Positions 1 to 64,000 of a stretch of DNA of 64,000 nt are shown here, in pieces. Origin of the DNA: Pollenia angustigena (Eukaryota > Arthropoda > Insecta > Diptera > Polleniidae); the NCBI GenBank assembly GCA_930367215.1, contig OV884057.1:251250830-251314829 (forward strand), written 5' to 3'. A model generated the notes under the pieces. That model searched no databases, had not been told where the DNA came from, and saw nothing but the letters and a program-made list of their open reading frames with translations. Numbering within the stretch: position 1 is the first letter of the stretch; each line of letters starts with the position of its first letter. The position numbers and the translations under genes were made by a program.

Positions 1-341
1 TTTTCAGGCTTGTTAGGGGCTTACTCTAAAAAATTTTCAAATTTTTTTTTTTTTTTAGTTCTGACAAGCATACATTAAAGGTATTTTGCCGCTCTTAATA
101 ATAGGTTTTTTTAAACATTTTTTGTGACGTCGTAATTTTGTTTTTTAATAGAGCCAAAAACTAAATTTTTGCAGCTTTTGGCCCCAATTAAGAACAAAAC
201 TTCGATGTCACCAAAAAAAAAAGAAGATTTAAAAAACCTGGTATTAAGAGCAACAAAAAAACTTTAATGTGTGCTTATCAAAACTAAAAAAAATTTTTTT
301 TTTTAAATTTTTTAGAGTAAGCCCCTAACAAGCCTCAAATT
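1..341. repeat. Long imperfect palindrome (hairpin/foldback repeat)
   Basis: The left arm beginning AGGCTTGTTAGGGGCTTACT at position 6 is repeated in inverted orientation ending at about 341 (GTAAGCCCCTAACAAGCCT). The similarity continues inward to a centre near 172, with TGACGTCG...AGCC on the left facing GGC...CGATGTCA on the right. Arms are about 165 bp with scattered mismatches and almost no loop. No coding capacity is seen. The left end lies within a few bases of the window edge, so the true boundary and any target duplication cannot be judged. Confidence 0.8.
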
Positions 342-1273
342 TTTTTTTCGGAGTCACTTTAGAAACTGAAAATAATCTTGTCCGATCGTAATGAGATTTC
401 TTGTCGTTAATAAGCTTATAAAGCAAACTAATATTGAAAAAAAAACGAAATTTTTTTTTTGCTTGTATGGAAATTTTTTTTTTTTTATCATTTAAACTTT
501 GACCTCAAAGGGCCACGGGTTAAAGTTATCCGATTTGGCTGAAATTTTTTCCACATCAGTTTTAGACCATGTGGCACAATATTTCGCCCGGGAGATGTTG
601 AAAATCCAAAGTTTAAATTTAGTTGAACCCTATTGTTGAGCAATTTTTACTTTAAATTCTCAAACTTTGGCGTTAAATCTTAAAAATTCTTCAAAATTCA
701 TTTTAATTATTTTGTTATCTATCGATCTGTACATTTTTAAGTACAATATAAGACTTGTTTTTTTTTATTATTTATGTCTATGGGCCACAGCACTGTGCGT
801 CGTTTGCCTTCAGTAATTACAACATTATTTCAGTGTAGTGTGAGTTTTGTCAAAAGTGTTTTAATATTTTGCAAATTTTTTTAAAAATATACATATTTCA
901 AATGTCGTTTAATTATTTAAAAAAAAAATTTCTTTTACATTTGACGAGAACAAAAAAAAAAGCAAATAATTTCGACAAGATATTCTTTTGTTAAACACAT
1001 ACCAAAAACATGCTTTACTCGTACCACGTTACGTATGAGTGCTATGAAATATTTTAATAATATGAACAAACAGACTTACATGCCATAAATATTTATTTAT
1101 ACGTGTACATTAGGGATATAACTTTTTAACAATTTTTTAAGATACCAAAATCGGCATAGCACAGTTCGATAGAGCATAAAAAACTATAAGGGAACTTATA
1201 TTTACTTTTTCGGTCAAACAAGTTCACACACCAACCGCGAAGAAGTTTTGAAAATTTTTAATTTTATTTTTGG
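342..1273. other. AT-rich stretch without recognisable gene
   Basis: Homopolymer A and T runs dominate. About 480-640 holds a slightly more complex segment (GGGCCACGGGTTAAAGTTATCCG) that looks like decayed repeat DNA. No open frame with recognisable residues was seen on either strand. Confidence 0.5.
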
Positions 1274-1860
1274 TTAACCCATTTTTCGCCGCACATAGTT
1301 CCTGTCGAACAATTTCCATAAAACTTTATTTTTTACCTAATATAATGCTAATTTAGAAAATTGAAAACCTTAATTGCGATTTTTTTTTTTAGTTTTCCGG
1401 AAAATGAGTGGTGATTATTATCACCACCGGCGAAATATGTAAACAAATGAAATTTTTTTTAGAAACGATGAAAAACATTTTATTTATTAATAATTTTATA
1501 TATTATTATCAGTGTTGTATATTTCAAAACATTTCGTATGTAGGTGAACCTCACACATCTTGCACATAAATTGTGTATGGCCGTGGCGTTGCTTACATCG
1601 ACGTTTTTTGCCTTCCTTCTGTCTTACAATAAAGTGTTGTGACAATTTTGTACGTTTTGAATTTGGTTGTTCTGATTCTGTTCGCTGATGGACTTCATTC
1701 TCAGAAACAAGTAGAGCTCTAGCGATTTCAGACCGAAAGTCTAGTTGTGGTTTGGCTCGGGTTTTTCCAATATTACACAAAAAAAAAAAACAGTGCATTT
1801 TCCAGACGTTTACAATAGCAGAATCCGCAGCGTTTGAAAAATTAATAATATGTTTATTTA
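1274..1860 (-). pseudogene. piggyBac-like transposase C-terminal fossil with its 3' terminus
   Basis: Read on the minus strand, the frame from about 1846 down to 1496 has the piggyBac C-terminal pattern. A DSAIVNVW helix just upstream of the first ATG is followed by LDFRSEIARALL, a basic linker, and a cysteine/histidine module RCKQRHGH...CKMCEVHLHTKCFEIYH-like that matches the C-terminal zinc-binding domain of this family. The DDD catalytic domain is absent. Downstream, TTAA at 1274-1277 followed by CCC is the expected target site plus terminus, and a perfect 8-bp hairpin (GTGGTGAT/ATCACCAC) sits at 1408-1427. No matching second terminus was found. It is a truncated relic, not a functional gene. 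Confidence 0.7.
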
Positions 1861-3800
1861 AAACAAAAAATAGCTCAAGTATGAGATTTCATTAATATTT
1901 AGAGATGGTAAGAGATTTTTCTGCAAACCAAAACGTATCTTTAACCTTTTTTAACGAAAAAAAGTAAAAAATTAATAAAAAACACCGTATAAAATTATAA
2001 ATAGTCAGTATTGCATTGGTTTAGAAAAACCAATTGGTGCGTGAACTTTTTTGAGAAAAATTACAAAAGAATATAATTTTCGTGGTTACTAGGACAGGGT
2101 TGACCTCATGGTACTATGCCAAAAAATTGGTTATACCCCTAGTGTACATATCACAGAGGTCCTAATGAAAAATTTAGAGCGAAAAACTCATAATTCTTTT
2201 GTATAATTGCGTTGGTGTGGCGCTTTCCATATAAAATTAACTGACATAAAACCTACAAAATGATTTCATAATACAAGGCAACAAGGTTTTTGAGAACTGA
2301 ATGTTGTTTTTAAGGTTATTTGGGACTCTTTATCCAAATCTGCACTTAGTTTTTTTCTATCAGCTCGACTTTGTGATATATACCGTTCCGCTACATATAT
2401 AGGAATAACTTGAAAATGGTTCACCATATTCAGTCCAAAAAAAGTTAAAAATTTGTCAACGATGTTATCTTAAGGCCGTAATTACATGGGTTTTAAATTT
2501 GATCTGTAGTTTTAGAGATATCGTTTTTCAAAATTCATAAAATATTTTGTTTCAGCGTCCCAAATAATCACAAACAAAAACACAAAAATCTTGTTAGTGT
2601 AAAATTTGAGGTTTCTTTTTCCTGTTAATAAGAAGTAAGGAAGTAAAGAAAACTGCAAAAGAAGAAAACTCATTTTAAAGTATTTAAATTTTATTCAATG
2701 TTTAAATTAAATTAATGATACAGAATTCATGAAAAAAAAACTTTGCCAACTTTACCTAAGAGATTGCTTCTTCCTGAAGAGTTATTAAGTTTAAAATAAA
2801 AAAGGAAGCGTTTTTAATAAAGTATCTGCAAGTATTTATTCAAGTAATATTTTCTTCATTAATTATTGACTTTTATATTGCATTTCAGTCTCTGTTTGCA
2901 TGTTTTTTTTCGAAATTTTAAAGTTTTAAAATTTATGGATCATTTCTTTTTTTCTTTCTTTAGTCCTATTTTCATCCATACATGATCTAGAAACTAAATC
3001 CGCTATCCTATTAGAGTTACTACAAAATTGCATTTATATATATACCAGAGCACCGTGTAAAATGCATCTAATCTGCAAAAATATAAATTATTTACATACA
3101 AAGATGATATACATGCCAAAAGATAAAATTTGATACCCATATTGCCCTAGTTCGCATTTTTGTCAAATCGCGAACTAGCACGAATTTCAAAAAAAAGCTG
3201 AGACACGTATTTAATTAAATCGACTAAAGATTAAAATATGTTAATTTGGCACTTTTATTACAAACAACCCCGAACAAAAAATTTTGTTTAACAGAAAATC
3301 CTTAAAAAAGGTCATGAATGATTATCCTTGGAAAAATTGTATAAACAGTTGGACGCGCCTTAAAAAGCCTTTCTTACGATACCCAATTTGCATATGTTGG
3401 TAAGGAAACAGATTCTCAAATTAACAAAACATGCAAAAATAGACCCTTTTTCAAACTGGTCCAGCTCACGAGAGGTCAAAGCTGGAGCCGAAAAATTTAA
3501 AATGTAATCTTAGAAGAGTCAATAATTCATTTTTAGGAGGGTACATCGAGCACTTGTTTTTGGTGAGTCGCCTTAATGTACATATTAACAATTTAACAAT
3601 ATGTTACAGAAATTTTAAGCTGTTAAGTCGCTTCTGACGATTTCTTTTTACAATCGGGTATTAAATTTATATGAACAAGCTATTATGACAAATTTAAAAA
3701 ATATTGACAATTTTCCAAAGGGGTTGATTAATTCATCACTGAATAAAGTTTAAAATGATATTTCATCAGGGGGGAAAACCAAAATTACATATCTGGCAAC
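1861..3800. other. AT-rich interval without recognised gene
   Basis: No open frame of note is seen and no clear inverted termini. Short repeat-like phrases occur (for example 2090-2160). The 5' part of the Penelope-like fossil described next may extend into the right end of this interval in decayed form. Confidence 0.4.
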
Positions 3801-3872
3801 GCCAAATACTAAAGTCTACCGTTTATTCCAAGACTAACTGAGAGCAACACACTGAGAGATAATAAAACACAA
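3801..3872 (+). pseudogene. Penelope-like element fossil, part upstream of a MITE insertion
   Basis: Codons 3813-3872 read SLPFIPRLTESNTLRDNKTQ. This aligns with the segment just before the GIY-YIG domain in the better preserved Penelope-like copy at 31.2-32.1 kb (KSLTYVPGFSERLENSNIYD). The codon before it is TAA where that copy has AAG, so the frame is already broken. The reading stops exactly at the TA that borders the MITE at 3875 and resumes beyond 4904, which shows the two parts were once continuous. Confidence 0.65.
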
Positions 3873-3874
3873 TA

Positions 3875-4904
3875 CAGTAGTTTTGACTTAGCTGCACAAT
3901 CTCCTTTGCACGATTTTTTGTGCAGGTAAATCAAAAATGCAGTTATCTTAAATGCATTTACCTAGGAGTCTACTGGGAGTCTACTGGGAATCTCACAAAG
4001 AGTGTTTTTGATCTACGAGCTCATTTTTTAATTGTAGACGATTCCTCGCACGGGAGAAACTGTTACAAGTGCTGATTCCTATGAGAGATTCTTCCATAAC
4101 GCAGCGAAAAACGCTTCTATTAATCATAAAGGGAATCGTTTATGATGTATGTAGAGATTATCAAACGAGTCTTTCAAAAAGCATGCCAAGAGTCGTATGA
4201 GACTCATGTTGGTATTTTTTTACAACTCGTAAAATGCTCAGCCGTACGACTGAGCTACCTCAATAAGGGCATCAAGAGTATTTTTCATACCATACAATTC
4301 ATACAATTTTTATAAAACAAACCATAAGGTCGCGAAATCAGGCTGGTTTGTTTTATTAAAATTGTATTGGCAATAGCATTTTCATACTTCAAAAACGGTC
4401 TTATTAAGGTAGCCCAGACTCTTACAGAGAATCCCAAAAGGTTCATTCCATGATTTAAAGATGATCGGGTCAAAAAATAAATAAAAAAATAATAAATTAA
4501 AAAGAGATTAAGATGTGTTTGTTACTCATCAGATAATCATCAAAACATTATTTTAGGAGTTGTATATTAAACATAATCGTCTAACAAACAGCCTATGCTA
4601 GCTGGGAAATAACAAATCATTTTATACATGTATGTATGTTTATTTAATATAAAAGAAATATAAACAAAAACAATGAGAATTCACAAAGAACATAAAAATT
4701 TATGGAAAAAAACAAAATAATTGCGATTTATATTTTTAAAATGCCAAAAATTTTGTGCATTTATCTTAAATGTGCAGGTATTAGAAAGTGCACTTAAAAA
4801 AGGAATTTGTATAGAATTATAAAGAATAATTCCAAAAATTATCAATTTTGTGCAGTTAAGTCAAAAGTGCACGTAAACAAAAGGCAGTTAAGTCAAAACT
4901 ACTG
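3875..4904. mobile_element. Tc1/mariner-type non-autonomous element (1.03 kb)
   Basis: Terminal inverted repeats of 21 bp with one mismatch (CAGTAGTTTTGACTTAGCTGC at 3875; the complement of CAGTAGTTTTGACTTAACTGC ending at 4904) are flanked by TA on both sides (3873-3874 and 4905-4906). That is the target duplication of the Tc1/mariner superfamily. Subterminal copies of GTGCA and TTAAGTCAAAAGTGCA recur inside. There is no transposase frame. The interior (4010-4480) contains other repeat-like DNA, possibly a further nested insertion with weak inverted ends (CTGGGAATCTC / GAGAATCCCA). It interrupts a Penelope-like coding fossil. Confidence 0.8.
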
Positions 4905-5325
4905 TATAATATTCGCGCATAAATCAAATAAGACAGTACATAATTTATTTACAGAAACAAAAACAAAGATTAAGTGTAGGGAACAAAGTGATGTTGTTTA
5001 TCGAATTGGATGTGATGGCGGTGATAATGAGGAGTGTGGAAAAATCAACATTGGAACAACGAAGAGAAATTTAGGCGTGAGAATAGACAAACATAAAGCT
5101 GATATAAAAAAGGAAAACAATCAACTGCACTTGCACTACACTGCATTTAAAACGGACACAAGCGAAACTTTGAAAAAGTGACAATTTTAGATAAAGAGAA
5201 AAGGGAAAGTAAGACATACACGTTGGAGAGCTTAAAAATACAACAAAAATCGACAAGTGCAATAAACACAAAATAAGACAAAGACAATACAAATGCAAAC
5301 TACACCATTGCAATACTTAAGTAAT
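4905..5325 (+). pseudogene. Penelope-like element, GIY-YIG endonuclease region (fossil)
   Basis: The frame reads AHKSNKTVHNLF, then DVVYRIGCDGGDNEECG (the GIY-like strand), then INIGTTKRNLGVRIDKHKAD (the YIG-like strand and following arginine helix). This is the order found at the C terminus of Penelope-like retroelements, where the domain nicks target DNA. After a frameshift near 5180, a second stretch (ILDKEKRESKTYTLESLKIQ, about 5187-5246) continues the C-terminal homology. The reverse transcriptase is missing. An uninterrupted frame reported from 4807 is a chimera, because its first 30 or so codons belong to the MITE. Confidence 0.75.
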
Positions 5326-5555
5326 AATAACAACTGTGATCAAAAAGGGATAAAAAAAATTTTCTGTGATAATTTTTAAATTTACATACATTTATTTTAA
5401 TATTTTAAGTCCTCCTTTACAAAATACTGTGATATAATTTATAAATGATGTAAAATGACGAAAAAGATTATTGTAAGTTAATTTTTCAAAACTTGAGATT
5501 ATAATTATTGTTATTATTGACTACTTTTTACTTTGTATTTTTACAATGCTGCCAG

Positions 5556-5624
5556 ATTTTAATAAAAACATAATCCTGAAGAATGTGGTAAGAATACCAA
5601 CGAAACGTCGGATTTTATTGAGAA
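5556..5624 (+). ncRNA. Hammerhead-ribozyme-like motif in a Penelope-like 3' end
   Basis: CTGAAGA (5576-5582) is followed by a short hairpin TGGTA-agaa-TACCA (5586-5599) and GAAA (5602-5605) running straight into CGTC. These are the conserved core pieces of a type I hammerhead in their normal order. An outer helix AATAAAA/TTTTATT (5561-5567 with 5613-5619) could form stem I. Stem III would be only the self-complementary ACGT, suggesting a dimer-dependent form. One or two extra bases separate GA from stem II, so activity is doubtful. It lies about 250 bp after the GIY-YIG fossil, the position expected for PLE ribozymes. Confidence 0.5.
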
Positions 5625-5884
5625 TGAAATAAATAATCTTTTATTTACATTAAATTTATGATTTTGAAAGCCTGCATATAGAAAACTATATAAACTATTT
5701 AGGGTTATCAAAAAATATTGAGTTAAAAAAAGTAGTATGTAATAAAATTTAAGATAAGAAAAGTTTTTGAAATGGGTTAAGTTGTTCTGAATCTGCTTAT
5801 CTGAAGGACGCGAAGGACTTGGTAAGTCCCGTTTTTCATACAACAAAACACAGTTTCTAAAAAAATTGTTTCTCTATTTCTTAC

Positions 5885-6086
5885 ATGGAGGATTCAGAGC
5901 TGAACCGAACCAAGTCATTTAATAAAATACTTAAAACTGGTGCGATATTCTTCGCAAAGTTTATTTCTATCTCGTTCTGTAACAGACTTAATCAAAAAGT
6001 GTTTCGTTCTTAAGGCAACGGTAATAAGCCAATGACTCAAGAAGTTAATTTTTTGACTTGGTTCGCTTCAGCTCTGAGCCGTCCAT
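5885..6086. mobile_element. Short MITE (202 bp)
   Basis: Ends are inverted repeats of about 33 bp with a few mismatches: ATGGAGGATTCAGAGCTGAA at the left and the complement of ATGGACGGCTCAGAGCTGAA at the right. The interior is AT-rich and non-coding. No convincing target duplication is visible, so the superfamily is open. Confidence 0.65.
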
Positions 6087-6090
6087 ATAT

Positions 6091-6322
6091 TGTTACAAAA
6101 GTAAATTAAGTTAAGAATTAGTTGTATTTATTAGTAATCTTGTATTTATAAGTTATATTATTAGTTCAAATTGTTATTGTATTAGTTACGCGTAATTCTA
6201 GTATAAAAATCACTGTACAGAACCTTTTAGTAAAAAAATGTAATATTAATGTAATGTCCGTTGAATTTAAATAAAGGTTGTAAAAGTGACTAAGTAGAGA
6301 AATAAAAGTTGTGAATGTAACA
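6091..6322 (+). repeat. Possible solo LTR
   Basis: A 232-bp stretch starts TGTTACAAAAG and ends GAATGTAACA. It has the TG...CA form with a short inverted TGTTAC/GTAACA, and contains AATAAAGG as a possible polyadenylation signal. No 4-6 bp target duplication is seen (ATAT versus AGTA) and no second LTR or coding region lies nearby. The call rests on end structure only. Confidence 0.3.
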
Positions 6323-6429
6323 AGTATTTTTTCATTGTGTTTCATATTTTTAGAAAAGTTGCAAGAACAGAACTTTATTCTTAATGAAATAAACCAAAAT
6401 TTTTGTTTTAAAGGCTGTAACTTAACAAT

Positions 6430-6469
6430 ATATTCGAGGTCTTTGAATAATTCTAAGTTGGTTTAGCCA

Positions 6470-6521
<52 letters not shown>

Positions 6522-6545
6522 CATACGTCCGTCTATTGAAAAGAC
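6430..6545 (-). repeat. Fragment of dispersed dipteran repeat with (GTCT)n microsatellite
   Basis: The phrase TTCTAAGTTGGTTTAGCCATGTCTGTCTG matches, in inverted orientation, the segment at 48.40-48.44 kb of the element at 47.6-48.6 kb. The GTCT motif has expanded to about 12 copies at 6471-6521. Confidence 0.65.
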
Positions 6546-6660
6546 GTTTTATTTCCGAAAACTGAAAATAATTATATTGGTTTCGAATCATTTCTAGTTC
6601 TCCTGAAAACTTTGCGATTAAGATTGAGCATAATCAGTTCAGTTGGAAAAGAGTTATGAG

Positions 6661-6802
6661 TGTCGCGGTAGGCTAGCTTGTAGTGAGCTAGTCTATCAGC
6701 CCTGGGGCTGCGGGTTCGATTCCCGCCAGAGACTCTGGTTTCTTTCCTGCAGACAAGCGTAGAGCTTCGAGGGGATAACCATAGGGAATTAAAAAAAAAA
6801 AA
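6661..6802 (+). mobile_element. tRNA-derived SINE
   Basis: A Pol III B box GGTTCGATTCC (6713-6723) sits in a perfect T-arm stem GCGGG/CCCGC (6710-6726). An A-box-like TAGCTTGTAGTGAG lies about 40 bp upstream. The anticodon and acceptor stems do not form a proper tRNA. The unit continues through a unique tail (to 6790) into a 12-base A run at 6791-6802. This head-tail-poly(A) plan is that of a tRNA-derived SINE rather than a tRNA gene. Confidence 0.7.
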
Positions 6803-7732
6803 TCTGAAACAACATTCCTAAGACGTTGTTATTGTTCTTACAAAAATCAATGTAAATTGGTGACAGAGCATCGCTCATTTCTATTTGCACAAAGTAGTTG
6901 TAATTGACCGAAAACTACACTACAACATTTGTGAAGATGTGTTAATGATTTATCAATAGGCCTAATTTAAAGACGACTCTATGTTATCATTAACATACGA
7001 CTTAACCCGTAACAAATACAGATATTGAAGTTAAATTTGGCCCAATTTAGCATTAACTATATGGCTAAAAAATGTGCATGTAATCTAAGATAATCAGTTC
7101 AAAACTTACAATAGATCTAATATAAAGCGTCCTTCCAGAAAGCAATTAAGCAAGCATTTAATTTTAAAAAATTTGTATTGGCGTATTGAACTTTAGTCTA
7201 ACTAAATTGTTTTTTTTTAATAATAAAAATAACTCTACCGAATTTTGTAATGAACGATACATAATTAAGGCTAGGCCAATATTAAATTCCCTCCTAAATA
7301 TTACTACAAAGCTCGATTCACCCGTGCGTTCCGAACAATATTTTTGCCAAGACAACATTTTTTTATATTGATTTTGATGTCTTTCTTTTGAGAGAGAGAA
7401 AGAGAAATTATTTTGTTCGGCAAGTTTTTTCTTGAATTTGTTTAATTTTAAATGTTGTTTAGAACCATAGTATAATAAGTACCAGGTATGTTCATAAGGA
7501 AGAGTTTTCATTATTTACCAATGTGATGTCAAATAAATTAATTTGATTTTTTACGCGTGCTTTAATTTTTTTCTATATTTTCTGTTGTTTGACGTTATAT
7601 GTGTTTTGAAATTAAGAACAAAATTTCTAATGATTGTACCTTGTAATTACTCTACCATGGTTCAGAACAAAATTAACTGAGATGCCACATTTTTCAATTT
7701 GTCCATAAAAGTTGAATTGAGTTCCCACATCA
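6803..7732. other. AT-rich interval, no gene seen
   Basis: Open frames on both strands around 7164-7511 overlap each other, are lysine/asparagine/phenylalanine-rich and match nothing recognisable. They are treated as chance frames. Confidence 0.5.
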
Positions 7733-10700
7733 TATAGTGTTCTTGGGGGATGGGGATTTTCACAGAGGTGCACTTGTGCGGAAAGCTTTATGTCTGTCAT
7801 CCACTTGGGGATGACAAGAAGCGATTCCTTTGTCTGAAATTCCCAAGCAGCTCACTACTTCCGGTTTTATACCAAGTATCCCCTGGTAATGCCGTTTGGT
7901 CGCTCGTCTGACGGCAGCTAAAGTGAGAAGGCGTACAGCTGAGTAACCTGAATGGCATGTCATGTTATTGCGTCTCAGGTAAGTAGGTGTAATCCACTGA
8001 AACTCAACTGTTTCCCACCTGCCTAGAGGTTGTTGGCAGCCCCAACGCTAGGATCGGGTAAGGTGGCCCAATCAGTCGCTTTGCCTTAAACTCAATTTAT
8101 TAACGAAACTACAACTAATAATGATTATTATCAACCGATCCCCCCGATGACGACCTTCAGCATGAAAAAAATTTCTCGAATTGGAACATGGAACGTGCGC
8201 ACACTCTTAGATCCATTTAAACTGGCCCAAGTATGCAGAGAGTTTGCGAACTATAACCTGCTGCTTTTAGGTTTGTGCGAAACAAGATGGCCAGAATCAG
8301 GAGAACTCAATACCTCCGAAAACCAAAAATTTATTTATTCCGGAAAGCCGGATGACCAGCCAAGGTCAAGCGGTGTCGGGTTTCTGTTGTCGAAAGAAGC
8401 ATATGATGCAATGATTAATTGGAAGCCATATGGAGACAGAATAATAACTGCAAGATTTCGTTCAAGAGCTCGAAATCTTACCTGTGTGAAATGCTATGCA
8501 CCGACTGAAACGTCAGAATCAACACTGAAGGAAAGTTTTTACAGCCATTTAAATCGTGTGCTATCCGCAATTCCCCGCGGTGACATCGTTCTAATGATGG
8601 GCGATTTCAATGCACAGGTTGGCCCCGACAATATAGGACGAGAACATATAATGGGCAAACACGCAATTGGAAGGCTTACTGAAAATGGTAGGCTCTTTGC
8701 TGAGGCATGTGGCAACGCTAATCTTGTAATAGGGGGCACCTTATTTCCTCACAGAAGAGTACACAAGGCGACATGGGTATCGCCCGACAATGAGACAGAA
8801 AACCAAATCGACCACATAGCTATTAGCAAAACCTGGCGAAGTAGCCTCCTGGATGTGCGATCTAGGCGCGGTGCCGATTGCAACTCAGATCACCATCTCG
8901 TTGTTGGTAGCTTACGTATAAAAGTTGCTGCTATTCGTAAACCTGAGGCTGTAGCACGTAAATACGACGTAGTAAAGTTAAAAAATCCACAAACTCTTAA
9001 CAGCTACGTACAAGAGCTGAGAAATGGATTAGCTGTGCAACAACCCCATCCTACCTCTGAGTGGCCCTTAATTAAAAAAAGTTTTGTTGATGCTGCAAAG
9101 AAACATATTGGTCCCAAAGTACCTAAGAAAACCCATTGGATGTCTGATTTAACCTGGAACCTCATTCTTGAAAGGAAAGACCTAAAAGACGAACTTAACG
9201 CAGCCAGAACTCTCGGTGAAAAATCGTCGCGTAAAAAGGCATACACACAACATGATAAGCTGGTCAAACGTAGCGCCAGAAACGACAAAAGAATGTGGTA
9301 TAATAAGCTTGCATCGGATGCACAAAAAGCCTCAGCCGAGCATAGATCGAAGGACCTTTATAGCATCACAAAAAAACTCACTGGGAAAAACATCTCAAAC
9401 ACAAGACCGCTAAGAAACGCCCAAGGTGACCTCACAACATCCGCGCAAGATCAGCTAGAAATATGGAAGCAACATTATTCCAATATGCTTTGCACTACAA
9501 CTCCCACCCACCCAAAAATGTGTACCTGCGACTCTCACTTAATACGGCATGATATTTCCATTGAATGCCCAGATGTAGCAGAAGTTGTTGATGCAGTTGA
9601 TTCCTTAAAAGCGAATAAGGCCCCTGGGACCGACAATATATCGCCCGAAATGCTTAAAGCCGACTCTCAAACCACAGCCAACATATTGCTTCCCCTTATC
9701 CAGAACTTCTGGCGCACACAAGAACTTGACTCGAAGCTAAAAGAAGGTCTTATCGTAAATATTCCAAAAAAAGGTGACCTGAAAAACTGTAAGAACTGGC
9801 GGGGCATCACCATCCTTAGCGCAACCAATAAAGTTATTGCACAAATTATTAACAAGAGAATATCTGACACTGTACTAAAGGACCTAAGACCCGAACAAGC
9901 TGGCTTCCGACCCCAAAAATCTTGTATAGACCACATCAATAGTCTCCGAATAATCATAGAACAATCGAAAGAACTTCGTTCTCCGCTCTACCTGTTGTTT
10001 ATAGATTTTGAAAAAGCTTTTGATACCCTGAATCAAAACGCAATATGGAGTGCTCTAGCTTGTAAAGGGGTCCCACCCAAAATCATAAGCCTTACTCAGG
10101 AGCTGTACCGTAATGTTAAATGTCGTGTTGTCCACAATAATGCTCTGAGCAACAGTTTCGATGTTGTAGCTGGTGTTCGCCAGGGTTGTGTACTGTCTCC
10201 CTTGCTGTTTAACATCGTTCTAGATGTTATAGTTCGCAATGCTACTAAAGCAAAGAGAGGTATCAACTGGGGTCTTAACCAACAGCTCGAGAGCCTAGAA
10301 TATGCTGATGATATCTGCCTGCTTGCACACAGTTATAAAGATATGACATCTAAGTTGAAATGCATCGAAACAGAAGCTGCAAAAGCTGGCTTAAAAATAA
10401 ACATAGGCAAGAGCAAAGTGATGCGCTGCAATACAACAAACACAAACAAATTCTGCATAGGAAATACCGACCTGGAAGAAGTTACGTCTTTTTGCTACCT
10501 CGGCAGCATCATTACAAACACAGGTGGTTCTAGTAATGATGTCACGTACCGAATATCTAAAGCTAACCAAGCATTTGGTTCCCTTCGGTCAGTATGGAAA
10601 TCTTCAGCCATATCCAAGAACACCAAGATTCGCATTTTTAACTCTTGTGTTAAGTCTGTGCTCCTTTATGCATGTGAGACATGGAATACAACAGATCACG

Positions 10701-11108
10701 ACGTAAACACTCTACAAGTGTTTGTTAATCGATGTCTTCGACGCATCCTAAAGGTTTTTTGGCCCAACACCATCTCCAATATGGAACTTTGGAGTCAAAC
10801 AAATCAGCAGCCAATCCATACTGACATACTTAACCGCAAATGGCGCTGGATTGGCCATATGCTACGTAGGCCTCCAAATGACACAGCAAAAATTGCCATT
10901 GATTGGAATCCACATGGTACATCCCGCAGATTAGGCAGACCATCTCACACCTGGCGTTGACAATTGAACATCGAAATTAGACGCATCGATCTCAGCTGGG
11001 GAGAAATAAAACGTATATCATCAAACCGGACCGAATGGAATAGATTCGTTGTGACCCTTTGTTCCGAATAGGAACCACAGGACATTATATATATGTATAG
11101 TGTTCTTG
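7733..11108 (+). mobile_element. Full-length RTE-like LINE with 13-bp target duplication
   Basis: The 13-mer TATAGTGTTCTTG occurs at 7733-7745 and again at 11096-11108, bounding a 3,350-bp insertion (7746-11095). This has a GC-richer 400-bp leader (7746-8146), one long ORF, a very short 3' UTR, and a simple-repeat tail (TATATATATG) instead of poly(A). Size, single ORF and tail type fit the RTE clade of non-LTR retrotransposons. Both boundaries are intact, so the copy was not 5' truncated on insertion. Confidence 0.85.
8147..10960 (+). CDS. LINE ORF: apurinic-type endonuclease plus reverse transcriptase (one premature stop)
   Basis: The 937-codon frame begins at an ATG after CCCCCCG. Residues 1-260 form an exonuclease-endonuclease-phosphatase domain: TWNVRT (14-19), ETRW (45-48), GDFNA (152-156), NQID, and SDHH (247-250). 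Those are the metal- and phosphate-contacting motifs that nick target DNA. Residues about 480-780 form a reverse transcriptase with FIDFEKAFD (618-626) and YADD (719-722), the catalytic aspartates. A C-terminal RKWRWIGHMLRRP...GRPSHTWR motif is typical of RTE-like proteins. The stop at 10958-10960 (TGA after CGT) is premature: the same frame stays open for 36 more codons with matching C-terminal residues (WGEIKRISSNRTEW) to TAG at 11069-11071. A CGA-to-TGA change is the simplest explanation. Otherwise no frameshift was seen, so the copy is young. Confidence 0.9.
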   Translation: MTTFSMKKISRIGTWNVRTLLDPFKLAQVCREFANYNLLLLGLCETRWPESGELNTSENQKFIYSGKPDDQPRSSGVGFLLSKEAYDAMINWKPYGDRIITARFRSRARNLTCVKCYAPTETSESTLKESFYSHLNRVLSAIPRGDIVLMMGDFNAQVGPDNIGREHIMGKHAIGRLTENGRLFAEACGNANLVIGGTLFPHRRVHKATWVSPDNETENQIDHIAISKTWRSSLLDVRSRRGADCNSDHHLVVGSLRIKVAAIRKPEAVARKYDVVKLKNPQTLNSYVQELRNGLAVQQPHPTSEWPLIKKSFVDAAKKHIGPKVPKKTHWMSDLTWNLILERKDLKDELNAARTLGEKSSRKKAYTQHDKLVKRSARNDKRMWYNKLASDAQKASAEHRSKDLYSITKKLTGKNISNTRPLRNAQGDLTTSAQDQLEIWKQHYSNMLCTTTPTHPKMCTCDSHLIRHDISIECPDVAEVVDAVDSLKANKAPGTDNISPEMLKADSQTTANILLPLIQNFWRTQELDSKLKEGLIVNIPKKGDLKNCKNWRGITILSATNKVIAQIINKRISDTVLKDLRPEQAGFRPQKSCIDHINSLRIIIEQSKELRSPLYLLFIDFEKAFDTLNQNAIWSALACKGVPPKIISLTQELYRNVKCRVVHNNALSNSFDVVAGVRQGCVLSPLLFNIVLDVIVRNATKAKRGINWGLNQQLESLEYADDICLLAHSYKDMTSKLKCIETEAAKAGLKINIGKSKVMRCNTTNTNKFCIGNTDLEEVTSFCYLGSIITNTGGSSNDVTYRISKANQAFGSLRSVWKSSAISKNTKIRIFNSCVKSVLLYACETWNTTDHDVNTLQVFVNRCLRRILKVFWPNTISNMELWSQTNQQPIHTDILNRKWRWIGHMLRRPPNDTAKIAIDWNPHGTSRRLGRPSHTWR

Positions 11109-11838
11109 CATTTATATTACAACAGCTGTATTTTTTTTTGCTGAATACTTAAATAAAAATAATGTTATCACTTCATTTTTTGTTTCTTTTCTTTAACACG
11201 CTTTAAGAAAACAATTCAATACAAGTAGTTTGATAGTTGTGCTGCCATTTTTATAATTGTTTGCATCTGTAAAACATATGGTAGCTTTGTTTTTCCGGAC
11301 AAATTTTCAGAAATGGGTGCATCGTTCTGTTCGATAGTGTTCTGTATCAGTAAAAAAAATTTTATTTTAAAATGATTTCATGGATTTCACTGAGTTTTAT
11401 ATGTATAAATGCCAAAAATATGCAAATAACGTGAAACTTCGATATAACGAATCTAGAGGGGATCGAAAAACACTTCGTTATAGCTACTTTTTTGTTATAC
11501 ATATGGGGGATTTCATGTCAAGTGACCCAATTTTTAAATCGATGTCTTCCGATTTGGGTGAAATCAGCACCAAGCTTAGTCCTATTAAATAGTAGTTTAG
11601 ACACAAATTTTCAACAAGTTTGACATTTTGTCCATACAGGTGTTGTTTCTTATCCATTTAACTTATTACCTATTGGTGTTAGACAAATTTGTCCCAAGTA
11701 GCTTAGATAGCTATTTGATCAGTCTTTTAAAAAAAAATATTTTTTTTTTTTAATTTAAAACATTTTTTTTATTTTTTTTTTAGCGGGAATGTTTTTTGCT
11801 CAAAAGAAAGTCAATAATATCCCAAATTAAAATTAACT
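11109..11838. other. AT-rich interval, no gene seen
   Basis: The interval contains poly(A)/poly(T) runs at 11727-11783 and a repeat-like phrase near 11500-11640 (GGTGAAATCAGCACCAAG). The 70-codon frame at 11380 has no recognisable features. Confidence 0.4.
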
Positions 11839-12315
11839 ATTCACAAGGTGTCGTATAGTCATATGTCTCAAAATAATAATGTGAAAAAACGACTGTTGTG
11901 AACAAACCTTCATAATTCAGTGTGCTATTTTGCTGATTTAAAACCAATATAAAAAATAAATTTTTACCTAAAATAAAAATATGTTCAGTTCTAATCCATG
12001 AATTAATAAATTAAATTAGATCTTACCTGACTATTTTCCATTTTTCAGACGCAAATCACATATAAATTATATTTTATTTGTTTACCAAACAGCAGAGTCC
12101 TAGGCCGATCTAATTTAATACGGATGTTAGCCGGATAAAACTATACCATCAAAGGCGACGGCTACAACAACTAATGCGGCACAGCTCAGCCGCTTAGCGC
12201 TGGTCTCTTTTTTATTTTAAACATTTTTTGTTTACAAAGCAACAACAATATTTTTAGATCATTGTAAAATGTTAGAACATTTTGACAATATAACATGATA
12301 GCACACCTTGTGAAT
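11839..12315. mobile_element. MITE-like element (477 bp)
   Basis: ATTCACAAGGTGT at 11839 is repeated inverted at 12303-12315 (ACACCTTGTGAAT), with weaker complementarity continuing about 20 bp inward. The interior includes a GC-rich patch (12170-12200) able to form GCGGC/GCCGC. No ORF. No clear target duplication was found. Confidence 0.55.
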
Positions 12316-13217
12316 ATCCCAAACATGTAACATTTAATGTGTTTTATATGCTGTTTATTTTAAACCATCTTAGCGGTCAGCAGCCAATAGAGAAATTAGT
12401 GGTGTATTCCGAGCAAACACCTTTTTTGTCAGAACCAGGTATTTTAGGCCTTGGTTTTTATTTTCTATGCCACTGGCTTTAAAAGCTTTAATCACCCCTC
12501 TATGTTGGTCAGCACAGCTTATGGAAGGTAACTATACAGAAAGATGTTCACTATCCGTGACATTATCACTGGGTTCCATATAAATGACTGTGTCTGTTTA
12601 CAGCTCATTACTAGAAGACTTGGCCCCTGAAACAGGAGATGAGCCAGTAGATTGATAACCTTAAATCAAAACAAAACGAAACGAAAGAAAAAAAGTAAAA
12701 CCTTTAACAATAAAAAAAACACATTCTTGTTAGAGCAAATGTTAACAACATTTATCGTTTTAATTCGGAAATTAATCTTGAACAAAACGAATGGTTGTTA
12801 CCAGCATTAATGTCGTTTGTCAGGCCACCCACCCCTGACTTATCACCACCCATAGGAAAGCGATGCACTGACCTTCGCATCCGACGAATACGTGAGGCTA
12901 ATTGTATGGTCGTTAAGGCATCAGTATGCGACTGCAATTTAAATTGGAAAAATATATTCGAGTTATTTGATTTGAAAACGTAAGTCATAAGTGTCAGTTG
13001 CATAAATTCAAACATACATTTGCATCTGGAAGGATGAAATTGAGAATGTTGAAGTTGAAATTGAATACAATTTATGGGTATATTTTCTATATTTGTTTTG
13101 TTTAACACTGAGGTATTGACAATGACGTCACTTAGCATTATGGATTTAGAATTCATTAGCACGTATTCCTTATATTCCTGCCTGTCTCATTTGAATCTGG
13201 TTTAATGTTTCACTAAG
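12316..13217. other. Interval of mixed composition, unassigned
   Basis: GC content is higher than in neighbouring DNA at 12370-12660 and 12790-12920. Several short frames are open on the plus strand (for example 12604-12655, preceded by a good acceptor TGTCTGTTTACAG and ending in an acidic stretch). None could be assigned to a family. Confidence 0.3.
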
Positions 13218-13437
13218 TGCTCTTTGTTATGAACTTTCCTTACCTGAGTGTGCATTAAGTGAGCCATTATGGCGACATGACATGTCAATGGTGCAACACA
13301 GTCTTTTAGAAGTGAAGTCAGTGGATGGTCTTTATTGGGTGGATGCCGTTAACCACTCAATATGGCAAACAAGATGTTACCAAATCCGGCTAAAGGAAAC
13401 CCACGACTACGGTGGACACAGCCACTTTAATCGATAA
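13218..13437 (+). CDS. Candidate terminal exon of an unrecognised gene
   Basis: The plus frame is open from 13195 to TAA at 13435-13437. It follows a pyrimidine-rich tract (TTCCTTATATTCCTGCCTGTCTC) and a possible acceptor TTTCACTAAG at 13208-13217. An AATAAA polyadenylation hexamer lies at 13484-13489. The residues are not low-complexity; they include EPLWRHDM, VKSVDGLYWVDAVNH and WQTRCYQIRLKE, with tryptophan, cysteine and histidine unlike the chance frames nearby. I do not recognise the protein. It could equally be a fragment of an unrecognised transposon. No upstream exon was found. Confidence 0.3.
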
Positions 13438-16078
13438 GATTCAAACGACTTCTGCCACCAGGCACTGCAACAAAAGAAAGAAGAATAAAGATAAAATAAA
13501 GACAATAAAAATGCAATACACGAAAATGTTATAAAGTTTTAAAAGATTAAAATTCACATTCACTACCTCGATTGCAATGGTAAGTACAGATTAAAATTTT
13601 TAAATTGCATGTTGTTTCTGTACTTACCTTATCCCTTGTGTGACAAAATGTGTTAATAGATATAAAGAGTAAATATCATGGCCGGCTCAGGACCACCTTG
13701 TGGTCATTCAGCTAAAACGGCATCAAGAAGAAAGGCCGCTAACTCTTCCATGGCCACCCGGAAATAAACCCCTAGAGAGTGATTAAAGTCTGTTTGTTTC
13801 TTAACAAGGAATGTAAGCAGAAGCAAACTTTAGGGAAAAGAAAAATTGTATTTTAACAATACGAAAATAAATATTAAGCAACTCTCTCTTATTGAGTTGG
13901 TAATACAAATGATGGGAATACCGTAGAATAATGTTTGAGGGAATGTTTAAATCTGCGCCCTTATCCCTACTTGGTTGGTGGATTGGAAGTTGTAATTGCA
14001 TGCTGAGTACACTTATACTTATGCAATTATGTACAACAGCATTTATCCTGCTATTGAGTAACGTACACTAAGGGAGTAGTTTTTAATTTCAGTGTATATT
14101 TGAATTCTATTCTTCCTCTTGCAGGATTATCTTGGAAGTGTATTTGTGCTTGCTTTTAAAAATGTTGAAGTTCAGTTTATTTCAAAGTAGTAAAAACTCA
14201 ATGATCCCTTCATTATTGTAATGTGAGTATACTTTAAATGAATTGAAAGAATCTTTAAACTACCGGTTTAATGGTACTCAAAATGGAAAACGAATACTCG
14301 AATGCTAAAGAGAAAAGCTAAATATTGCCTTAATTCTAAACAGGGCAAAATAAAATGACGCAATTGTTATAAAGATATAAAGATTTCTCAACGACTTTTC
14401 GCGAAGGTAGATATCCAGATATCCTTTAAATGGTAATGAAGATAGAATGCAAAAAAGTTACTTATTTTATCTAATAGAAATACTTGAAACATATTCCTGT
14501 GATTGAAGGTTCGTAGGACCAGTGTTTATAAAGTGTTTGCAAAACTCAATACTAAGTTTTTTGTAAAAAAGGTGTCCTTATTGTAAACAATATAATGTCT
14601 TGAAACATATTTCTCGTTAGTCTAAGTTTTTGTTTTAAGATATTCAATATGACCTTTAAAAAGTATATTAATTATTCTTTACAAATTACATTTAGGGCGC
14701 ATGGAATGCATTGTATTTAGTGGGTAGATTAACACCGCCCAACATTGAAAACCTCATTTATCAGAAATTAAAAAAAAAAAAAAATCATAAAGAGCTTTTA
14801 TTGATTTAAGTTAAAAACAACATAAATGGATGCGTTTTTACTTATATTATTTTGTTTTCATGAAAGCAAAAATATTGAAATTATAAAGCTTCTTTGATAT
14901 TTAGCTTTTTAACTAAATGTTTATGTATAAGATTGTCACAAAAGCTTTCTTAAGTAAAGGTTTTACAAAAACTTATAAACGTATCAAGCATTCAAAACTA
15001 AATATTTTGTTAAAAAAAGCTCGTTTTAAAATAAAGCTTTGTAAACCTTCTATAACAATTTTTATTGTTAGTGTTACCTGATAATTATTTAAATATGTAT
15101 TTATTTGTACCATAACGTAGTAAATGGGTTTTGATCTAAAAAAGCTATGGCACACATACATACATCTTTTTCACTTCTATAACAATACTAACATGGCTAA
15201 ATAATCCGTTAGTGCCAAAAATATGTTTAGTATGGGTGCGCAAAACCTACATAAATTTTTTCTACTAAACCACAAAAGCTTTTATTTATATTAGAAACTA
15301 TGACAGACAATAGTCGCAAACAACTGACAGCTGTCTTATATTTCACGCGAGAAAGCAACAGCAACTTGACACATCATGAAATCATGAACAAAACAACAAC
15401 TATACAATACACAATAAAACCTAGAAATCAAAGCAGGTTGCAAGAAGAGAAAAAAAAAAAAACAGAAAGACAGAGAAAGAGGGAGGATTAAAAATAGTGT
15501 AAAGGTATTGATTTTAACCGAAACTGCCTTTTTAACTTTGGAAATGATTTTGCACTTTCAACTTAATAAATATTTAATGAAAAGTGAAATTTTGTTTTTT
15601 AAAACAATAAAATGTAACTGGAAAAAATAATAAACCAAATGGAAAAAGAACGCAAAGAAATAGATACAAACAACAAGATGCCCGTGTCACTGTCATTTTC
15701 AACTATAAAAATAATTCAATAAAACTTTTTTTATACCCTTCACATCAGGGGGAAATGGTATATATAAGTTTGTCATCCCGTTTGTAATTTCTACTCCCAA
15801 GAAAAACTTTGATAACTACTATGCAAGTGGCAGTGGAAATAAAACTAGACTGGCTAAATAAAATAAATAGACGAATCCCTTGATAAAGTGAACAAAACAT
15901 TGCCATTCAGTGTGCAATAAATAAAATAAAAATAAAATGTTTTAAAAAACGCGCCAGGTTAAATGTACATTATTGTTTCTAGTATAAAAAAAGATTTTAA
16001 GTTTGTAATAAATAAAAATATTATCTTAATTAAGACGAAAATATATTAAGCTCGAATATATTTTTAAAGTATTTTGTG
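13438..16078. other. AT-rich interval with small repeat fragments
   Basis: No convincing gene. 15731-15800 (TATACCCTTCACATCAGG...GTTTGTCATCCCG) resembles the end of the common dipteran repeat that also ends in GGGTATAAAA at 48.5 kb. 15447-15487 is a purine-rich strand. The remaining open frames are short and biased. Confidence 0.4.
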
Positions 16079-16087
16079 CATAAGATA

Positions 16088-16336
16088 ATGTGGGTGAAGA
16101 TAAATATGTCGAACTAAATATGTTTTGACGTAAGATGTTACGTCATCACATATTTAAAATTCGTTTTTCGTATTTGGGACAATTTTCCAAATATGTTTTA
16201 ATATTTATGACAAACTATTAAATATGTTTTCGTATTTGTGACATATTTAAAATATCAAATTACTAAATATCTTCGTATTTGTGACATATTTAATGTAATT
16301 CAAAAGAAATTAATAAGTTTATTAAAAATGCAGATT
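16088..16336 (+). repeat. Left terminal inverted repeat of the Foldback-like element
   Basis: The unique outer part of the arm contains about three diverged 30-bp subrepeats built on CGTATTTGTGACATATTTAA, and near the tip an inverted motif TGACGTAA-GATG-TTACGTCA (16127-16146). It is mirrored at 27151-27401. Confidence 0.9.
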
Positions 16337-19300
16337 CTCTGAGGGATTTTTGGAAATTGTGGACAAACTGGAAGACCTTACAGGACATGACATACCTCAT
16401 TTTAAAGATAATTAAGCCCACTTTTGTAATCCATTTCGGTTTTTGAGAAAAAAACCTCTGGGCTATTTTTAAAAAATTTTTTAAACTCTCAGATGTACTA
16501 CTACTGATTCCTGAGGGATTTTTGGAAATTGTGGACAAACTGGAAGACCTTACAGGACATGACATACCTCATTTTAAAGATAATTAAGCCCACTTTTGTA
16601 ATCCATTTCGGTTTTTGAGAAAAAAACCTCTGGGCTATTTTTAAAAAATTTTTTAAACTCTCAGATGTACTACTACTGATTCCTGAGGGATTTTTGGAAA
16701 TTGTGGACAAACTGGAAGACCTTACAGGACATGACATACCTCATTTTAAAGATAATTAAGCCCACTTTTGTAATCCATTTCGGTTTTTGAGAAAAAAACC
16801 TCTGGGCTATTTTTAAAAAATTTTTTAAACTCTCAGATGTACTACTACTGATTCCTGAGGGATTTTTGGAAATTGTGGACAAACTGGAAGACCTTACAGG
16901 ACATGACATACCTCATTTTAAAGATAATTAAGCCCACTTTTGTAATCCATTTCGGTTTTTGAGAAAAAAACCTCTGGGCTATTTTTAAAAAATTTTTTAA
17001 ACTCTCAGATGTACTACTACTGATTCCTGAGGGATTTTTGGAAATTGTGGACAAACTGGAAGACCTTACAGGACATGACATACCTCATTTTAAAGATAAT
17101 TAAGCCCACTTTTGTAATCCATTTCGGTTTTTGAGAAAAAAACCTCTGGGCTATTTTTTAAAAATTTTTTAAACTCTCAGATGTACTACTACTGATTCCT
17201 GAGGGATTTTTGGAAATTGTGTACAAACTGGAAGACCTTACAGGACATGACATACCTCATTTTAAAGATAATTAAGCCCACTTTTGTAATCCATTTCGGT
17301 TTTTGAGAAAAAAACCTCTGGGCTATTTTTAAAAAATTTTTTAAACTCTCAGATGTACTACTACTGATTCCTGAGGGATTTTTGGAAATTGTGGACAAAC
17401 TGGAAGACCTTACAGGACATGACATACCTCATTTTAAAGATAATTAAGCCCACTTTTGTAATCCATTTCGGTTTTTGAGAAAAAAACCTCTGGGCTATTT
17501 TTAAAAAATTTTTTAAACTCTCAGATGTACTACTACTGATTCCTGAGGGATTTTTGGAAATTGTGGACAAACTGGAAGACCTTACAGGACATGACATACC
17601 TCATTTTAAAGATAATTAAGCCCACTTTTGTAATCCATTTCGGTTTTTGAGAAAAAAACCTCTGGGCTATTTTTAAAAAATTTTTTAAACTCTCAGATGT
17701 ACTACTACTGATTCCTGAGGGATTTTTGGAAATTGTGGACAAACTGGAAGACCTTACAGGACATGACATACCTCATTTTAAAGATAATTAAGCCCACTTT
17801 TGTAATCCATTTCGGTTTTTGAGAAAAAAACCTCTGGGCTATTTTTAAAAAATTTTTTAAACTCTCAGATGTACTACTACTGATTCCTGAGGGATTTTTG
17901 GAAATTGTGGACAAACTGGAAGACCTTACAGGACATGACATACCTCATTTTAAAGATAATTAAGCCCACTTTTGTAATCCATTTCGGTTTTTGAGAAAAA
18001 AACCTCTGGGCTATTTTTTAAAAATTTTTTAAACTCTCAGATGTACTACTACTGATTCCTGAGGGATTTTTGGAAATTGTGGACAAACTGGAAGACCTTA
18101 CAGGACATGACATACCTCATTTTAAAGATAATTAAGCCCACTTTTGTAATCCATTTCGGTTTTTGAGAAAAAAACCTCTGGGCTATTTTTAAAAAATTTT
18201 TTAAACTCTCAGATGTACTACTACTGATTCCTGAGGGATTTTTGGAAATTGTGGACAAACTGGAAGACCTTACAGGACATGACATACCTCATTTTAAAGA
18301 TAATTAAGCCCACTTTTGTAATCCATTTCGGTTTTTGAGAAAAAAACCTCTGGGCTATTTTTAAAAAATTTTTTAAACTCTCAGATGTACTACTACTGAT
18401 TCCTGAGGGATTTTTGGAAATTGTGGACAAACTGGAAGACCTTACAGGACATGACATACCTCATTTTAAAGATAATTAAGCCCACTTTTGTAATCCATTT
18501 CGGTTTTTGAGAAAAAAACCTCTGGGCTATTTTTAAAAAATTTTTTAAACTCTCAGATGTACTACTACTGATTCCTGAGGGATTTTTGGAAATTGTGGAC
18601 AAACTGGAAGACCTTACAGGACATGACAAACCTCATTTTAAAGATAATTAAGCCCACTTTTGTAATCCATTTCGGTTTTTGAGAAAAAAACCTCTGGGCT
18701 ATTTTTAAAAAATTTTTTAAACTCTCAGATGTACTACTACTGATTCCTGAGGGATTTTTGGAAATTGTGGACAAACTGGAAGACCTTACAGGACATGACA
18801 TACCTCATTTTAAAGATAATTAAGCCCACTTTTGTAATCCATTTCGGTTTTTGAGAAAAAAACCTCTGGGCTATTTTTAAAAAATTTTTTAAACTCTCAG
18901 ATGTACTACTACTGATTCCTGAGGGATTTTTGGAAATTGTGGACAAACTGGAAGACCTTACAGGACATGACATACCTCATTTTAAAGATAATTAAGCCCA
19001 CTTTTGTAATCCATTTCGGTTTTTGAGAAAAAAACCTCTGGGCTATTTTTAAAAAATTTTTTAAACTCTCAGATGTACTACTACTGATTCCTGAGGGATT
19101 TTTGGAAATTGTGGACAAACTGGAAGACCTTACAGGACATGACATACCTCATTTTAAAGATAATTAAGCCCACTTTTGTAATCCATTTCGGTTTTTGAGA
19201 AAAAACCTCTGATTCCTGAGGGATTTTTGGAAATTGTGGACAAACTGGAAGACCTTACACGACATGACATACCTCATTTTAAAGATAATTAAGCCCACTT

Positions 19301-22300
19301 TTGTAATCCATTTCGGTTTTTGAGAAAAAAACCTCTGGGCTATTTTAAAAAAATTTTTTAAACTCTCAGATGTACTACTACTGATTCCTGAGGGATTTTT
19401 GGAAATTGTGGACAAACTGGAAGACCTTACAGGACATGACATACCTCATTTTAAAGATAATTAAGCCCACTTTTGTAATCCATTTCGGTTTTTGAGAAAA
19501 AAACCTCTGGGCTATTTTTAAAAAATTTTTTAAACTCTCAGATGTACTACTACTGATTCCTGAGGGATTTTTGGAAATTGTGGACAAACTGGAAGACCTT
19601 ACAGGACATGACATACCTCATTTTAAAGATAATTAAGCCCACTTTTGTAATCCATTTCGGTTTTTGAGAAAAAAACCTCTGGGCTATTTTTAAAAAATTT
19701 TTTAAACTCTCAGATGTACTACTACTGATTCCTGAGGGATTTTTGGAAATTGTGGACAAACTGGAAGACCTTACAGGACATGACATACCTCATTTTAAAG
19801 ATAATTAAGCCCACTTTTGTAATCCATTTCGGTTTTTGAGAAAAAAACCTCTGGGCTATTTTAAAAAAATTTTTTAAACTCTCAGACGTACTACTACTGA
19901 TTCCTGAGGGATTTTTGGAAATTGTGGACAAACTGGAAGACCTTACAGGACATGACATACCTCATTTTAAAGATAATTAAGCCCACTTTTGTAATCCATT
20001 TCGGTTTTTGAGAAAAAAACCTCTGGGCTATTTTTAAAAAATTTTTTAAACTCTCAGATGTACTACTACTGATTCCTGAGGGATTTTTGGAAATTGTGGA
20101 CAAACTGGAAGACCTTACAGGACATGACATACCTCATTTTAAAGATAATTAAGCCCACTTTTGTAATCCATTTCGATTTTTGAGAAAAAAACCTCTGGGC
20201 TATTTTTAAAAAATTTTTTAAACTCTCAGATGTACTACTACTGATTCCTGAGGGATTTTTGGAAATTGTGGACAAACTGGAAGACCTTACAGGACATGAC
20301 ATACCTCATTTTAAAGATAATTAAGCCCACTTTTGTAATCCATTTCGGTTTTTGAGAAAAAAACCTCTGGGCTATTTTTAAAAAATTTTTTAAACTCTCA
20401 GATGTACTACTACTGATTCCTGAGGGATTTTTGGAAATTGTGGACAAACTGGAAGACCTTACAGGACATGACATACCTCATTTTAAAGATAATTAAGCCC
20501 ACTTTTGTAATCCATTTCGGTTTTTGAGAAAAAAACCTCTGGGCTATTTTTAAAAAATTTTTTAAACTCTTAGATGTACTACTACTGATTCCTGAGGGAT
20601 TTTTGGAAATTGTGGACAAACTGGAAGACCTTACAGGACATGACATACCTCATTTTAAAGATAATTAAGCCCACTTTTGTAATCCATTTCGGTTTTTGAG
20701 AAAAAAACCTCTGGGCTATTTTTAAAAAATTTTTTAAACTCTCAGATGTACTACTACTGATTCCTGAGGGATTTTTGGAAATTGTGGACAAACTGGAAGA
20801 CCTTACAGGACATGACATACCTCATTTTTAAGATAATTAAGCCCACTTTTGTAATCCATTTCGGTTTTTGAGAAAAAAACCTCTGGGCTATTTTTAAAAA
20901 ATTTTTTAAACTCTCAGATGTACTACTACTGATTCCTGAGGGATTTTTGGAAATTGTGGACAAACTGGAAGACCTTACAGGACATGACATATCTCATTTT
21001 AAAGATAATTAAGCCCACTTTTGTAATCCATTTCGGTTTTTGAGAAAAAAACCTCTGGGCTATTTTTAAAAAATTTTTTAAACTCTCAGATGTACTACTA
21101 CTGATTCCTGAGGGATTTTTGGAAATTGTGGACAAACTGGAAGACCTTACAGGACATGACATACCTCATTTTAAAGATAATTAAGCCCACTTTTGTAATC
21201 CATTTCGGTTTTTGAGAAAAAAACCTCTGGGCTATTTTTAAAAAATTTTTTAAACTCTCAGATGTACTACTACTGATTCCTGAGGGATTTTTGGAAATTG
21301 TGGACAAACTGGAAGACCTTACAGGACATGACATACCTCATTTTAAAGATAATTAAGCCCACTTTTGTAATCCATTTCGGTTTTTGAGAAAAAAACCTCT
21401 GGGCTATTTTTAAAAAATTTTTTAAACTCTCAGATGTACTACTACTGATTCCTGAGGGATTTTTGGAAATTGTGGACAAACTGGAAGACCTTACAGGACA
21501 TGACATACCTCATTTTAAAGATAATTAAGCCCACTTTTGTAATCCATTTCGGTTTTTGAGAAAAAAACCTCTGGGCTATTTTTAAAAAATTTTTTAAACT
21601 CTCAGATGTACTACTACTGATTCCTGAGGGATTTTTGGAAATTGTGGACAAACTGGAAGACCTTACAGGACATGACATACCTCATTTTAAAGATAATTAA
21701 GCCCACTTTTGTAATCCATTTCGGTTTTTGAGAAAAAAACCTCTGGGCTATTTTTAAAAAATTTTTTAAACTCTCAGATGTACTACTACTGATTCCTGAG
21801 GGATTTTTGGAAATTGTGGACAAACTGGAAGACCTTACAGGACATGACATACCTCATTTTAAAGATAATTAAGCCCACTTTTGTAATCCATTTCGGTTTT
21901 TGAGAAAAAAACCTCTGGGCTATTTTTAAAAAATTTTTTAAACTCTCAGATGTACTACTACTGATTCCTGAGGGATTTTTGGAAATTGTGGACAAACTGG
22001 AAGACCTTACAGGACATGACATACCTCATTTTAAAGATAATTAAGCCCACTTTTGTAATCCATTTCGGTTTTTGAGAAAAAAACCTCTGGGCTATTTTTA
22101 AAAAATTTTTTAAACTCTCAGATGTACTACTACTGATTCCTGAGGGATTTTTGGAAATTGTGGACAAACTGGAAGACCTTACAGGACATGACAAACCTCA
22201 TTTTAAAGATAATTAAGCCCACTTTTGTAATCCATTTCGGTTTTTGAGAAAAAAACCTCTGGGCTATTTTTAAAAAATTTTTTAAACTCTCAGATGTACT

Positions 22301-25300
22301 ACTACTGATTCCTGAGGGATTTTTGGAAATTGTGGACAAACTGGAAGACCTTACAGGACATGACATACCTCATTTTAAAGATAATTAAGCCCACTTTTGT
22401 AATCCATTTCGGTTTTTGAGAAAAAAACCTCTGGGCTATTTTTAAAAAATTTTTTAAACTCTCAGATGTACTACTACTGATTCCTGAGGGATTTTTGGAA
22501 ATTGTGGACAAACTGGAAGACCTTACAGGACATGACATACCTCATTTTAAAGATAATTAAGCCCACTTTTGTAATCCATTTCGGTTTTTGAGAAAAAAAC
22601 CTCTGGGCTATTTTTAAAAAATTTTTTAAACTCTCAGATGTACTACTACTGATTCCTGAGGGATTTTTGGAAATTGTGGACAAACTGGAAGACCTTACAG
22701 GACATGACATACCTCATTTTAAAGATAATTAAGCCCACTTTTGTAATCCATTTCGGTTTTTGAGAAAAAACCTCTGATTCCTGAGGGATTTTTGGAAATT
22801 GTGGACAAACTGGAAGACCTTACACGACATGACATACCTCATTTTAAAGATAATTAAGCCCACTTTTGTAATCCATTTCGGTTTTTGAGAAAAAAACCTC
22901 TGGGCTATTTTAAAAAATTTTTTAAACTCTCAGATGTACTACTACTGATTCCTGAGGGATTTTTGGAAATTGTGACAAACTGGAAGACCTTACAGGACAT
23001 GACATACCTCATTTTAAAGATAATTAAGCCCACTTTTGTAATCCATTTCGGTTTTTGAGAAAAAAACCTCTGGGCTATTTTTAAAAAATTTTTTAAACTC
23101 TCAGATGTACTACTACTGATTCCTGAGGGATTTTTGGAAATTGTGGACAAACTGGAAGACCTTACAGGACATGACATACCTCATTTTAAAGATAATTAAG
23201 CCCACTTTTGTAATCCATTTCGGTTTTTGAGAAAAAAACCTCTGGGCTATTTTTAAAAAATTTTTTAAACTCTCAGATGTACTACTACTGATTCCTGAGG
23301 GATTTTTGGAAATTGTGGACAAACTGGAAGACCTTACAGGACATGACATACCTCATTTTAAAGATAATTAAGCCCACTTTTGTAATCCATTTCGGTTTTT
23401 GAGAAAAAAACCTCTGGGCTATTTTTAAAAAATTTTTTAAACTCTCAGACGTACTACTACTGATTCCTGAGGGATTTTTGGAAATTGTGGACAAACTGGA
23501 AGACCTTACAGGACATGACATACCTCATTTTAAAGATAATTAAGCCCACTTTTGTAATCCATTTCGGTTTTTGAGAAAAAAACCTCTGGGCTATTTTTAA
23601 AAAATTTTTTAAACTCTCAGATGTACTACTACTGATTCCTGAGGGATTTTTGGAAATTGTGGACAAACTGGAAGACCTTACAGGACATGACATACCTCAT
23701 TTTAAAGATAATTAAGCCCACTTTTGTAATCCATTTCGGTTTTTGAGAAAAAAACCTCTGGGCTATTTTTTAAAAATTTTTTAAACTCTTAGATGTACTA
23801 CTACTGATTCCTGAGGGATTTTTGGAAATTGTGGACAAACTGGAAGACCTTACAGGACATGACATACCTCATTTTAAAGATAATTAAGCCCACTTTTGTA
23901 ATCCATTTCGGTTTTTGAGAAAAAAACCTCTGGGCTATTTTTAAAAAATTTTTTAAACTCTCAGATGTACTACTACTGATTCCTGAGGGATTTTTGGAAA
24001 TTGTGGACAAACTGGAAGACCTTACAGGACATGACATACCTCATTTTTAAGATAATTAAGCCCACTTTTGTAATCCATTTCGGTTTTTGAGAAAAAAACC
24101 TCTGGGCTATTTTTAAAAATTTTTTAAACTCTCAGATGTACTACTACTGATTCCTGAGGGATTTTTGGAAATTGTGGACAAACTGGAAGACCTTACAGGA
24201 CATGACATATCTCATTTTAAAGATAATTAAGCCCACTTTTGTAATCCATTTCGGTTTTTGAGAAAAAAACCTCTGGGCTATTTTTAAAAAATTTTTTAAA
24301 CTCTCAGATGTACTACTACTGATTCCTGAGGGATTTTTGGAAATTGTGGACAAACTGGAAGACCTTACAGGACATGACATACCTCATTTTAAAGATAATT
24401 AAGCCCACTTTTGTAATCCATTTCGGTTTTTGAGAAAAAAACCTCTGGGCTATTTTTAAAAAATTTTTTAAACTCTCAGATGTACTACTACTGATTCCTG
24501 AGGGATTTTTGGAAATTGTGGACAAACTGGAAGACCTTACAGGACATGACATACCTCATTTTAAAGATAATTAAGCCCACTTTTGTAATCCATTTCGGTT
24601 TTTGAGAAAAAAAACCTCTGGGCTATTTTTAAAAAATTTTTTAAACTCTCAGATGTACTACTACTGATTCCTGAGGGATTTTTGGAAATTGTGGACAAAC
24701 TGGAAGACCTTACAGGACATGACATACCTCATTTTAAAGATAATTAAGCCCACTTTTGTAATCCATTTCGGTTTTTGAGAAAAAAACCTCTGGGCTATTT
24801 TTAAAAAATTTTTTAAACTCTCAGATGTACTACTACTGATTCCTGAGGGATTTTTGGAAATTGTGGACAAACTGGAAGACCTTACAGGACATGACATACC
24901 TCATTTTAAAGATAATTAAGCCCACTTTTGTAATCCATTTCGGTTTTTGAGAAAAAAACCTCTGGGCTATTTTTAAAAAATTTTTTAAACTCTCAGATGT
25001 ACTACTACTGATTCCTGAGGGATTTTTGGAAATTGTGGACAAACTGGAAGACCTTACAGGACATGACATACCTCATTTTAAAGATAATTAAGCCCACTTT
25101 TGTAATCCATTTCGGTTTTTGAGAAAAAAACCTCTGGGCTATTTTTAAAAAATTTTTTAAACTCTCAGATGTACTACTACTGATTCCTGAGGGATTTTTG
25201 GAAATTGTGGACAAACTGGAAGACCTTACAGGACATGACATACCTCATTTTAAAGATAATTAAGCCCACTTTTGTAATCCATTTCGGTTTTTGAGAAAAA

Positions 25301-26246
25301 ACCTCTGATTCCTGAGGGATTTTTGGAAATTGTGGACAAACTGGAAGACCTTACACGACATGACATACCTCATTTTAAAGATAATTAAGCCCACTTTTGT
25401 AATCCATTTCGGTTTTTGAGAAAAAAACCTCTGGGCTATTTTAAAAAAATTTTTTAAACTCTCAGATGTACTACTACTGATTCCTGAGGGATTTTTGGAA
25501 ATTGTGGACAAACTGGAAGACCTTACAGGACATGACATACCTCATTTTAAAGATAATTAAGCCCACTTTTGTAATCCATTTCGGTTTTTGAGAAAAAAAA
25601 CCTCTGGGCTATTTTTAAAAAATTTTTTAAACTCTCAGATGTACTACTACTGATTCCTGAGGGATTTTTGGAAATTGTGGACAAACTGGAAGACCTTACA
25701 GGACATGACATACCTCATTTTAAAGATAATTAAGCCCACTTTTGTAATCCATTTCGGTTTTTGAGAAAAAACCTCTGATTCCTGAGGGATTTTTGGAAAT
25801 TGTGGACAAACTGGAAGACCTTACACGACATGACATACCTCATTTTAAAGATAATTAAGCCCACTTTTGTAATCCATTTCGGTTTTTGAGAAAAAAACCT
25901 CTGGGCTATTTTAAAAAAATTTTTTAAACTCTCAGATGTACTACTACTGATTCCTGAGGGATTTTTGGAAATTGTGGACAAACTGGAAGACCTTACAGGA
26001 CATGACATACCTCATTTTAAAGATAATTAAGCCCACTTTTGTAATCCATTTCGGTTTTTGAGAAAAAAACCTCTGGGCTATTTTTAAAAAATTTTTTAAA
26101 CTCTCAGATGTACTACTACTGATTCCTGAGGGATTTTTGGAAATTGTGGACAAACTGGAAGACCTTACAGGACATGACATACCTCATTTTAAAGATAATT
26201 AAGCCCACTTTTGTAATCCATTTCGGTTTTTGAGAAAAAAACCTCT
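16337..26246 (+). repeat. 172-bp tandem array, left arm (about 58 copies)
   Basis: The unit (for example 16501-16672) begins CTGATTCCTGAGGGATTTTT. It contains an AT-rich self-complementary tract (TTTTTAAAAAATTTTTTAAA) and repeats with under about 1% divergence. Four shortened 125-bp units (beginning 19084 and about 22649, 25180 and 25650) lack the same 47 bp. Each is followed by a unit with TTACACGAC in place of TTACAGGAC. Because 172 is not divisible by three, every unit opens the same 78-codon minus-strand frame in a new phase. These frames are by-products of the repeat, not genes. Confidence 0.95.
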
Positions 26247-27150
26247 GTAAGGTCTTCCAGTTTGTCCACAATTTCCAAAAATCCCTCAGGAATCAGTAGT
26301 AGTACATCTGAGAGTTTAAAAAATTTTTTAAAAATAGCCCAGAGGTTTTTTTCTCAAAAACCGAAATGGATTACAAAAGTGGGCTTAATTATCTTTAAAA
26401 TGAGGTATGTCATGTCCTGTAAGGTCTTCCAGTTTGTACACAATTTCCAAAAATCCCTCAGGAATCAGTAGTAGTACATCTGAGAGTTTAAAAAATTTTT
26501 AAAAAATAGCCCAGAGGTTTTTTTCTCAAAAACCGAAATGGATTACAAAAGTGGGCTTAATTATCTTTAAAATGAGGTATGTCATGTCCTGTAAGGTCTT
26601 CCAGTTTGTCCACAATTTCCAAAAATCCCTCAGGAATCAGTAGTAGTACATCTGAGAGTTTAAAAAATTTTTTAAAAATAGCCCAGAGGTTTTTTTCTCA
26701 AAAACCGAAATGGATTACAAAAGTGGGCTTAATTATCTTTAAAATGAGGTATGTCATGTCCTGTAAGGTCTTCCAGTTTGTCCACAATTTCCAAAAATCC
26801 CTCAGGAATCAGTAGTAGTACATCTGAGAGTTTAAAAAATTTTTTAAAAATAGCCCAGAGGTTTTTTTCTCAAAAACCGAAATGGATTACAAAAGTGGGC
26901 TTAATTATCTTTAAAATGAGGTATGTCATGTCCTGTAAGGTCTTCCAGTTTGTCCACAATTTCCAAAAATCCCTCAGGAATCAGTAGTAGTACATCTGAG
27001 AGTTTAAAAAATTTTTTAAAAATAGCCCAGAGGTTTTTTTTCTCAAAAACCGAAATGGATTACAAAAGTGGGCTTAATTATCTTTAAAATGAAGTATGTC
27101 ATGTCCTGTAAGGTCTTCCAGTTTGTCCACAATTTCCAAAAATCCCTCAG
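26247..27150 (-). repeat. 172-bp tandem array, right arm (about 5 inverted copies)
   Basis: These are the same units as the left arm in inverse orientation. They include a unit carrying the rare GTACA variant (26436) next to the rare T/A-tract length variant (26487), which pairs with the left-arm unit at 17149-17222. The right arm is therefore a mirror of the outermost left-arm units, and the left arm has expanded since. Confidence 0.95.
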
Positions 27151-27401
27151 AGAATCTGCATTTTTAATAAACTTATTAATTTCTTTTGAATTACATTAAA
27201 TATGTCACAAATACGAAGATATTTAGTAATTTGATATTTTAAATATGTCACAAATACGAAAACATATTTAATAGTTTGTCATAAATATTAAAACATATTT
27301 GGAAAATTGTCCCAAATACGAAAAACGAATTTTAAATATGTGAAGACGTAAGATGTTACGTCAAAACATATTTAGTTCGACATATTTATCTTCACCCACA
27401 T
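27151..27401 (-). repeat. Right terminal inverted repeat of the Foldback-like element
   Basis: This is the inverse complement of 16088-16336 with only a few differences. The 4-base spacer of the TGACGTAA/TTACGTCA-type motif is inverted relative to the left arm (27345-27363). Confidence 0.9.
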
Positions 27402-27410
27402 CATAAGATA

Positions 27411-28398
27411 ACAAGTATAAAACTGCTCTGGATCAGGAAGCAGCTCTTGCGTCATTGTCATTAATTTTTAAGGGCAATTAGGCCACCCCTTCTTCGTTTG
27501 CCTTTAGTACGTTTAGCACACTCAAAAGAAAAATCAATCCATCCGTAATCAAATCATTTCGAATTATTAATAGTACGGCCAGTACGGAGTTTCTTGAATC
27601 AAGTACAGAAAGATTGATTCAAGTACGGATTTTCAATCGCAAAATACTTGAATTATCCATACTCAGTCCCGATTTCGTACTTTAAACAATCCAAAAACGA
27701 GATTTTAGTAAAAAAAAAAAAAAAAAAAAAATGATATTACAAAGATAAAATTATTATGGTTGATTAACTTACCCGTTTTACAACTTACAGAATGATAAAA
27801 CACCAACATCATGCCCGATATGGATTTTACTTTAGAAATCTTATGTACATATATAACCAAAAATATAAACTAAATGAGAAGCAAGAGTTCAAATTTACTT
27901 TTGAACCCTTCGTGTTACACATGAGTCTGGCCAGTCTTTTTTCAATGTGTTTAGAAAATCAAAACATACGTAAGACGGAGGGTTAAACACAACGAAAAGT
28001 TTAAAATTTTTTTTTTTTCTTGATTTAAGAAGAAATTCCGGGATTGATTTTCGAATGTAATACCATTTAGGATTGTTTTGAGTACGTTTTAGTGTTATTC
28101 GTACTTGCATTTTTTAGTATGAATCGTACTTAAAATAATCATAAAAAACTTGATTTATCCCGAGTGCTTTTCTTTCTGTGCACTTTATTTTGCATTGACT
28201 AATTCCATTGGCGTAGTTGGTTAAGGGGTGGTTGCGGTGGCTGGGGTTTTTCATTTTCAAAGAAGAAGAAATAACAGTTCGCGTCATTTGAAAATTAGCA
28301 ATATAAATATAAAAAAATATTATTGAAACCCAAAAACTTGATGAAATTTTTAATAAATTCTACTTGTTTTTTTTTTTATTTGTAAGGACCAACACTCA
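27411..28398. other. AT-rich interval, possible decayed repeat
   Basis: GTACGGA / AAGTAC phrases recur at 27570-27680 and again, diverged, at 28080-28150, suggesting a decayed element. A 24-base A run lies near 27710. No gene was seen. Confidence 0.35.
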
Positions 28399-28677
28399 CA
28401 CTGAAAAAATTTTCTTCACAGATCCAATGAAATTAACATTAAAATTCAACCTATGTAACCTTTCATTGCATTAATGAAGGATTAATAAAATCAATGACAA
28501 AATTTTCATTGATTTTATGAATCCTTATTGAAAAAATGGATAAAATAAACGTTTGTCATTAAACTAATGCAAAATTTTCATTGATTTTATGAAACATTTC
28601 ATTAATCCAATGAAAGGTTACATAGGTTGAATTTTAATGTAAATTTCATTGGATCTGTGAAGAAAATTTTTTCAGTG
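28399..28677. mobile_element. MITE with long terminal inverted repeats (279 bp)
   Basis: CACTGAAAAAATTTTCTTCA at the left and its inverse complement at the right begin inverted repeats of about 70 bp. The repeats also share AACCTATGTAACCTTTCATTG. The interior carries two near-copies of AAAATTTTCATTGATTTTATGAA. The superfamily is unassigned, because target duplication is at most 2 bp (CA) and unconvincing. Confidence 0.75.
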
Positions 28678-30112
28678 CAGGGGATAACCCCCACTAATGT
28701 ATTGTATTGTGTAGGAATTTGGAAAATAGGTGATGGGTATGAGGATAGAAGGTGTATGTTAATATTGATCATAGAATGGAATGTTTTCGAAGAAAGTAAT
28801 GTAACTGAAAACTCTATGTCAAATTCTGAAGATTATGTTACTGAAAAGCAGTAAAACCTATACAGTTTTCAATGTTCTCGCGTACACCTTTATTGTAACT
28901 TATAACGTTAAATTTAGAAAAATTTTTTGGCTTGTTACTTTTTTAAATTGTATTAAGCATTTTGCAGATTTTTTTACGTAGATAACCAATTTTCTCTAAT
29001 AGTATTAAATGTAAACACACACATTTTCACAGTAAGCCAATAATAAAAATACAAAGGATTTTAATTTAAATGTTATTGTTTTTTGTTTTTTGTTGGGTAT
29101 GTTGTTGTTTTTACTACATAAATCTGCCGTTTGTATGTGCATCAGCCAGTAGATTTCCGTCGCACAATGTGTGTAATTATTTTTTATTATTTTGTTTTTG
29201 GGGGGTTTTTTTTAATATAAAACCAATAAAAATAATTTAAAAAGAACATGAAAGTCGGAAACAAAAGCCTTTTGTTTCAACTCTCAGAGTCAACGTAAAA
29301 AATAATAATTTTTAATTTTTGAACAGGAAATCCATAAATGTTTAAATCATTTAGAGTTTTTTTATTGCCTTAATTTTTAATTTTTTTGTTGGGAAGGAAT
29401 TAATGTTTGAATGTATTTTAACATGTTTTATTTTTTTTTTTTTTTTGGAAATTCTACAAATACATTTTCATGTCGAATTGTTTTATATGTAGATGTTATT
29501 TGTATTTTAATAAATTTTAGTTTTTATTTTATCCTGTAGTTATTTTCCAACTGATTTTAAACTTTTTAATATTAAAGTATCACATTATTATCACATAGCA
29601 AATCGATATTATGAAGCGTTATACTGTGCGCGCTATTTTGACATGAATGGACACGTACGAAAGTGTTTTTTTAATGCAGTTAGTCATTTAAAAACAAAAA
29701 ATGTTTACAGTTAAGGCTTGATAATCATTAAAAGATATAAATTAAATTGAAAATTTAAAACATATTTTGAATAATTTTTGTATGATTTTTATATTTCCAC
29801 TATAAAAATAGTTTATTTATTCCATTAGAATTGACATTAATGCATTTTAAAAGTGCTTAAATAAAGTTTATTAATAACTTTATTATTGCCATGTGAACTC
29901 TTTTTTATATACATTTTTATAATTTTCATTATTTTTGTTATTTGCTACATTTTTCAAATTAAATTCATTAAATAACTAGTTAGCTTTCCCTCAACAATAA
30001 ATTTCAGTGTATTTATCATACATGAAAAATTGGGAATTTAGCACGTCATACAAAAATCTTAATGATAAATTTTGTATTCCCGTAAATAGCTTTGAACTTT
30101 TATGAATGTTTT
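28678..30112. other. AT-rich interval, no gene recognised
   Basis: A 50-codon acidic frame ending at 28854 (ESNVTENSMSNSEDYVTEKQ) follows a weak acceptor but has no other support. The rest is simple AT-rich DNA. Confidence 0.35.
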
Positions 30113-30476
30113 AAGCTTCGTTCACAATAAACAGCAACATTTTCACTGGTGTTCATAATCGAGCAACAATTTTTGCGCCACCACACGCATTTTAAATAAA
30201 AAAAAAACAGTTTGCAAATCTTGCCCATAACAATATTAAGTAATTATTTTTATTTGTTGGAACATTTCGTTGAAATTTTCATTCAAAAGTAAATAAAATT
30301 ACTATAAGCGCAATAAACAATGTCATACAAATTGTTGCTGAAGTAGAAGTTGACTCAACTTTTTAAAAAAACTTATTTTGGTTTGAAAAATGAAAGGAAA
30401 ATATATGAAATACTTTCGGAAGAAATAAGATAGAAGAAAAAACGAAATTGTTGCTCTGATTGTGAACAAAGCTTTA
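30113..30476. mobile_element. MITE-like element (about 364 bp)
   Basis: AAGCTTCGTTCACAATAA at the left and the complement of AAAGCTTTGTTCACAATC at the right form terminal inverted repeats, followed inside by AGCAACA on both sides. TTAA borders both ends, which may be a TTAA or TA target duplication. Non-coding. Confidence 0.55.
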
Positions 30477-30779
30477 AGCCAAATGTTCAAATTTGTAAAA
30501 AATGTTGAGAAACATTAATTACTTCACACGAAAATCAATGTTATCTATCACGAGATTTTTTACAATTTGACGTTTTTATACCTGCAAAGTATGCAACATT
30601 ATTTTGCTTATGTAAACACACCCCGCATGTATTTTACTAAAAATAATTTTTTTTTATTAAAAAATTTAATAAAAAAGAAAATAAAAATGGATAAAAAACT
30701 GTTACCAGGTGTGTTATTAAATACTTTAATAAATTCTTCAAGCTTAAGGTCACTTATTTATAAAATTAATTAAAATATT

Positions 30780-30834
30780 TTTATTTTCAATATTTCGATT
30801 TCCGTTGGAAATCTTCTTCAGGAAATTTTTTTTT
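30780..30834 (-). ncRNA. Hammerhead-ribozyme-like motif, left arm (minus strand)
   Basis: This is the inverse copy of the motif at 32360-32412: CTGAAGA (30821 down to 30815), stem II GATTTCC-aac-GGAAATC, GAAA (30796 down to 30793), then TATT. Its presence in both arms is a direct result of the inverted 3' end. Confidence 0.55.
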
Positions 30835-31217
30835 TAAAATAAAATAAAATTTGACAATAAATGGAAAAATAAAATATGGAAAAATAAATTTTAAAATTTC
30901 AAAAAACAAAATTATCATAATAAATTTAAAATTCCATTCTACAAACTTTAAACAAAAAGACAAACAAACAAAAAAGGAAAACAAAATTTTTAAATTTATT
31001 CAAAGCCTAAAACCTATTTTAATGTCTCTTTCCGTCAATAATAAGCTATGCCATCTGAAATTTATTTTAAAAATAATCAAGGACAAATACCTATTTTAAT
31101 TATCCCTTACATCAACCTATTTATTTTTATTCAATAAATGTCTATAAATTTGAGCTAAGCCCTCAGTATCTTTTTTAAAATTAATCCTTTAATTCTTTTG
31201 ATCAAAATATTAAGTTC

Positions 31218-32072
31218 ACTATTGAAAGGGAATTGAATTTTTCAATTCCATATTTGGTCACATTGGTGATTAGGAAAGGAAGTAGATTATTGGTAGATTG
31301 GTATCAAAAACCAACCTCATCAGGTAGAATTTTAAATTATTATTCTAAACACCCAAAGAGAATTATCATTAACACAGCTAGGAATCTAATAGACAGGATA
31401 TTAACAATTAGTGACAATATATTTTAAAGGAAAAATAAGGAAATTATTGGGAATATTTTGAGGAATAATAGTTTTCCCAACAAATTGATTTGCAAATTAA
31501 TAAGACAATACAATATAGATAGATCTCGTAATATTGATGAGATTTCGGCACCACGTATTTATAAGTCATTAACTTATGTACCTGGGTTTTCAGAAAGATT
31601 AGAAAACTCGAATATATATGATAAAGGGAAATACAGAATGGCACATAAGGTGATTAATAATGTAGGGAAATTATTCACAAAAACTAAGGATAGATTTCTA
31701 AAGTCAGATAGGTCGAATTTAGTTTATAAGATTCATTGTGGTGGCAATGATAATGAACAATGTAGGAAAATATATGTAGGAACAACTGGGACAAAACTAA
31801 AAATTAGATTAGCTGGACATAAACATGACCAAAAATATAGGAATTATAATTCAGCCCATGGAACGGCGTTATCAACTCATTGTAGGGATTTTAATCATTA
31901 TCCTGATTTTGAAAACACATCAATTTTGAATACGGAAAGTTTTAAGAAACGTAGATATATGTTAGAAATGTTGCAGATAAATAATGTTCCATTTGAGAAA
32001 AGGATTAATTTTAAAAAAGATACTGAGGGCTTAGCTCAAATTTATAGACATTTATTGAATAAAAATAAATAG
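31218..32072 (+). pseudogene. Penelope-like RT end plus GIY-YIG endonuclease (one in-frame stop)
   Basis: The single reading frame is broken only by TAA at about 31425-31427. The first part (from about 31233) has LVIRKGSRLLVDWYQKPTSSGR and LNYYSKHPKRIIINTARNLID, the thumb/linker region after the PLE reverse transcriptase. The second part, after NSFPNKL, leads into SNLVYKIHCGGNDNEQC (GIY motif) and RKIYVGTTGTKLKIRLAGHKHD (YIG motif with the catalytic-type arginine). A conserved ALSTHCRDFNH follows, then the C terminus at 32072. The palm and fingers of the reverse transcriptase are missing (5' truncation at the inverted junction). The stop is a likely point mutation in an otherwise intact and therefore recent copy. 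Confidence 0.85.
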
Positions 32073-32359
32073 GTTAATGTAAGGGATAATTATAAATAGG
32101 TATTTTTCCTTGATTGTTTATAAAATAAATTTCAGATGGCATAGCTTATTATTGACGGAAAGGGACATTAAAATAGGTTTTAGGCTTTGAATAAATTTAA
32201 AAATTTTGTTTTCCTTTTTTGTTTGTTTGTCTTTTTGTTTAAAGTTTGTAGAATGAATTTTAAATGTATTATGATAATTTTGTTTTTTGAAATTTTAAAA
32301 TTTATTTTTCCATATTTTATTTTTCCATTTATTGTCAAATTTTATTTTATTTAAAAAAA

Positions 32360-32412
32360 AAAAAAAATTTCCTGAAGAAGATTTCCAACGGAAATCGAAA
32401 TATTGAAAATAA
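32360..32412 (+). ncRNA. Hammerhead-ribozyme-like motif, right arm
   Basis: CTGAAGA (32372-32378) is followed after one extra base by a perfect 7-bp stem II GATTTCC/GGAAATC (32380-32396) with loop AAC. Then come GAAA (32397-32400) and TATT, where the last T would be the cleavage-site base. ATTTC before the core pairs with GAAAAT after it to give stem I. Stem III would be a single short pair as in other PLE hammerheads. It lies about 290 bp after the PLE stop codon. Confidence 0.6.
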
Positions 32413-32529
32413 AAATATTTTAATTAATTTTATAAATAAGTGACCTTAAGCTTGAAGAATTTATTAAAGTATTTAATAAAAAAAAAAGGTAGAAGAAATA
32501 GGACTATAATTTACTACAGGTGTGTTATT

Positions 32530-32892
32530 TTAATTTATTATTTCTTATTGAATAATCAGTTCATTTTTTTTTGCTTTTGCTTAAAATTCCACGTGAAATT
32601 AGTGCAGCTTACATTATTTCGCAGTTGTAACTCTATCAACATTTTTTCATAGATAATCCGCACAAGTTTTTTGAATATGCGTTTTGACAGTATTTCACGT
32701 GAAATGTTGAACAGAGTACCAGGGCTTATGGTTAAAATATTATTGGGATTAAATTTAAATTTATTAAGTATGTTTTTAATAGTTGACCTTGTTCAAATAT
32801 ATTAATTATAAGTTGTTTTTGTTTGGCTGCAGGTCCAAGTAAATAAATAAAATAAAAACCTAAAAACTCGTGATTTTTGTTTTTATATTTTT
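32530..32892. other. AT-rich interval, no gene seen
   Basis: The interval contains TTTCACGTGAAA-like palindromic pieces (32589, 32695: two copies of CACGTGAAAT/ATTTCACGTG) but no element ends were resolved. Confidence 0.35.
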
Positions 32893-32945
32893 ATTTTTAT
32901 TCCCAATATTTCGGCTAGCGTCGTTAACCATCTTCAGGGGCCTAA
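32893..32945 (-). ncRNA. Hammerhead-ribozyme-like motif (third PLE 3' end, minus strand)
   Basis: Read on the minus strand: CCC, CTGAAGA (32937 down to 32931), one base, then stem II GGTTA/TAGCC with loop ACGACGC (32929 down to 32913). GAAA (32912 down to 32909), TATT and GGG follow. CCC/GGG gives stem I. The stem sequences differ from the copies at 30.8 and 32.4 kb while the core is identical, so the structure has been conserved by covariation between families. No PLE coding sequence is attached; this is a 5'-truncated remnant. Confidence 0.6.
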
Positions 32946-32986
32946 ATATTTAAATACATAAAATAATTATTCTTAATATTAAACAT

Positions 32987-33898
32987 GACAAAATGACTGC
33001 CAAAATGATCCAAGAACTGCCCGAATGTGCGTTAAAAGTACTTATGTACATATACAACGGTATAAATCGAACAGGGCATTTCCCCACAACCTGGAAAAAA
33101 TCACAAATAATTATGATTCCGAAACCTGGCAAAGACTTACCACAAACGACATCATATAGACCAATTAGCTTGCTGTCAATATTATCAAAATTATTTGAAA
33201 AACTACTTCTAAGCCTTATTATTCCTTATGCCAACGAACATCGTATTATTCCTCAGCACCAGTTTGGATTCCGCAAAAGTCACAACACGATAGAACAAGT
33301 GCACCGAATTGTCACACTAATAAGACAAACTTTTAAGGCAAATCTTCAAAGTGTGGCACGAAGGGCTCATATCTAAAATCTCTTGCATTTTACCACCTAG
33401 TACACACTTACTTCTTAAAAATTACTTGTCAAATCGGTCATTTACAATCAAAGTAAAAGATACTATATCCAGATCCTGTTCTGTAAAAGCTGGTGTACCT
33501 CAAAGTATTCTTGGACCTTTCTTATATGTCTTGTATACTGCAGATATGCCAACTCACGTAAAAACCCAAACATTTACATTTGCCGATGATACTGCCATCA
33601 GAGTACCCATTCTTGCCCAGTAGAAGCATCAAAGCTATTGCAAAATCACATTAACGAACTTCAAATCTGGCTTGACAAATGGAAAATTAATGTTAATCCC
33701 GTTAAATGTGCCCACATTACATTTACCCTCAGAAAACATGACTGCACCCCAATTAAAATTAATAACGTACAAATTCCTCAACAGAATCATGTTAAATACC
33801 TAGGAATACACCTAGATCGGCGACTCACGTGGAGCAGACACATTGAGGCAAAAACAGCTCAAATCAAATTAAAGACCGTTCAACTAATGTGGCTTTAA
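32987..33898 (+). pseudogene. Jockey-like LINE reverse transcriptase fragment
   Basis: Three frames together read through the fingers and palm of a Jockey-clade reverse transcriptase. They contain TWKKSQIIMIPKPGKD, SYRPISLLSILSKLFEKLL and QFGFRKSHNTIEQVHRIV, then WHEGLISKI and KNYLSNRSFTIKV, GVPQ(S)ILGPFLY and FADDTAI (33576-33596), and HVKYLGIHLDRRLTW. Between codons around 33345 and 33356 a deletion removes the FLDIxxAFD motif with the first catalytic aspartate and shifts the frame. A second frameshift lies near 33623. The 5' and 3' ends, including the endonuclease, are absent. It is a dead fragment truncated at both ends. Confidence 0.85.
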
Positions 33899-34183
33899 GC
33901 TCTAGATCCACTCTACTGTTCGTTAACGACTTTGGGTTCTCTCTGTTGGCAACACCTCTCAAAATACATGTAAAAGTTGGGAGTCAGCTGATTGAATTTA
34001 TCTCTACGGCAAATAAAAGGAAAATTAATAATTGGCAAATGAGTGCTGGTTAGCTTTGCGACAGAATAGAAGCAAATGAGACATTGAGAAAACCAAATTT
34101 CTTTAATGTATAGTTTTTCAATGGTTGCAAAAAAAGATAATTGTGTAATGAGAAATTGGCCATTAGTGTGTTTTTATTGGAGT
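33899..34183. other. Interval between Jockey fragment and piggyBac
   Basis: No extension of the Jockey frame could be followed past 33898. The sequence is unassigned, with GC slightly above its surroundings at 33900-34060. Confidence 0.4.
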
Positions 34184-34403
34184 TTAACCCTTCTTTGGAT
34201 GATTTTTTCTTTTCTTGTGAAAAAAATTACAGAGATTTAATTTATGCTCTAGATTAAGGAAAAAATATTTAAACATTTTTAATTATAAATAAAAAGTATT
34301 AAATATGTAAAAAACAGTATGATGGAAATTTCCATCACCATGCAAATTTGCATGTCAAGCTGAGTACTAAATAAATGAAAATCAACATAGTTTTGTATCA
34401 TCT

Positions 34404-35140
34404 TTATTCCAGATGATAATTCAAAAAACAATTATTATTCTTATTAAGGCATAAATTAACTCCACATTTGCTACAAATTATTGTTGAGTAACCTTTGCAT
34501 TTGGGGTATTTGCATCTAAGTGATCCGCTTACTTTTGGCCAATGATCGAAACCATCCCTCCTAATATCTTTCGGGGGCGCAGGAGTTGCAGAACCTTTTC
34601 TCCTTTTTTGAAGTGGCTTATTTGGTAGGTGTTGTTTTAAAAAATTACCTATATTTGTAGAGCACGTCTGCTCATCTACAGAAAGTCTTTGATCCATTGG
34701 AACTGTGGAGAACCTCTCATTTATATACGTCATTATAGGATGGATTTTGTAAAGCCTGTCATGTTTTGGATGTCCTACAGGTTTATGATGTTCATTGTTG
34801 CTGAGGTGTAGTGATAGTTTTAAGAGGCTTATTAAGAGGCATTGTTGAATAAATTGGTTGATATCCATAATTTGGTGAGCATTATGATCTTGTGCTGGGA
34901 AATTTCTGCACACATACGTATAAAATTATACCAAAAATCCTGTTAATGTCGGCTTCAGTATAAGTTGAGGATGAATTGGGATTCTTTTGTATTTTATATA
35001 AATTTGTTTCTTCGACTATCATATTAATCATATCTTTTGTAAAAAAGTGTGTAAAGCACTGGTATGGGGTCTCCAGTTGTGAAACTTCGTTTGAAGAGCT
35101 TTCCAGGAAAGCATTTAAATCTTTGTTGTACACCATATTC
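34404..35140 (-). pseudogene. piggyBac transposase, internally deleted and frameshifted
   Basis: The upstream piece (35136-34882) has the N-terminal part of the DDE domain (YQCFTHFFTKDMINMIVEETN, DINRIFGIILYVCVQKFP). The downstream piece (34913-34404) continues in another frame with HLSNNEHHKP, HDRLYKIHPIMTYINERF and RLSVDEQ, which carries the first catalytic aspartate. It then jumps after HLPNKP to the C-terminal linker TPAPPKDIRRDGFDHWP and a cysteine/histidine zinc module (RCKYPKCKGYSTIICSKCGVNLC...CFLNYH). Roughly 250 residues with the other two catalytic aspartates are deleted at that junction. There is no activity, but the DNA-binding C terminus is intact. Confidence 0.85.
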
Positions 35141-35201
35141 CTTTTTTGACAAGATAATTGTCGTTTGTCAAAAGGGAAAGTTAACGAGCTGTGTGGAGTA
35201 A

Positions 35202-35598
35202 AGGCAGAATTAGTCTTTACTTTCTGTTCTGTTACGAATCAGGTGATTTGTTTTTGTTATTGAAAAAGCTATGAAATTGATTAGTTTTTCTGTTCTGTTG
35301 CGGTTCAGTTTTTTAAAATCAAAAACTTGTTAAGTAATTGTAAGTGACAGCAAAATAAATAATAAAAAATACATATTTATATTGAAATAGACTGTTTTTT
35401 GATTTGAAGAATTAAATTAAATTTAATTTCTTCAAATTTATGTACATTAAAGTTATTGAAATAAACAATGGACGGTGCCAAACCAATAAATTTGCCATAA
35501 ATGGCTGGTAAGTTGTTACAGAAAAAGTAACTATTACAATTTCCTAACAGAGCGGCACGGAACAGAACGTAAACAGAAAGTAAAGACTAACTGAGCCT
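35202..35598. mobile_element. MITE nested inside the piggyBac element
   Basis: AATTAGTCTTTACTTTCTGT at 35209 and its inverse (ACAGAAAGTAAAGACTAACT at 35574) form terminal inverted repeats, each preceded on the outside by AAGGC and TA. TA is a plausible target duplication. CTGTTCTGTT and AACAGAACG are shared subterminally. Non-coding. It separates the piggyBac N terminus from the rest of its coding region. Confidence 0.7.
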
Positions 35599-35929
35599 TA
35601 ACTGATTGCAACACTCAAAATATTATGTAGTTAAATTCAAACGAAAATTCATTTTTAACAACTTAAGAAACGGATCATTTACATTTCATTTAAAACAAAT
35701 GATTTTTACATTCATTTTTAAATTTTTTGAATGATTTTTACTATTAAAAAATAAATTTTAAACGACAAAAATCAAACTACATAACAAAATAAATATGATA
35801 AAACATTATTTTTTGGTAGATGGTTTTTTGAACAACAAAAATAAATGTTAAAAAATAAAATTATTCGAAAAATAACTATATTTTTATTCAATTTTAACAG
35901 AACAGAAAACGAATTTAATAACCCACAAT

Positions 35930-36164
35930 CAGTTACTGTAATAATTTTATAAGTGAAGGGTTCCTGATTACCTATAACGTCCTCTTCTAAGAAAGGAGAA
36001 ACAGATTCGCCAATTATATCTATTTCATCATTTTTCTCTTGCAGCAACTGCACAATTTCATCAGCATCGTTCTCGTCGTCAGAATTTCCGGCATCATGGT
36101 CATCTTCTGATAGCCAACCATCCTCCAATTGAGCCAAGTACGCTTCAATATCTTTTTCATCCAT
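35930..36164 (-). pseudogene. piggyBac transposase N-terminal acidic region
   Basis: Starting at an ATG at 36162-36164, the minus frame gives an acidic leader (IEAYLAQLEDGWLSEDDHD, DDENDADEIVQLL) ending near NQEPF at about 35950. Such aspartate/glutamate-rich leaders precede the DDE domain in piggyBac-like transposases. Beyond that the frame runs into hydrophobic AT-rich translation without homology. The frame does not join the domain piece at 35136, because about 390 bp of unassigned DNA and a MITE intervene. Confidence 0.6.
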
Positions 36165-36386
36165 TTTTGTCTAAAAAAAACGAACATTAAGCAGGTTTAC
36201 TATAAATACATTTTCACCGTACATTACAAGTGAAGCTATTGCATAATGATGTAAATTTCTGTCACATAGTTTTTCATGATTTCTTTGGGTATTTCGAAAT
36301 CAATTGCACAGAATATTACTAAAATAACAAAAACAAACCTTTTTTCCACTCAGTTAAACTTTTTTGTCAACAAAAATTCCAAATCA

Positions 36387-37114
36387 GTGCCCATGTTCTG
36401 TAACTCTCGCGTCCAGAAAGTTTTCGATTGAAATGTGTGAAATGAAACAAAAATGCCATAAATTGAAACAAACAGCTGTTTTTCTCACTTAACTATGTCT
36501 GTAACTTGTTTTGGCGAGTTCAAACTGTCACGTAAGGAAATTACTCGCCAATTTACAGAAAAATTGTGTCTGTAACATTTTGGTGAGAAAAGTTCCCGCT
36601 TTGAACTGTCAAATAAACTCACGAATAAAAATTGGGCGAGAAAAAATTTTAACACTAAAAAACAATTAAAAATGCAAAATGCAAAGAATAATAATAATAA
36701 TATTTTATTCTTGGCACATTTTTCATTGTTTTATTATTTTGCTTTTAACATTTTTATAAAATATACGAATGTCTTCAAAGCTCGTTTGCAAACAACAAAC
36801 ATTAAAGTCGCTCTTAACACAATTTTGCATAGCCGACGGTTGTGTTTTCGCCGCCGTCGTTGAAAAATTTTCAATTTAAGTAAATTTTGGTCGCCGTCAA
36901 CGATATGTGTTACTGGCGTTCTGAACGTCTGCAATGTCACATCGGCTTCGAGTGCAATATTATGACATTTATAACGTTATGACGTAATCTCTTTTGATTG
37001 TTTTCGACATGAGTTACAGACACACATTTTTCTCACTTTTCGAAAAACGATGGAATATTTTGTTTCACATCTTTTCGATGCAAGAAGTTCTCACTAAATT
37101 TACAGAACATAGGT
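36387..37114. mobile_element. Inverted-repeat element (about 0.73 kb)
   Basis: GTGCCCATGTTCTGTAA at the left and the complement of TGTACCTATGTTCTGTAA at the right form terminal inverted repeats. The motif TCTGTAAC recurs at 36498 and 36570 and, inverted, at 37013. It sits where the missing 5' end of the piggyBac would be expected. There is no transposase frame. A GC-rich hairpin-like stretch (CGCCGCCGTCG) lies at 36849. Confidence 0.55.
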
Positions 37115-38326
37115 ACAGCTTTCGAAAAATTGCAAGAATTTTGCTTGTTTTTTTAACTTAGCAAACAGCATTACAAGTTTTTAAGCAAATACATCATGCG
37201 TAGTTTTCTGACATTTTTCAACTTCTTCAAAATTTTAATTACAAAACAATTTAAAACTACGGAGGTTAATAACAATTTATAGAGCCGAAAATTTAAATAA
37301 ACGTTGCAGTCGACTTTATAGAGCCATTGAAGGGTATTTAAATAGTTCAATAACTCCACAAACTTTTTAATAATTTCCAATCACACAAAACTAACAAGAT
37401 TAAATTTTTACTACCCAATATATAATATATAAACAATATGTCCTTTTTTAAAGTTTTATCATTTTAAAAAGTATCTTGTTACTTAAATGCTGTATTTTCT
37501 ATTTCTCGGACCTCGCCTTTAATAAAAGGAAAATCAATTATTTTCCTTTTCATAACTTAACTTTAAATAACATTTGCCTCTAGAATCAAATAACAGAACA
37601 GAGAAATAGAAAAAGTAGATCAAATTAAAAAAAAAAAAAAATATATATAAATCGATTTAATTAATGGCACAACTGCCAATTGCAGGCAATGAAACAACCA
37701 CTCCTTGACAAAACAAAGCAGTTTTATCAGAAATGGAAAACTGAAGATTGAGAGAAGTTTTACTCATGGCCAAAAAAGAAATGTTTGAAATACAATTTGA
37801 ATGACCATTAAAAAATCTTTAAACTTAAGAAAGCTAACAGAAATATAAATCTGTTTGAAAAAATTTTAAAAAGAAAAACATTGATTTGATCCTTTTCTTA
37901 TGAAATTGTTTTTTTGATTTTAAGGAAAAGGACAAAAAAGGATTCTTTTACAAAAAACAAGATATTATATACAATTTTAGCCCAGATTTAAATGTTTGAT
38001 TTGTGTTTATAAATGAATTGTAACACAAGCTGAACGAAAAGGGCTTGAGTTTGATTTTTGTGATAAAGTATTTAAAAATACATAAAAGTAGTCAATAAAA
38101 TCCATTGATACTACTTAAATTTTTCTTTTTTTCATTTTGTTATCTAAAACATACGTTTTTCTTTTATTCTTTAAAAAATTTAGTTAGATGATTCGATTTT
38201 ATTGATTGTAGAAGCCAACCACTTAGATTAAAAAAAAAAAACAGGAGTACTTAACAAAATCTTGCTAGTTAAATATTGTTTGGCTAAACAATCATGCCTG
38301 TATTCATAACATTTTTTAAAATTTTT
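37115..38326. other. AT-rich interval, no gene seen
   Basis: Long A/T runs and only short, biased open frames. Confidence 0.5.
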
Positions 38327-41300
38327 AATAATAATTAGTATTGTGGTTATTTTGTTGAACTATTTATGGTTTTTAATCCAAATTTTTAATATTTTTAATT
38401 AGGCTTAAGTTCATCAAATTTAATTTTCATTAAATTATTTTTATGAAGAAAGGAATTTTACAACATGAAAATTAATAAAAATTTACTGATAATTTTTCAT
38501 TCTTGACTCAATCTGGGCTCGAACCCAGGCGTTTTTACTGACAGGTTACCCTGACATGTTTCGATTGCAACCACTCAATCTCCTCAGAGGGCTTGCCGTT
38601 TAACACTCGCAGCCATCGGCGACTGCTGACGTCATTAGTCAAACATCAATCCTTAAACCAAATTGTATTTAATCTTTGGTAGATCGAAATTTGCTTTGAA
38701 TGATTATCTATTTTAATTTATTTTACATGTTCTTCCTTTACTTCTGTTTATTCGTACTTTTGTCAAGAATTCTTCTTGAAGTTCAAAGTACATATTTTGT
38801 TTTTTTGTGTTTTCATTTTTTTTGTCTTTCTTTTTCTTACTGACCTTTTCAGCACAACTTGAAGGACAAATGCAAACATAGAGCTCGTGCCTTAGCTTTA
38901 ACAATAATTAGTATTGTGGTTATTTTGTTGAACTATTTATGGTTTTTAATCCAGATTTTTGATATTTTTAATTAGGCTTAAGTTCATCAAATTTAATTTT
39001 CATTAAATTATTTTTATGAAGAAAGGAATTTTACAACATGAAAATTAATTAAAATTTACAGATAATCTTCCATTCTTGACTCAATCTGGGCTCGAATCTA
39101 GGCGTTTTTACGGACAGGTTACCCTGACATGTTTCGATTGCAACCACTCAATCTCCTCAGAGGGCTTGCCGTTTAACACTCGCAGCCATCGACGACTGCT
39201 GACGTCATTAGTCAAACATCAATCCTTAAACCAAATTGTATTTAATCTTTGGTAGATCGAAATTTGCTTTGAATGAATATCTATTTTAATTTATTTTACA
39301 TGTTCTTCATTTACTTCTGTTTATTCGTACTTTTGTCAAGAATTCTTCTTGAAGTTCAAAGTACATATTTTGTTTTTGTTTTTTAATTTTTTTTGTCTTT
39401 CTTTTTCTTGCTGACCTTTTCAGCACAACTTGAAGGACAAATGCAAACATAGAGCTCGTGCCTTAGCTTTAACAATAATTAGTATTGTGGTTATTTTGTT
39501 GAACTATTTATGGTTTTTAATCCAAATTTTTGATATTTTTAATTAGGCTTAAGTTCATCAAATTTAATTTTCATTAAATTATTTTTATGAAGAAAGGAAT
39601 TTTACAACATGAAAATTAATTAAAATTTACAGATAATCTTCCATTCTTGACTCAATCTGGGCTCGAATCTAGGCGTTTTTACGGACAGGTTACCCTGACA
39701 TGTTTCGATTGCAACCACTCAATCTCCTCAGAGGGCTTGCCGTTTAACACTCGCAGCCATCGACGACTGCTGACGTCATTAGTCAAACATCAATCCTTAA
39801 ACCAAATTGTATTTAATCTTTGGTAGATCGAAATTTGCTTTGAATGAATATCTATTTTAATTTATTTTACATGTTCTTCATTTACTTCTGTTTATTCGTA
39901 CTTTTGTCAAGAATTCTTCTTGAAGTTCAAAGTACATATTTTGTTTTTGTTTTTTAATTTTTTTTGTCTTTCTTTTTCTTGCTGACCTTTTCAGCACAAC
40001 TTGAAGGACAAATGCAAACATAGAGCTCGTGCCTTAGCTTTAACAATAATTAGTATTGTGGTTATTTTGTTGAACTATTTATGGTTTTTAATCCAAATTT
40101 TTAATATTTTTAATTAGGCTTAAGTTCATCAAATTTAATTTTCATTAAATTATTTTTATGAAGAAAGGAATTTTACAACATGAAAATTAATTAAAATTTA
40201 CAGATAATCTTCCATTCTTGACTCAATCTGGGCTCGAATCTAGGCGTTTTTACGGACAGGTTACCCTGACATGTTTCGATTGCAACCAATCAATCTCCTC
40301 AGAGGGCTTGCCGTTTAACACTCGCAGCCATCGACGACTGCTGACGTCATTAGTCAAACATCAATCCTTAAACCAAATTGTATTTAATCTTTGGTAGATC
40401 GAAATTTGCTTTGAATGAATATCTATTTTAATTTATTTTACATGTTCTTCATTTACTTCTGTTTATTCGTACTTTTGTCAAGAATTCTTCTTGAAGTTCA
40501 AAGTACATATTTTGTTTTTGTTTTTTCATTTTTTTTGTCTTTCTTTTTCTTGCTGAACCTTTTCAGCACAACTTGAAGGACAAATGCAAACATAGAGCTC
40601 GTGCCTTAGCTTTAACAATAATTAGTATTGTGGTTATTTTGTTGAACTATTTATGGTTTTTAATCCAAATTTTTAATTAGGCTTAAGTTCATCAAATTTA
40701 ATTTTCATTAAATTATTTTTATGAAGAAAGGAATTTTACAACATGAAAATTAATTAAAATTTTTATTGATAATCTTTCATTCTTGTCCGTGGCCGGGGCT
40801 CAAACCCCGGCCGGCAGGTTACCATGACATGTTTCGATCGCAACCACTCGATCTCCTCAGATGGATTTGCGTCTTACACTCGCAGCCATCGACGACTGCT
40901 GGCGTCAATAGTCAAACATCAATCCTTAAACCAAATTGTATTTTAACCTTTGGTAGATCGAAATTTACTTTCCTGAATGATTACCCATTTTAATTGATTT
41001 TACATACATGTTTTCTGCTTACTTCTGTTTTCCCGTACTTTTGTCAAGAATTATTCTTGTTTCTTCCATTATTGTCCTTCCCTTTCCTGTTGACCTGTTT
41101 TTGCACAACTTGAAGGACAAATGTAGACATAGAGCCCGTGCCCTAGCTTTAACAATAATTAGTATTGTGGTTGTTTTGTTGAACAATTTATGGTTTTTAA
41201 TCCAAATTTTTAATAATTTTAATTAGGCTTAAGTTCATCAAATTTAGGCCCTAAATTTGTAAAACGCAAAAGCAACGCTAAAAATTATATTGAAAGCAAA

Positions 41301-41550
41301 AACAAAATCGAAAATATTTCATAATTTTGTTGTGGTTTTCTATAGAAATGAATATTGAATTTTTAAATTTTAAACGCTGCATATCTTGTGGCGTTGATAA
41401 TTTTTAAACGCAATATGTATTTCTGTAGAAAGCAACAACAAAATTTTGAAAAATTTTTGACATTGTTTATGCTTTCCATGTTATTTTTGGGATTGCGTTG
41501 CGTTTTATAAATTCTGGGCCATAATTTTCATTAAATTATTTTTATGGAGT
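38327..41550. repeat. 571-bp tandem repeat, five-plus copies
   Basis: The anchor ATAATTAGTATTGTGGTT recurs at 38331, 38904, 39475, 40046, 40618 and 41155, giving periods of 573, 571, 571, 572 and 537 bp. Units 2-4 are almost identical, while units 1 and 5 are diverged. Each unit carries TCATTCTTGACTCAATCTGG followed by GGGCTCGAA. On the minus strand this is a Pol III B-box-like GATTCGAGCCC or GGTTCGAGCCC, with GATTGAGTGGTTG upstream resembling an A box. The array could be an amplified SINE-containing segment. No protein frame spans units. Confidence 0.9.
41247..41520. mobile_element. PIF/Harbinger-like MITE inside the last 571-bp unit
   Basis: GGCCCTAAATTTGTAAAACG at the left and the complement of GGCCCAGAATTTATAAAACG at the right are terminal inverted repeats. 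The insertion splits the unit phrase CATCAAATTTA/ATTTTCATTAAATT, which is continuous in the other units, so its limits are exact. TTA on the left and ATA on the right are compatible with a 3-bp duplication with one change. Confidence 0.75.
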
Positions 41551-42357
41551 TAAAGATGCAGAATTGTTCGCTTTGTTTTTCTTTATATTGTGTATTAAAT
41601 TCATCTTTATATCTTTTATACTTTCCCAGGTTGAAGAGAATGTGTCTTCTTTTTTTCTAAGGAGTTAGAGCAAATCAAAGACTTTAAATGCGTTTATCTC
41701 GAAATTGATTTTTTTGAGTTATGCTGGTCTTGCAGCAAATGAGCGATATGTCCATGAAAAGCCTCTGTCTATAATCACTTAAAGATGATGATGATATAAT
41801 CTCATCTGCATCTAGATAAGCCACTCTTGTATGTGCCATAACATCATAACATTATTTTGTTTTGGCAGGTCTCTGATTGCTCATGGTCCCCAAAAAGCGA
41901 ACACACCTGAAAATCTGTCTGAAAATGCTGTGGCTTAGGGAATCATATGGTCGACTTTAACGACTATATTTTTTACCTGTTCTTCTTTTTTTTGCAGAAA
42001 ATTTGCGTCAGTCAAAAAACATTTAAAAATATGTCCACCTACAATTTGATATTTTTAAATATGCCCTGAAATATTTTAAAAACATATTTGTATTAACAAA
42101 AATGTTATACAACATTTTGATTTGTGTTTTATGATATAAATCAATGTAAAAAGCCTACAATACCTCCCATTTTAAACCCTCCCCCACAAACCACCAACAG
42201 CGTTTACACACTGCCAACAATGGTTTAACCATCCGACAAGTTGACAAATGCACACGCGCACACACAAAAATCTACTCCAGGCATCCAGTCTGCCAGGAAA
42301 AAGACGCAAAAAATATTGAAAATTTCATTTATTTGGAAGAAATAAAAATTGAAGCTT
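41551..42357. other. AT-rich interval, no gene recognised
   Basis: Some segments (41820-41960) have near-balanced composition but no frame was recognised. Confidence 0.35.
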
Positions 42358-42528
42358 ATGGCTGAGAGAGTGACTGTGTATTTAAAATCCTGCGTCAGAT
42401 TAGGAAAAACATCGACAAGGACATTTGGTGTATGTAATAGAAAATTATTTTTAAGATCTGCAAAACGTATTGAAAAACCACCAGAAGTCGAAGCCAAAGC
42501 CACAGAAACACGCCCACAGAAAATAATA
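42358..42528 (+). CDS. Candidate 5' coding exon, unrecognised protein
   Basis: ATG at 42358 opens 57 codons up to a strong donor ATA|GTAAGT at 42529. The product starts MAERVTVYLKSCVRLGKTST. It is rich in arginine, lysine, serine and threonine with few acids in the first 40 residues, as in mitochondrial presequences, and then becomes proline/glutamate-rich. I do not recognise it and no second exon could be located. Local GC is higher than in the flanks. The minus strand is also open here, which weakens the case. Confidence 0.25.
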
Positions 42529-44858
42529 GTAAGTAGTAGTATAAGGAAATATATTAAACAAAATAAGCAAATGTCAAACTACTTGTCAATTAAATCTTTT
42601 GAACATGGACATTTCACCTTACAGAGAAGAAATATTTTCATTTAAATTACAATAAATTTTCATTACACTAATTTTTTTTGCATTGTATTTTCAAATAATT
42701 TATACAACATCACTGTTTGTTAAAAGTTAATGTTTTCAAAAATTATTAATGGTTATTGGAGAAGTTTGAATTTTGTTTCCAATTATGCAAATTTCAAATT
42801 GTAGTTTAATTAAGTGTAACTGACTGGCAGAAAACTTTTGAGTTTTTTTTCCCCCAAGCAAAGAAAAATTTCGTAAAGAATCTATTCTCTCTTTGTGAAA
42901 GTGAAGGTTTAATTTTTGCAATTTATCATAGAGTTTTTAGAGCCGTTCAAGGATCTATATGAAAAACGAAAAAAAAAAAAAAATAAAACAATGTTAAGTT
43001 TCCACAAGTCACTAGACATTTAAAGTGAAATTTATTTTCTTTAGTTGGTTAATGAACGAATCCCTGAACAAAACATTTTATTATTTCTCTACACAGCAGT
43101 TTTACAAAACAACTCAAAATACAACAAAGGGACATATTCATATTTTAAGTGCTTTTTTTTTAAACCAAATATACGGTAACACTGGTCACTGTAAGAAATA
43201 CAGACTTCTTTACTGAAGATTTTCTTATAAAAAAACGTATTTTAATTTCTTCGTAATAAATAAAAAAATAATTAATAAAGTAATTGAATTTATCAAGCTA
43301 GTAATCAAATTATTTGTAAGATTCAATTAAAATTTTTATTGAATGATTTAAAATGTATAATTGAACGTTAATTAATTTTATTTTGTATGGCTTGAAGTTA
43401 CACCATTTAATTTCGTGATGATTGGTCCATATTTTACCATAGGTCCCGTACAAAGTCCACTCAGGGAAAACACTGAATTATGTCTCATACTGTGACAAAT
43501 ACTAATGTTGCAATGAAATTTGGTTACTTCAATATTGTGTTGTGGATATTAAAAGTATTTTACATCCTTATCAATTAACCCTTTATAAAAATCAGTTGCT
43601 TTCATCAAACAACTTTTTTCCGGAACAATACATCACATACCTTTGAATGGGTAAAATAGTTTGGTAGATTCTACTGCAACATCACGGAGGCTGACCATTT
43701 AATTCGATTTTTGTAATTATTATTAACTCGTGCGATGTTGATCTCTAGTGAAAGTAAATTGGCAACGTTCCCCACTAACTTCCATAAATGCCATTGTTGG
43801 AGGTAGTGAGTAGGCGGTTTTAAAGGGCGTAGTGGGGCTGAATTCCATACAAGCCCGCTTATTTAGTTCATATAAATAAAGTTTTTATTTATGATGAAAC
43901 GTTTTTACGCCAAATCGTTCTTTAGCTAAAATTTTATTTTTTCTTTCTATTGAATTTAGTTGAATGTTTGGCAGGTTGAGCATGAGGAGAGATTAGTACC
44001 TCAACAGGATAGCAGCGATTTTAGAAAATTCTTTTGTTATTCAAATATAAGTTAAGACAATGGAGGAAAAAAGCTTTGTAAATAAAAATGGATGAATGAG
44101 TAGGGAGGACAGATACACAGGCAGAAGGATAGTTTTTAAGTGTGTAAAGGAAAGAAGTAAAGTTTATTACAAAACTGAGAAATGGCGATGTTAAGTGAAG
44201 ATAAAATTCGGTTTAAGTTTTTGTAAATAGTTTAGTTATTGCACAAGAATTGTAAAGATTTGAAGCAGACAATATTTAAAAAAAAACTGCCTGCCACTTC
44301 TCTTTCTTTGATGTAAAAGTGTTTCTAAGGTGATTTAAGTAGAACGTGAGAAGAAAGGATTTTTCTTAAATCTTTATTTATGTCTGGCCGCCATTCATAT
44401 TGAATTTAAGTTTTCTTTGATTTTTCTTTGAAGCAAGTAAGTCGAGCAGATTCTTTGATTTTTTGTTGAATATTATGAGAGATGAAAGCAAGACCATTGA
44501 GTTTTATAGCTTTAATATAGAAAAGTTTATTTTACTATACTAGGCAACAGCTTTGTGCACAACACGTGACTGAAATTAAGAAAAATTACCCAGAAAAAAC
44601 TGAAGTCAAGTTTAATTTAAAAAAAAAATATTTATTGTTCTAGCTTAGAGGGCAACACTTTTTTATTAAAGTAACGTTGGTGCAGAAACATTTTAAAACT
44701 TAAAATAATAAAATTAACCAGAAAACTTGTGCGGGAATTCCGGTGATTTTTTTATTCTGAAAATTCAGTAAAGATTATTTATGAAATAAATTATAAGAAA
44801 ATATTTGCTGTTAAATCGGAAATTTTACATTTAAACCAACGAAGAAGTGCCAAATTTA
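42529..44858. other. AT-rich interval with decayed repeat fragments
   Basis: 43400-43520 has the phrase TTGGTCCATATTTTACCATA...CCCGTACAAAG, reminiscent of common dipteran dispersed repeats. 43780-43880 is a GC-richer piece (GTAGGCGG, GGGCGTAGTGGGG). No gene was seen. Confidence 0.35.
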
Positions 44859-45519
44859 GTTCAAATCAGTGTTCAAATATACACTCTAAATATCGCTGCT
44901 TAGTGTTTCGTTTGGTAGATTTGTGGAAAACACAAACGCTAATAGTGTTTGTATTGAAAATCATTTAAAAATAACGCTTTCCTGTTTGTCCTCTTTTGAA
45001 CACAAAAATAATACTGGTTTTTATCCAACTCAACAAAAGATGAGAACAGTTGGTTCCGTTCGGTTTCTTTTTAAACCTTAAACTTCATTGTGTTCGGTTC
45101 TACTCATTAATGTTCGTAGCTTTTGGCTGGTAAAAAACCCAAACATTTTTTTACAAAAACAAAATACACAATCAAAAAAAAAGCCAACAAAATAATTTTA
45201 CACAAACAAAACATACACACAATACACACACAAGCTGCTAGTGCTGCGGTCGTTGCTAAAAAATTTTGTTTGTTAATTTCTTTATCAATGTAAAAATAGA
45301 AACATTATAGAACATTATAATATAATGTTTGTCTACAGAATCAATACAATTGTTCTGTTTTTAAACGAAGAGCAGAACACTATATAATGTTCGGCTCTTT
45401 CTTGAAAATAGTTACGAACGGTATTAAGGTTTGTGTTTTTCTACACAATCACTTAAAACTTGGGTCTGTGAGGCGAACGCTAAATAATATACTGTTTATT
45501 TTCGAACACTGCTTCAAAT
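44859..45519. mobile_element. hAT-like MITE (645 bp) with 8-bp target duplication
   Basis: CAGTGTTC (44867) and GAACACTG (ending 45511) are the tips of imperfect long inverted repeats that share AAAACACAAAC and AGTGTTTG-type blocks inside. They are flanked by GTTCAAAT and CTTCAAAT (7 of 8 identical). CAGTG ends and an 8-bp duplication are hAT features. No transposase. Confidence 0.65.
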
Positions 45520-45539
45520 AATGCTAAAATAGGCAAATA

Positions 45540-46470
45540 AAGTGTGGTTAAATTGTAAGGGCCGATGTTGAATGTGAACCACACCTAAAAGCCAAGTTTT
45601 TTTCCGAATTTTATTTGACATTTCTCTATTTCAGACTTACTCAATTTAAACCATGGAGAGATACACAATCCAACAACGTGTTAAAGTTATCCAGACTTAT
45701 TATGAAAATGGGCGTTCAAATCAAAATGCATATCGTGCACTTCGTGATTCAGTGATGAGGCACATTTTCATCTCAGTGGATTCGTCAATAAGCAGAATTG
45801 CCGCATTTGGGCGAATGAGAATCCAAGAGTGATTGTCGAAAAACCAATGCACCCACAAAGAGTGACTGTTTGGTGCGGTTTATGGGCTGGCGGCATCATC
45901 GGGCCGTATTTTTTCCAAAATGAGGCCGGTCAGGCAGTTACTGTGAATGGTGTTCGCTATCGTGAGATGATAACGAACTTTTTATGGCCCGAATTGGAAG
46001 ATATGGATGTGGACGATATGTGGTTTCAGCAGGACAGTGCCACTTGCCACACAGCTTACGAAATAATGGCTCTTTTGCGCAACAAATTCAATGGCCGTGT
46101 TATCTCACGTAATGGCGATGTCAATTGGCCGCCAAGATCATGTGATTTGACACCGTTGGACTTTTTTCTTTGGGGTTATTTGAAAGAAAAGGTGTACGTC
46201 GATAAGCCATCAACAATTCAAGAGCTAAAGGATGAGATAATTCGGCACATTAACGGCATAGAACCTCCATTATGCCTCAGGGTCATCGAAAATTTGGACC
46301 ATCGGATGGAGGTGTGCCGCCGTGGTCGCGGCGCCCATTTGCCCGATATTTTGTTCCATACATAATTGAATAATACCAATATATCATAATAAAATAAAAT
46401 TACAATAATTTCCTAAATAGTTTGTGTTTTATTCAAAATCAACATCGGCCCTTGAAATTTAACCACCCTT
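45540..46470 (+). mobile_element. DD41D mariner-relative (rosa-like), internally deleted
   Basis: Terminal inverted repeats of 32 bp (45540-45571 and 46439-46470) differ at three positions. They begin AAGTGTGGTTAAATT and share AAGGGCCGATGTTGA, flanked by TA (45538-45539 and 46471-46472). The 931-bp length is short for a 1.3-1.4 kb element because of an internal deletion in the transposase. Confidence 0.85.
45653..46365 (+). pseudogene. IS630/Tc1/mariner transposase with DD41D spacing, N-terminal deletion
   Basis: An N-terminal helix (MERYTIQQRVKVIQTYYENG) starts at 45653 and is cut after RALRD at about 45750. There the frame jumps to SDEAHFH (45751), which carries the first catalytic aspartate, so about 110-130 residues of the DNA-binding domain are lost and the frame changes. 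From 45751 to the TAA at 46363-46365 the catalytic domain is open. It contains RVTVWCGLWAGGIIGPYFF, MWFQQDSATCHTA (second aspartate) and, 41 residues later, CDLTPLDFFLWG (third aspartate). That spacing identifies the DD41D group to which rosa belongs. An ATG at 45895 or an upstream non-ATG codon would be needed for separate expression, so it is probably non-functional. Confidence 0.85.
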
Positions 46471-46538
46471 TAGAAGTAAAAAAATTCCCACCATAAGAGG
46501 CAAATCGTTGATCTCATTAAAGTTTATAATATAAACAG

Positions 46539-46707
46539 TTCCAAATATTCACTCACTTTCACTTTCACTTTCGTGAACAACCCAACCATTTTATATAGGA
46601 AAAAGTAAAGCAAAACAAATTTTTTTTTAACACGAGTTAACCAACACACAACAGAGATTAAACATTTTTGTTCATGCCATGAGTGAATAGTGAGTGAATA
46701 TTTGGAA
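46539..46707. repeat. Small inverted-repeat element (169 bp)
   Basis: TTCCAAATATTCACTCACT at the left is repeated inverted at 46684-46707. Internal subrepeats of TTTCAC and AGTGAATA extend the arms. No target duplication was seen. Confidence 0.55.
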
Positions 46708-47620
46708 GTCTGGTCCCATATATATTGTGGTACCAAAATCAGGTCTCGCGGTCGCAAGGGATCTTACCGAACATAATAGATGCCTCGTCTTATTACTATT
46801 AATTTTGATCGATGCAGAATGAAAGTCTTTGAATTGATTTGATGCGTTCTCCGCCTTTAAAAAGTTGCAGTTCTTCTTACGCGTGTTCCATATTCTTTAA
46901 AAAGAAAAAGAGAAAATATCAAAGCTTACAATTTTTAATGTACCAATAATTCGCTTTTACACTAAAAATTTAACAAAACTATAGTTATACTCATATTATA
47001 AGTGAATAAGATTCTTAAATGGTGGCTAGAAACATATTATGGCTACTTGCGCTAAATGGAATAAAATTGAATAAAATGGTTGTTTGTAAACAAACAAAAA
47101 AGGTTCACTCTTAAGTTACGGCTTTATTTGACTGTCCCATCGAACGAAAACTTTGACGTTTGCGTTAGATATTCTAGACATGGATAAAATAATATTGTGG
47201 TAACAACAAGTAGTATCGGAGAGATTATGATATATTAAAATTGCCTTTAATCGTTCTGTATTAATTGTTTTGGAGCTTGTCAAAAAAACAAAAAAATTAA
47301 AGACTCGGCGTGTTTGTATTAAGCTTTTGGAACAAACGCTTGCACTTGGTTTAGAGCAGTGATAACCACTCCATAGACTCGCGAGCCAGTCAATAATCGT
47401 ATTTTTCACACAGACACGGTCGTCAATTCACATGTATATTACAACTTTGTTCGTTTCAAAACATCAGACAATGATCAGTCTCTGCGACCGCACACAAGCA
47501 CATAATATCTTTGTGTGCATGCGTTCGGGGTTTTCTTAGTTCGGGGCTTTGTTATCACTAGTTTAAAGTTATGAATTAAAAAAAATGTTAGTCTAATATT
47601 TGCTTTTATCGTCAATTAAA
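46708..47620. other. Interval without recognised gene
   Basis: A 97-codon minus frame at 47116-47409 has no recognisable features and lies in ordinary AT-rich DNA. Confidence 0.4.
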
Positions 47621-48562
47621 AACAAGTTAGAGTGCTATATTCGGCTGTGCCGAATCTTTGATACCCTCCACCGACAGCTCGAATGTTTAAGGAGTAATAT
47701 CTGTATGATGTTATTATTATCTTAAACTGTGACAATTTGTTATTAATTATGGTTTTAGGCGACTAAAGTGTTTTCCGGGAGTAGGGTTTCTATGGGGCCT
47801 AGGGTAAATTATGTACCGATCTTCACGAAATTTCACAGTATCATTTATAGTCCTATAAAACTGTGACGAGCCAAAATTTGTTATGATTGCATTATGTTTT
47901 TCGGTTTTAGGCGTACTAAACTGTTTTCCGGTAGTAGGGTTTATATGGGGCCTAAGGTAAATTATAGACCGATCGTCACGAAATTTCACAGTGTTATTTC
48001 TAGTCCTAAAAAACTGTGACGTACCAAATTTTGTTACGCTAGCGTTATGTTTTACGGTTTCAGACGTACTAAACTGTTTTCCGGCAGTATTGTTTATATG
48101 GGGCTTAGGGAAAATTATGGACGGATCATCACGAAATTTAACAGCGTTATTTCCAGTCAAATAAAACAAATTTTTGCAAAATCTTGTCCCATTCCGTGCC
48201 TTGTTCCAGCATTTATGTTATTTTTTGTAACAAAATTATCAATTTTTTTTGGTTCCACATTTTGATTCATAGCTCTGGTCCTACTAAACCGATTTTGCTG
48301 GGTTTTAATCCCAAACTGCTTAGGATAAGTACAAGCAATTTGGCACCAAGTTTGTTCATTTCTTTTGAGTTGTTCGAAAGTGAGCGTGTTTTCAACAGAC
48401 GGACAGACAGACGGACATGGCTAAATCGACTTAGAATTACTCAAGGACCCAGAATATATATACTTTATGGGGTCTGAGATGAATAATAAAAAAGCTTCAC
48501 ACGGAATGACAAACTTTATATACCCTCTTCATAACTAATTGTGGTGGAGGGTATAAAAAAAG
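47621..48562 (+). mobile_element. Dispersed dipteran repeat with 152-bp internal tandem units
   Basis: The left end has a perfect hairpin ATTCGGC-TGT-GCCGAAT (47639-47655) followed by GATACCCTCCACC. The right end has GGTGGAGGGTATAAAA, giving inverted ACCCTCCACC/GGTGGAGGGT. Three diverged tandem units start at GGTTTTAGGCG (47751), 47903 and 48056, about 152 bp each, and share TTTTCCGG, ATATGGGGCCTA and CACGAAATTTCACAG. Pyrimidine/purine CAGACGGACAGACAG and ACCCAGAATATATATAC follow. No transposase. The plan resembles non-autonomous Helitron-type repeats of flies, but superfamily ends are not diagnostic. Confidence 0.7.
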
Positions 48563-49998
48563 TCACACTTCTTGAACCCCTCAAAAATTCTATAAAAAGA
48601 ATTAATTAAAAACTCCATCATAAATCCAATTTTCCACGCACCCAAAAACATACACGCTGTACAGTTTTGTTAAGGTACATTAACAAAATAAAACATTAAC
48701 CGAAAAAAACACTCACGTCAAAATTTTCAGTCTTTAAAAATTTCCCCACATAGAATTTTGATTAGATTATAGAACTTATCGAAAATAAAATAATAAAAAG
48801 TAAAAAAACTGGAATGTATTGAAAATACTAACTGACTCGATGGGAAAAGATGAGGCAGCATTTTTTGCTTTTGTAAATCGTCTTGTCAACAACAATTTCA
48901 CACTTGAAAGTTTTAGCTCCTGTGAAATGCACGAAAAAGAAATAAAAAGATAAGTTTAATCAAACGATGATGATAATGATGATGTTGTGGATATGGATGG
49001 AGTAGGAAATAAGCACTGTTTGCAATATAAAAATGAGAATCAAATGGAAATTTAAAAAATTTTAATTAATAACTATGACAGCTTTTAACAACTTAAGTCG
49101 GCTAGATCCCATACAGAGAGCTCCACAAAGGGGTACTTAACCTTTTTTTCAGTTTATTTGGAAGGTACGCAGGCTGTTCGTCAATTAGAAGTTGTTAAGT
49201 TCGTCTGAGTGTTAAGCACTCAATAAATAAAATATTTTTTATGGGAGTTTAAGTTTCATAGATGTAGGATTTTAATGAAACCAGTGTTTTTTTTTTTTTG
49301 TGTTTAAATTAAAAAGAGTTCAATTTTATTTAATTGTAAATGGATAACGTGCTAAAGCTTATAAAATAAATAATGTAGTTATCTGTCCAAAATCTAAACT
49401 TCAACTCCCAGTGTCTAGTCCTGTTCTCGTCGATCAACCCTCTACTCGTCCATTTCCCTTACACTCGTTAGTCAATTCCCCTTGTCATGTCAGCGTTGCA
49501 ATCCTAATAAGAGTTGCCACTTCTTGTCGTTCGTCCGTTAATCCCCGTCCCCACATAGATGAAAAATATTGCTAAATGCTTTAAGTAGCAGTAGTCGTAG
49601 TCAAGGAAATGTTGGTAGCTGACAGTAAAAACTCTTCAAAATTTACACATTTGTATATACACGCATATAATTGCCATTAATTTAATAACAACATTTGTTT
49701 GTTTTCGTTTTCAGGTGTTTGTTTGTCATTTAATGACAAGTGCAGTGCCTTTTTTAGGACTCATAAACTTTTTTAAGTGGCAAAGAGACAGACAACAATA
49801 TCGGTATTGTTTTAAGTTTAACTAGTGCATTTCATGAAGACTCTTAAGCAATTGAGAAGGAAAAAAAAAAGTTTCTCTAAATAAACAAAGTACTAAACAA
49901 TGCTTTAAAAAATGTGTGATATTTTGAAATATGTAATTAAAAAAAAAAAATTAAGAAGAAATCACTTATTTTAAAAACCTTCCTCAAAAATTATAATT
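48563..49998. other. Interval without recognised gene
   Basis: 49385-49560 is pyrimidine-rich (CTCGTC, CTCGTCC, CTCGTTAG) with balanced GC and could be conserved non-coding host sequence. No frame was recognised. Confidence 0.35.
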
Positions 49999-50090
49999 GG
50001 TGCCCGAGTACGGTGGTGGGCTTTGAGCTAATCTGCCAGCGTGAGTGTTGTCGGTTCAATTCCCGCTTAAGGTTCAGCTTTATTTTGCTT
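49999..50090 (+). mobile_element. tRNA-like SINE head
   Basis: GGTTCAATTCC (50053-50063) is a good Pol III B box, and GTGGTGGGCTTTGAGC upstream is A-box-like. The body does not fold as a tRNA. The downstream tail is AT-rich with no clear end. Confidence 0.5.
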
Positions 50091-50279
50091 TAACATATAG
50101 AATTATAATATTGTTAAAGTACTTTTTTACAGAAATTAATTATTTCACTTTGCTACACTAAAGCTCCTTTCCAGCGGTAACTAGAATGAGTAAAGAGGCC
50201 TTATTTAGCAGTCACAAGCCCTTCTCGCCGCAATCCATACTTATTTTTTTTACAGGTTTTCATTGGGAGCAAGCCCTAC

Positions 50280-50520
50280 CACACTGCCTTTAAAATCAAC
50301 GTCGATCCCTTCCCACAGAAGGGAGTAAGGAAGGTCACTAAAAATAAAAAGTAAATAAAACTGAACAATTTATTTTCTCCCTTCTTAAAGAAGGGAGTAG
50401 CGAATGTGTACTGAATATTTTGGAAGGTCTTTTAAAAAGAAGTTTATACCTTCTTTAAGATATACTTCTGAAGGCAGGATATCATGCGAAGCGAATCTAT
50501 TAGAAAGGAGTATAGAGGCA
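50280..50520. repeat. Cluster of AAGAAGGGAG inverted motifs
   Basis: CCCTTCCCACAGAAGGGAG (50309) and CTCCCTTCTTAAAGAAGGGAG (50378) are small hairpins of related sequence; AGTTTATACCTTCTTTAAGATATACTTCTGAAGG is a third, diverged one. No function can be assigned. Confidence 0.35.
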
Positions 50521-50570
50521 TTCAAAAAGTCCTAGCACTTGAGCTCCTTTCAATATTAACCGCTGAGTTT

Positions 50571-50675
50571 TAACAGAAAAAACCAAGACTGTATATTGCT
50601 TCTTTTTTTATTACATTAAAGTACCTTTTTAGAAAAGAAAAGAAGCAATATACAGTCTTGGTTTTTTTCTGTTAG
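50571..50675. repeat. Hairpin with 36-bp near-perfect arms
   Basis: TAACAGAAAAAACCAAGACT... (50571-50606) is mirrored at 50638-50675, with a 31-bp AT-rich loop. Arms differ by about one base in a T run. It could be a microsatellite-sized MITE or a hairpin RNA precursor. Confidence 0.7.
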
Positions 50676-53663
50676 AAAATATTTTTTTAATTTTGAGAGT
50701 CGTTTTGGCCCTTTAGTTTTATTACTGAGTTCGCCATTGAAATTTTACAACTTATGGAAGATTCAAAAATGTTTAAATTACACTTGGTCGCAATATTTGA
50801 GGGGTTTTTTTTTCTTCTTAAGGAAAGTTATATGAAATTTACGATCAAGTATTTCTCTATGACTTAGGCCGTCGTCCATACTTATGCATATTTATCCATT
50901 GGCCTGAAGTCAGTTTGGTGTTTTCAGTTTCGAATAACAAAGTTTACAATAAGTATCACTTTAAGTAAAACATTTAGTTGACTATTATATAATTTTTGCT
51001 GACTTGTTGTCCAAAAACTTACAGTTATTAATGAAATGTTGTTGTTAATTTATATCTAAAGTTTCGATGTTGTGTGGGTTTTCCCTTCTTTTTTTGTAAT
51101 AGAATGTTAGTATAAAAATATTGTGGCATCTAATTATAAGTGGCAGGCAGTCGGAGTTAAGTGAAATAAAGTCAGTGGGAGTTGGAGTTTGAGTGTCCCG
51201 TCCCCCTTGCGCCGTATTAAACATCAGTTTTTTAATGTCATTAAATTTGTAATTTTACCCTCAAGCTCTTAACATGTAAATGTTGTTTGAGTTTTGTTGT
51301 GTTATTTTGTCAGTCAAGATGCGTTACAACCATTTTTCTTGTTAAATAAACAATTAGACACGTACCAAGAAATTTTTTTACCATCTTGAATTATTTTGAT
51401 TTTTAAGGAAATTTTGAGTTTTTTAAACTTTTTGTTGAAATTTGAAATTAAAGAATATTTAAGAAGTCATTAAATTTAACAGAATTTTTAAACATCTTTG
51501 AATTATTCAGAGTAGAACTAAAGTTCAAGAAAAGTTTTTAAAAGTTAAAAAAAGAACTTTTTAGATAGTTTTACGGCAATATTTAACATTTTAGTATAAA
51601 AGTTGTAGTTAAGAAGAAAACTGTTGTAAATTTTCTCTTAGAAAAGTACTTGAATTCAGGTAATTTAATTCAAAAATATTGACTGTTTTTTTAAACAAGT
51701 CCCTCCCCATCACGAACAGTAATACAAATAAAGAAGGACAACCTTTTTTGAAATCAACAATAATCTATTGCAAAGAAAGTAAAACCTCAAATAAAAAGAA
51801 TATTGAAACGTAAATCAATTGAAAAAATCGTAAACAAATTGAATTCATTTAACAAAGAATGGTAAACAAATCAATTCTTTACTTTAAAGGTAGAAAATGG
51901 CTAAATAAAACAATAAAAGAAAGAAAAGTCTACTGTTTTTTCAACAACAACAACAAAAAGAAGAAAAAATTGATGAATAAAGGAATCACTGAATAAATGC
52001 TTGCAAAAAGTGGCTACAGATCAATTTTGACATTTAAGTAGAAAAAATTAATAACTTTGCTAAAATTTGTTGATTCTTTTAAGGAAAAAACAAAAAAATT
52101 CAAAGACAACTTCATTTTTCTTCTGTTCACAATACTTGACAAGCAGCATTTTGCTGGTACTTAAAACATTTATTGGAGATATCAAAAAATATTACAGAAT
52201 TTACATTTTACCTCAAAACAAGAATAAAAAAAGCTGACGTTAGTAAACAGACATTCAATGTCATCAGTTTTTTTCGTACTTTCGCAAAACTCGCAATTCA
52301 TTTGTTTTTTGATTTTTATGAAAAAAAAAAAATGATACACTCGTAGAAATAGTGATAAATCAAATAAATCTATTACAAATGGGAACTAAAAAGCACAAAA
52401 AGCAAATTTGTAAATACTCTTCAAGGATTTATGACAAACTATGTATTGAAGAGTACTCTTACGTTTAAACTACTTAACATAGTTCACATATTCGTACAAA
52501 GTTTGTGGAATTTATCTGATTCGTATGTATACGTTCTATAGAAATGAGATTATGTGAGACTACTGTGACTCAAATGATGTGAATGGACGAATGATGTAAA
52601 TGTGCTCATTTCTTTTAAATGCTTTCACAAGCCTTTAAAAATCCACTCAAACATTTCTCTGATCCCCATTCGTTTTAGCGTAGTTAAAAAAAACTGTTAT
52701 AGTTCACTAGGGTTCTTCGTAAATAAGACCCCATTGTTGTAGACTTCGAAAAGTTTATATTATATTAATTAAACATTTTTCTTCGAGTGTAACTATATAA
52801 ATCGTAAAATCATTTTTTTTAACAATCATTCCCAAGTTAAAGTTTTTTATACGTATAAAACTTTCCAAATGACTTGATCAATTTGAAGTCAATTTACTTT
52901 TTTTTCTCAATAGGAATTTGTGTTTTTGTAATACACGCTAAATATTGAAGGAAACAAATCGTCAGCTCAGAATTGGTTTGGCGCATATGCCAAAAAGTCG
53001 GAGTGGAGAAAAACGACAAAGAAGATTTACATGAAGATTTCTCAAATTGTACCCGATAGAATTTTTTTTTATATTTTTACCACTGCTTCCGGTATATGTT
53101 TTGAAGAAAAATGCAAATTTTTGCGCACTTTCATGAATAAAGTTAGAATTTAATAGTATTTTGTTGAAAATGAAAAATATTGTTTTGTGCCGCATACGCC
53201 ACTTTTCTAAAAAAAAAATAAAAAAGTTGCTTTTTGTGCTGCATACGTATACTTATTGCTGTGTATTGAGTAACTTGTTGTTGAGATTAATTTTTTTTAT
53301 AGTTTTTGTATTTGATTTTACTTTACAAAAACAGAAAAAACAGTTCTACTGTTATGAAAAGTTACATAAAAAGCCACAAATTAAACAACTTAAATAATGC
53401 AAAAGTAAAAAAGAAAATTTAAAACTTAATATTGAGTAAATTTTTATAATAAGCTTTATCAACACGTGGAAGAAATATAAGCAAGTCTTTTATGTTTCTA
53501 TTTTATCGCCTGAAATAAATGATGGTTTCGATATTTTCAAAACATTCGTCAACAAATTCTCAGGAGTTTTCAAGCAATTTTTTGATGCAAAGTTAACCAA
53601 AATTGCATTTTTATATTTTTCCTCTCTGGTAGAAGTTTTATAATGTATACATAAATCATTATT
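50676..53663. other. AT-rich interval, no gene recognised
   Basis: About 3 kb of low-complexity DNA. 51140-51230 is GC-richer (GTCGGAGTTAAG...GTCCCGTCCCCC). Frames around 52962-53397 on both strands are lysine- and phenylalanine-rich and overlap each other, so they are not believed. Confidence 0.4.
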
Positions 53664-54026
53664 TTAACTGTATAGAAGTACTTTAATTTTAGCAAAAGGG
53701 ACTTTTCGAAAGTCCGTTTTATTTGCTTCCAACGAGTATGTGCGAAAATTTTCCGGAAGCATTTCCATAACTTTAAGTTTTGTTTTATTATTTGGCATTG
53801 TTTTAAGCAAATTTAGTAAATGAAGAGGACTATGAATTTCAATATTCTTTAAGTACCGGTCAATAACACCATGGACCCAGTCCAATTCTTGAATTAAAGA
53901 ATGTTCTGGTTCTGAAGACTTTTGTATTACGGCATCAATATTATTTTGTTTAAAGAACATTTTGATTGAACATGTCAAAGTTTTAATAAGTGGACAATCT
54001 TTTATTAATTCATTTAAAATTTTAAT
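53664..54026 (-). CDS. Unassigned open frame, possible terminal exon
   Basis: The minus frame is open from 54026 to the stop at 53664-53666, beyond the first usable initiator at 53978. It has a more protein-like composition than other frames nearby: ELIKDCPLIKTLTCSIKMFF, EPEHSLIQELDWVHGVIDRY, HSPLHLLNLLKTM and VMEMLPENFRTYS. It looks alpha-helical. I do not recognise a family. It might be a terminal exon (an AG lies just upstream on the minus strand) or a transposon fossil. Confidence 0.3.
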   Translation of the reverse strand: MKILNELIKDCPLIKTLTCSIKMFFKQNNIDAVIQKSSEPEHSLIQELDWVHGVIDRYLKNIEIHSPLHLLNLLKTMPNNKTKLKVMEMLPENFRTYSLEANKTDFRKVPFAKIKVLLYS

Positions 54027-55962
54027 TTAAGCACTAGCAATATTGTTACCACTCCATTATAAAACTATTTTTCACAAATTTATTTTCTTGTTGTCATTTT
54101 ACTTTGCTTTTGCTTTAACAACTTTTTTTTTCTTACGGCAATGCAGCAAAGCAACAGTAAAATTTATTTTGTACGTTTTTGTATGAAGAATTTGCTGCAA
54201 TCGCCAAACAATGGCTTGTAGAGCAAAACAGTACTTAAAAAATTTTGAAACAGTTGATATGCAGCAAAATTAATGCTTTATATCTCAGAAACCATAAAAA
54301 TTTTCGCGAAACAGGTTTTTGATTTAGAAAGAGGGTATTAAAAAAATATATTCCTCATACCTAACTCATTTTTTTTAAAAATGGTTGGTAGGTCAAACCA
54401 GTAATGAGCTGACGAAATGTCAGCAAATTTTAAGTCACTAGGAGAAAAAAAAAGTTGATTTTATATAGATGATAAATAAAATGGAACAGTCCAGTTGGCC
54501 AGATTGTCGTTGATGGCATCGTTAGCGATAATGTGTACGACAGTATGAGCGTCAAATCTTGTTTGGGGCCCCTATTAAACATTTAGGAAATTGATATTGA
54601 TGTTTTGCATTATTAATTAGATATTTTGACAGACGCAACAGAACTCATTAGATTTCTAACTCACAAAGTATTATGGAATACGTAAGACTTGTGAGATAGT
54701 GTAAACTATCTTTAAGCGATATTCACCACGGTTGTAGCGATTTTCAACATAGAATTTTCTTTGAATTTCAATAAGCTTTAACAACACTCATTAATTATAG
54801 TCAGCTATTTTAAACAATTTTGCGCCAAAGAAATGTATTAAATAAAAGTAAACCAAACGAAAAACATAAAGTTTCTATATCAATCACGATGAAACAAAAA
54901 ACCTCAATATAACAAAAATTGTACTTAAACGCAAGAAAAAAAATAAATAAAAAAATTCTTGCTTGCATAAAAAAGCATTTAGCGCAGATGAAAAAATGTA
55001 TTATTATGTCACACTCAATTATAAATGTTATAGAATAGAACCAAAGCCCGGACAAATGGTGCAAACGTGGAACATTATTGTCAGACAAGAAAACTCCAGT
55101 AATTGGTTTGCTTAAAATTCTCACATCATTTTTTTTATTGTTGATTTAAGTACCTGCATAAAATTTACGAAGTAGCACAAACCTGTAAAACCGGAAAATG
55201 CTAATAAATGTAGTCAAGGTCTGTTAAATAGTCGTGCAATATTTTCGCAACACTTGTTGCCTTACAGACGTGGCCAACTGGGAAATAAAGTTTTAATGCA
55301 AACAAAAATTTGAGCAACGTACTTGGTACTTTTACCTCTTATTGCTGGGGTTTTTTTTTTTTTTTTGTCATTCTTTTAAAGGTTCTTGATAATGTTTGAG
55401 TCTTCTGTTGTTTGTGTTGCGAGTATTTTGTATTCAATGAGAATTATGAATTTGCAGATTTATTACAGGTTGTCCATCATGCCACCATCATTTATACGGC
55501 AGTAGCCATTTGCCAAAAAAGACTTTTTGAAAAAAAAACATTTTTTGTTTCTGTCGTTATTTAATTTTGACAACACCATCAACATCAAATGTCGTCGTTC
55601 TAGCCCAGTAGTTTCGTAAATTTTGAAAAGGAAACCATAAACCTTTGCCGGTTAATTCATGGAAAATAAATACTTTGAATATACTCTAAACTACCAAGGA
55701 ATAGGTAAAGTAAGGGAATGACTCTACGGCAATATAAAAAAGTTATATCCCTAGAGGGAATTGAAATTACCACAAAATTTGGCACGTTACAGTTCTAAAG
55801 TAGTAGGGACCGGTTCTAGTTCTAACACTTTAAAGCAGTTACAGCCAAGAACGCAAACATCGATACTTGAGTTTGTGTAAGAGAGCTTTGAAAGCTCTTT
55901 TTTCAAAGTTCATACACCGAAATAACTTTTAAGTAATTTTTTTCAAATATTTTTTTTTTTTT
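54027..55962. other. AT-rich interval, no gene recognised
   Basis: The minus frame 54810-55124 is hydrophobic and phenylalanine-rich (IIHFFICAKCFFMQARIFLF), as expected from AT-rich chance translation. 54480-54600 has balanced composition but no identifiable frame. Confidence 0.4.
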
Positions 55963-56772
55963 ATCCCAGTAAAAAAAAATTTTCTTTTTTTGAAGCACTT
56001 AAGCACTTAAAAGAGCTTTTATAAAGCAGTAAATGATATAGAATAAAATATACAAAAAAGCTGCTATTTTAGTGCTGACAACGAAGAAGGTGGCAAACCG
56101 AAAAAAGTAAAAATATACGAAAATTATTGGAAAAAAGGCATTTAAACAAAATAAAAAACATCAATGAATATGTTAATATAGTAAGCCCCTAAAAAGCACT
56201 TGAGGAGTGCTTTGTTTGCATGTTAAAAGAAGCGCTTATTGTAAGCAGAAAATAGTCCTCCAAACCGGGAACACCCCATTCAAAGTGCATGACTATATAA
56301 ATAGTTCCACTATTGTAATCCCTATGTGATCCAAGGTACCCAGTAAAAAAAATTTGGGTATTTTGAAGCACTACAGAGAAAAAGCGCATAATCAAGCTCT
56401 TCAATTAGAGAGCTCTTATAAAGCAGTAAATGATAAAGAATAAAACATACAAAAAAGCTGCTTTTTAGTGAAGAAGATTTTAAAGCGAAAAAAAAAAAAT
56501 ATATTATGGTTTACGAAAATGATTGAAAAAAGGCATTTAAACAAGTAAAAGCAAAACATTAATGAATATGTTAATATAGTTAGCCCTTAAAAAAGCACTT
56601 TAGGAGCGCTTTGTTTGCATGTTAAAAGAAGCGCTTATTGTCAGCAGAAAATTGTCCTCCAAACCGGGAACACCCCATACATAAATCAGGCATCCCATCA
56701 GCAGGTTTGAAGCGCTTTGAGGTATGAATTCATACAAAAAACCTGCTTTTGGAGCACATTCTTTACTGGGTA
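55963..56772. mobile_element. Two tandem copies of a MITE-like element
   Basis: CCCAGTAAAAAAAA marks the start of each copy (55965 and 56339), and TTTACTGGGTA ends the second (56762-56772), giving inverted TACCCAGTAAA ends. The copies share GTTTGCATGTTAAAAGAAGC and CCTCCAAACCGGGAACACCC (56213-56279 and 56606-56692). The first copy lacks its right end. No coding capacity. Confidence 0.75.
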
Positions 56773-56970
56773 ACTAATGCGACTATTAGTTCAACTCTTG
56801 AAATCTACTGGGTTGGTAGTAAATGTGGAAGTATTCGCCGTTTGTTTGTTAAAGTGGTGCGGATCTAAGGGCTGGGGGGGTAGTTATAATACATAGTTAA
56901 AATATCGGGAAATTCGAAGGGTTATACTAAGCCTTACGGTCGGCAAAACAGCGCTTTCGGCATTAAGCTT

Positions 56971-57180
56971 TTATACGCGAAATGAATTACGAATTTTAAC
57001 ATCGCGACTTTCCTTCTTTTTAAAATTTACCAAATGCCTAATTTTATCTAAGCGAATGTCACGTGGTGGAAGAGGAGGAGTCGATGGACGATTACGACTT
57101 GAATTTAACTTTCGATACTTTTTTTCGTACCTGCATATCACAGCTAGATTTTGCTTAATCATTTGCAACTTCAGTCTCAA
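56971..57180 (-). pseudogene. Possible piggyBac-like C-terminal linker fossil
   Basis: The minus frame contains NRPSTPPLPPRDIRLDKIRH, close to the TPAPPKDIRRDGFDH linker of the piggyBac at 34.4-35.1 kb. The zinc-binding cysteines that should follow are missing. The minus frame upstream (57473-57255) may hold a decayed earlier part. The evidence is one motif only. Confidence 0.35.
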
Positions 57181-58551
57181 ATTTATGCATCTTCTATGTA
57201 GGATCGTGGCGCTGGTTTAGTCATGACCTCTTTTTTGAAAAATCCATGTGTTGATTATGACCATGTCGCAAATTTGATAGAACATGCGATTTGTCCATTT
57301 GCGTGATTTAGTCCGAATATGACAACCAGTGAGGAATTAAGGAGGTAAATCCCGAACATATGTTTGTTGTGTTGGTAAGCATTAATTTGCGTTATTGTTT
57401 TGCTTAAAAAAACTTCTAAACAAATACTTCCCCTTAAATGGTAAAAATCGACACGCGCCTGCCTCTTAAACAAATTTGTTTAACTTTATTTGGAATGCTT
57501 TTAATGTCTTTTTTTTTTTGCAATGACAGTATTACCTCAACAATTTTTTGTATGAGACGCGGTGACTTTTTTCGTGTTGTTAGATTGTACTGTTCGTTTG
57601 GGAGTGAGTGTGTCCTAGCGAGTAGCAAGTCATTTATTTGATGGAAATGTGCTTAGAATTCTTGTTTTAGATTTTATTTAATTTAATGTAACTCTGTTTT
57701 TCTTTCTCATTTTCCAGGGACTTTTATATTATTCTATTGTTTTTTTTTCTTCTTATTTATGTGTTTTAGTTGCTCATGATTTTTTTTTTATTGTCTTCAA
57801 TTGGCAATGTTTTGTAAGTGAATTAAGTAATTTGTTTTGTTGCCATAAAATTCTAGGTACTTTTGTGTTTCTGTAAACATTTTTTCCTTCTGTCAGACAG
57901 CTGATTAAATTACAAATGTCTAAAGAAAAAAAAAACTAAAAATGGTTCAGTTGGAAAAAGAAAAATATTGGTTCATTGGGTTAATTCATTTGATTTAATA
58001 TGATGTTGTTTTTACATGTTGGTATTAGTAGAGATGGGATTAAAATAAACAAAAATTTTGTTTGTTTTTGATAAACAACAATTACTAAATTTAGAACTTT
58101 GCAAACAAGCAAGGTTTTATTAAAAAACAAAAAAAATATCAAACTAAAATCTAATAAAAATATTTGTATACAATAAAAATTGCATAGTGTTGTAAAATGA
58201 TCTATATAAATAGAATTCTTAACTTTTTTAATTACATTTTTCAGCATTTTGTGAAGAAGGTTTGTGGAATTTCAATATAAATAACTACACTGTCAAACAA
58301 CGTACGGAAAAAATTTAATTATATTTTCCAAATAATCCAGATTTCACAACTTAATTCCACAGTGCAAAAAATTTGAGTCATCATCGCCAGCCTCAATACT
58401 TGCAATGCGAAATGAAACTACTACTGACTGAGCAAATCTGCCAAAGAGTTTTGAAAAGTTAGCTCAAGCTTCCGAAATTTCGGCCTCGTTAATTTTTTAA
58501 TTTTTTGAAAAGGTATTTGGTTCAAGTCTTACCAAAATGCTATATAAGTTG
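57181..58551. other. AT-rich interval, no gene recognised
   Basis: Nothing could be identified in either strand apart from the weak piggyBac-like hint at its left edge. Confidence 0.4.
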
Positions 58552-59162
58552 TTAAAGGTTCATGTAGACGACATGTTTTTTACATCTGACTTGTCAACTT
58601 TTCAAGTCACATGTAATTGCGCATCTCTGTCAAAATTGCTGTTTTACAGAAGGTTTATAATATTCGGTCACATAAGTACATGTAATTCGCTTCTGAAATT
58701 GTCTCTTTTTTTTCGCAAAATTATTGCAAAAACCAAAATAAAAAAGCCGCTAGAAAATTTTTATTTACGCCGTAAAATAATAACGCCGTCTTAACATAGT
58801 TTTCTTTTAATTCAAAGATACCAATTAAGGATATTATAATTGAATGGTTTTTATATATATATTTACATACATTTTATTCAATGGAGCGATGATCGTTCAT
58901 ATCTCGGTATTGTAAAATATAAACTTCAGCCAGCTAATGATTCCGTCAATAGTGGACGCCGCTGCCGGTTTCTTCTCGGCATAGATTTCAGATGGCTTGT
59001 CAGAAGAAAATAGAGCACGCTCTCATTATTATTTTGTCAGATGACTTTGCATCTGACTTTTACAGAAGCAAAGTTAAAAAGGTAACACACGACATGTATG
59101 TACTTTGCAGTGGGAAATTTGACATGTCAGATGACAAAAACATGTCGTGTACGATCGCCTTA
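58552..59162. mobile_element. Element with imperfect 50-bp inverted ends (0.61 kb)
   Basis: AAGG...GACGACATGTTTTTTACATC at the left corresponds to the complement of the right-end AAGG...CACGACATGTTTTTGTCATC, and both continue with CTGAC.TGTCAA. Shorter copies of CATCTGACTT and CACGACATGT lie inside the right half. No transposase and no clear target duplication. Confidence 0.55.
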
Positions 59163-60974
59163 AAGACTAAAACCGTGTTAAAACTTCATTTCTTATGAAT
59201 CCGGCATTTAAAGTTTTACAGCCCATATTATTTTAAAAAGTATATAAAAAAACTTGTTTTGCTTAGAATAAAAGTTCTTCTCACTCCTCACATAAAAATC
59301 TTTTTTTTTTTTAATTGTAAACATTGACCACTTAAGAAATAAGCGAACTTTCGAAATAAAGAAACCTTTAGTTGAAAGCATTTATTATCCTTAATTCTTG
59401 TAAATAAAATATATTTGTACTTCAAGAAAAAAGCACTAAACACTCATCTGCAGCAGAAGTGCGAATATGCAACACGTGTCTTAAATGCAACACTTTGTAT
59501 AACATGAGCATAAAACATTCATATCCATATCCGCAACATACAATACTACTTAAACTAACTCAAACTAGAAATTTTGAAAACAACTTCTACTCACATGAAA
59601 ACAGAGATTTCTTCTTGTAAGTAAAAGTGCTTAAGGAAAAGTAGCAGCAAGTGTTTGGGTGTTGGTATGTTCAAGTTTGTTTGCAGTCTCATCAGGACTC
59701 TTATTACAAAATCAATCGGTAACTTGAACTTGGTAATGTCTTGAAATTGACTCGTACTATTAAGAAGAAAGAAAAAATCTACACTTCTATGACTATGTTT
59801 AGCTTTCTTTTTTCTGCGACACTTTGAGAACTGTAACAGCTGCTAGTTGCCATCAATAATTCAAAGTTAACGGTTAAACTTTTCTGTTCATTGGCATAAT
59901 GGTTCATTTCCTTGTTCGTTCTCACTCTAAAAATAATGTAATCTTTCCTTGCTACTTCTAAATGTATCGAGTTAAAAGTGTTAACAAGATTTTTTTCTTT
60001 CGTTTCTTTTTTGAAGGATGCTAAAAAATCTCAGGAAAACAAGTTTAATTTCCGTGGCATTAGTTTGTGTGTGTCTGTATTTGTGTATTTGAACTCTCTT
60101 TTTTATATTCCACATCAACCACTTTTATTTTGTAATGCGTTTTCATTTTAATGTTTTCTACTTTTCTGTAAATTTTTTTATTTAGCATTTTAAAGTTTAA
60201 AGTTTTATTGTGTGAGTTTGTTTGCTTAAAAGTGGTGTTTTTCGTATCTGTGTAAAATTTTAATGTGGTTTTGACATAAAAAGTTTTCTAAACGCAATTG
60301 CGGTAATTGCGATAATAAATGTTTCATGCCATGTTTTCTCTTCTCCATTTCTTTCGATGATTATATATTTTTTAAAGATCTTCAAAGTGTCGCATTAGGA
60401 AAAAGTTTAAGTAATCTGTATCTGTTTAACCGCATAGTTATATTTGAAAAACAAAAGAAAAAGATTTTATTTTGTAATCACTTAAAGTTCGAAATTAAAC
60501 TTTTAATTACAGATTTTACTGATTAGGCAGAAATGTGGCAGTGAAAAAGTTACAAATGGAAAGGAGGTTTTAAAAACATTAAGTCTCTGTAACATGTATG
60601 AGATCTAGAAATGGAATGAAATAACGTACACAAGGTTATACTTTTTGAAATTATATATTTTTTACTTAATTTCAATATGTTGTAAATAAGTAGCCTTTCA
60701 AACAAGACTCTAGATGGCGGCTGAACGAAAAGTACGCAATAAAAAATTTTCTTATTTTGCGAAGCACTAATGGTACATTTTAAAAAGTAAGCGCACACTT
60801 ATGCGCTACGCAATAAGACATACAGAGAAGCAGCAACGTAAGCGAACGATTTCTTAACAAATTATTTAAAGAAATTCAGCATTGAAAGCGCTACGCCATT
60901 CCCTTACTTGAAAGCAGGTTTGTAAGCGAGAATATGAAAGAATAACTGTAACAACAACGAATTCAGTTTGCAAA
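59163..60974. other. AT-rich interval, no gene recognised
   Basis: No frame or repeat structure stood out. A CACTAATGG phrase at 60765 could be a CACTA terminus for the transposase downstream but is unsupported. Confidence 0.4.
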
Positions 60975-61035
60975 CATTCGATATCGATCGAAATTGCAAT
61001 ACAATTTACATGGGAATTTTGATCGATATCGAATG
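60975..61035. repeat. Near-perfect 21-bp inverted repeat upstream of the tnp2-like gene
   Basis: CATTCGATATCGATCGAAATT (60975-60995; the complement is 61015-61035 with one mismatch) is separated by 19 bp. The arms contain overlapping ATCGAT motifs. It lies 276 bp before the transposase ATG. Confidence 0.75.
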
Positions 61036-61310
61036 TCGCGATTTGCCCCTTGATCGACACGAGTCCCGACGATATTCTGCTGTAAATAATAAATGCTGCA
61101 TTTGTACAAACATAAGGGAAAAAGTTAGTATTAAACTGGTTTTTGAAAGTGACGCGTGCGTGCGGAAAAATATAACGAAGTTTGTGTGTGTATTTTTTTT
61201 TTTTAAATTACATCCCGTTGTTTAACTGAACATAAACAAAAAAATGTTAGTATTTGTAAGTATTTTTTAAATAATTAAAAAAATATTCTACATACATATG
61301 TACTTTTAAA

Positions 61311-63191
61311 ATGATCGGAAAAAGGCAATTAAATAAATTCAAAATAGAAGAAAAAGTTAAAAATTTGTTATCTCTGACTAATTCATTAAATAATGATGAA
61401 CCAAATTTAGTGGAAAATACTAGTGCTCCAGAAGAAATTTTTATTCAAACAGAAAATTCTTTAAAGTACGATATAAGGGAATGGTATTTAAAATACCATC
61501 CAACAGTAGAATGCACATCTTCCCTATTGCATATTTTAAATAGATTTTCGAAAGAAATGCCTTTAAGTGTAGAAACTCTCAATGGTACTAAGCAGATAGC
61601 TAAAAAAAGAAGCGTTGAACCTGGTACTTATATCCACATAGGAATAGCAACAAACCTTCTAAAAATTGAAAATATTATTCAAGGCCAGCAAACTAATGAA
61701 TTGATTGTAGATATTGGTATTGATGGCTTACCACTTTTTAAAAGCTCACCGGTGGGACTGTGGCCAATTCTTGGGCGTATTGTAAATGTAAAATGCCAAC
61801 GATAAAAGTATTTCTTATCGGAAGCTACATAGGAAAACAAAAGCCAAATGATGTCAATTGTTTTCTACTCGATTTTGTTTCGGAAGTTAAAGAATTAAGT
61901 GAAAATGGATTTTCCTTCCAAAATTTTTCAATAAAAATTAATATTCGAGCCTTCTTGTGTGATGCACCAGCTCGGGCATTTGTATGTGGCATTAAAGGCC
62001 ACAATTCTCTTAATGGTTGTAGTAAGTGTGATCAAAAAGGAATAAGTATTATGAAAGTTACAACTTTTTCTACTTCATCGGGAAAATTTCGCAATGATGA
62101 AGAATTCAAAAAAAGAGTAGATACAAATTTTCATAAGCCAAACTTCCTTAATAATGTACTGTCTTTAGACACAATTAAAACTAATATGATAACCCAGTTT
62201 CCTCTTGATGTTATGCATCTAATAGATTTAGGTGTAATGAAAAATGCTTGTGTATTTGCTTCAGTCTAAAACCAATGAACACCTTTCACCGGTTATCAAA
62301 CAAAATATGTCATCATTACTGACATCTCTTTGTCCTAATATTCCTAAAGAATTTGCTAGGAAACCTATGTAGGTCTTTAGATGAAGTTTTAAGATGGAAA
62401 GCTGTTGAGTTTCGGCAGTTTATTTTATATACTGGCTTAATAGTTCTTAAGGAATACACAAGTAATCAATTTTATAATCATTATTTGTTGTTATCATGTG
62501 CATATAGGATAATTGTTTCCGACAAACTATTGGACAGTTATCTTTACAAAAGTTTGTTAGAAACTTTGCAAACATTTATGGTTCCACAAGTGTAACATAT
62601 AATGTTCATAACCTTCTTCACTTGAAGAAAATGGTAGAAGAATTTGGTAACCTTGCCAATTTAAATGCTTATCCGTTTGAAAACAGTATGCAGACTATTA
62701 AACGAGCTGTAAAAAAATCCCACCAGATTGCTTATCCGTTTGAAAACAGTATGCAGACTATTAAACGAGCTGTAAAAAAATCGCACCAGATTGAACAGCT
62801 GCTTTTTAATATATTCTCGCATAATTCGTTACTAAAACCAATACAATAAAGCAGCTTTAAAAAAAATTGTCATAAGAAAATAATATCATATTCGTCTGAT
62901 AAGGAAACATTTACCACAAGAGGCCCAGATAAATATTGTTTAATTGAAAATAAATACCCAAGCGAAATTATTGAATTCCTTGAAGATGCAAAATTTAAAG
63001 TAAAAGTATTTAAAAATACTTCTAATTTTTTTACAAACCCTATTTTATCTTCAACTCTCGGAATTTTCTTAGTTAATTCAGATGACTTTATTGAAAAGAT
63101 TTGTACAATAGGTGAAATAAACGCAAAATTAGTACATTTTCCATATAAAAATAATATGCTGTTAATTCCTATAATACACACTTTTTCGTAA
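61311..63191 (+). pseudogene. tnp2/CACTA (EnSpm)-like transposase, frameshifted
   Basis: The coding region starts at ATG 61311 and runs through at least three frameshifts (near 61795, 62250 and 62368) and a stop at 62847-62849. In order: REWYLKYHPTVECTSSLLHI; the first catalytic region DIGIDGLPLFKSSPVGLWPI; FLIGSYIGKQKPNDVNCFLLDF; RAFLCDAPARAFVCGIKGHNS with the GCSKC zinc-type motif; FPLDVMHLIDLGVMKN; PKEFARKP...SLDEVLRWKAVEFRQFILYTG; and YNVHNLLHLKKMVEEFG...AYPFENSMQTIKRAVKKSHQ. A C-terminal piece (about 62880-63191) contains SSTLGIFLVNSDDF and LVHFPYKNNMLLIPIIH. This motif order is that of animal transposases related to plant tnp2 (CACTA/EnSpm). Termini were not found. It is decayed but nearly full length. 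Confidence 0.7.
62667..62792 (+). repeat. 63-bp in-frame tandem duplication within the transposase
   Basis: Two copies (62667-62729 and 62730-62792) differ at one base (TCCCACC/TCGCACC) and encode AYPFENSMQTIKRAVKKSHQ plus one residue twice. Other members of the family have this segment once. Confidence 0.95.
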
Positions 63192-63448
63192 AATTACGAT
63201 ATTTTAAGATTTTATTTTCCGTTATTTCTCTAAGTAAACTACATTGCAAAACATTAAAAAACAACAAAAAATATTTCTCTTATGGCGACGAGCAAGTGGT
63301 CAGACTCTACCTTTTTTTTAGTGTTTTTTTGCTTGTTAATAATATGTATAATTGTATGTGTATTTTTTCGTTGAAAATGTTTGTTTTTTGCTTAAATATT
63401 CTTACTGATATTCATATTATTTTTTGGTTGTGTATTAGTGAGTACCAG

Positions 63449-63835
63449 CCCTGCAAATAATAGGACCAGTCCAAACACGCGTGTAAAGAGTAGTCCACAA
63501 GGGACCAGGACTAGTCCAAAACTAACCCAAAGGACTAGTCCAAAACTAACCAAAAAACCTGGTCTATTTAACATTACGATGTCCTAGGAGAGGACCATAT
63601 AACCCACCTTTGGACCACTAAGGAGTAGTTTTAAAACTACTCCATGGTACACTCAAAAGGATTAGTTTTGAAGTCGTTTAAAAACGAAAGCATGTCGTTA
63701 AAAAACGAAGACATGTCGTCTCACTACAAACACTTTTTAACAATGACATGGTCCATGCTTGCATTACATCGGACCAGTCCATGGAGAAGTCCTTTATATC
63801 AAAATGGACCAGGTGGTCCAATTTTATTTGCAGGG
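63449..63835. mobile_element. MITE rich in GGACYAGTCC palindromes (387 bp)
   Basis: CCCTGCAAATAA (63449) and TTTATTTGCAGGG (ending 63835) are terminal inverted repeats. Inside, the palindromic decamer GGACTAGTCC or GGACCAGTCC occurs at about 63462, 63507, 63530 and 63770, two of them in a 26-bp tandem with CAAAACTAACC. GGACCA/TGGTCC is repeated further. No ORF. Target duplication unclear. Confidence 0.7.
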
Positions 63836-64000
63836 AGAGAGTAAAAAAATTGAGAGAATGCATTCATTTACAGTCGAAATAAAATGTTAGTAATATATTT
63901 TATAAGTTGTATAACACAAAGGTACAAAATTAAACATTTTTTGTGTTGATAAAAAATTTGAAGCAATTCTTTACCAATTCAATGTCGCTGATTTTAAATC
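63836..64000. other. Window end, AT-rich
   Basis: No feature is visible in the last 165 bp. Confidence 0.5.

What the first reader, a model, noticed from the sequence alone, without database searches (positions are those of the whole stretch)
16079..27410. An 11.3-kb Foldback-like element built from about 63 copies of a 172-bp satellite-like unit
Unique inverted tips, tandem arrays in opposite orientation, and an exact 9-bp duplication (CATAAGATA) show that what looks like a satellite array is a single transposed object. It is very asymmetric (about 58 versus 5 units). This links a mobile Foldback to the birth of a satellite with near-nucleosomal period.
Basis: partly seen in the sequence, partly recalled or inferred. 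Interest (0 to 1): 0.88.

Follow-up and report, generated by a model that had tools for sequence, protein, structure and literature searches.

The report
Transposon carrying satellite-like arrays inside
An 11-kb block that looks like a piece of satellite DNA is really one copy of a jumping gene whose inverted ends have filled up with repeats; that kind of link is already known from beetles and fruit flies, but this genome shows many stages of it side by side, next to a relative that still has its transposase-like gene.

Summary
Confirmed: window 16088-27401 (11,314 bp) is a two-armed foldback element with 245-bp inverted tips, 59 forward and 6 reverse unit starts (172 bp) and an exact 9-bp duplication. 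It belongs to a dispersed family in a 1.37-Gb genome. Of 22 two-ended copies read, 14 have an exact 9-bp duplication, against 0 of 462 cross-pairs. One other copy has paralogous empty sites; none was found for the window copy. Array sizes vary widely; one 17.9-kb copy with a single outer 9-bp duplication holds three foldback modules. Some copies keep pieces of an internal gene with a Ulp1-like domain. A relative shares 17 terminal bases, a 9-bp duplication and an in-register homologous 164-bp unit (17 and 20 copies) around an open frame of 1038 codons with that domain. This is the architecture described for Rehavkus transposons. The unit is rare: 413 exact 36-mers genome-wide, about 392 in loci bearing a tip, so no free satellite has arisen. 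Foldback-to-satellite is in print (Tetris, 2014). Verdict: non-autonomous, Rehavkus-like foldback transposon; new variant of a known kind.

The parts
16079..16087 (.). left target-site duplication CATAAGATA
   Evidence: exact copy at 27402; only two occurrences in the window
16088..16332 (+). left unique tip, 245 bp; starts ATGTGGGTGAAGATAAATATGTCGAAC
   Evidence: inverted copy at 27157-27401, 242 of 245 identical; same tip found at many other places
16127..16144 (.). small palindrome in the tip whose 4-base loop is inverted relative to the right tip
   Evidence: alignment; of 54 tip copies matched by a pattern in fetched loci, 52 have the other orientation, 1 is mixed and only this one is flipped
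16171..16249 (+). 31-bp subrepeats inside the tip (mirrored at 27234-27324)
   Evidence: TRF
16333..26247 (+). left arm: 59 unit starts of the 172-bp unit
   Evidence: within-element unit distance 0.0050 against 0.0108 to units of other copies
19083..19207 (+). first of four 125-bp units (47-bp deletion); the others start at 22648, 25179 and 25649
18567..21099 (+). block of units whose marker variants recur in the same order
   Evidence: markers 63A, 164C, 160T, 74T, 65T recur at 22132-24317 with offsets of 21, 21, 19, 19, 19 units
22132..24317 (+). second copy of that block
26245..26247 (.). inversion junction with 3-bp overlap CTG
26245..27156 (-). right arm: 6 unit starts of the 172-bp unit, inverted
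   Evidence: carries variants 141T and 32T in the same order from the tip as the left arm
27157..27401 (-). right unique tip, 245 bp
27402..27410 (.). right target-site duplication CATAAGATA

Best explanation
[quoted passage not shown] Ancestral elements carried a gene for a transposase-like protein with a Ulp1 protease domain and a Cys-rich tail, between two inverted ends, each a unique tip followed by a few copies of a ~160-170-bp unit. Copies such as the window's lost the gene, so the two inverted arrays meet directly. The protein is supplied in trans by a gene-bearing relative that recognises the shared end GTGGGTGAAGATAAATA and duplicates 9 bp on insertion. Inside the element the arrays grow and shrink by block duplication and deletion (unequal exchange or replication slippage), so arms become unequal, and the two arms are at times copied onto each other. 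SHOWN: anatomy, 9-bp duplications, empty sites of one sister copy, gene remnants in sister copies, shared ends and homologous units with a gene-bearing relative, variable array sizes, shared arm variants. INFERRED: that this protein is the transposase, that it acts in trans, and the recombination mechanism.
For: 22 two-ended copies, 14 with identical 9-bp flanks, 0 of 462 cross-pairs. L010 (target AAATACATA) aligns across the junction with single-target sites in L036, L031 and L033. L010 and L022 share a ~1-kb core between inverted arrays (98.5%), L014 holds 350 bp of it and L018 43 bp; the core encodes Peptidase_C48 (Pfam E 1.1e-6, 29 bits, cut-off 20.7; SENP2 E 8.2e-6). Genome search with that protein: 84 matches. 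The relative L042+L040+L043 is an 11,161-bp element, flanks AAAAAAATA/AAAAAAATA, ends (A/T)AGTGGG type sharing GTGGGTGAAGATAAATA, 17 forward and 20 reverse units, and an open frame of 1038 codons. The 172- and 164-bp units align in register round the whole unit, 111 of 156 ungapped columns, score 72 against a maximum of 42 in 300 two-base-block shuffles. L039 is a decayed copy with a 91% tip, 172-type units and remains of the same gene. L009 and L012 lie on different chromosomes and share one inversion junction but have 7/10 and 1/14 units.
Against: 8 of 22 two-ended copies lack an exact 9-bp duplication (L017 has an 8-bp match, L023 8 of 9; L009, L014, L015, L024, L026 and L044/45 have none). 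No paralogous empty site for the window copy. No Pfam transposase domain in the 1038-codon frame or its relatives at E up to 10, the D..D..E reading is by eye, and the fold model was too poor to use (mean pLDDT 33). The frame is stop to stop; its first ATG is codon 149, so the true start is unknown. The duplication AAAAAAATA of the relative is of low complexity. Two more distant gene copies (44% and 37% identical) showed no ~170-bp arrays or shared inverted repeat within the 1.5 kb read on each side. Arms resemble each other more than the average arm of other copies in 5 of 6 elements, but more than every other arm in only 2 of 6. A simple lag test for block duplication was not significant (212 of 2000 shuffles as high).
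Confidence: 0.83

Rival explanations
1. A genomic satellite array that happens to be bounded by inverted copies of an unrelated repeat, or that was captured by a transposon, so that the satellite came first.
For: The array makes up about 95% of the element, and unit sequences are 99% alike, as in a satellite.
Against: About 392 of 413 exact 36-mers lie in loci with at least part of a tip; the tip-adjacent unit carries the same extra T in each of the arms listed for six elements; the gene-bearing relative has homologous arrays in the same place.
Confidence: 0.05
2. A foldback element of another superfamily (for example P-type like Galileo, or Phantom-type Mutator) rather than Rehavkus-like.
For: Foldback anatomy arises in several superfamilies (PMC4079207 and PMC3573991, passages). 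Pfam gives no superfamily for the protein.
Against: 9-bp duplication, ~164-172-bp satellite in the inverted ends, Cys-rich tail: the combination described for Rehavkus. No Rehavkus sequence was at hand to test it.
Confidence: 0.2
3. Assembly artefact: collapsed or invented inverted arrays from hairpin or chimeric long reads.
For: Arms are nearly identical; L020 has a 500-N run beside its array; L015 lies at the centre of a longer inverted flank (97.8% over 600 bp).
Against: Arms differ in unit number and variants, tips are followed by different unique flanks with direct 9-bp duplications in 14 of 22 copies, and junctions differ between copies.
Confidence: 0.04

Closest known systems
Rehavkus transposons (Rehavkus-1_TC of Tribolium castaneum, satellite TCsat23)
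   Same: 9-bp duplication; satellite of 164-bp unit in the inverted termini; single large protein with a PHD finger reported (PMC6446971 and PMC10218199, passages only). The relative L040 has a 164-bp unit too.
   Different: TCsat23 arrays are mostly 5 and 8 monomers and no longer than nine; here arms reach 59 units, the gene is gone, and one copy holds three modules. Sequence identity to Rehavkus-1_TC could not be tested.
Tetris, foldback transposon of Drosophila virilis (TIR-220 satellite)
   Same: Non-autonomous, foldback, ~220-bp units in the inverted ends, 8-10-bp duplications; proposed to seed satellite arrays of up to 66 units (PMC4079207: abstract, first parts of Results and Discussion).
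   Different: For Tetris no gene-bearing partner was found and free TIR-220 arrays exist; here a gene-bearing relative is found and no free array. Sequences were not compared.
Galileo (P superfamily), Drosophila
   Same: Long inverted ends with internal tandem repeats whose number differs between the two ends of one copy; copies reduced to two ends (PMC3573991, passages).
   Different: P-type transposase; up to three internal repeats in the passages seen.
Drosophila FB (foldback) elements
   Same: Inverted ends with internal tandem repeats and 9-bp duplications (recalled, no call).
   Different: Not compared by sequence here.

Membership tests
Foldback-type transposon (structural class) | long inverted ends with internal tandem repeats and little or no core | tested here: met
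Foldback-type transposon (structural class) | target-site duplication and dispersed copies | tested here: met
   14 of 22 two-ended copies exact; empty sites for L010
Rehavkus | 9-bp target-site duplication | tested here: met
Rehavkus | satellite or minisatellite repeats in the inverted ends (164 bp in Rehavkus-1_TC) | tested here: met
   172-bp and 164-bp units; only the anatomy is compared, TCsat23 sequence not at hand
Rehavkus | PHD finger in the protein | tested here: inconclusive
   Cys-rich tail with C-x2-C spacing after the Ulp1 domain, Asp where PHD has His, read by eye on the alignment; no PHD match in Pfam
Rehavkus | transposase falls in the Rehavkus clade | not testable with these tools
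   Repbase sequences not held; protein search found only P0001-P0003
Mutator-like superfamily (MULE) | DDE catalytic domain recognisable as MULE | tested here: inconclusive
   no Pfam match at E up to 10 in four proteins; conserved FIDATG (398), CCDFSW (475), CYCH (522), SNSPVEGYF (680) in three full-length sequences; model too poor; genome search with PF10551 not answered
Tetris | sequence relation to Tetris ends or TIR-220 | not tested
   no Tetris sequence was compared

The most novel reading that the evidence does not exclude
In this transposon lineage the satellite unit is an inherited, working part of the ends (kept in register between two diverged families, perhaps since the common ancestor with beetle Rehavkus), and the element is a self-contained satellite nursery: arrays are moved by transposition at a small size and then grow in place, up to fused multi-module copies like the 17.9-kb C4 element, which are the first step towards a macrosatellite.
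Probability: 0.35. Interest if true: 0.7.

Novelty: new variant of a known kind. Interest (0 to 1): 0.5.

Why it matters
The Tribolium paper leaves open whether the long array or the transposon comes first and whether longer TCsat23 arrays exist (passages). Here one assembled genome holds a graded series: copies with 1 unit per arm, with tens of units, with arms of 59 against 6, and a fused three-module copy, beside a relative with an open transposase-like frame and arrays of its own. About 95% of exact unit matches lie in loci that still bear a tip, which speaks for the transposon as the source. The step from mobile element to satellite can thus be studied copy by copy, with junctions and target duplications as clocks.

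Tried and rejected
Considered and set aside: a satellite captured by inverted repeats; an assembly product; P-type or Phantom-type filing (see rivals).

Led nowhere: the unit and the tip in IMG/VR viral contigs, 0 matches each. Protein search with the 284-aa fragment, none. AlphaFold2 of P0002 with two relatives, mean pLDDT 33, so no fold search was made. Pfam at E up to 10. Lag test for block duplication, not significant; the ordered-marker test that followed (0 of 200,000 with order and offset within 2; 0.001 for order alone) used five markers picked after seeing the data. Empty site of the window copy, not found. Two distant gene copies show no ~170-bp arrays in 1.5 kb on either side. Tip identity left to right within a copy averages 0.961 against 0.952 between copies over 19 copies, a weak difference because interrupted tips (L022, L028, L031) were left in.

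Left out of counts: units aligned over less than 165 bp were dropped (274 kept, from 19 loci; L030, with a shorter unit, is nearly absent). score only the best candidates, so copy numbers are lower bounds.

Full report
What is there. The window holds one element, 16088-27401, flanked by CATAAGATA on both sides. Two 245-bp tips in inverted orientation enclose two arrays of a 172-bp unit in opposite orientation, 59 forward and 6 reverse starts, with no other sequence between them. The tips differ at three positions, two of them from a flipped 4-base loop in a small palindrome of the left tip; of 54 tip copies matched by a pattern in fetched loci this is the only one in that orientation.

It is a dispersed family. 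The genome has 1.37 Gb in 31 contigs, and a tip search listed dozens of places on five large chromosomes (only the best 38 of 329 and 40 of 301 candidates were scored). I read 22 copies with both ends. Fourteen have identical 9-bp flanks: L010, L011, L012, L013, L016, L018, L019, L022, L025, L028, L031, L030/L046, L052-54 and the window; L017 has an 8-bp match, L023 8 of 9 bases, and L009, L014, L015, L024, L026 and L044/45 have none. Of 462 cross-element pairs none is identical. The insertion of L010 lies in a repeated sequence whose other copies in L036, L031 and L033 carry the target once. For the window copy no empty site was found; only its own two flanks matched well, with partial repeats beside.

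Array dynamics. Each two-armed copy examined switches from forward to reverse units (L024 switches three times), and the switch point differs between copies, except that L009 and L012, on different chromosomes, share it exactly while having 7/10 and 1/14 units. Sizes range from 597 bp (L023) to 11.3 kb (window), 12.4 kb (L030/L046, C4:3548566-3560989, its right tip interrupted), 14.3 kb (C1:9764524-9778854, no duplication) and 17.9 kb (C4:10021844-10039701). The last has one outer duplication, CATAAACTA, and inside it 13 forward, 19 reverse, 18 forward, 5 reverse, 7 forward and 19 reverse units, with two identical truncated tip palindromes and two stretches of other sequence between. Within the window copy, variants 141T and 32T follow each other in the same order inward from both tips, so one arm was copied from the other or both from a shorter ancestor. 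Five marker variants recur in the same order 19-21 units further on in the left arm, which I read as duplication of a block of about 20 units followed by a 2-unit change; a plain lag test was not significant (212 of 2000), the ordered test was (0 of 200,000) but was chosen after seeing the data. Units are more alike within copies (mean distance 0.0090) than between (0.0144), and nearest neighbours lie in the same copy for 37% against at most 13% in 200 shuffles (274 units). The arm test supports copying between arms in part: own arms are closer than the mean of others in 5 of 6 copies and closer than every other in 2 of 6.

Where the gene is. L010 and L022 keep a core of about 1 kb between their arrays, L014 350 bp of it and L018 43 bp. 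It encodes a Ulp1-type protease domain (SENP2 in the PDB) and a Cys-rich tail. The larger inserts of L011 and L019 showed no match to it and look like other elements. Searching the genome with this protein gave 84 matches, among them L039, a decayed copy with our tip at 91%, our units and gene remains, and L040, an open frame of 1038 codons (first ATG at codon 149). Around L040 stand 17 forward and 20 reverse copies of a 164-bp unit, then tips starting AAGTGGGTGAAGATAAATACGCCGAG, then AAAAAAATA on both sides: an 11,161-bp element. Its first 17 bases from GTGGG equal those of our tip. Its unit aligns with ours in register all round (111 of 156 ungapped columns; score 72 against at most 42 in 300 shuffles). 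A search with its protein found six further places at 98-99% identity: five that match residues 1-858 only, and L041, whose frame is broken in two. It also found more distant lineages down to 27% identity with long open frames; in two of these, 1.5 kb on each side showed no such arrays. Outside this genome the protein has relatives in two metagenome contigs and in Lucilia cuprina. That the host is a higher fly is my inference from that and from five large chromosomes.

How it works. I read the element as a non-autonomous derivative moved in trans. The shared end and the 9-bp duplication are shown; trans action and the catalytic role of the protein are inferred. The protein has conserved motifs FIDATG, CCDFSW, CYCH and SNSPVEGYF, which I take by eye for a D..D..E domain of Mutator type; Pfam does not confirm it, and the fold model failed. 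The unit may serve as an extra binding site, as proposed for Galileo (PMC3573991, passages); this was not tested.

What is known. PMC6446971 (passages) gives for Rehavkus a 9-bp duplication, ends of 26-400 bp, one frame with a PHD finger and a minisatellite. PMC10218199 (passages) reports a 164-bp satellite, TCsat23, in the inverted ends of the 9.5-kb Rehavkus-1_TC, mostly five and eight monomers, never more than nine. PMC4079207 (abstract, first parts of Results and Discussion) describes Tetris and states that foldback elements generate satellite DNA. What the searches made here (open-access papers only) did not list is a case with arms of tens of units in a mobile copy beside a gene-bearing relative and a fused three-module copy; I did not search further.

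Is it a satellite? The exact 36-mer of the unit occurs 413 times. The window and the loci read hold 329 and the C1 element at 9.76 Mb another 66 by subtraction from the list; all but three of these (L050, where only 1.5 kb was read) lie in loci with at least part of a tip, so about 392 of 413. There is no sign of a large free array in this assembly, though unassembled heterochromatin is not seen.

Noticed in passing
L015 (C2:160625200-160628100): A copy whose flanks are inverted copies of each other (97.8% over the 600 bp compared) and which has no direct duplication, as if the element were the centre of a larger inverted duplication.
   Followed up: partly
window 30714-32479: Long inverted arms (83-98% in pieces) around a 204-aa frame (31458-32072) that looks like a GIY-YIG endonuclease of a Penelope-like element (by eye).
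   Followed up: no
window 38221-41344: Direct repeats about 571 bp apart, six copies; pieces of the same repeat in L034, L037 and L022.
   Followed up: partly
window 47747-48167: 153-bp tandem repeat, also at 94% beside the array in L020 and at 82% in L010.
   Followed up: partly
window 8147-10960: Open frame of 937 aa with endonuclease and reverse transcriptase domains (non-LTR retrotransposon).
   Followed up: no
window 56012-56681: Pair of repeats about 398 bp apart (93-95% alike).
   Followed up: no
L025 and L029: Two copies on different chromosomes with the same right flank TATCTAGAGAAG: shared target repeat or duplicated segment.
   Followed up: no
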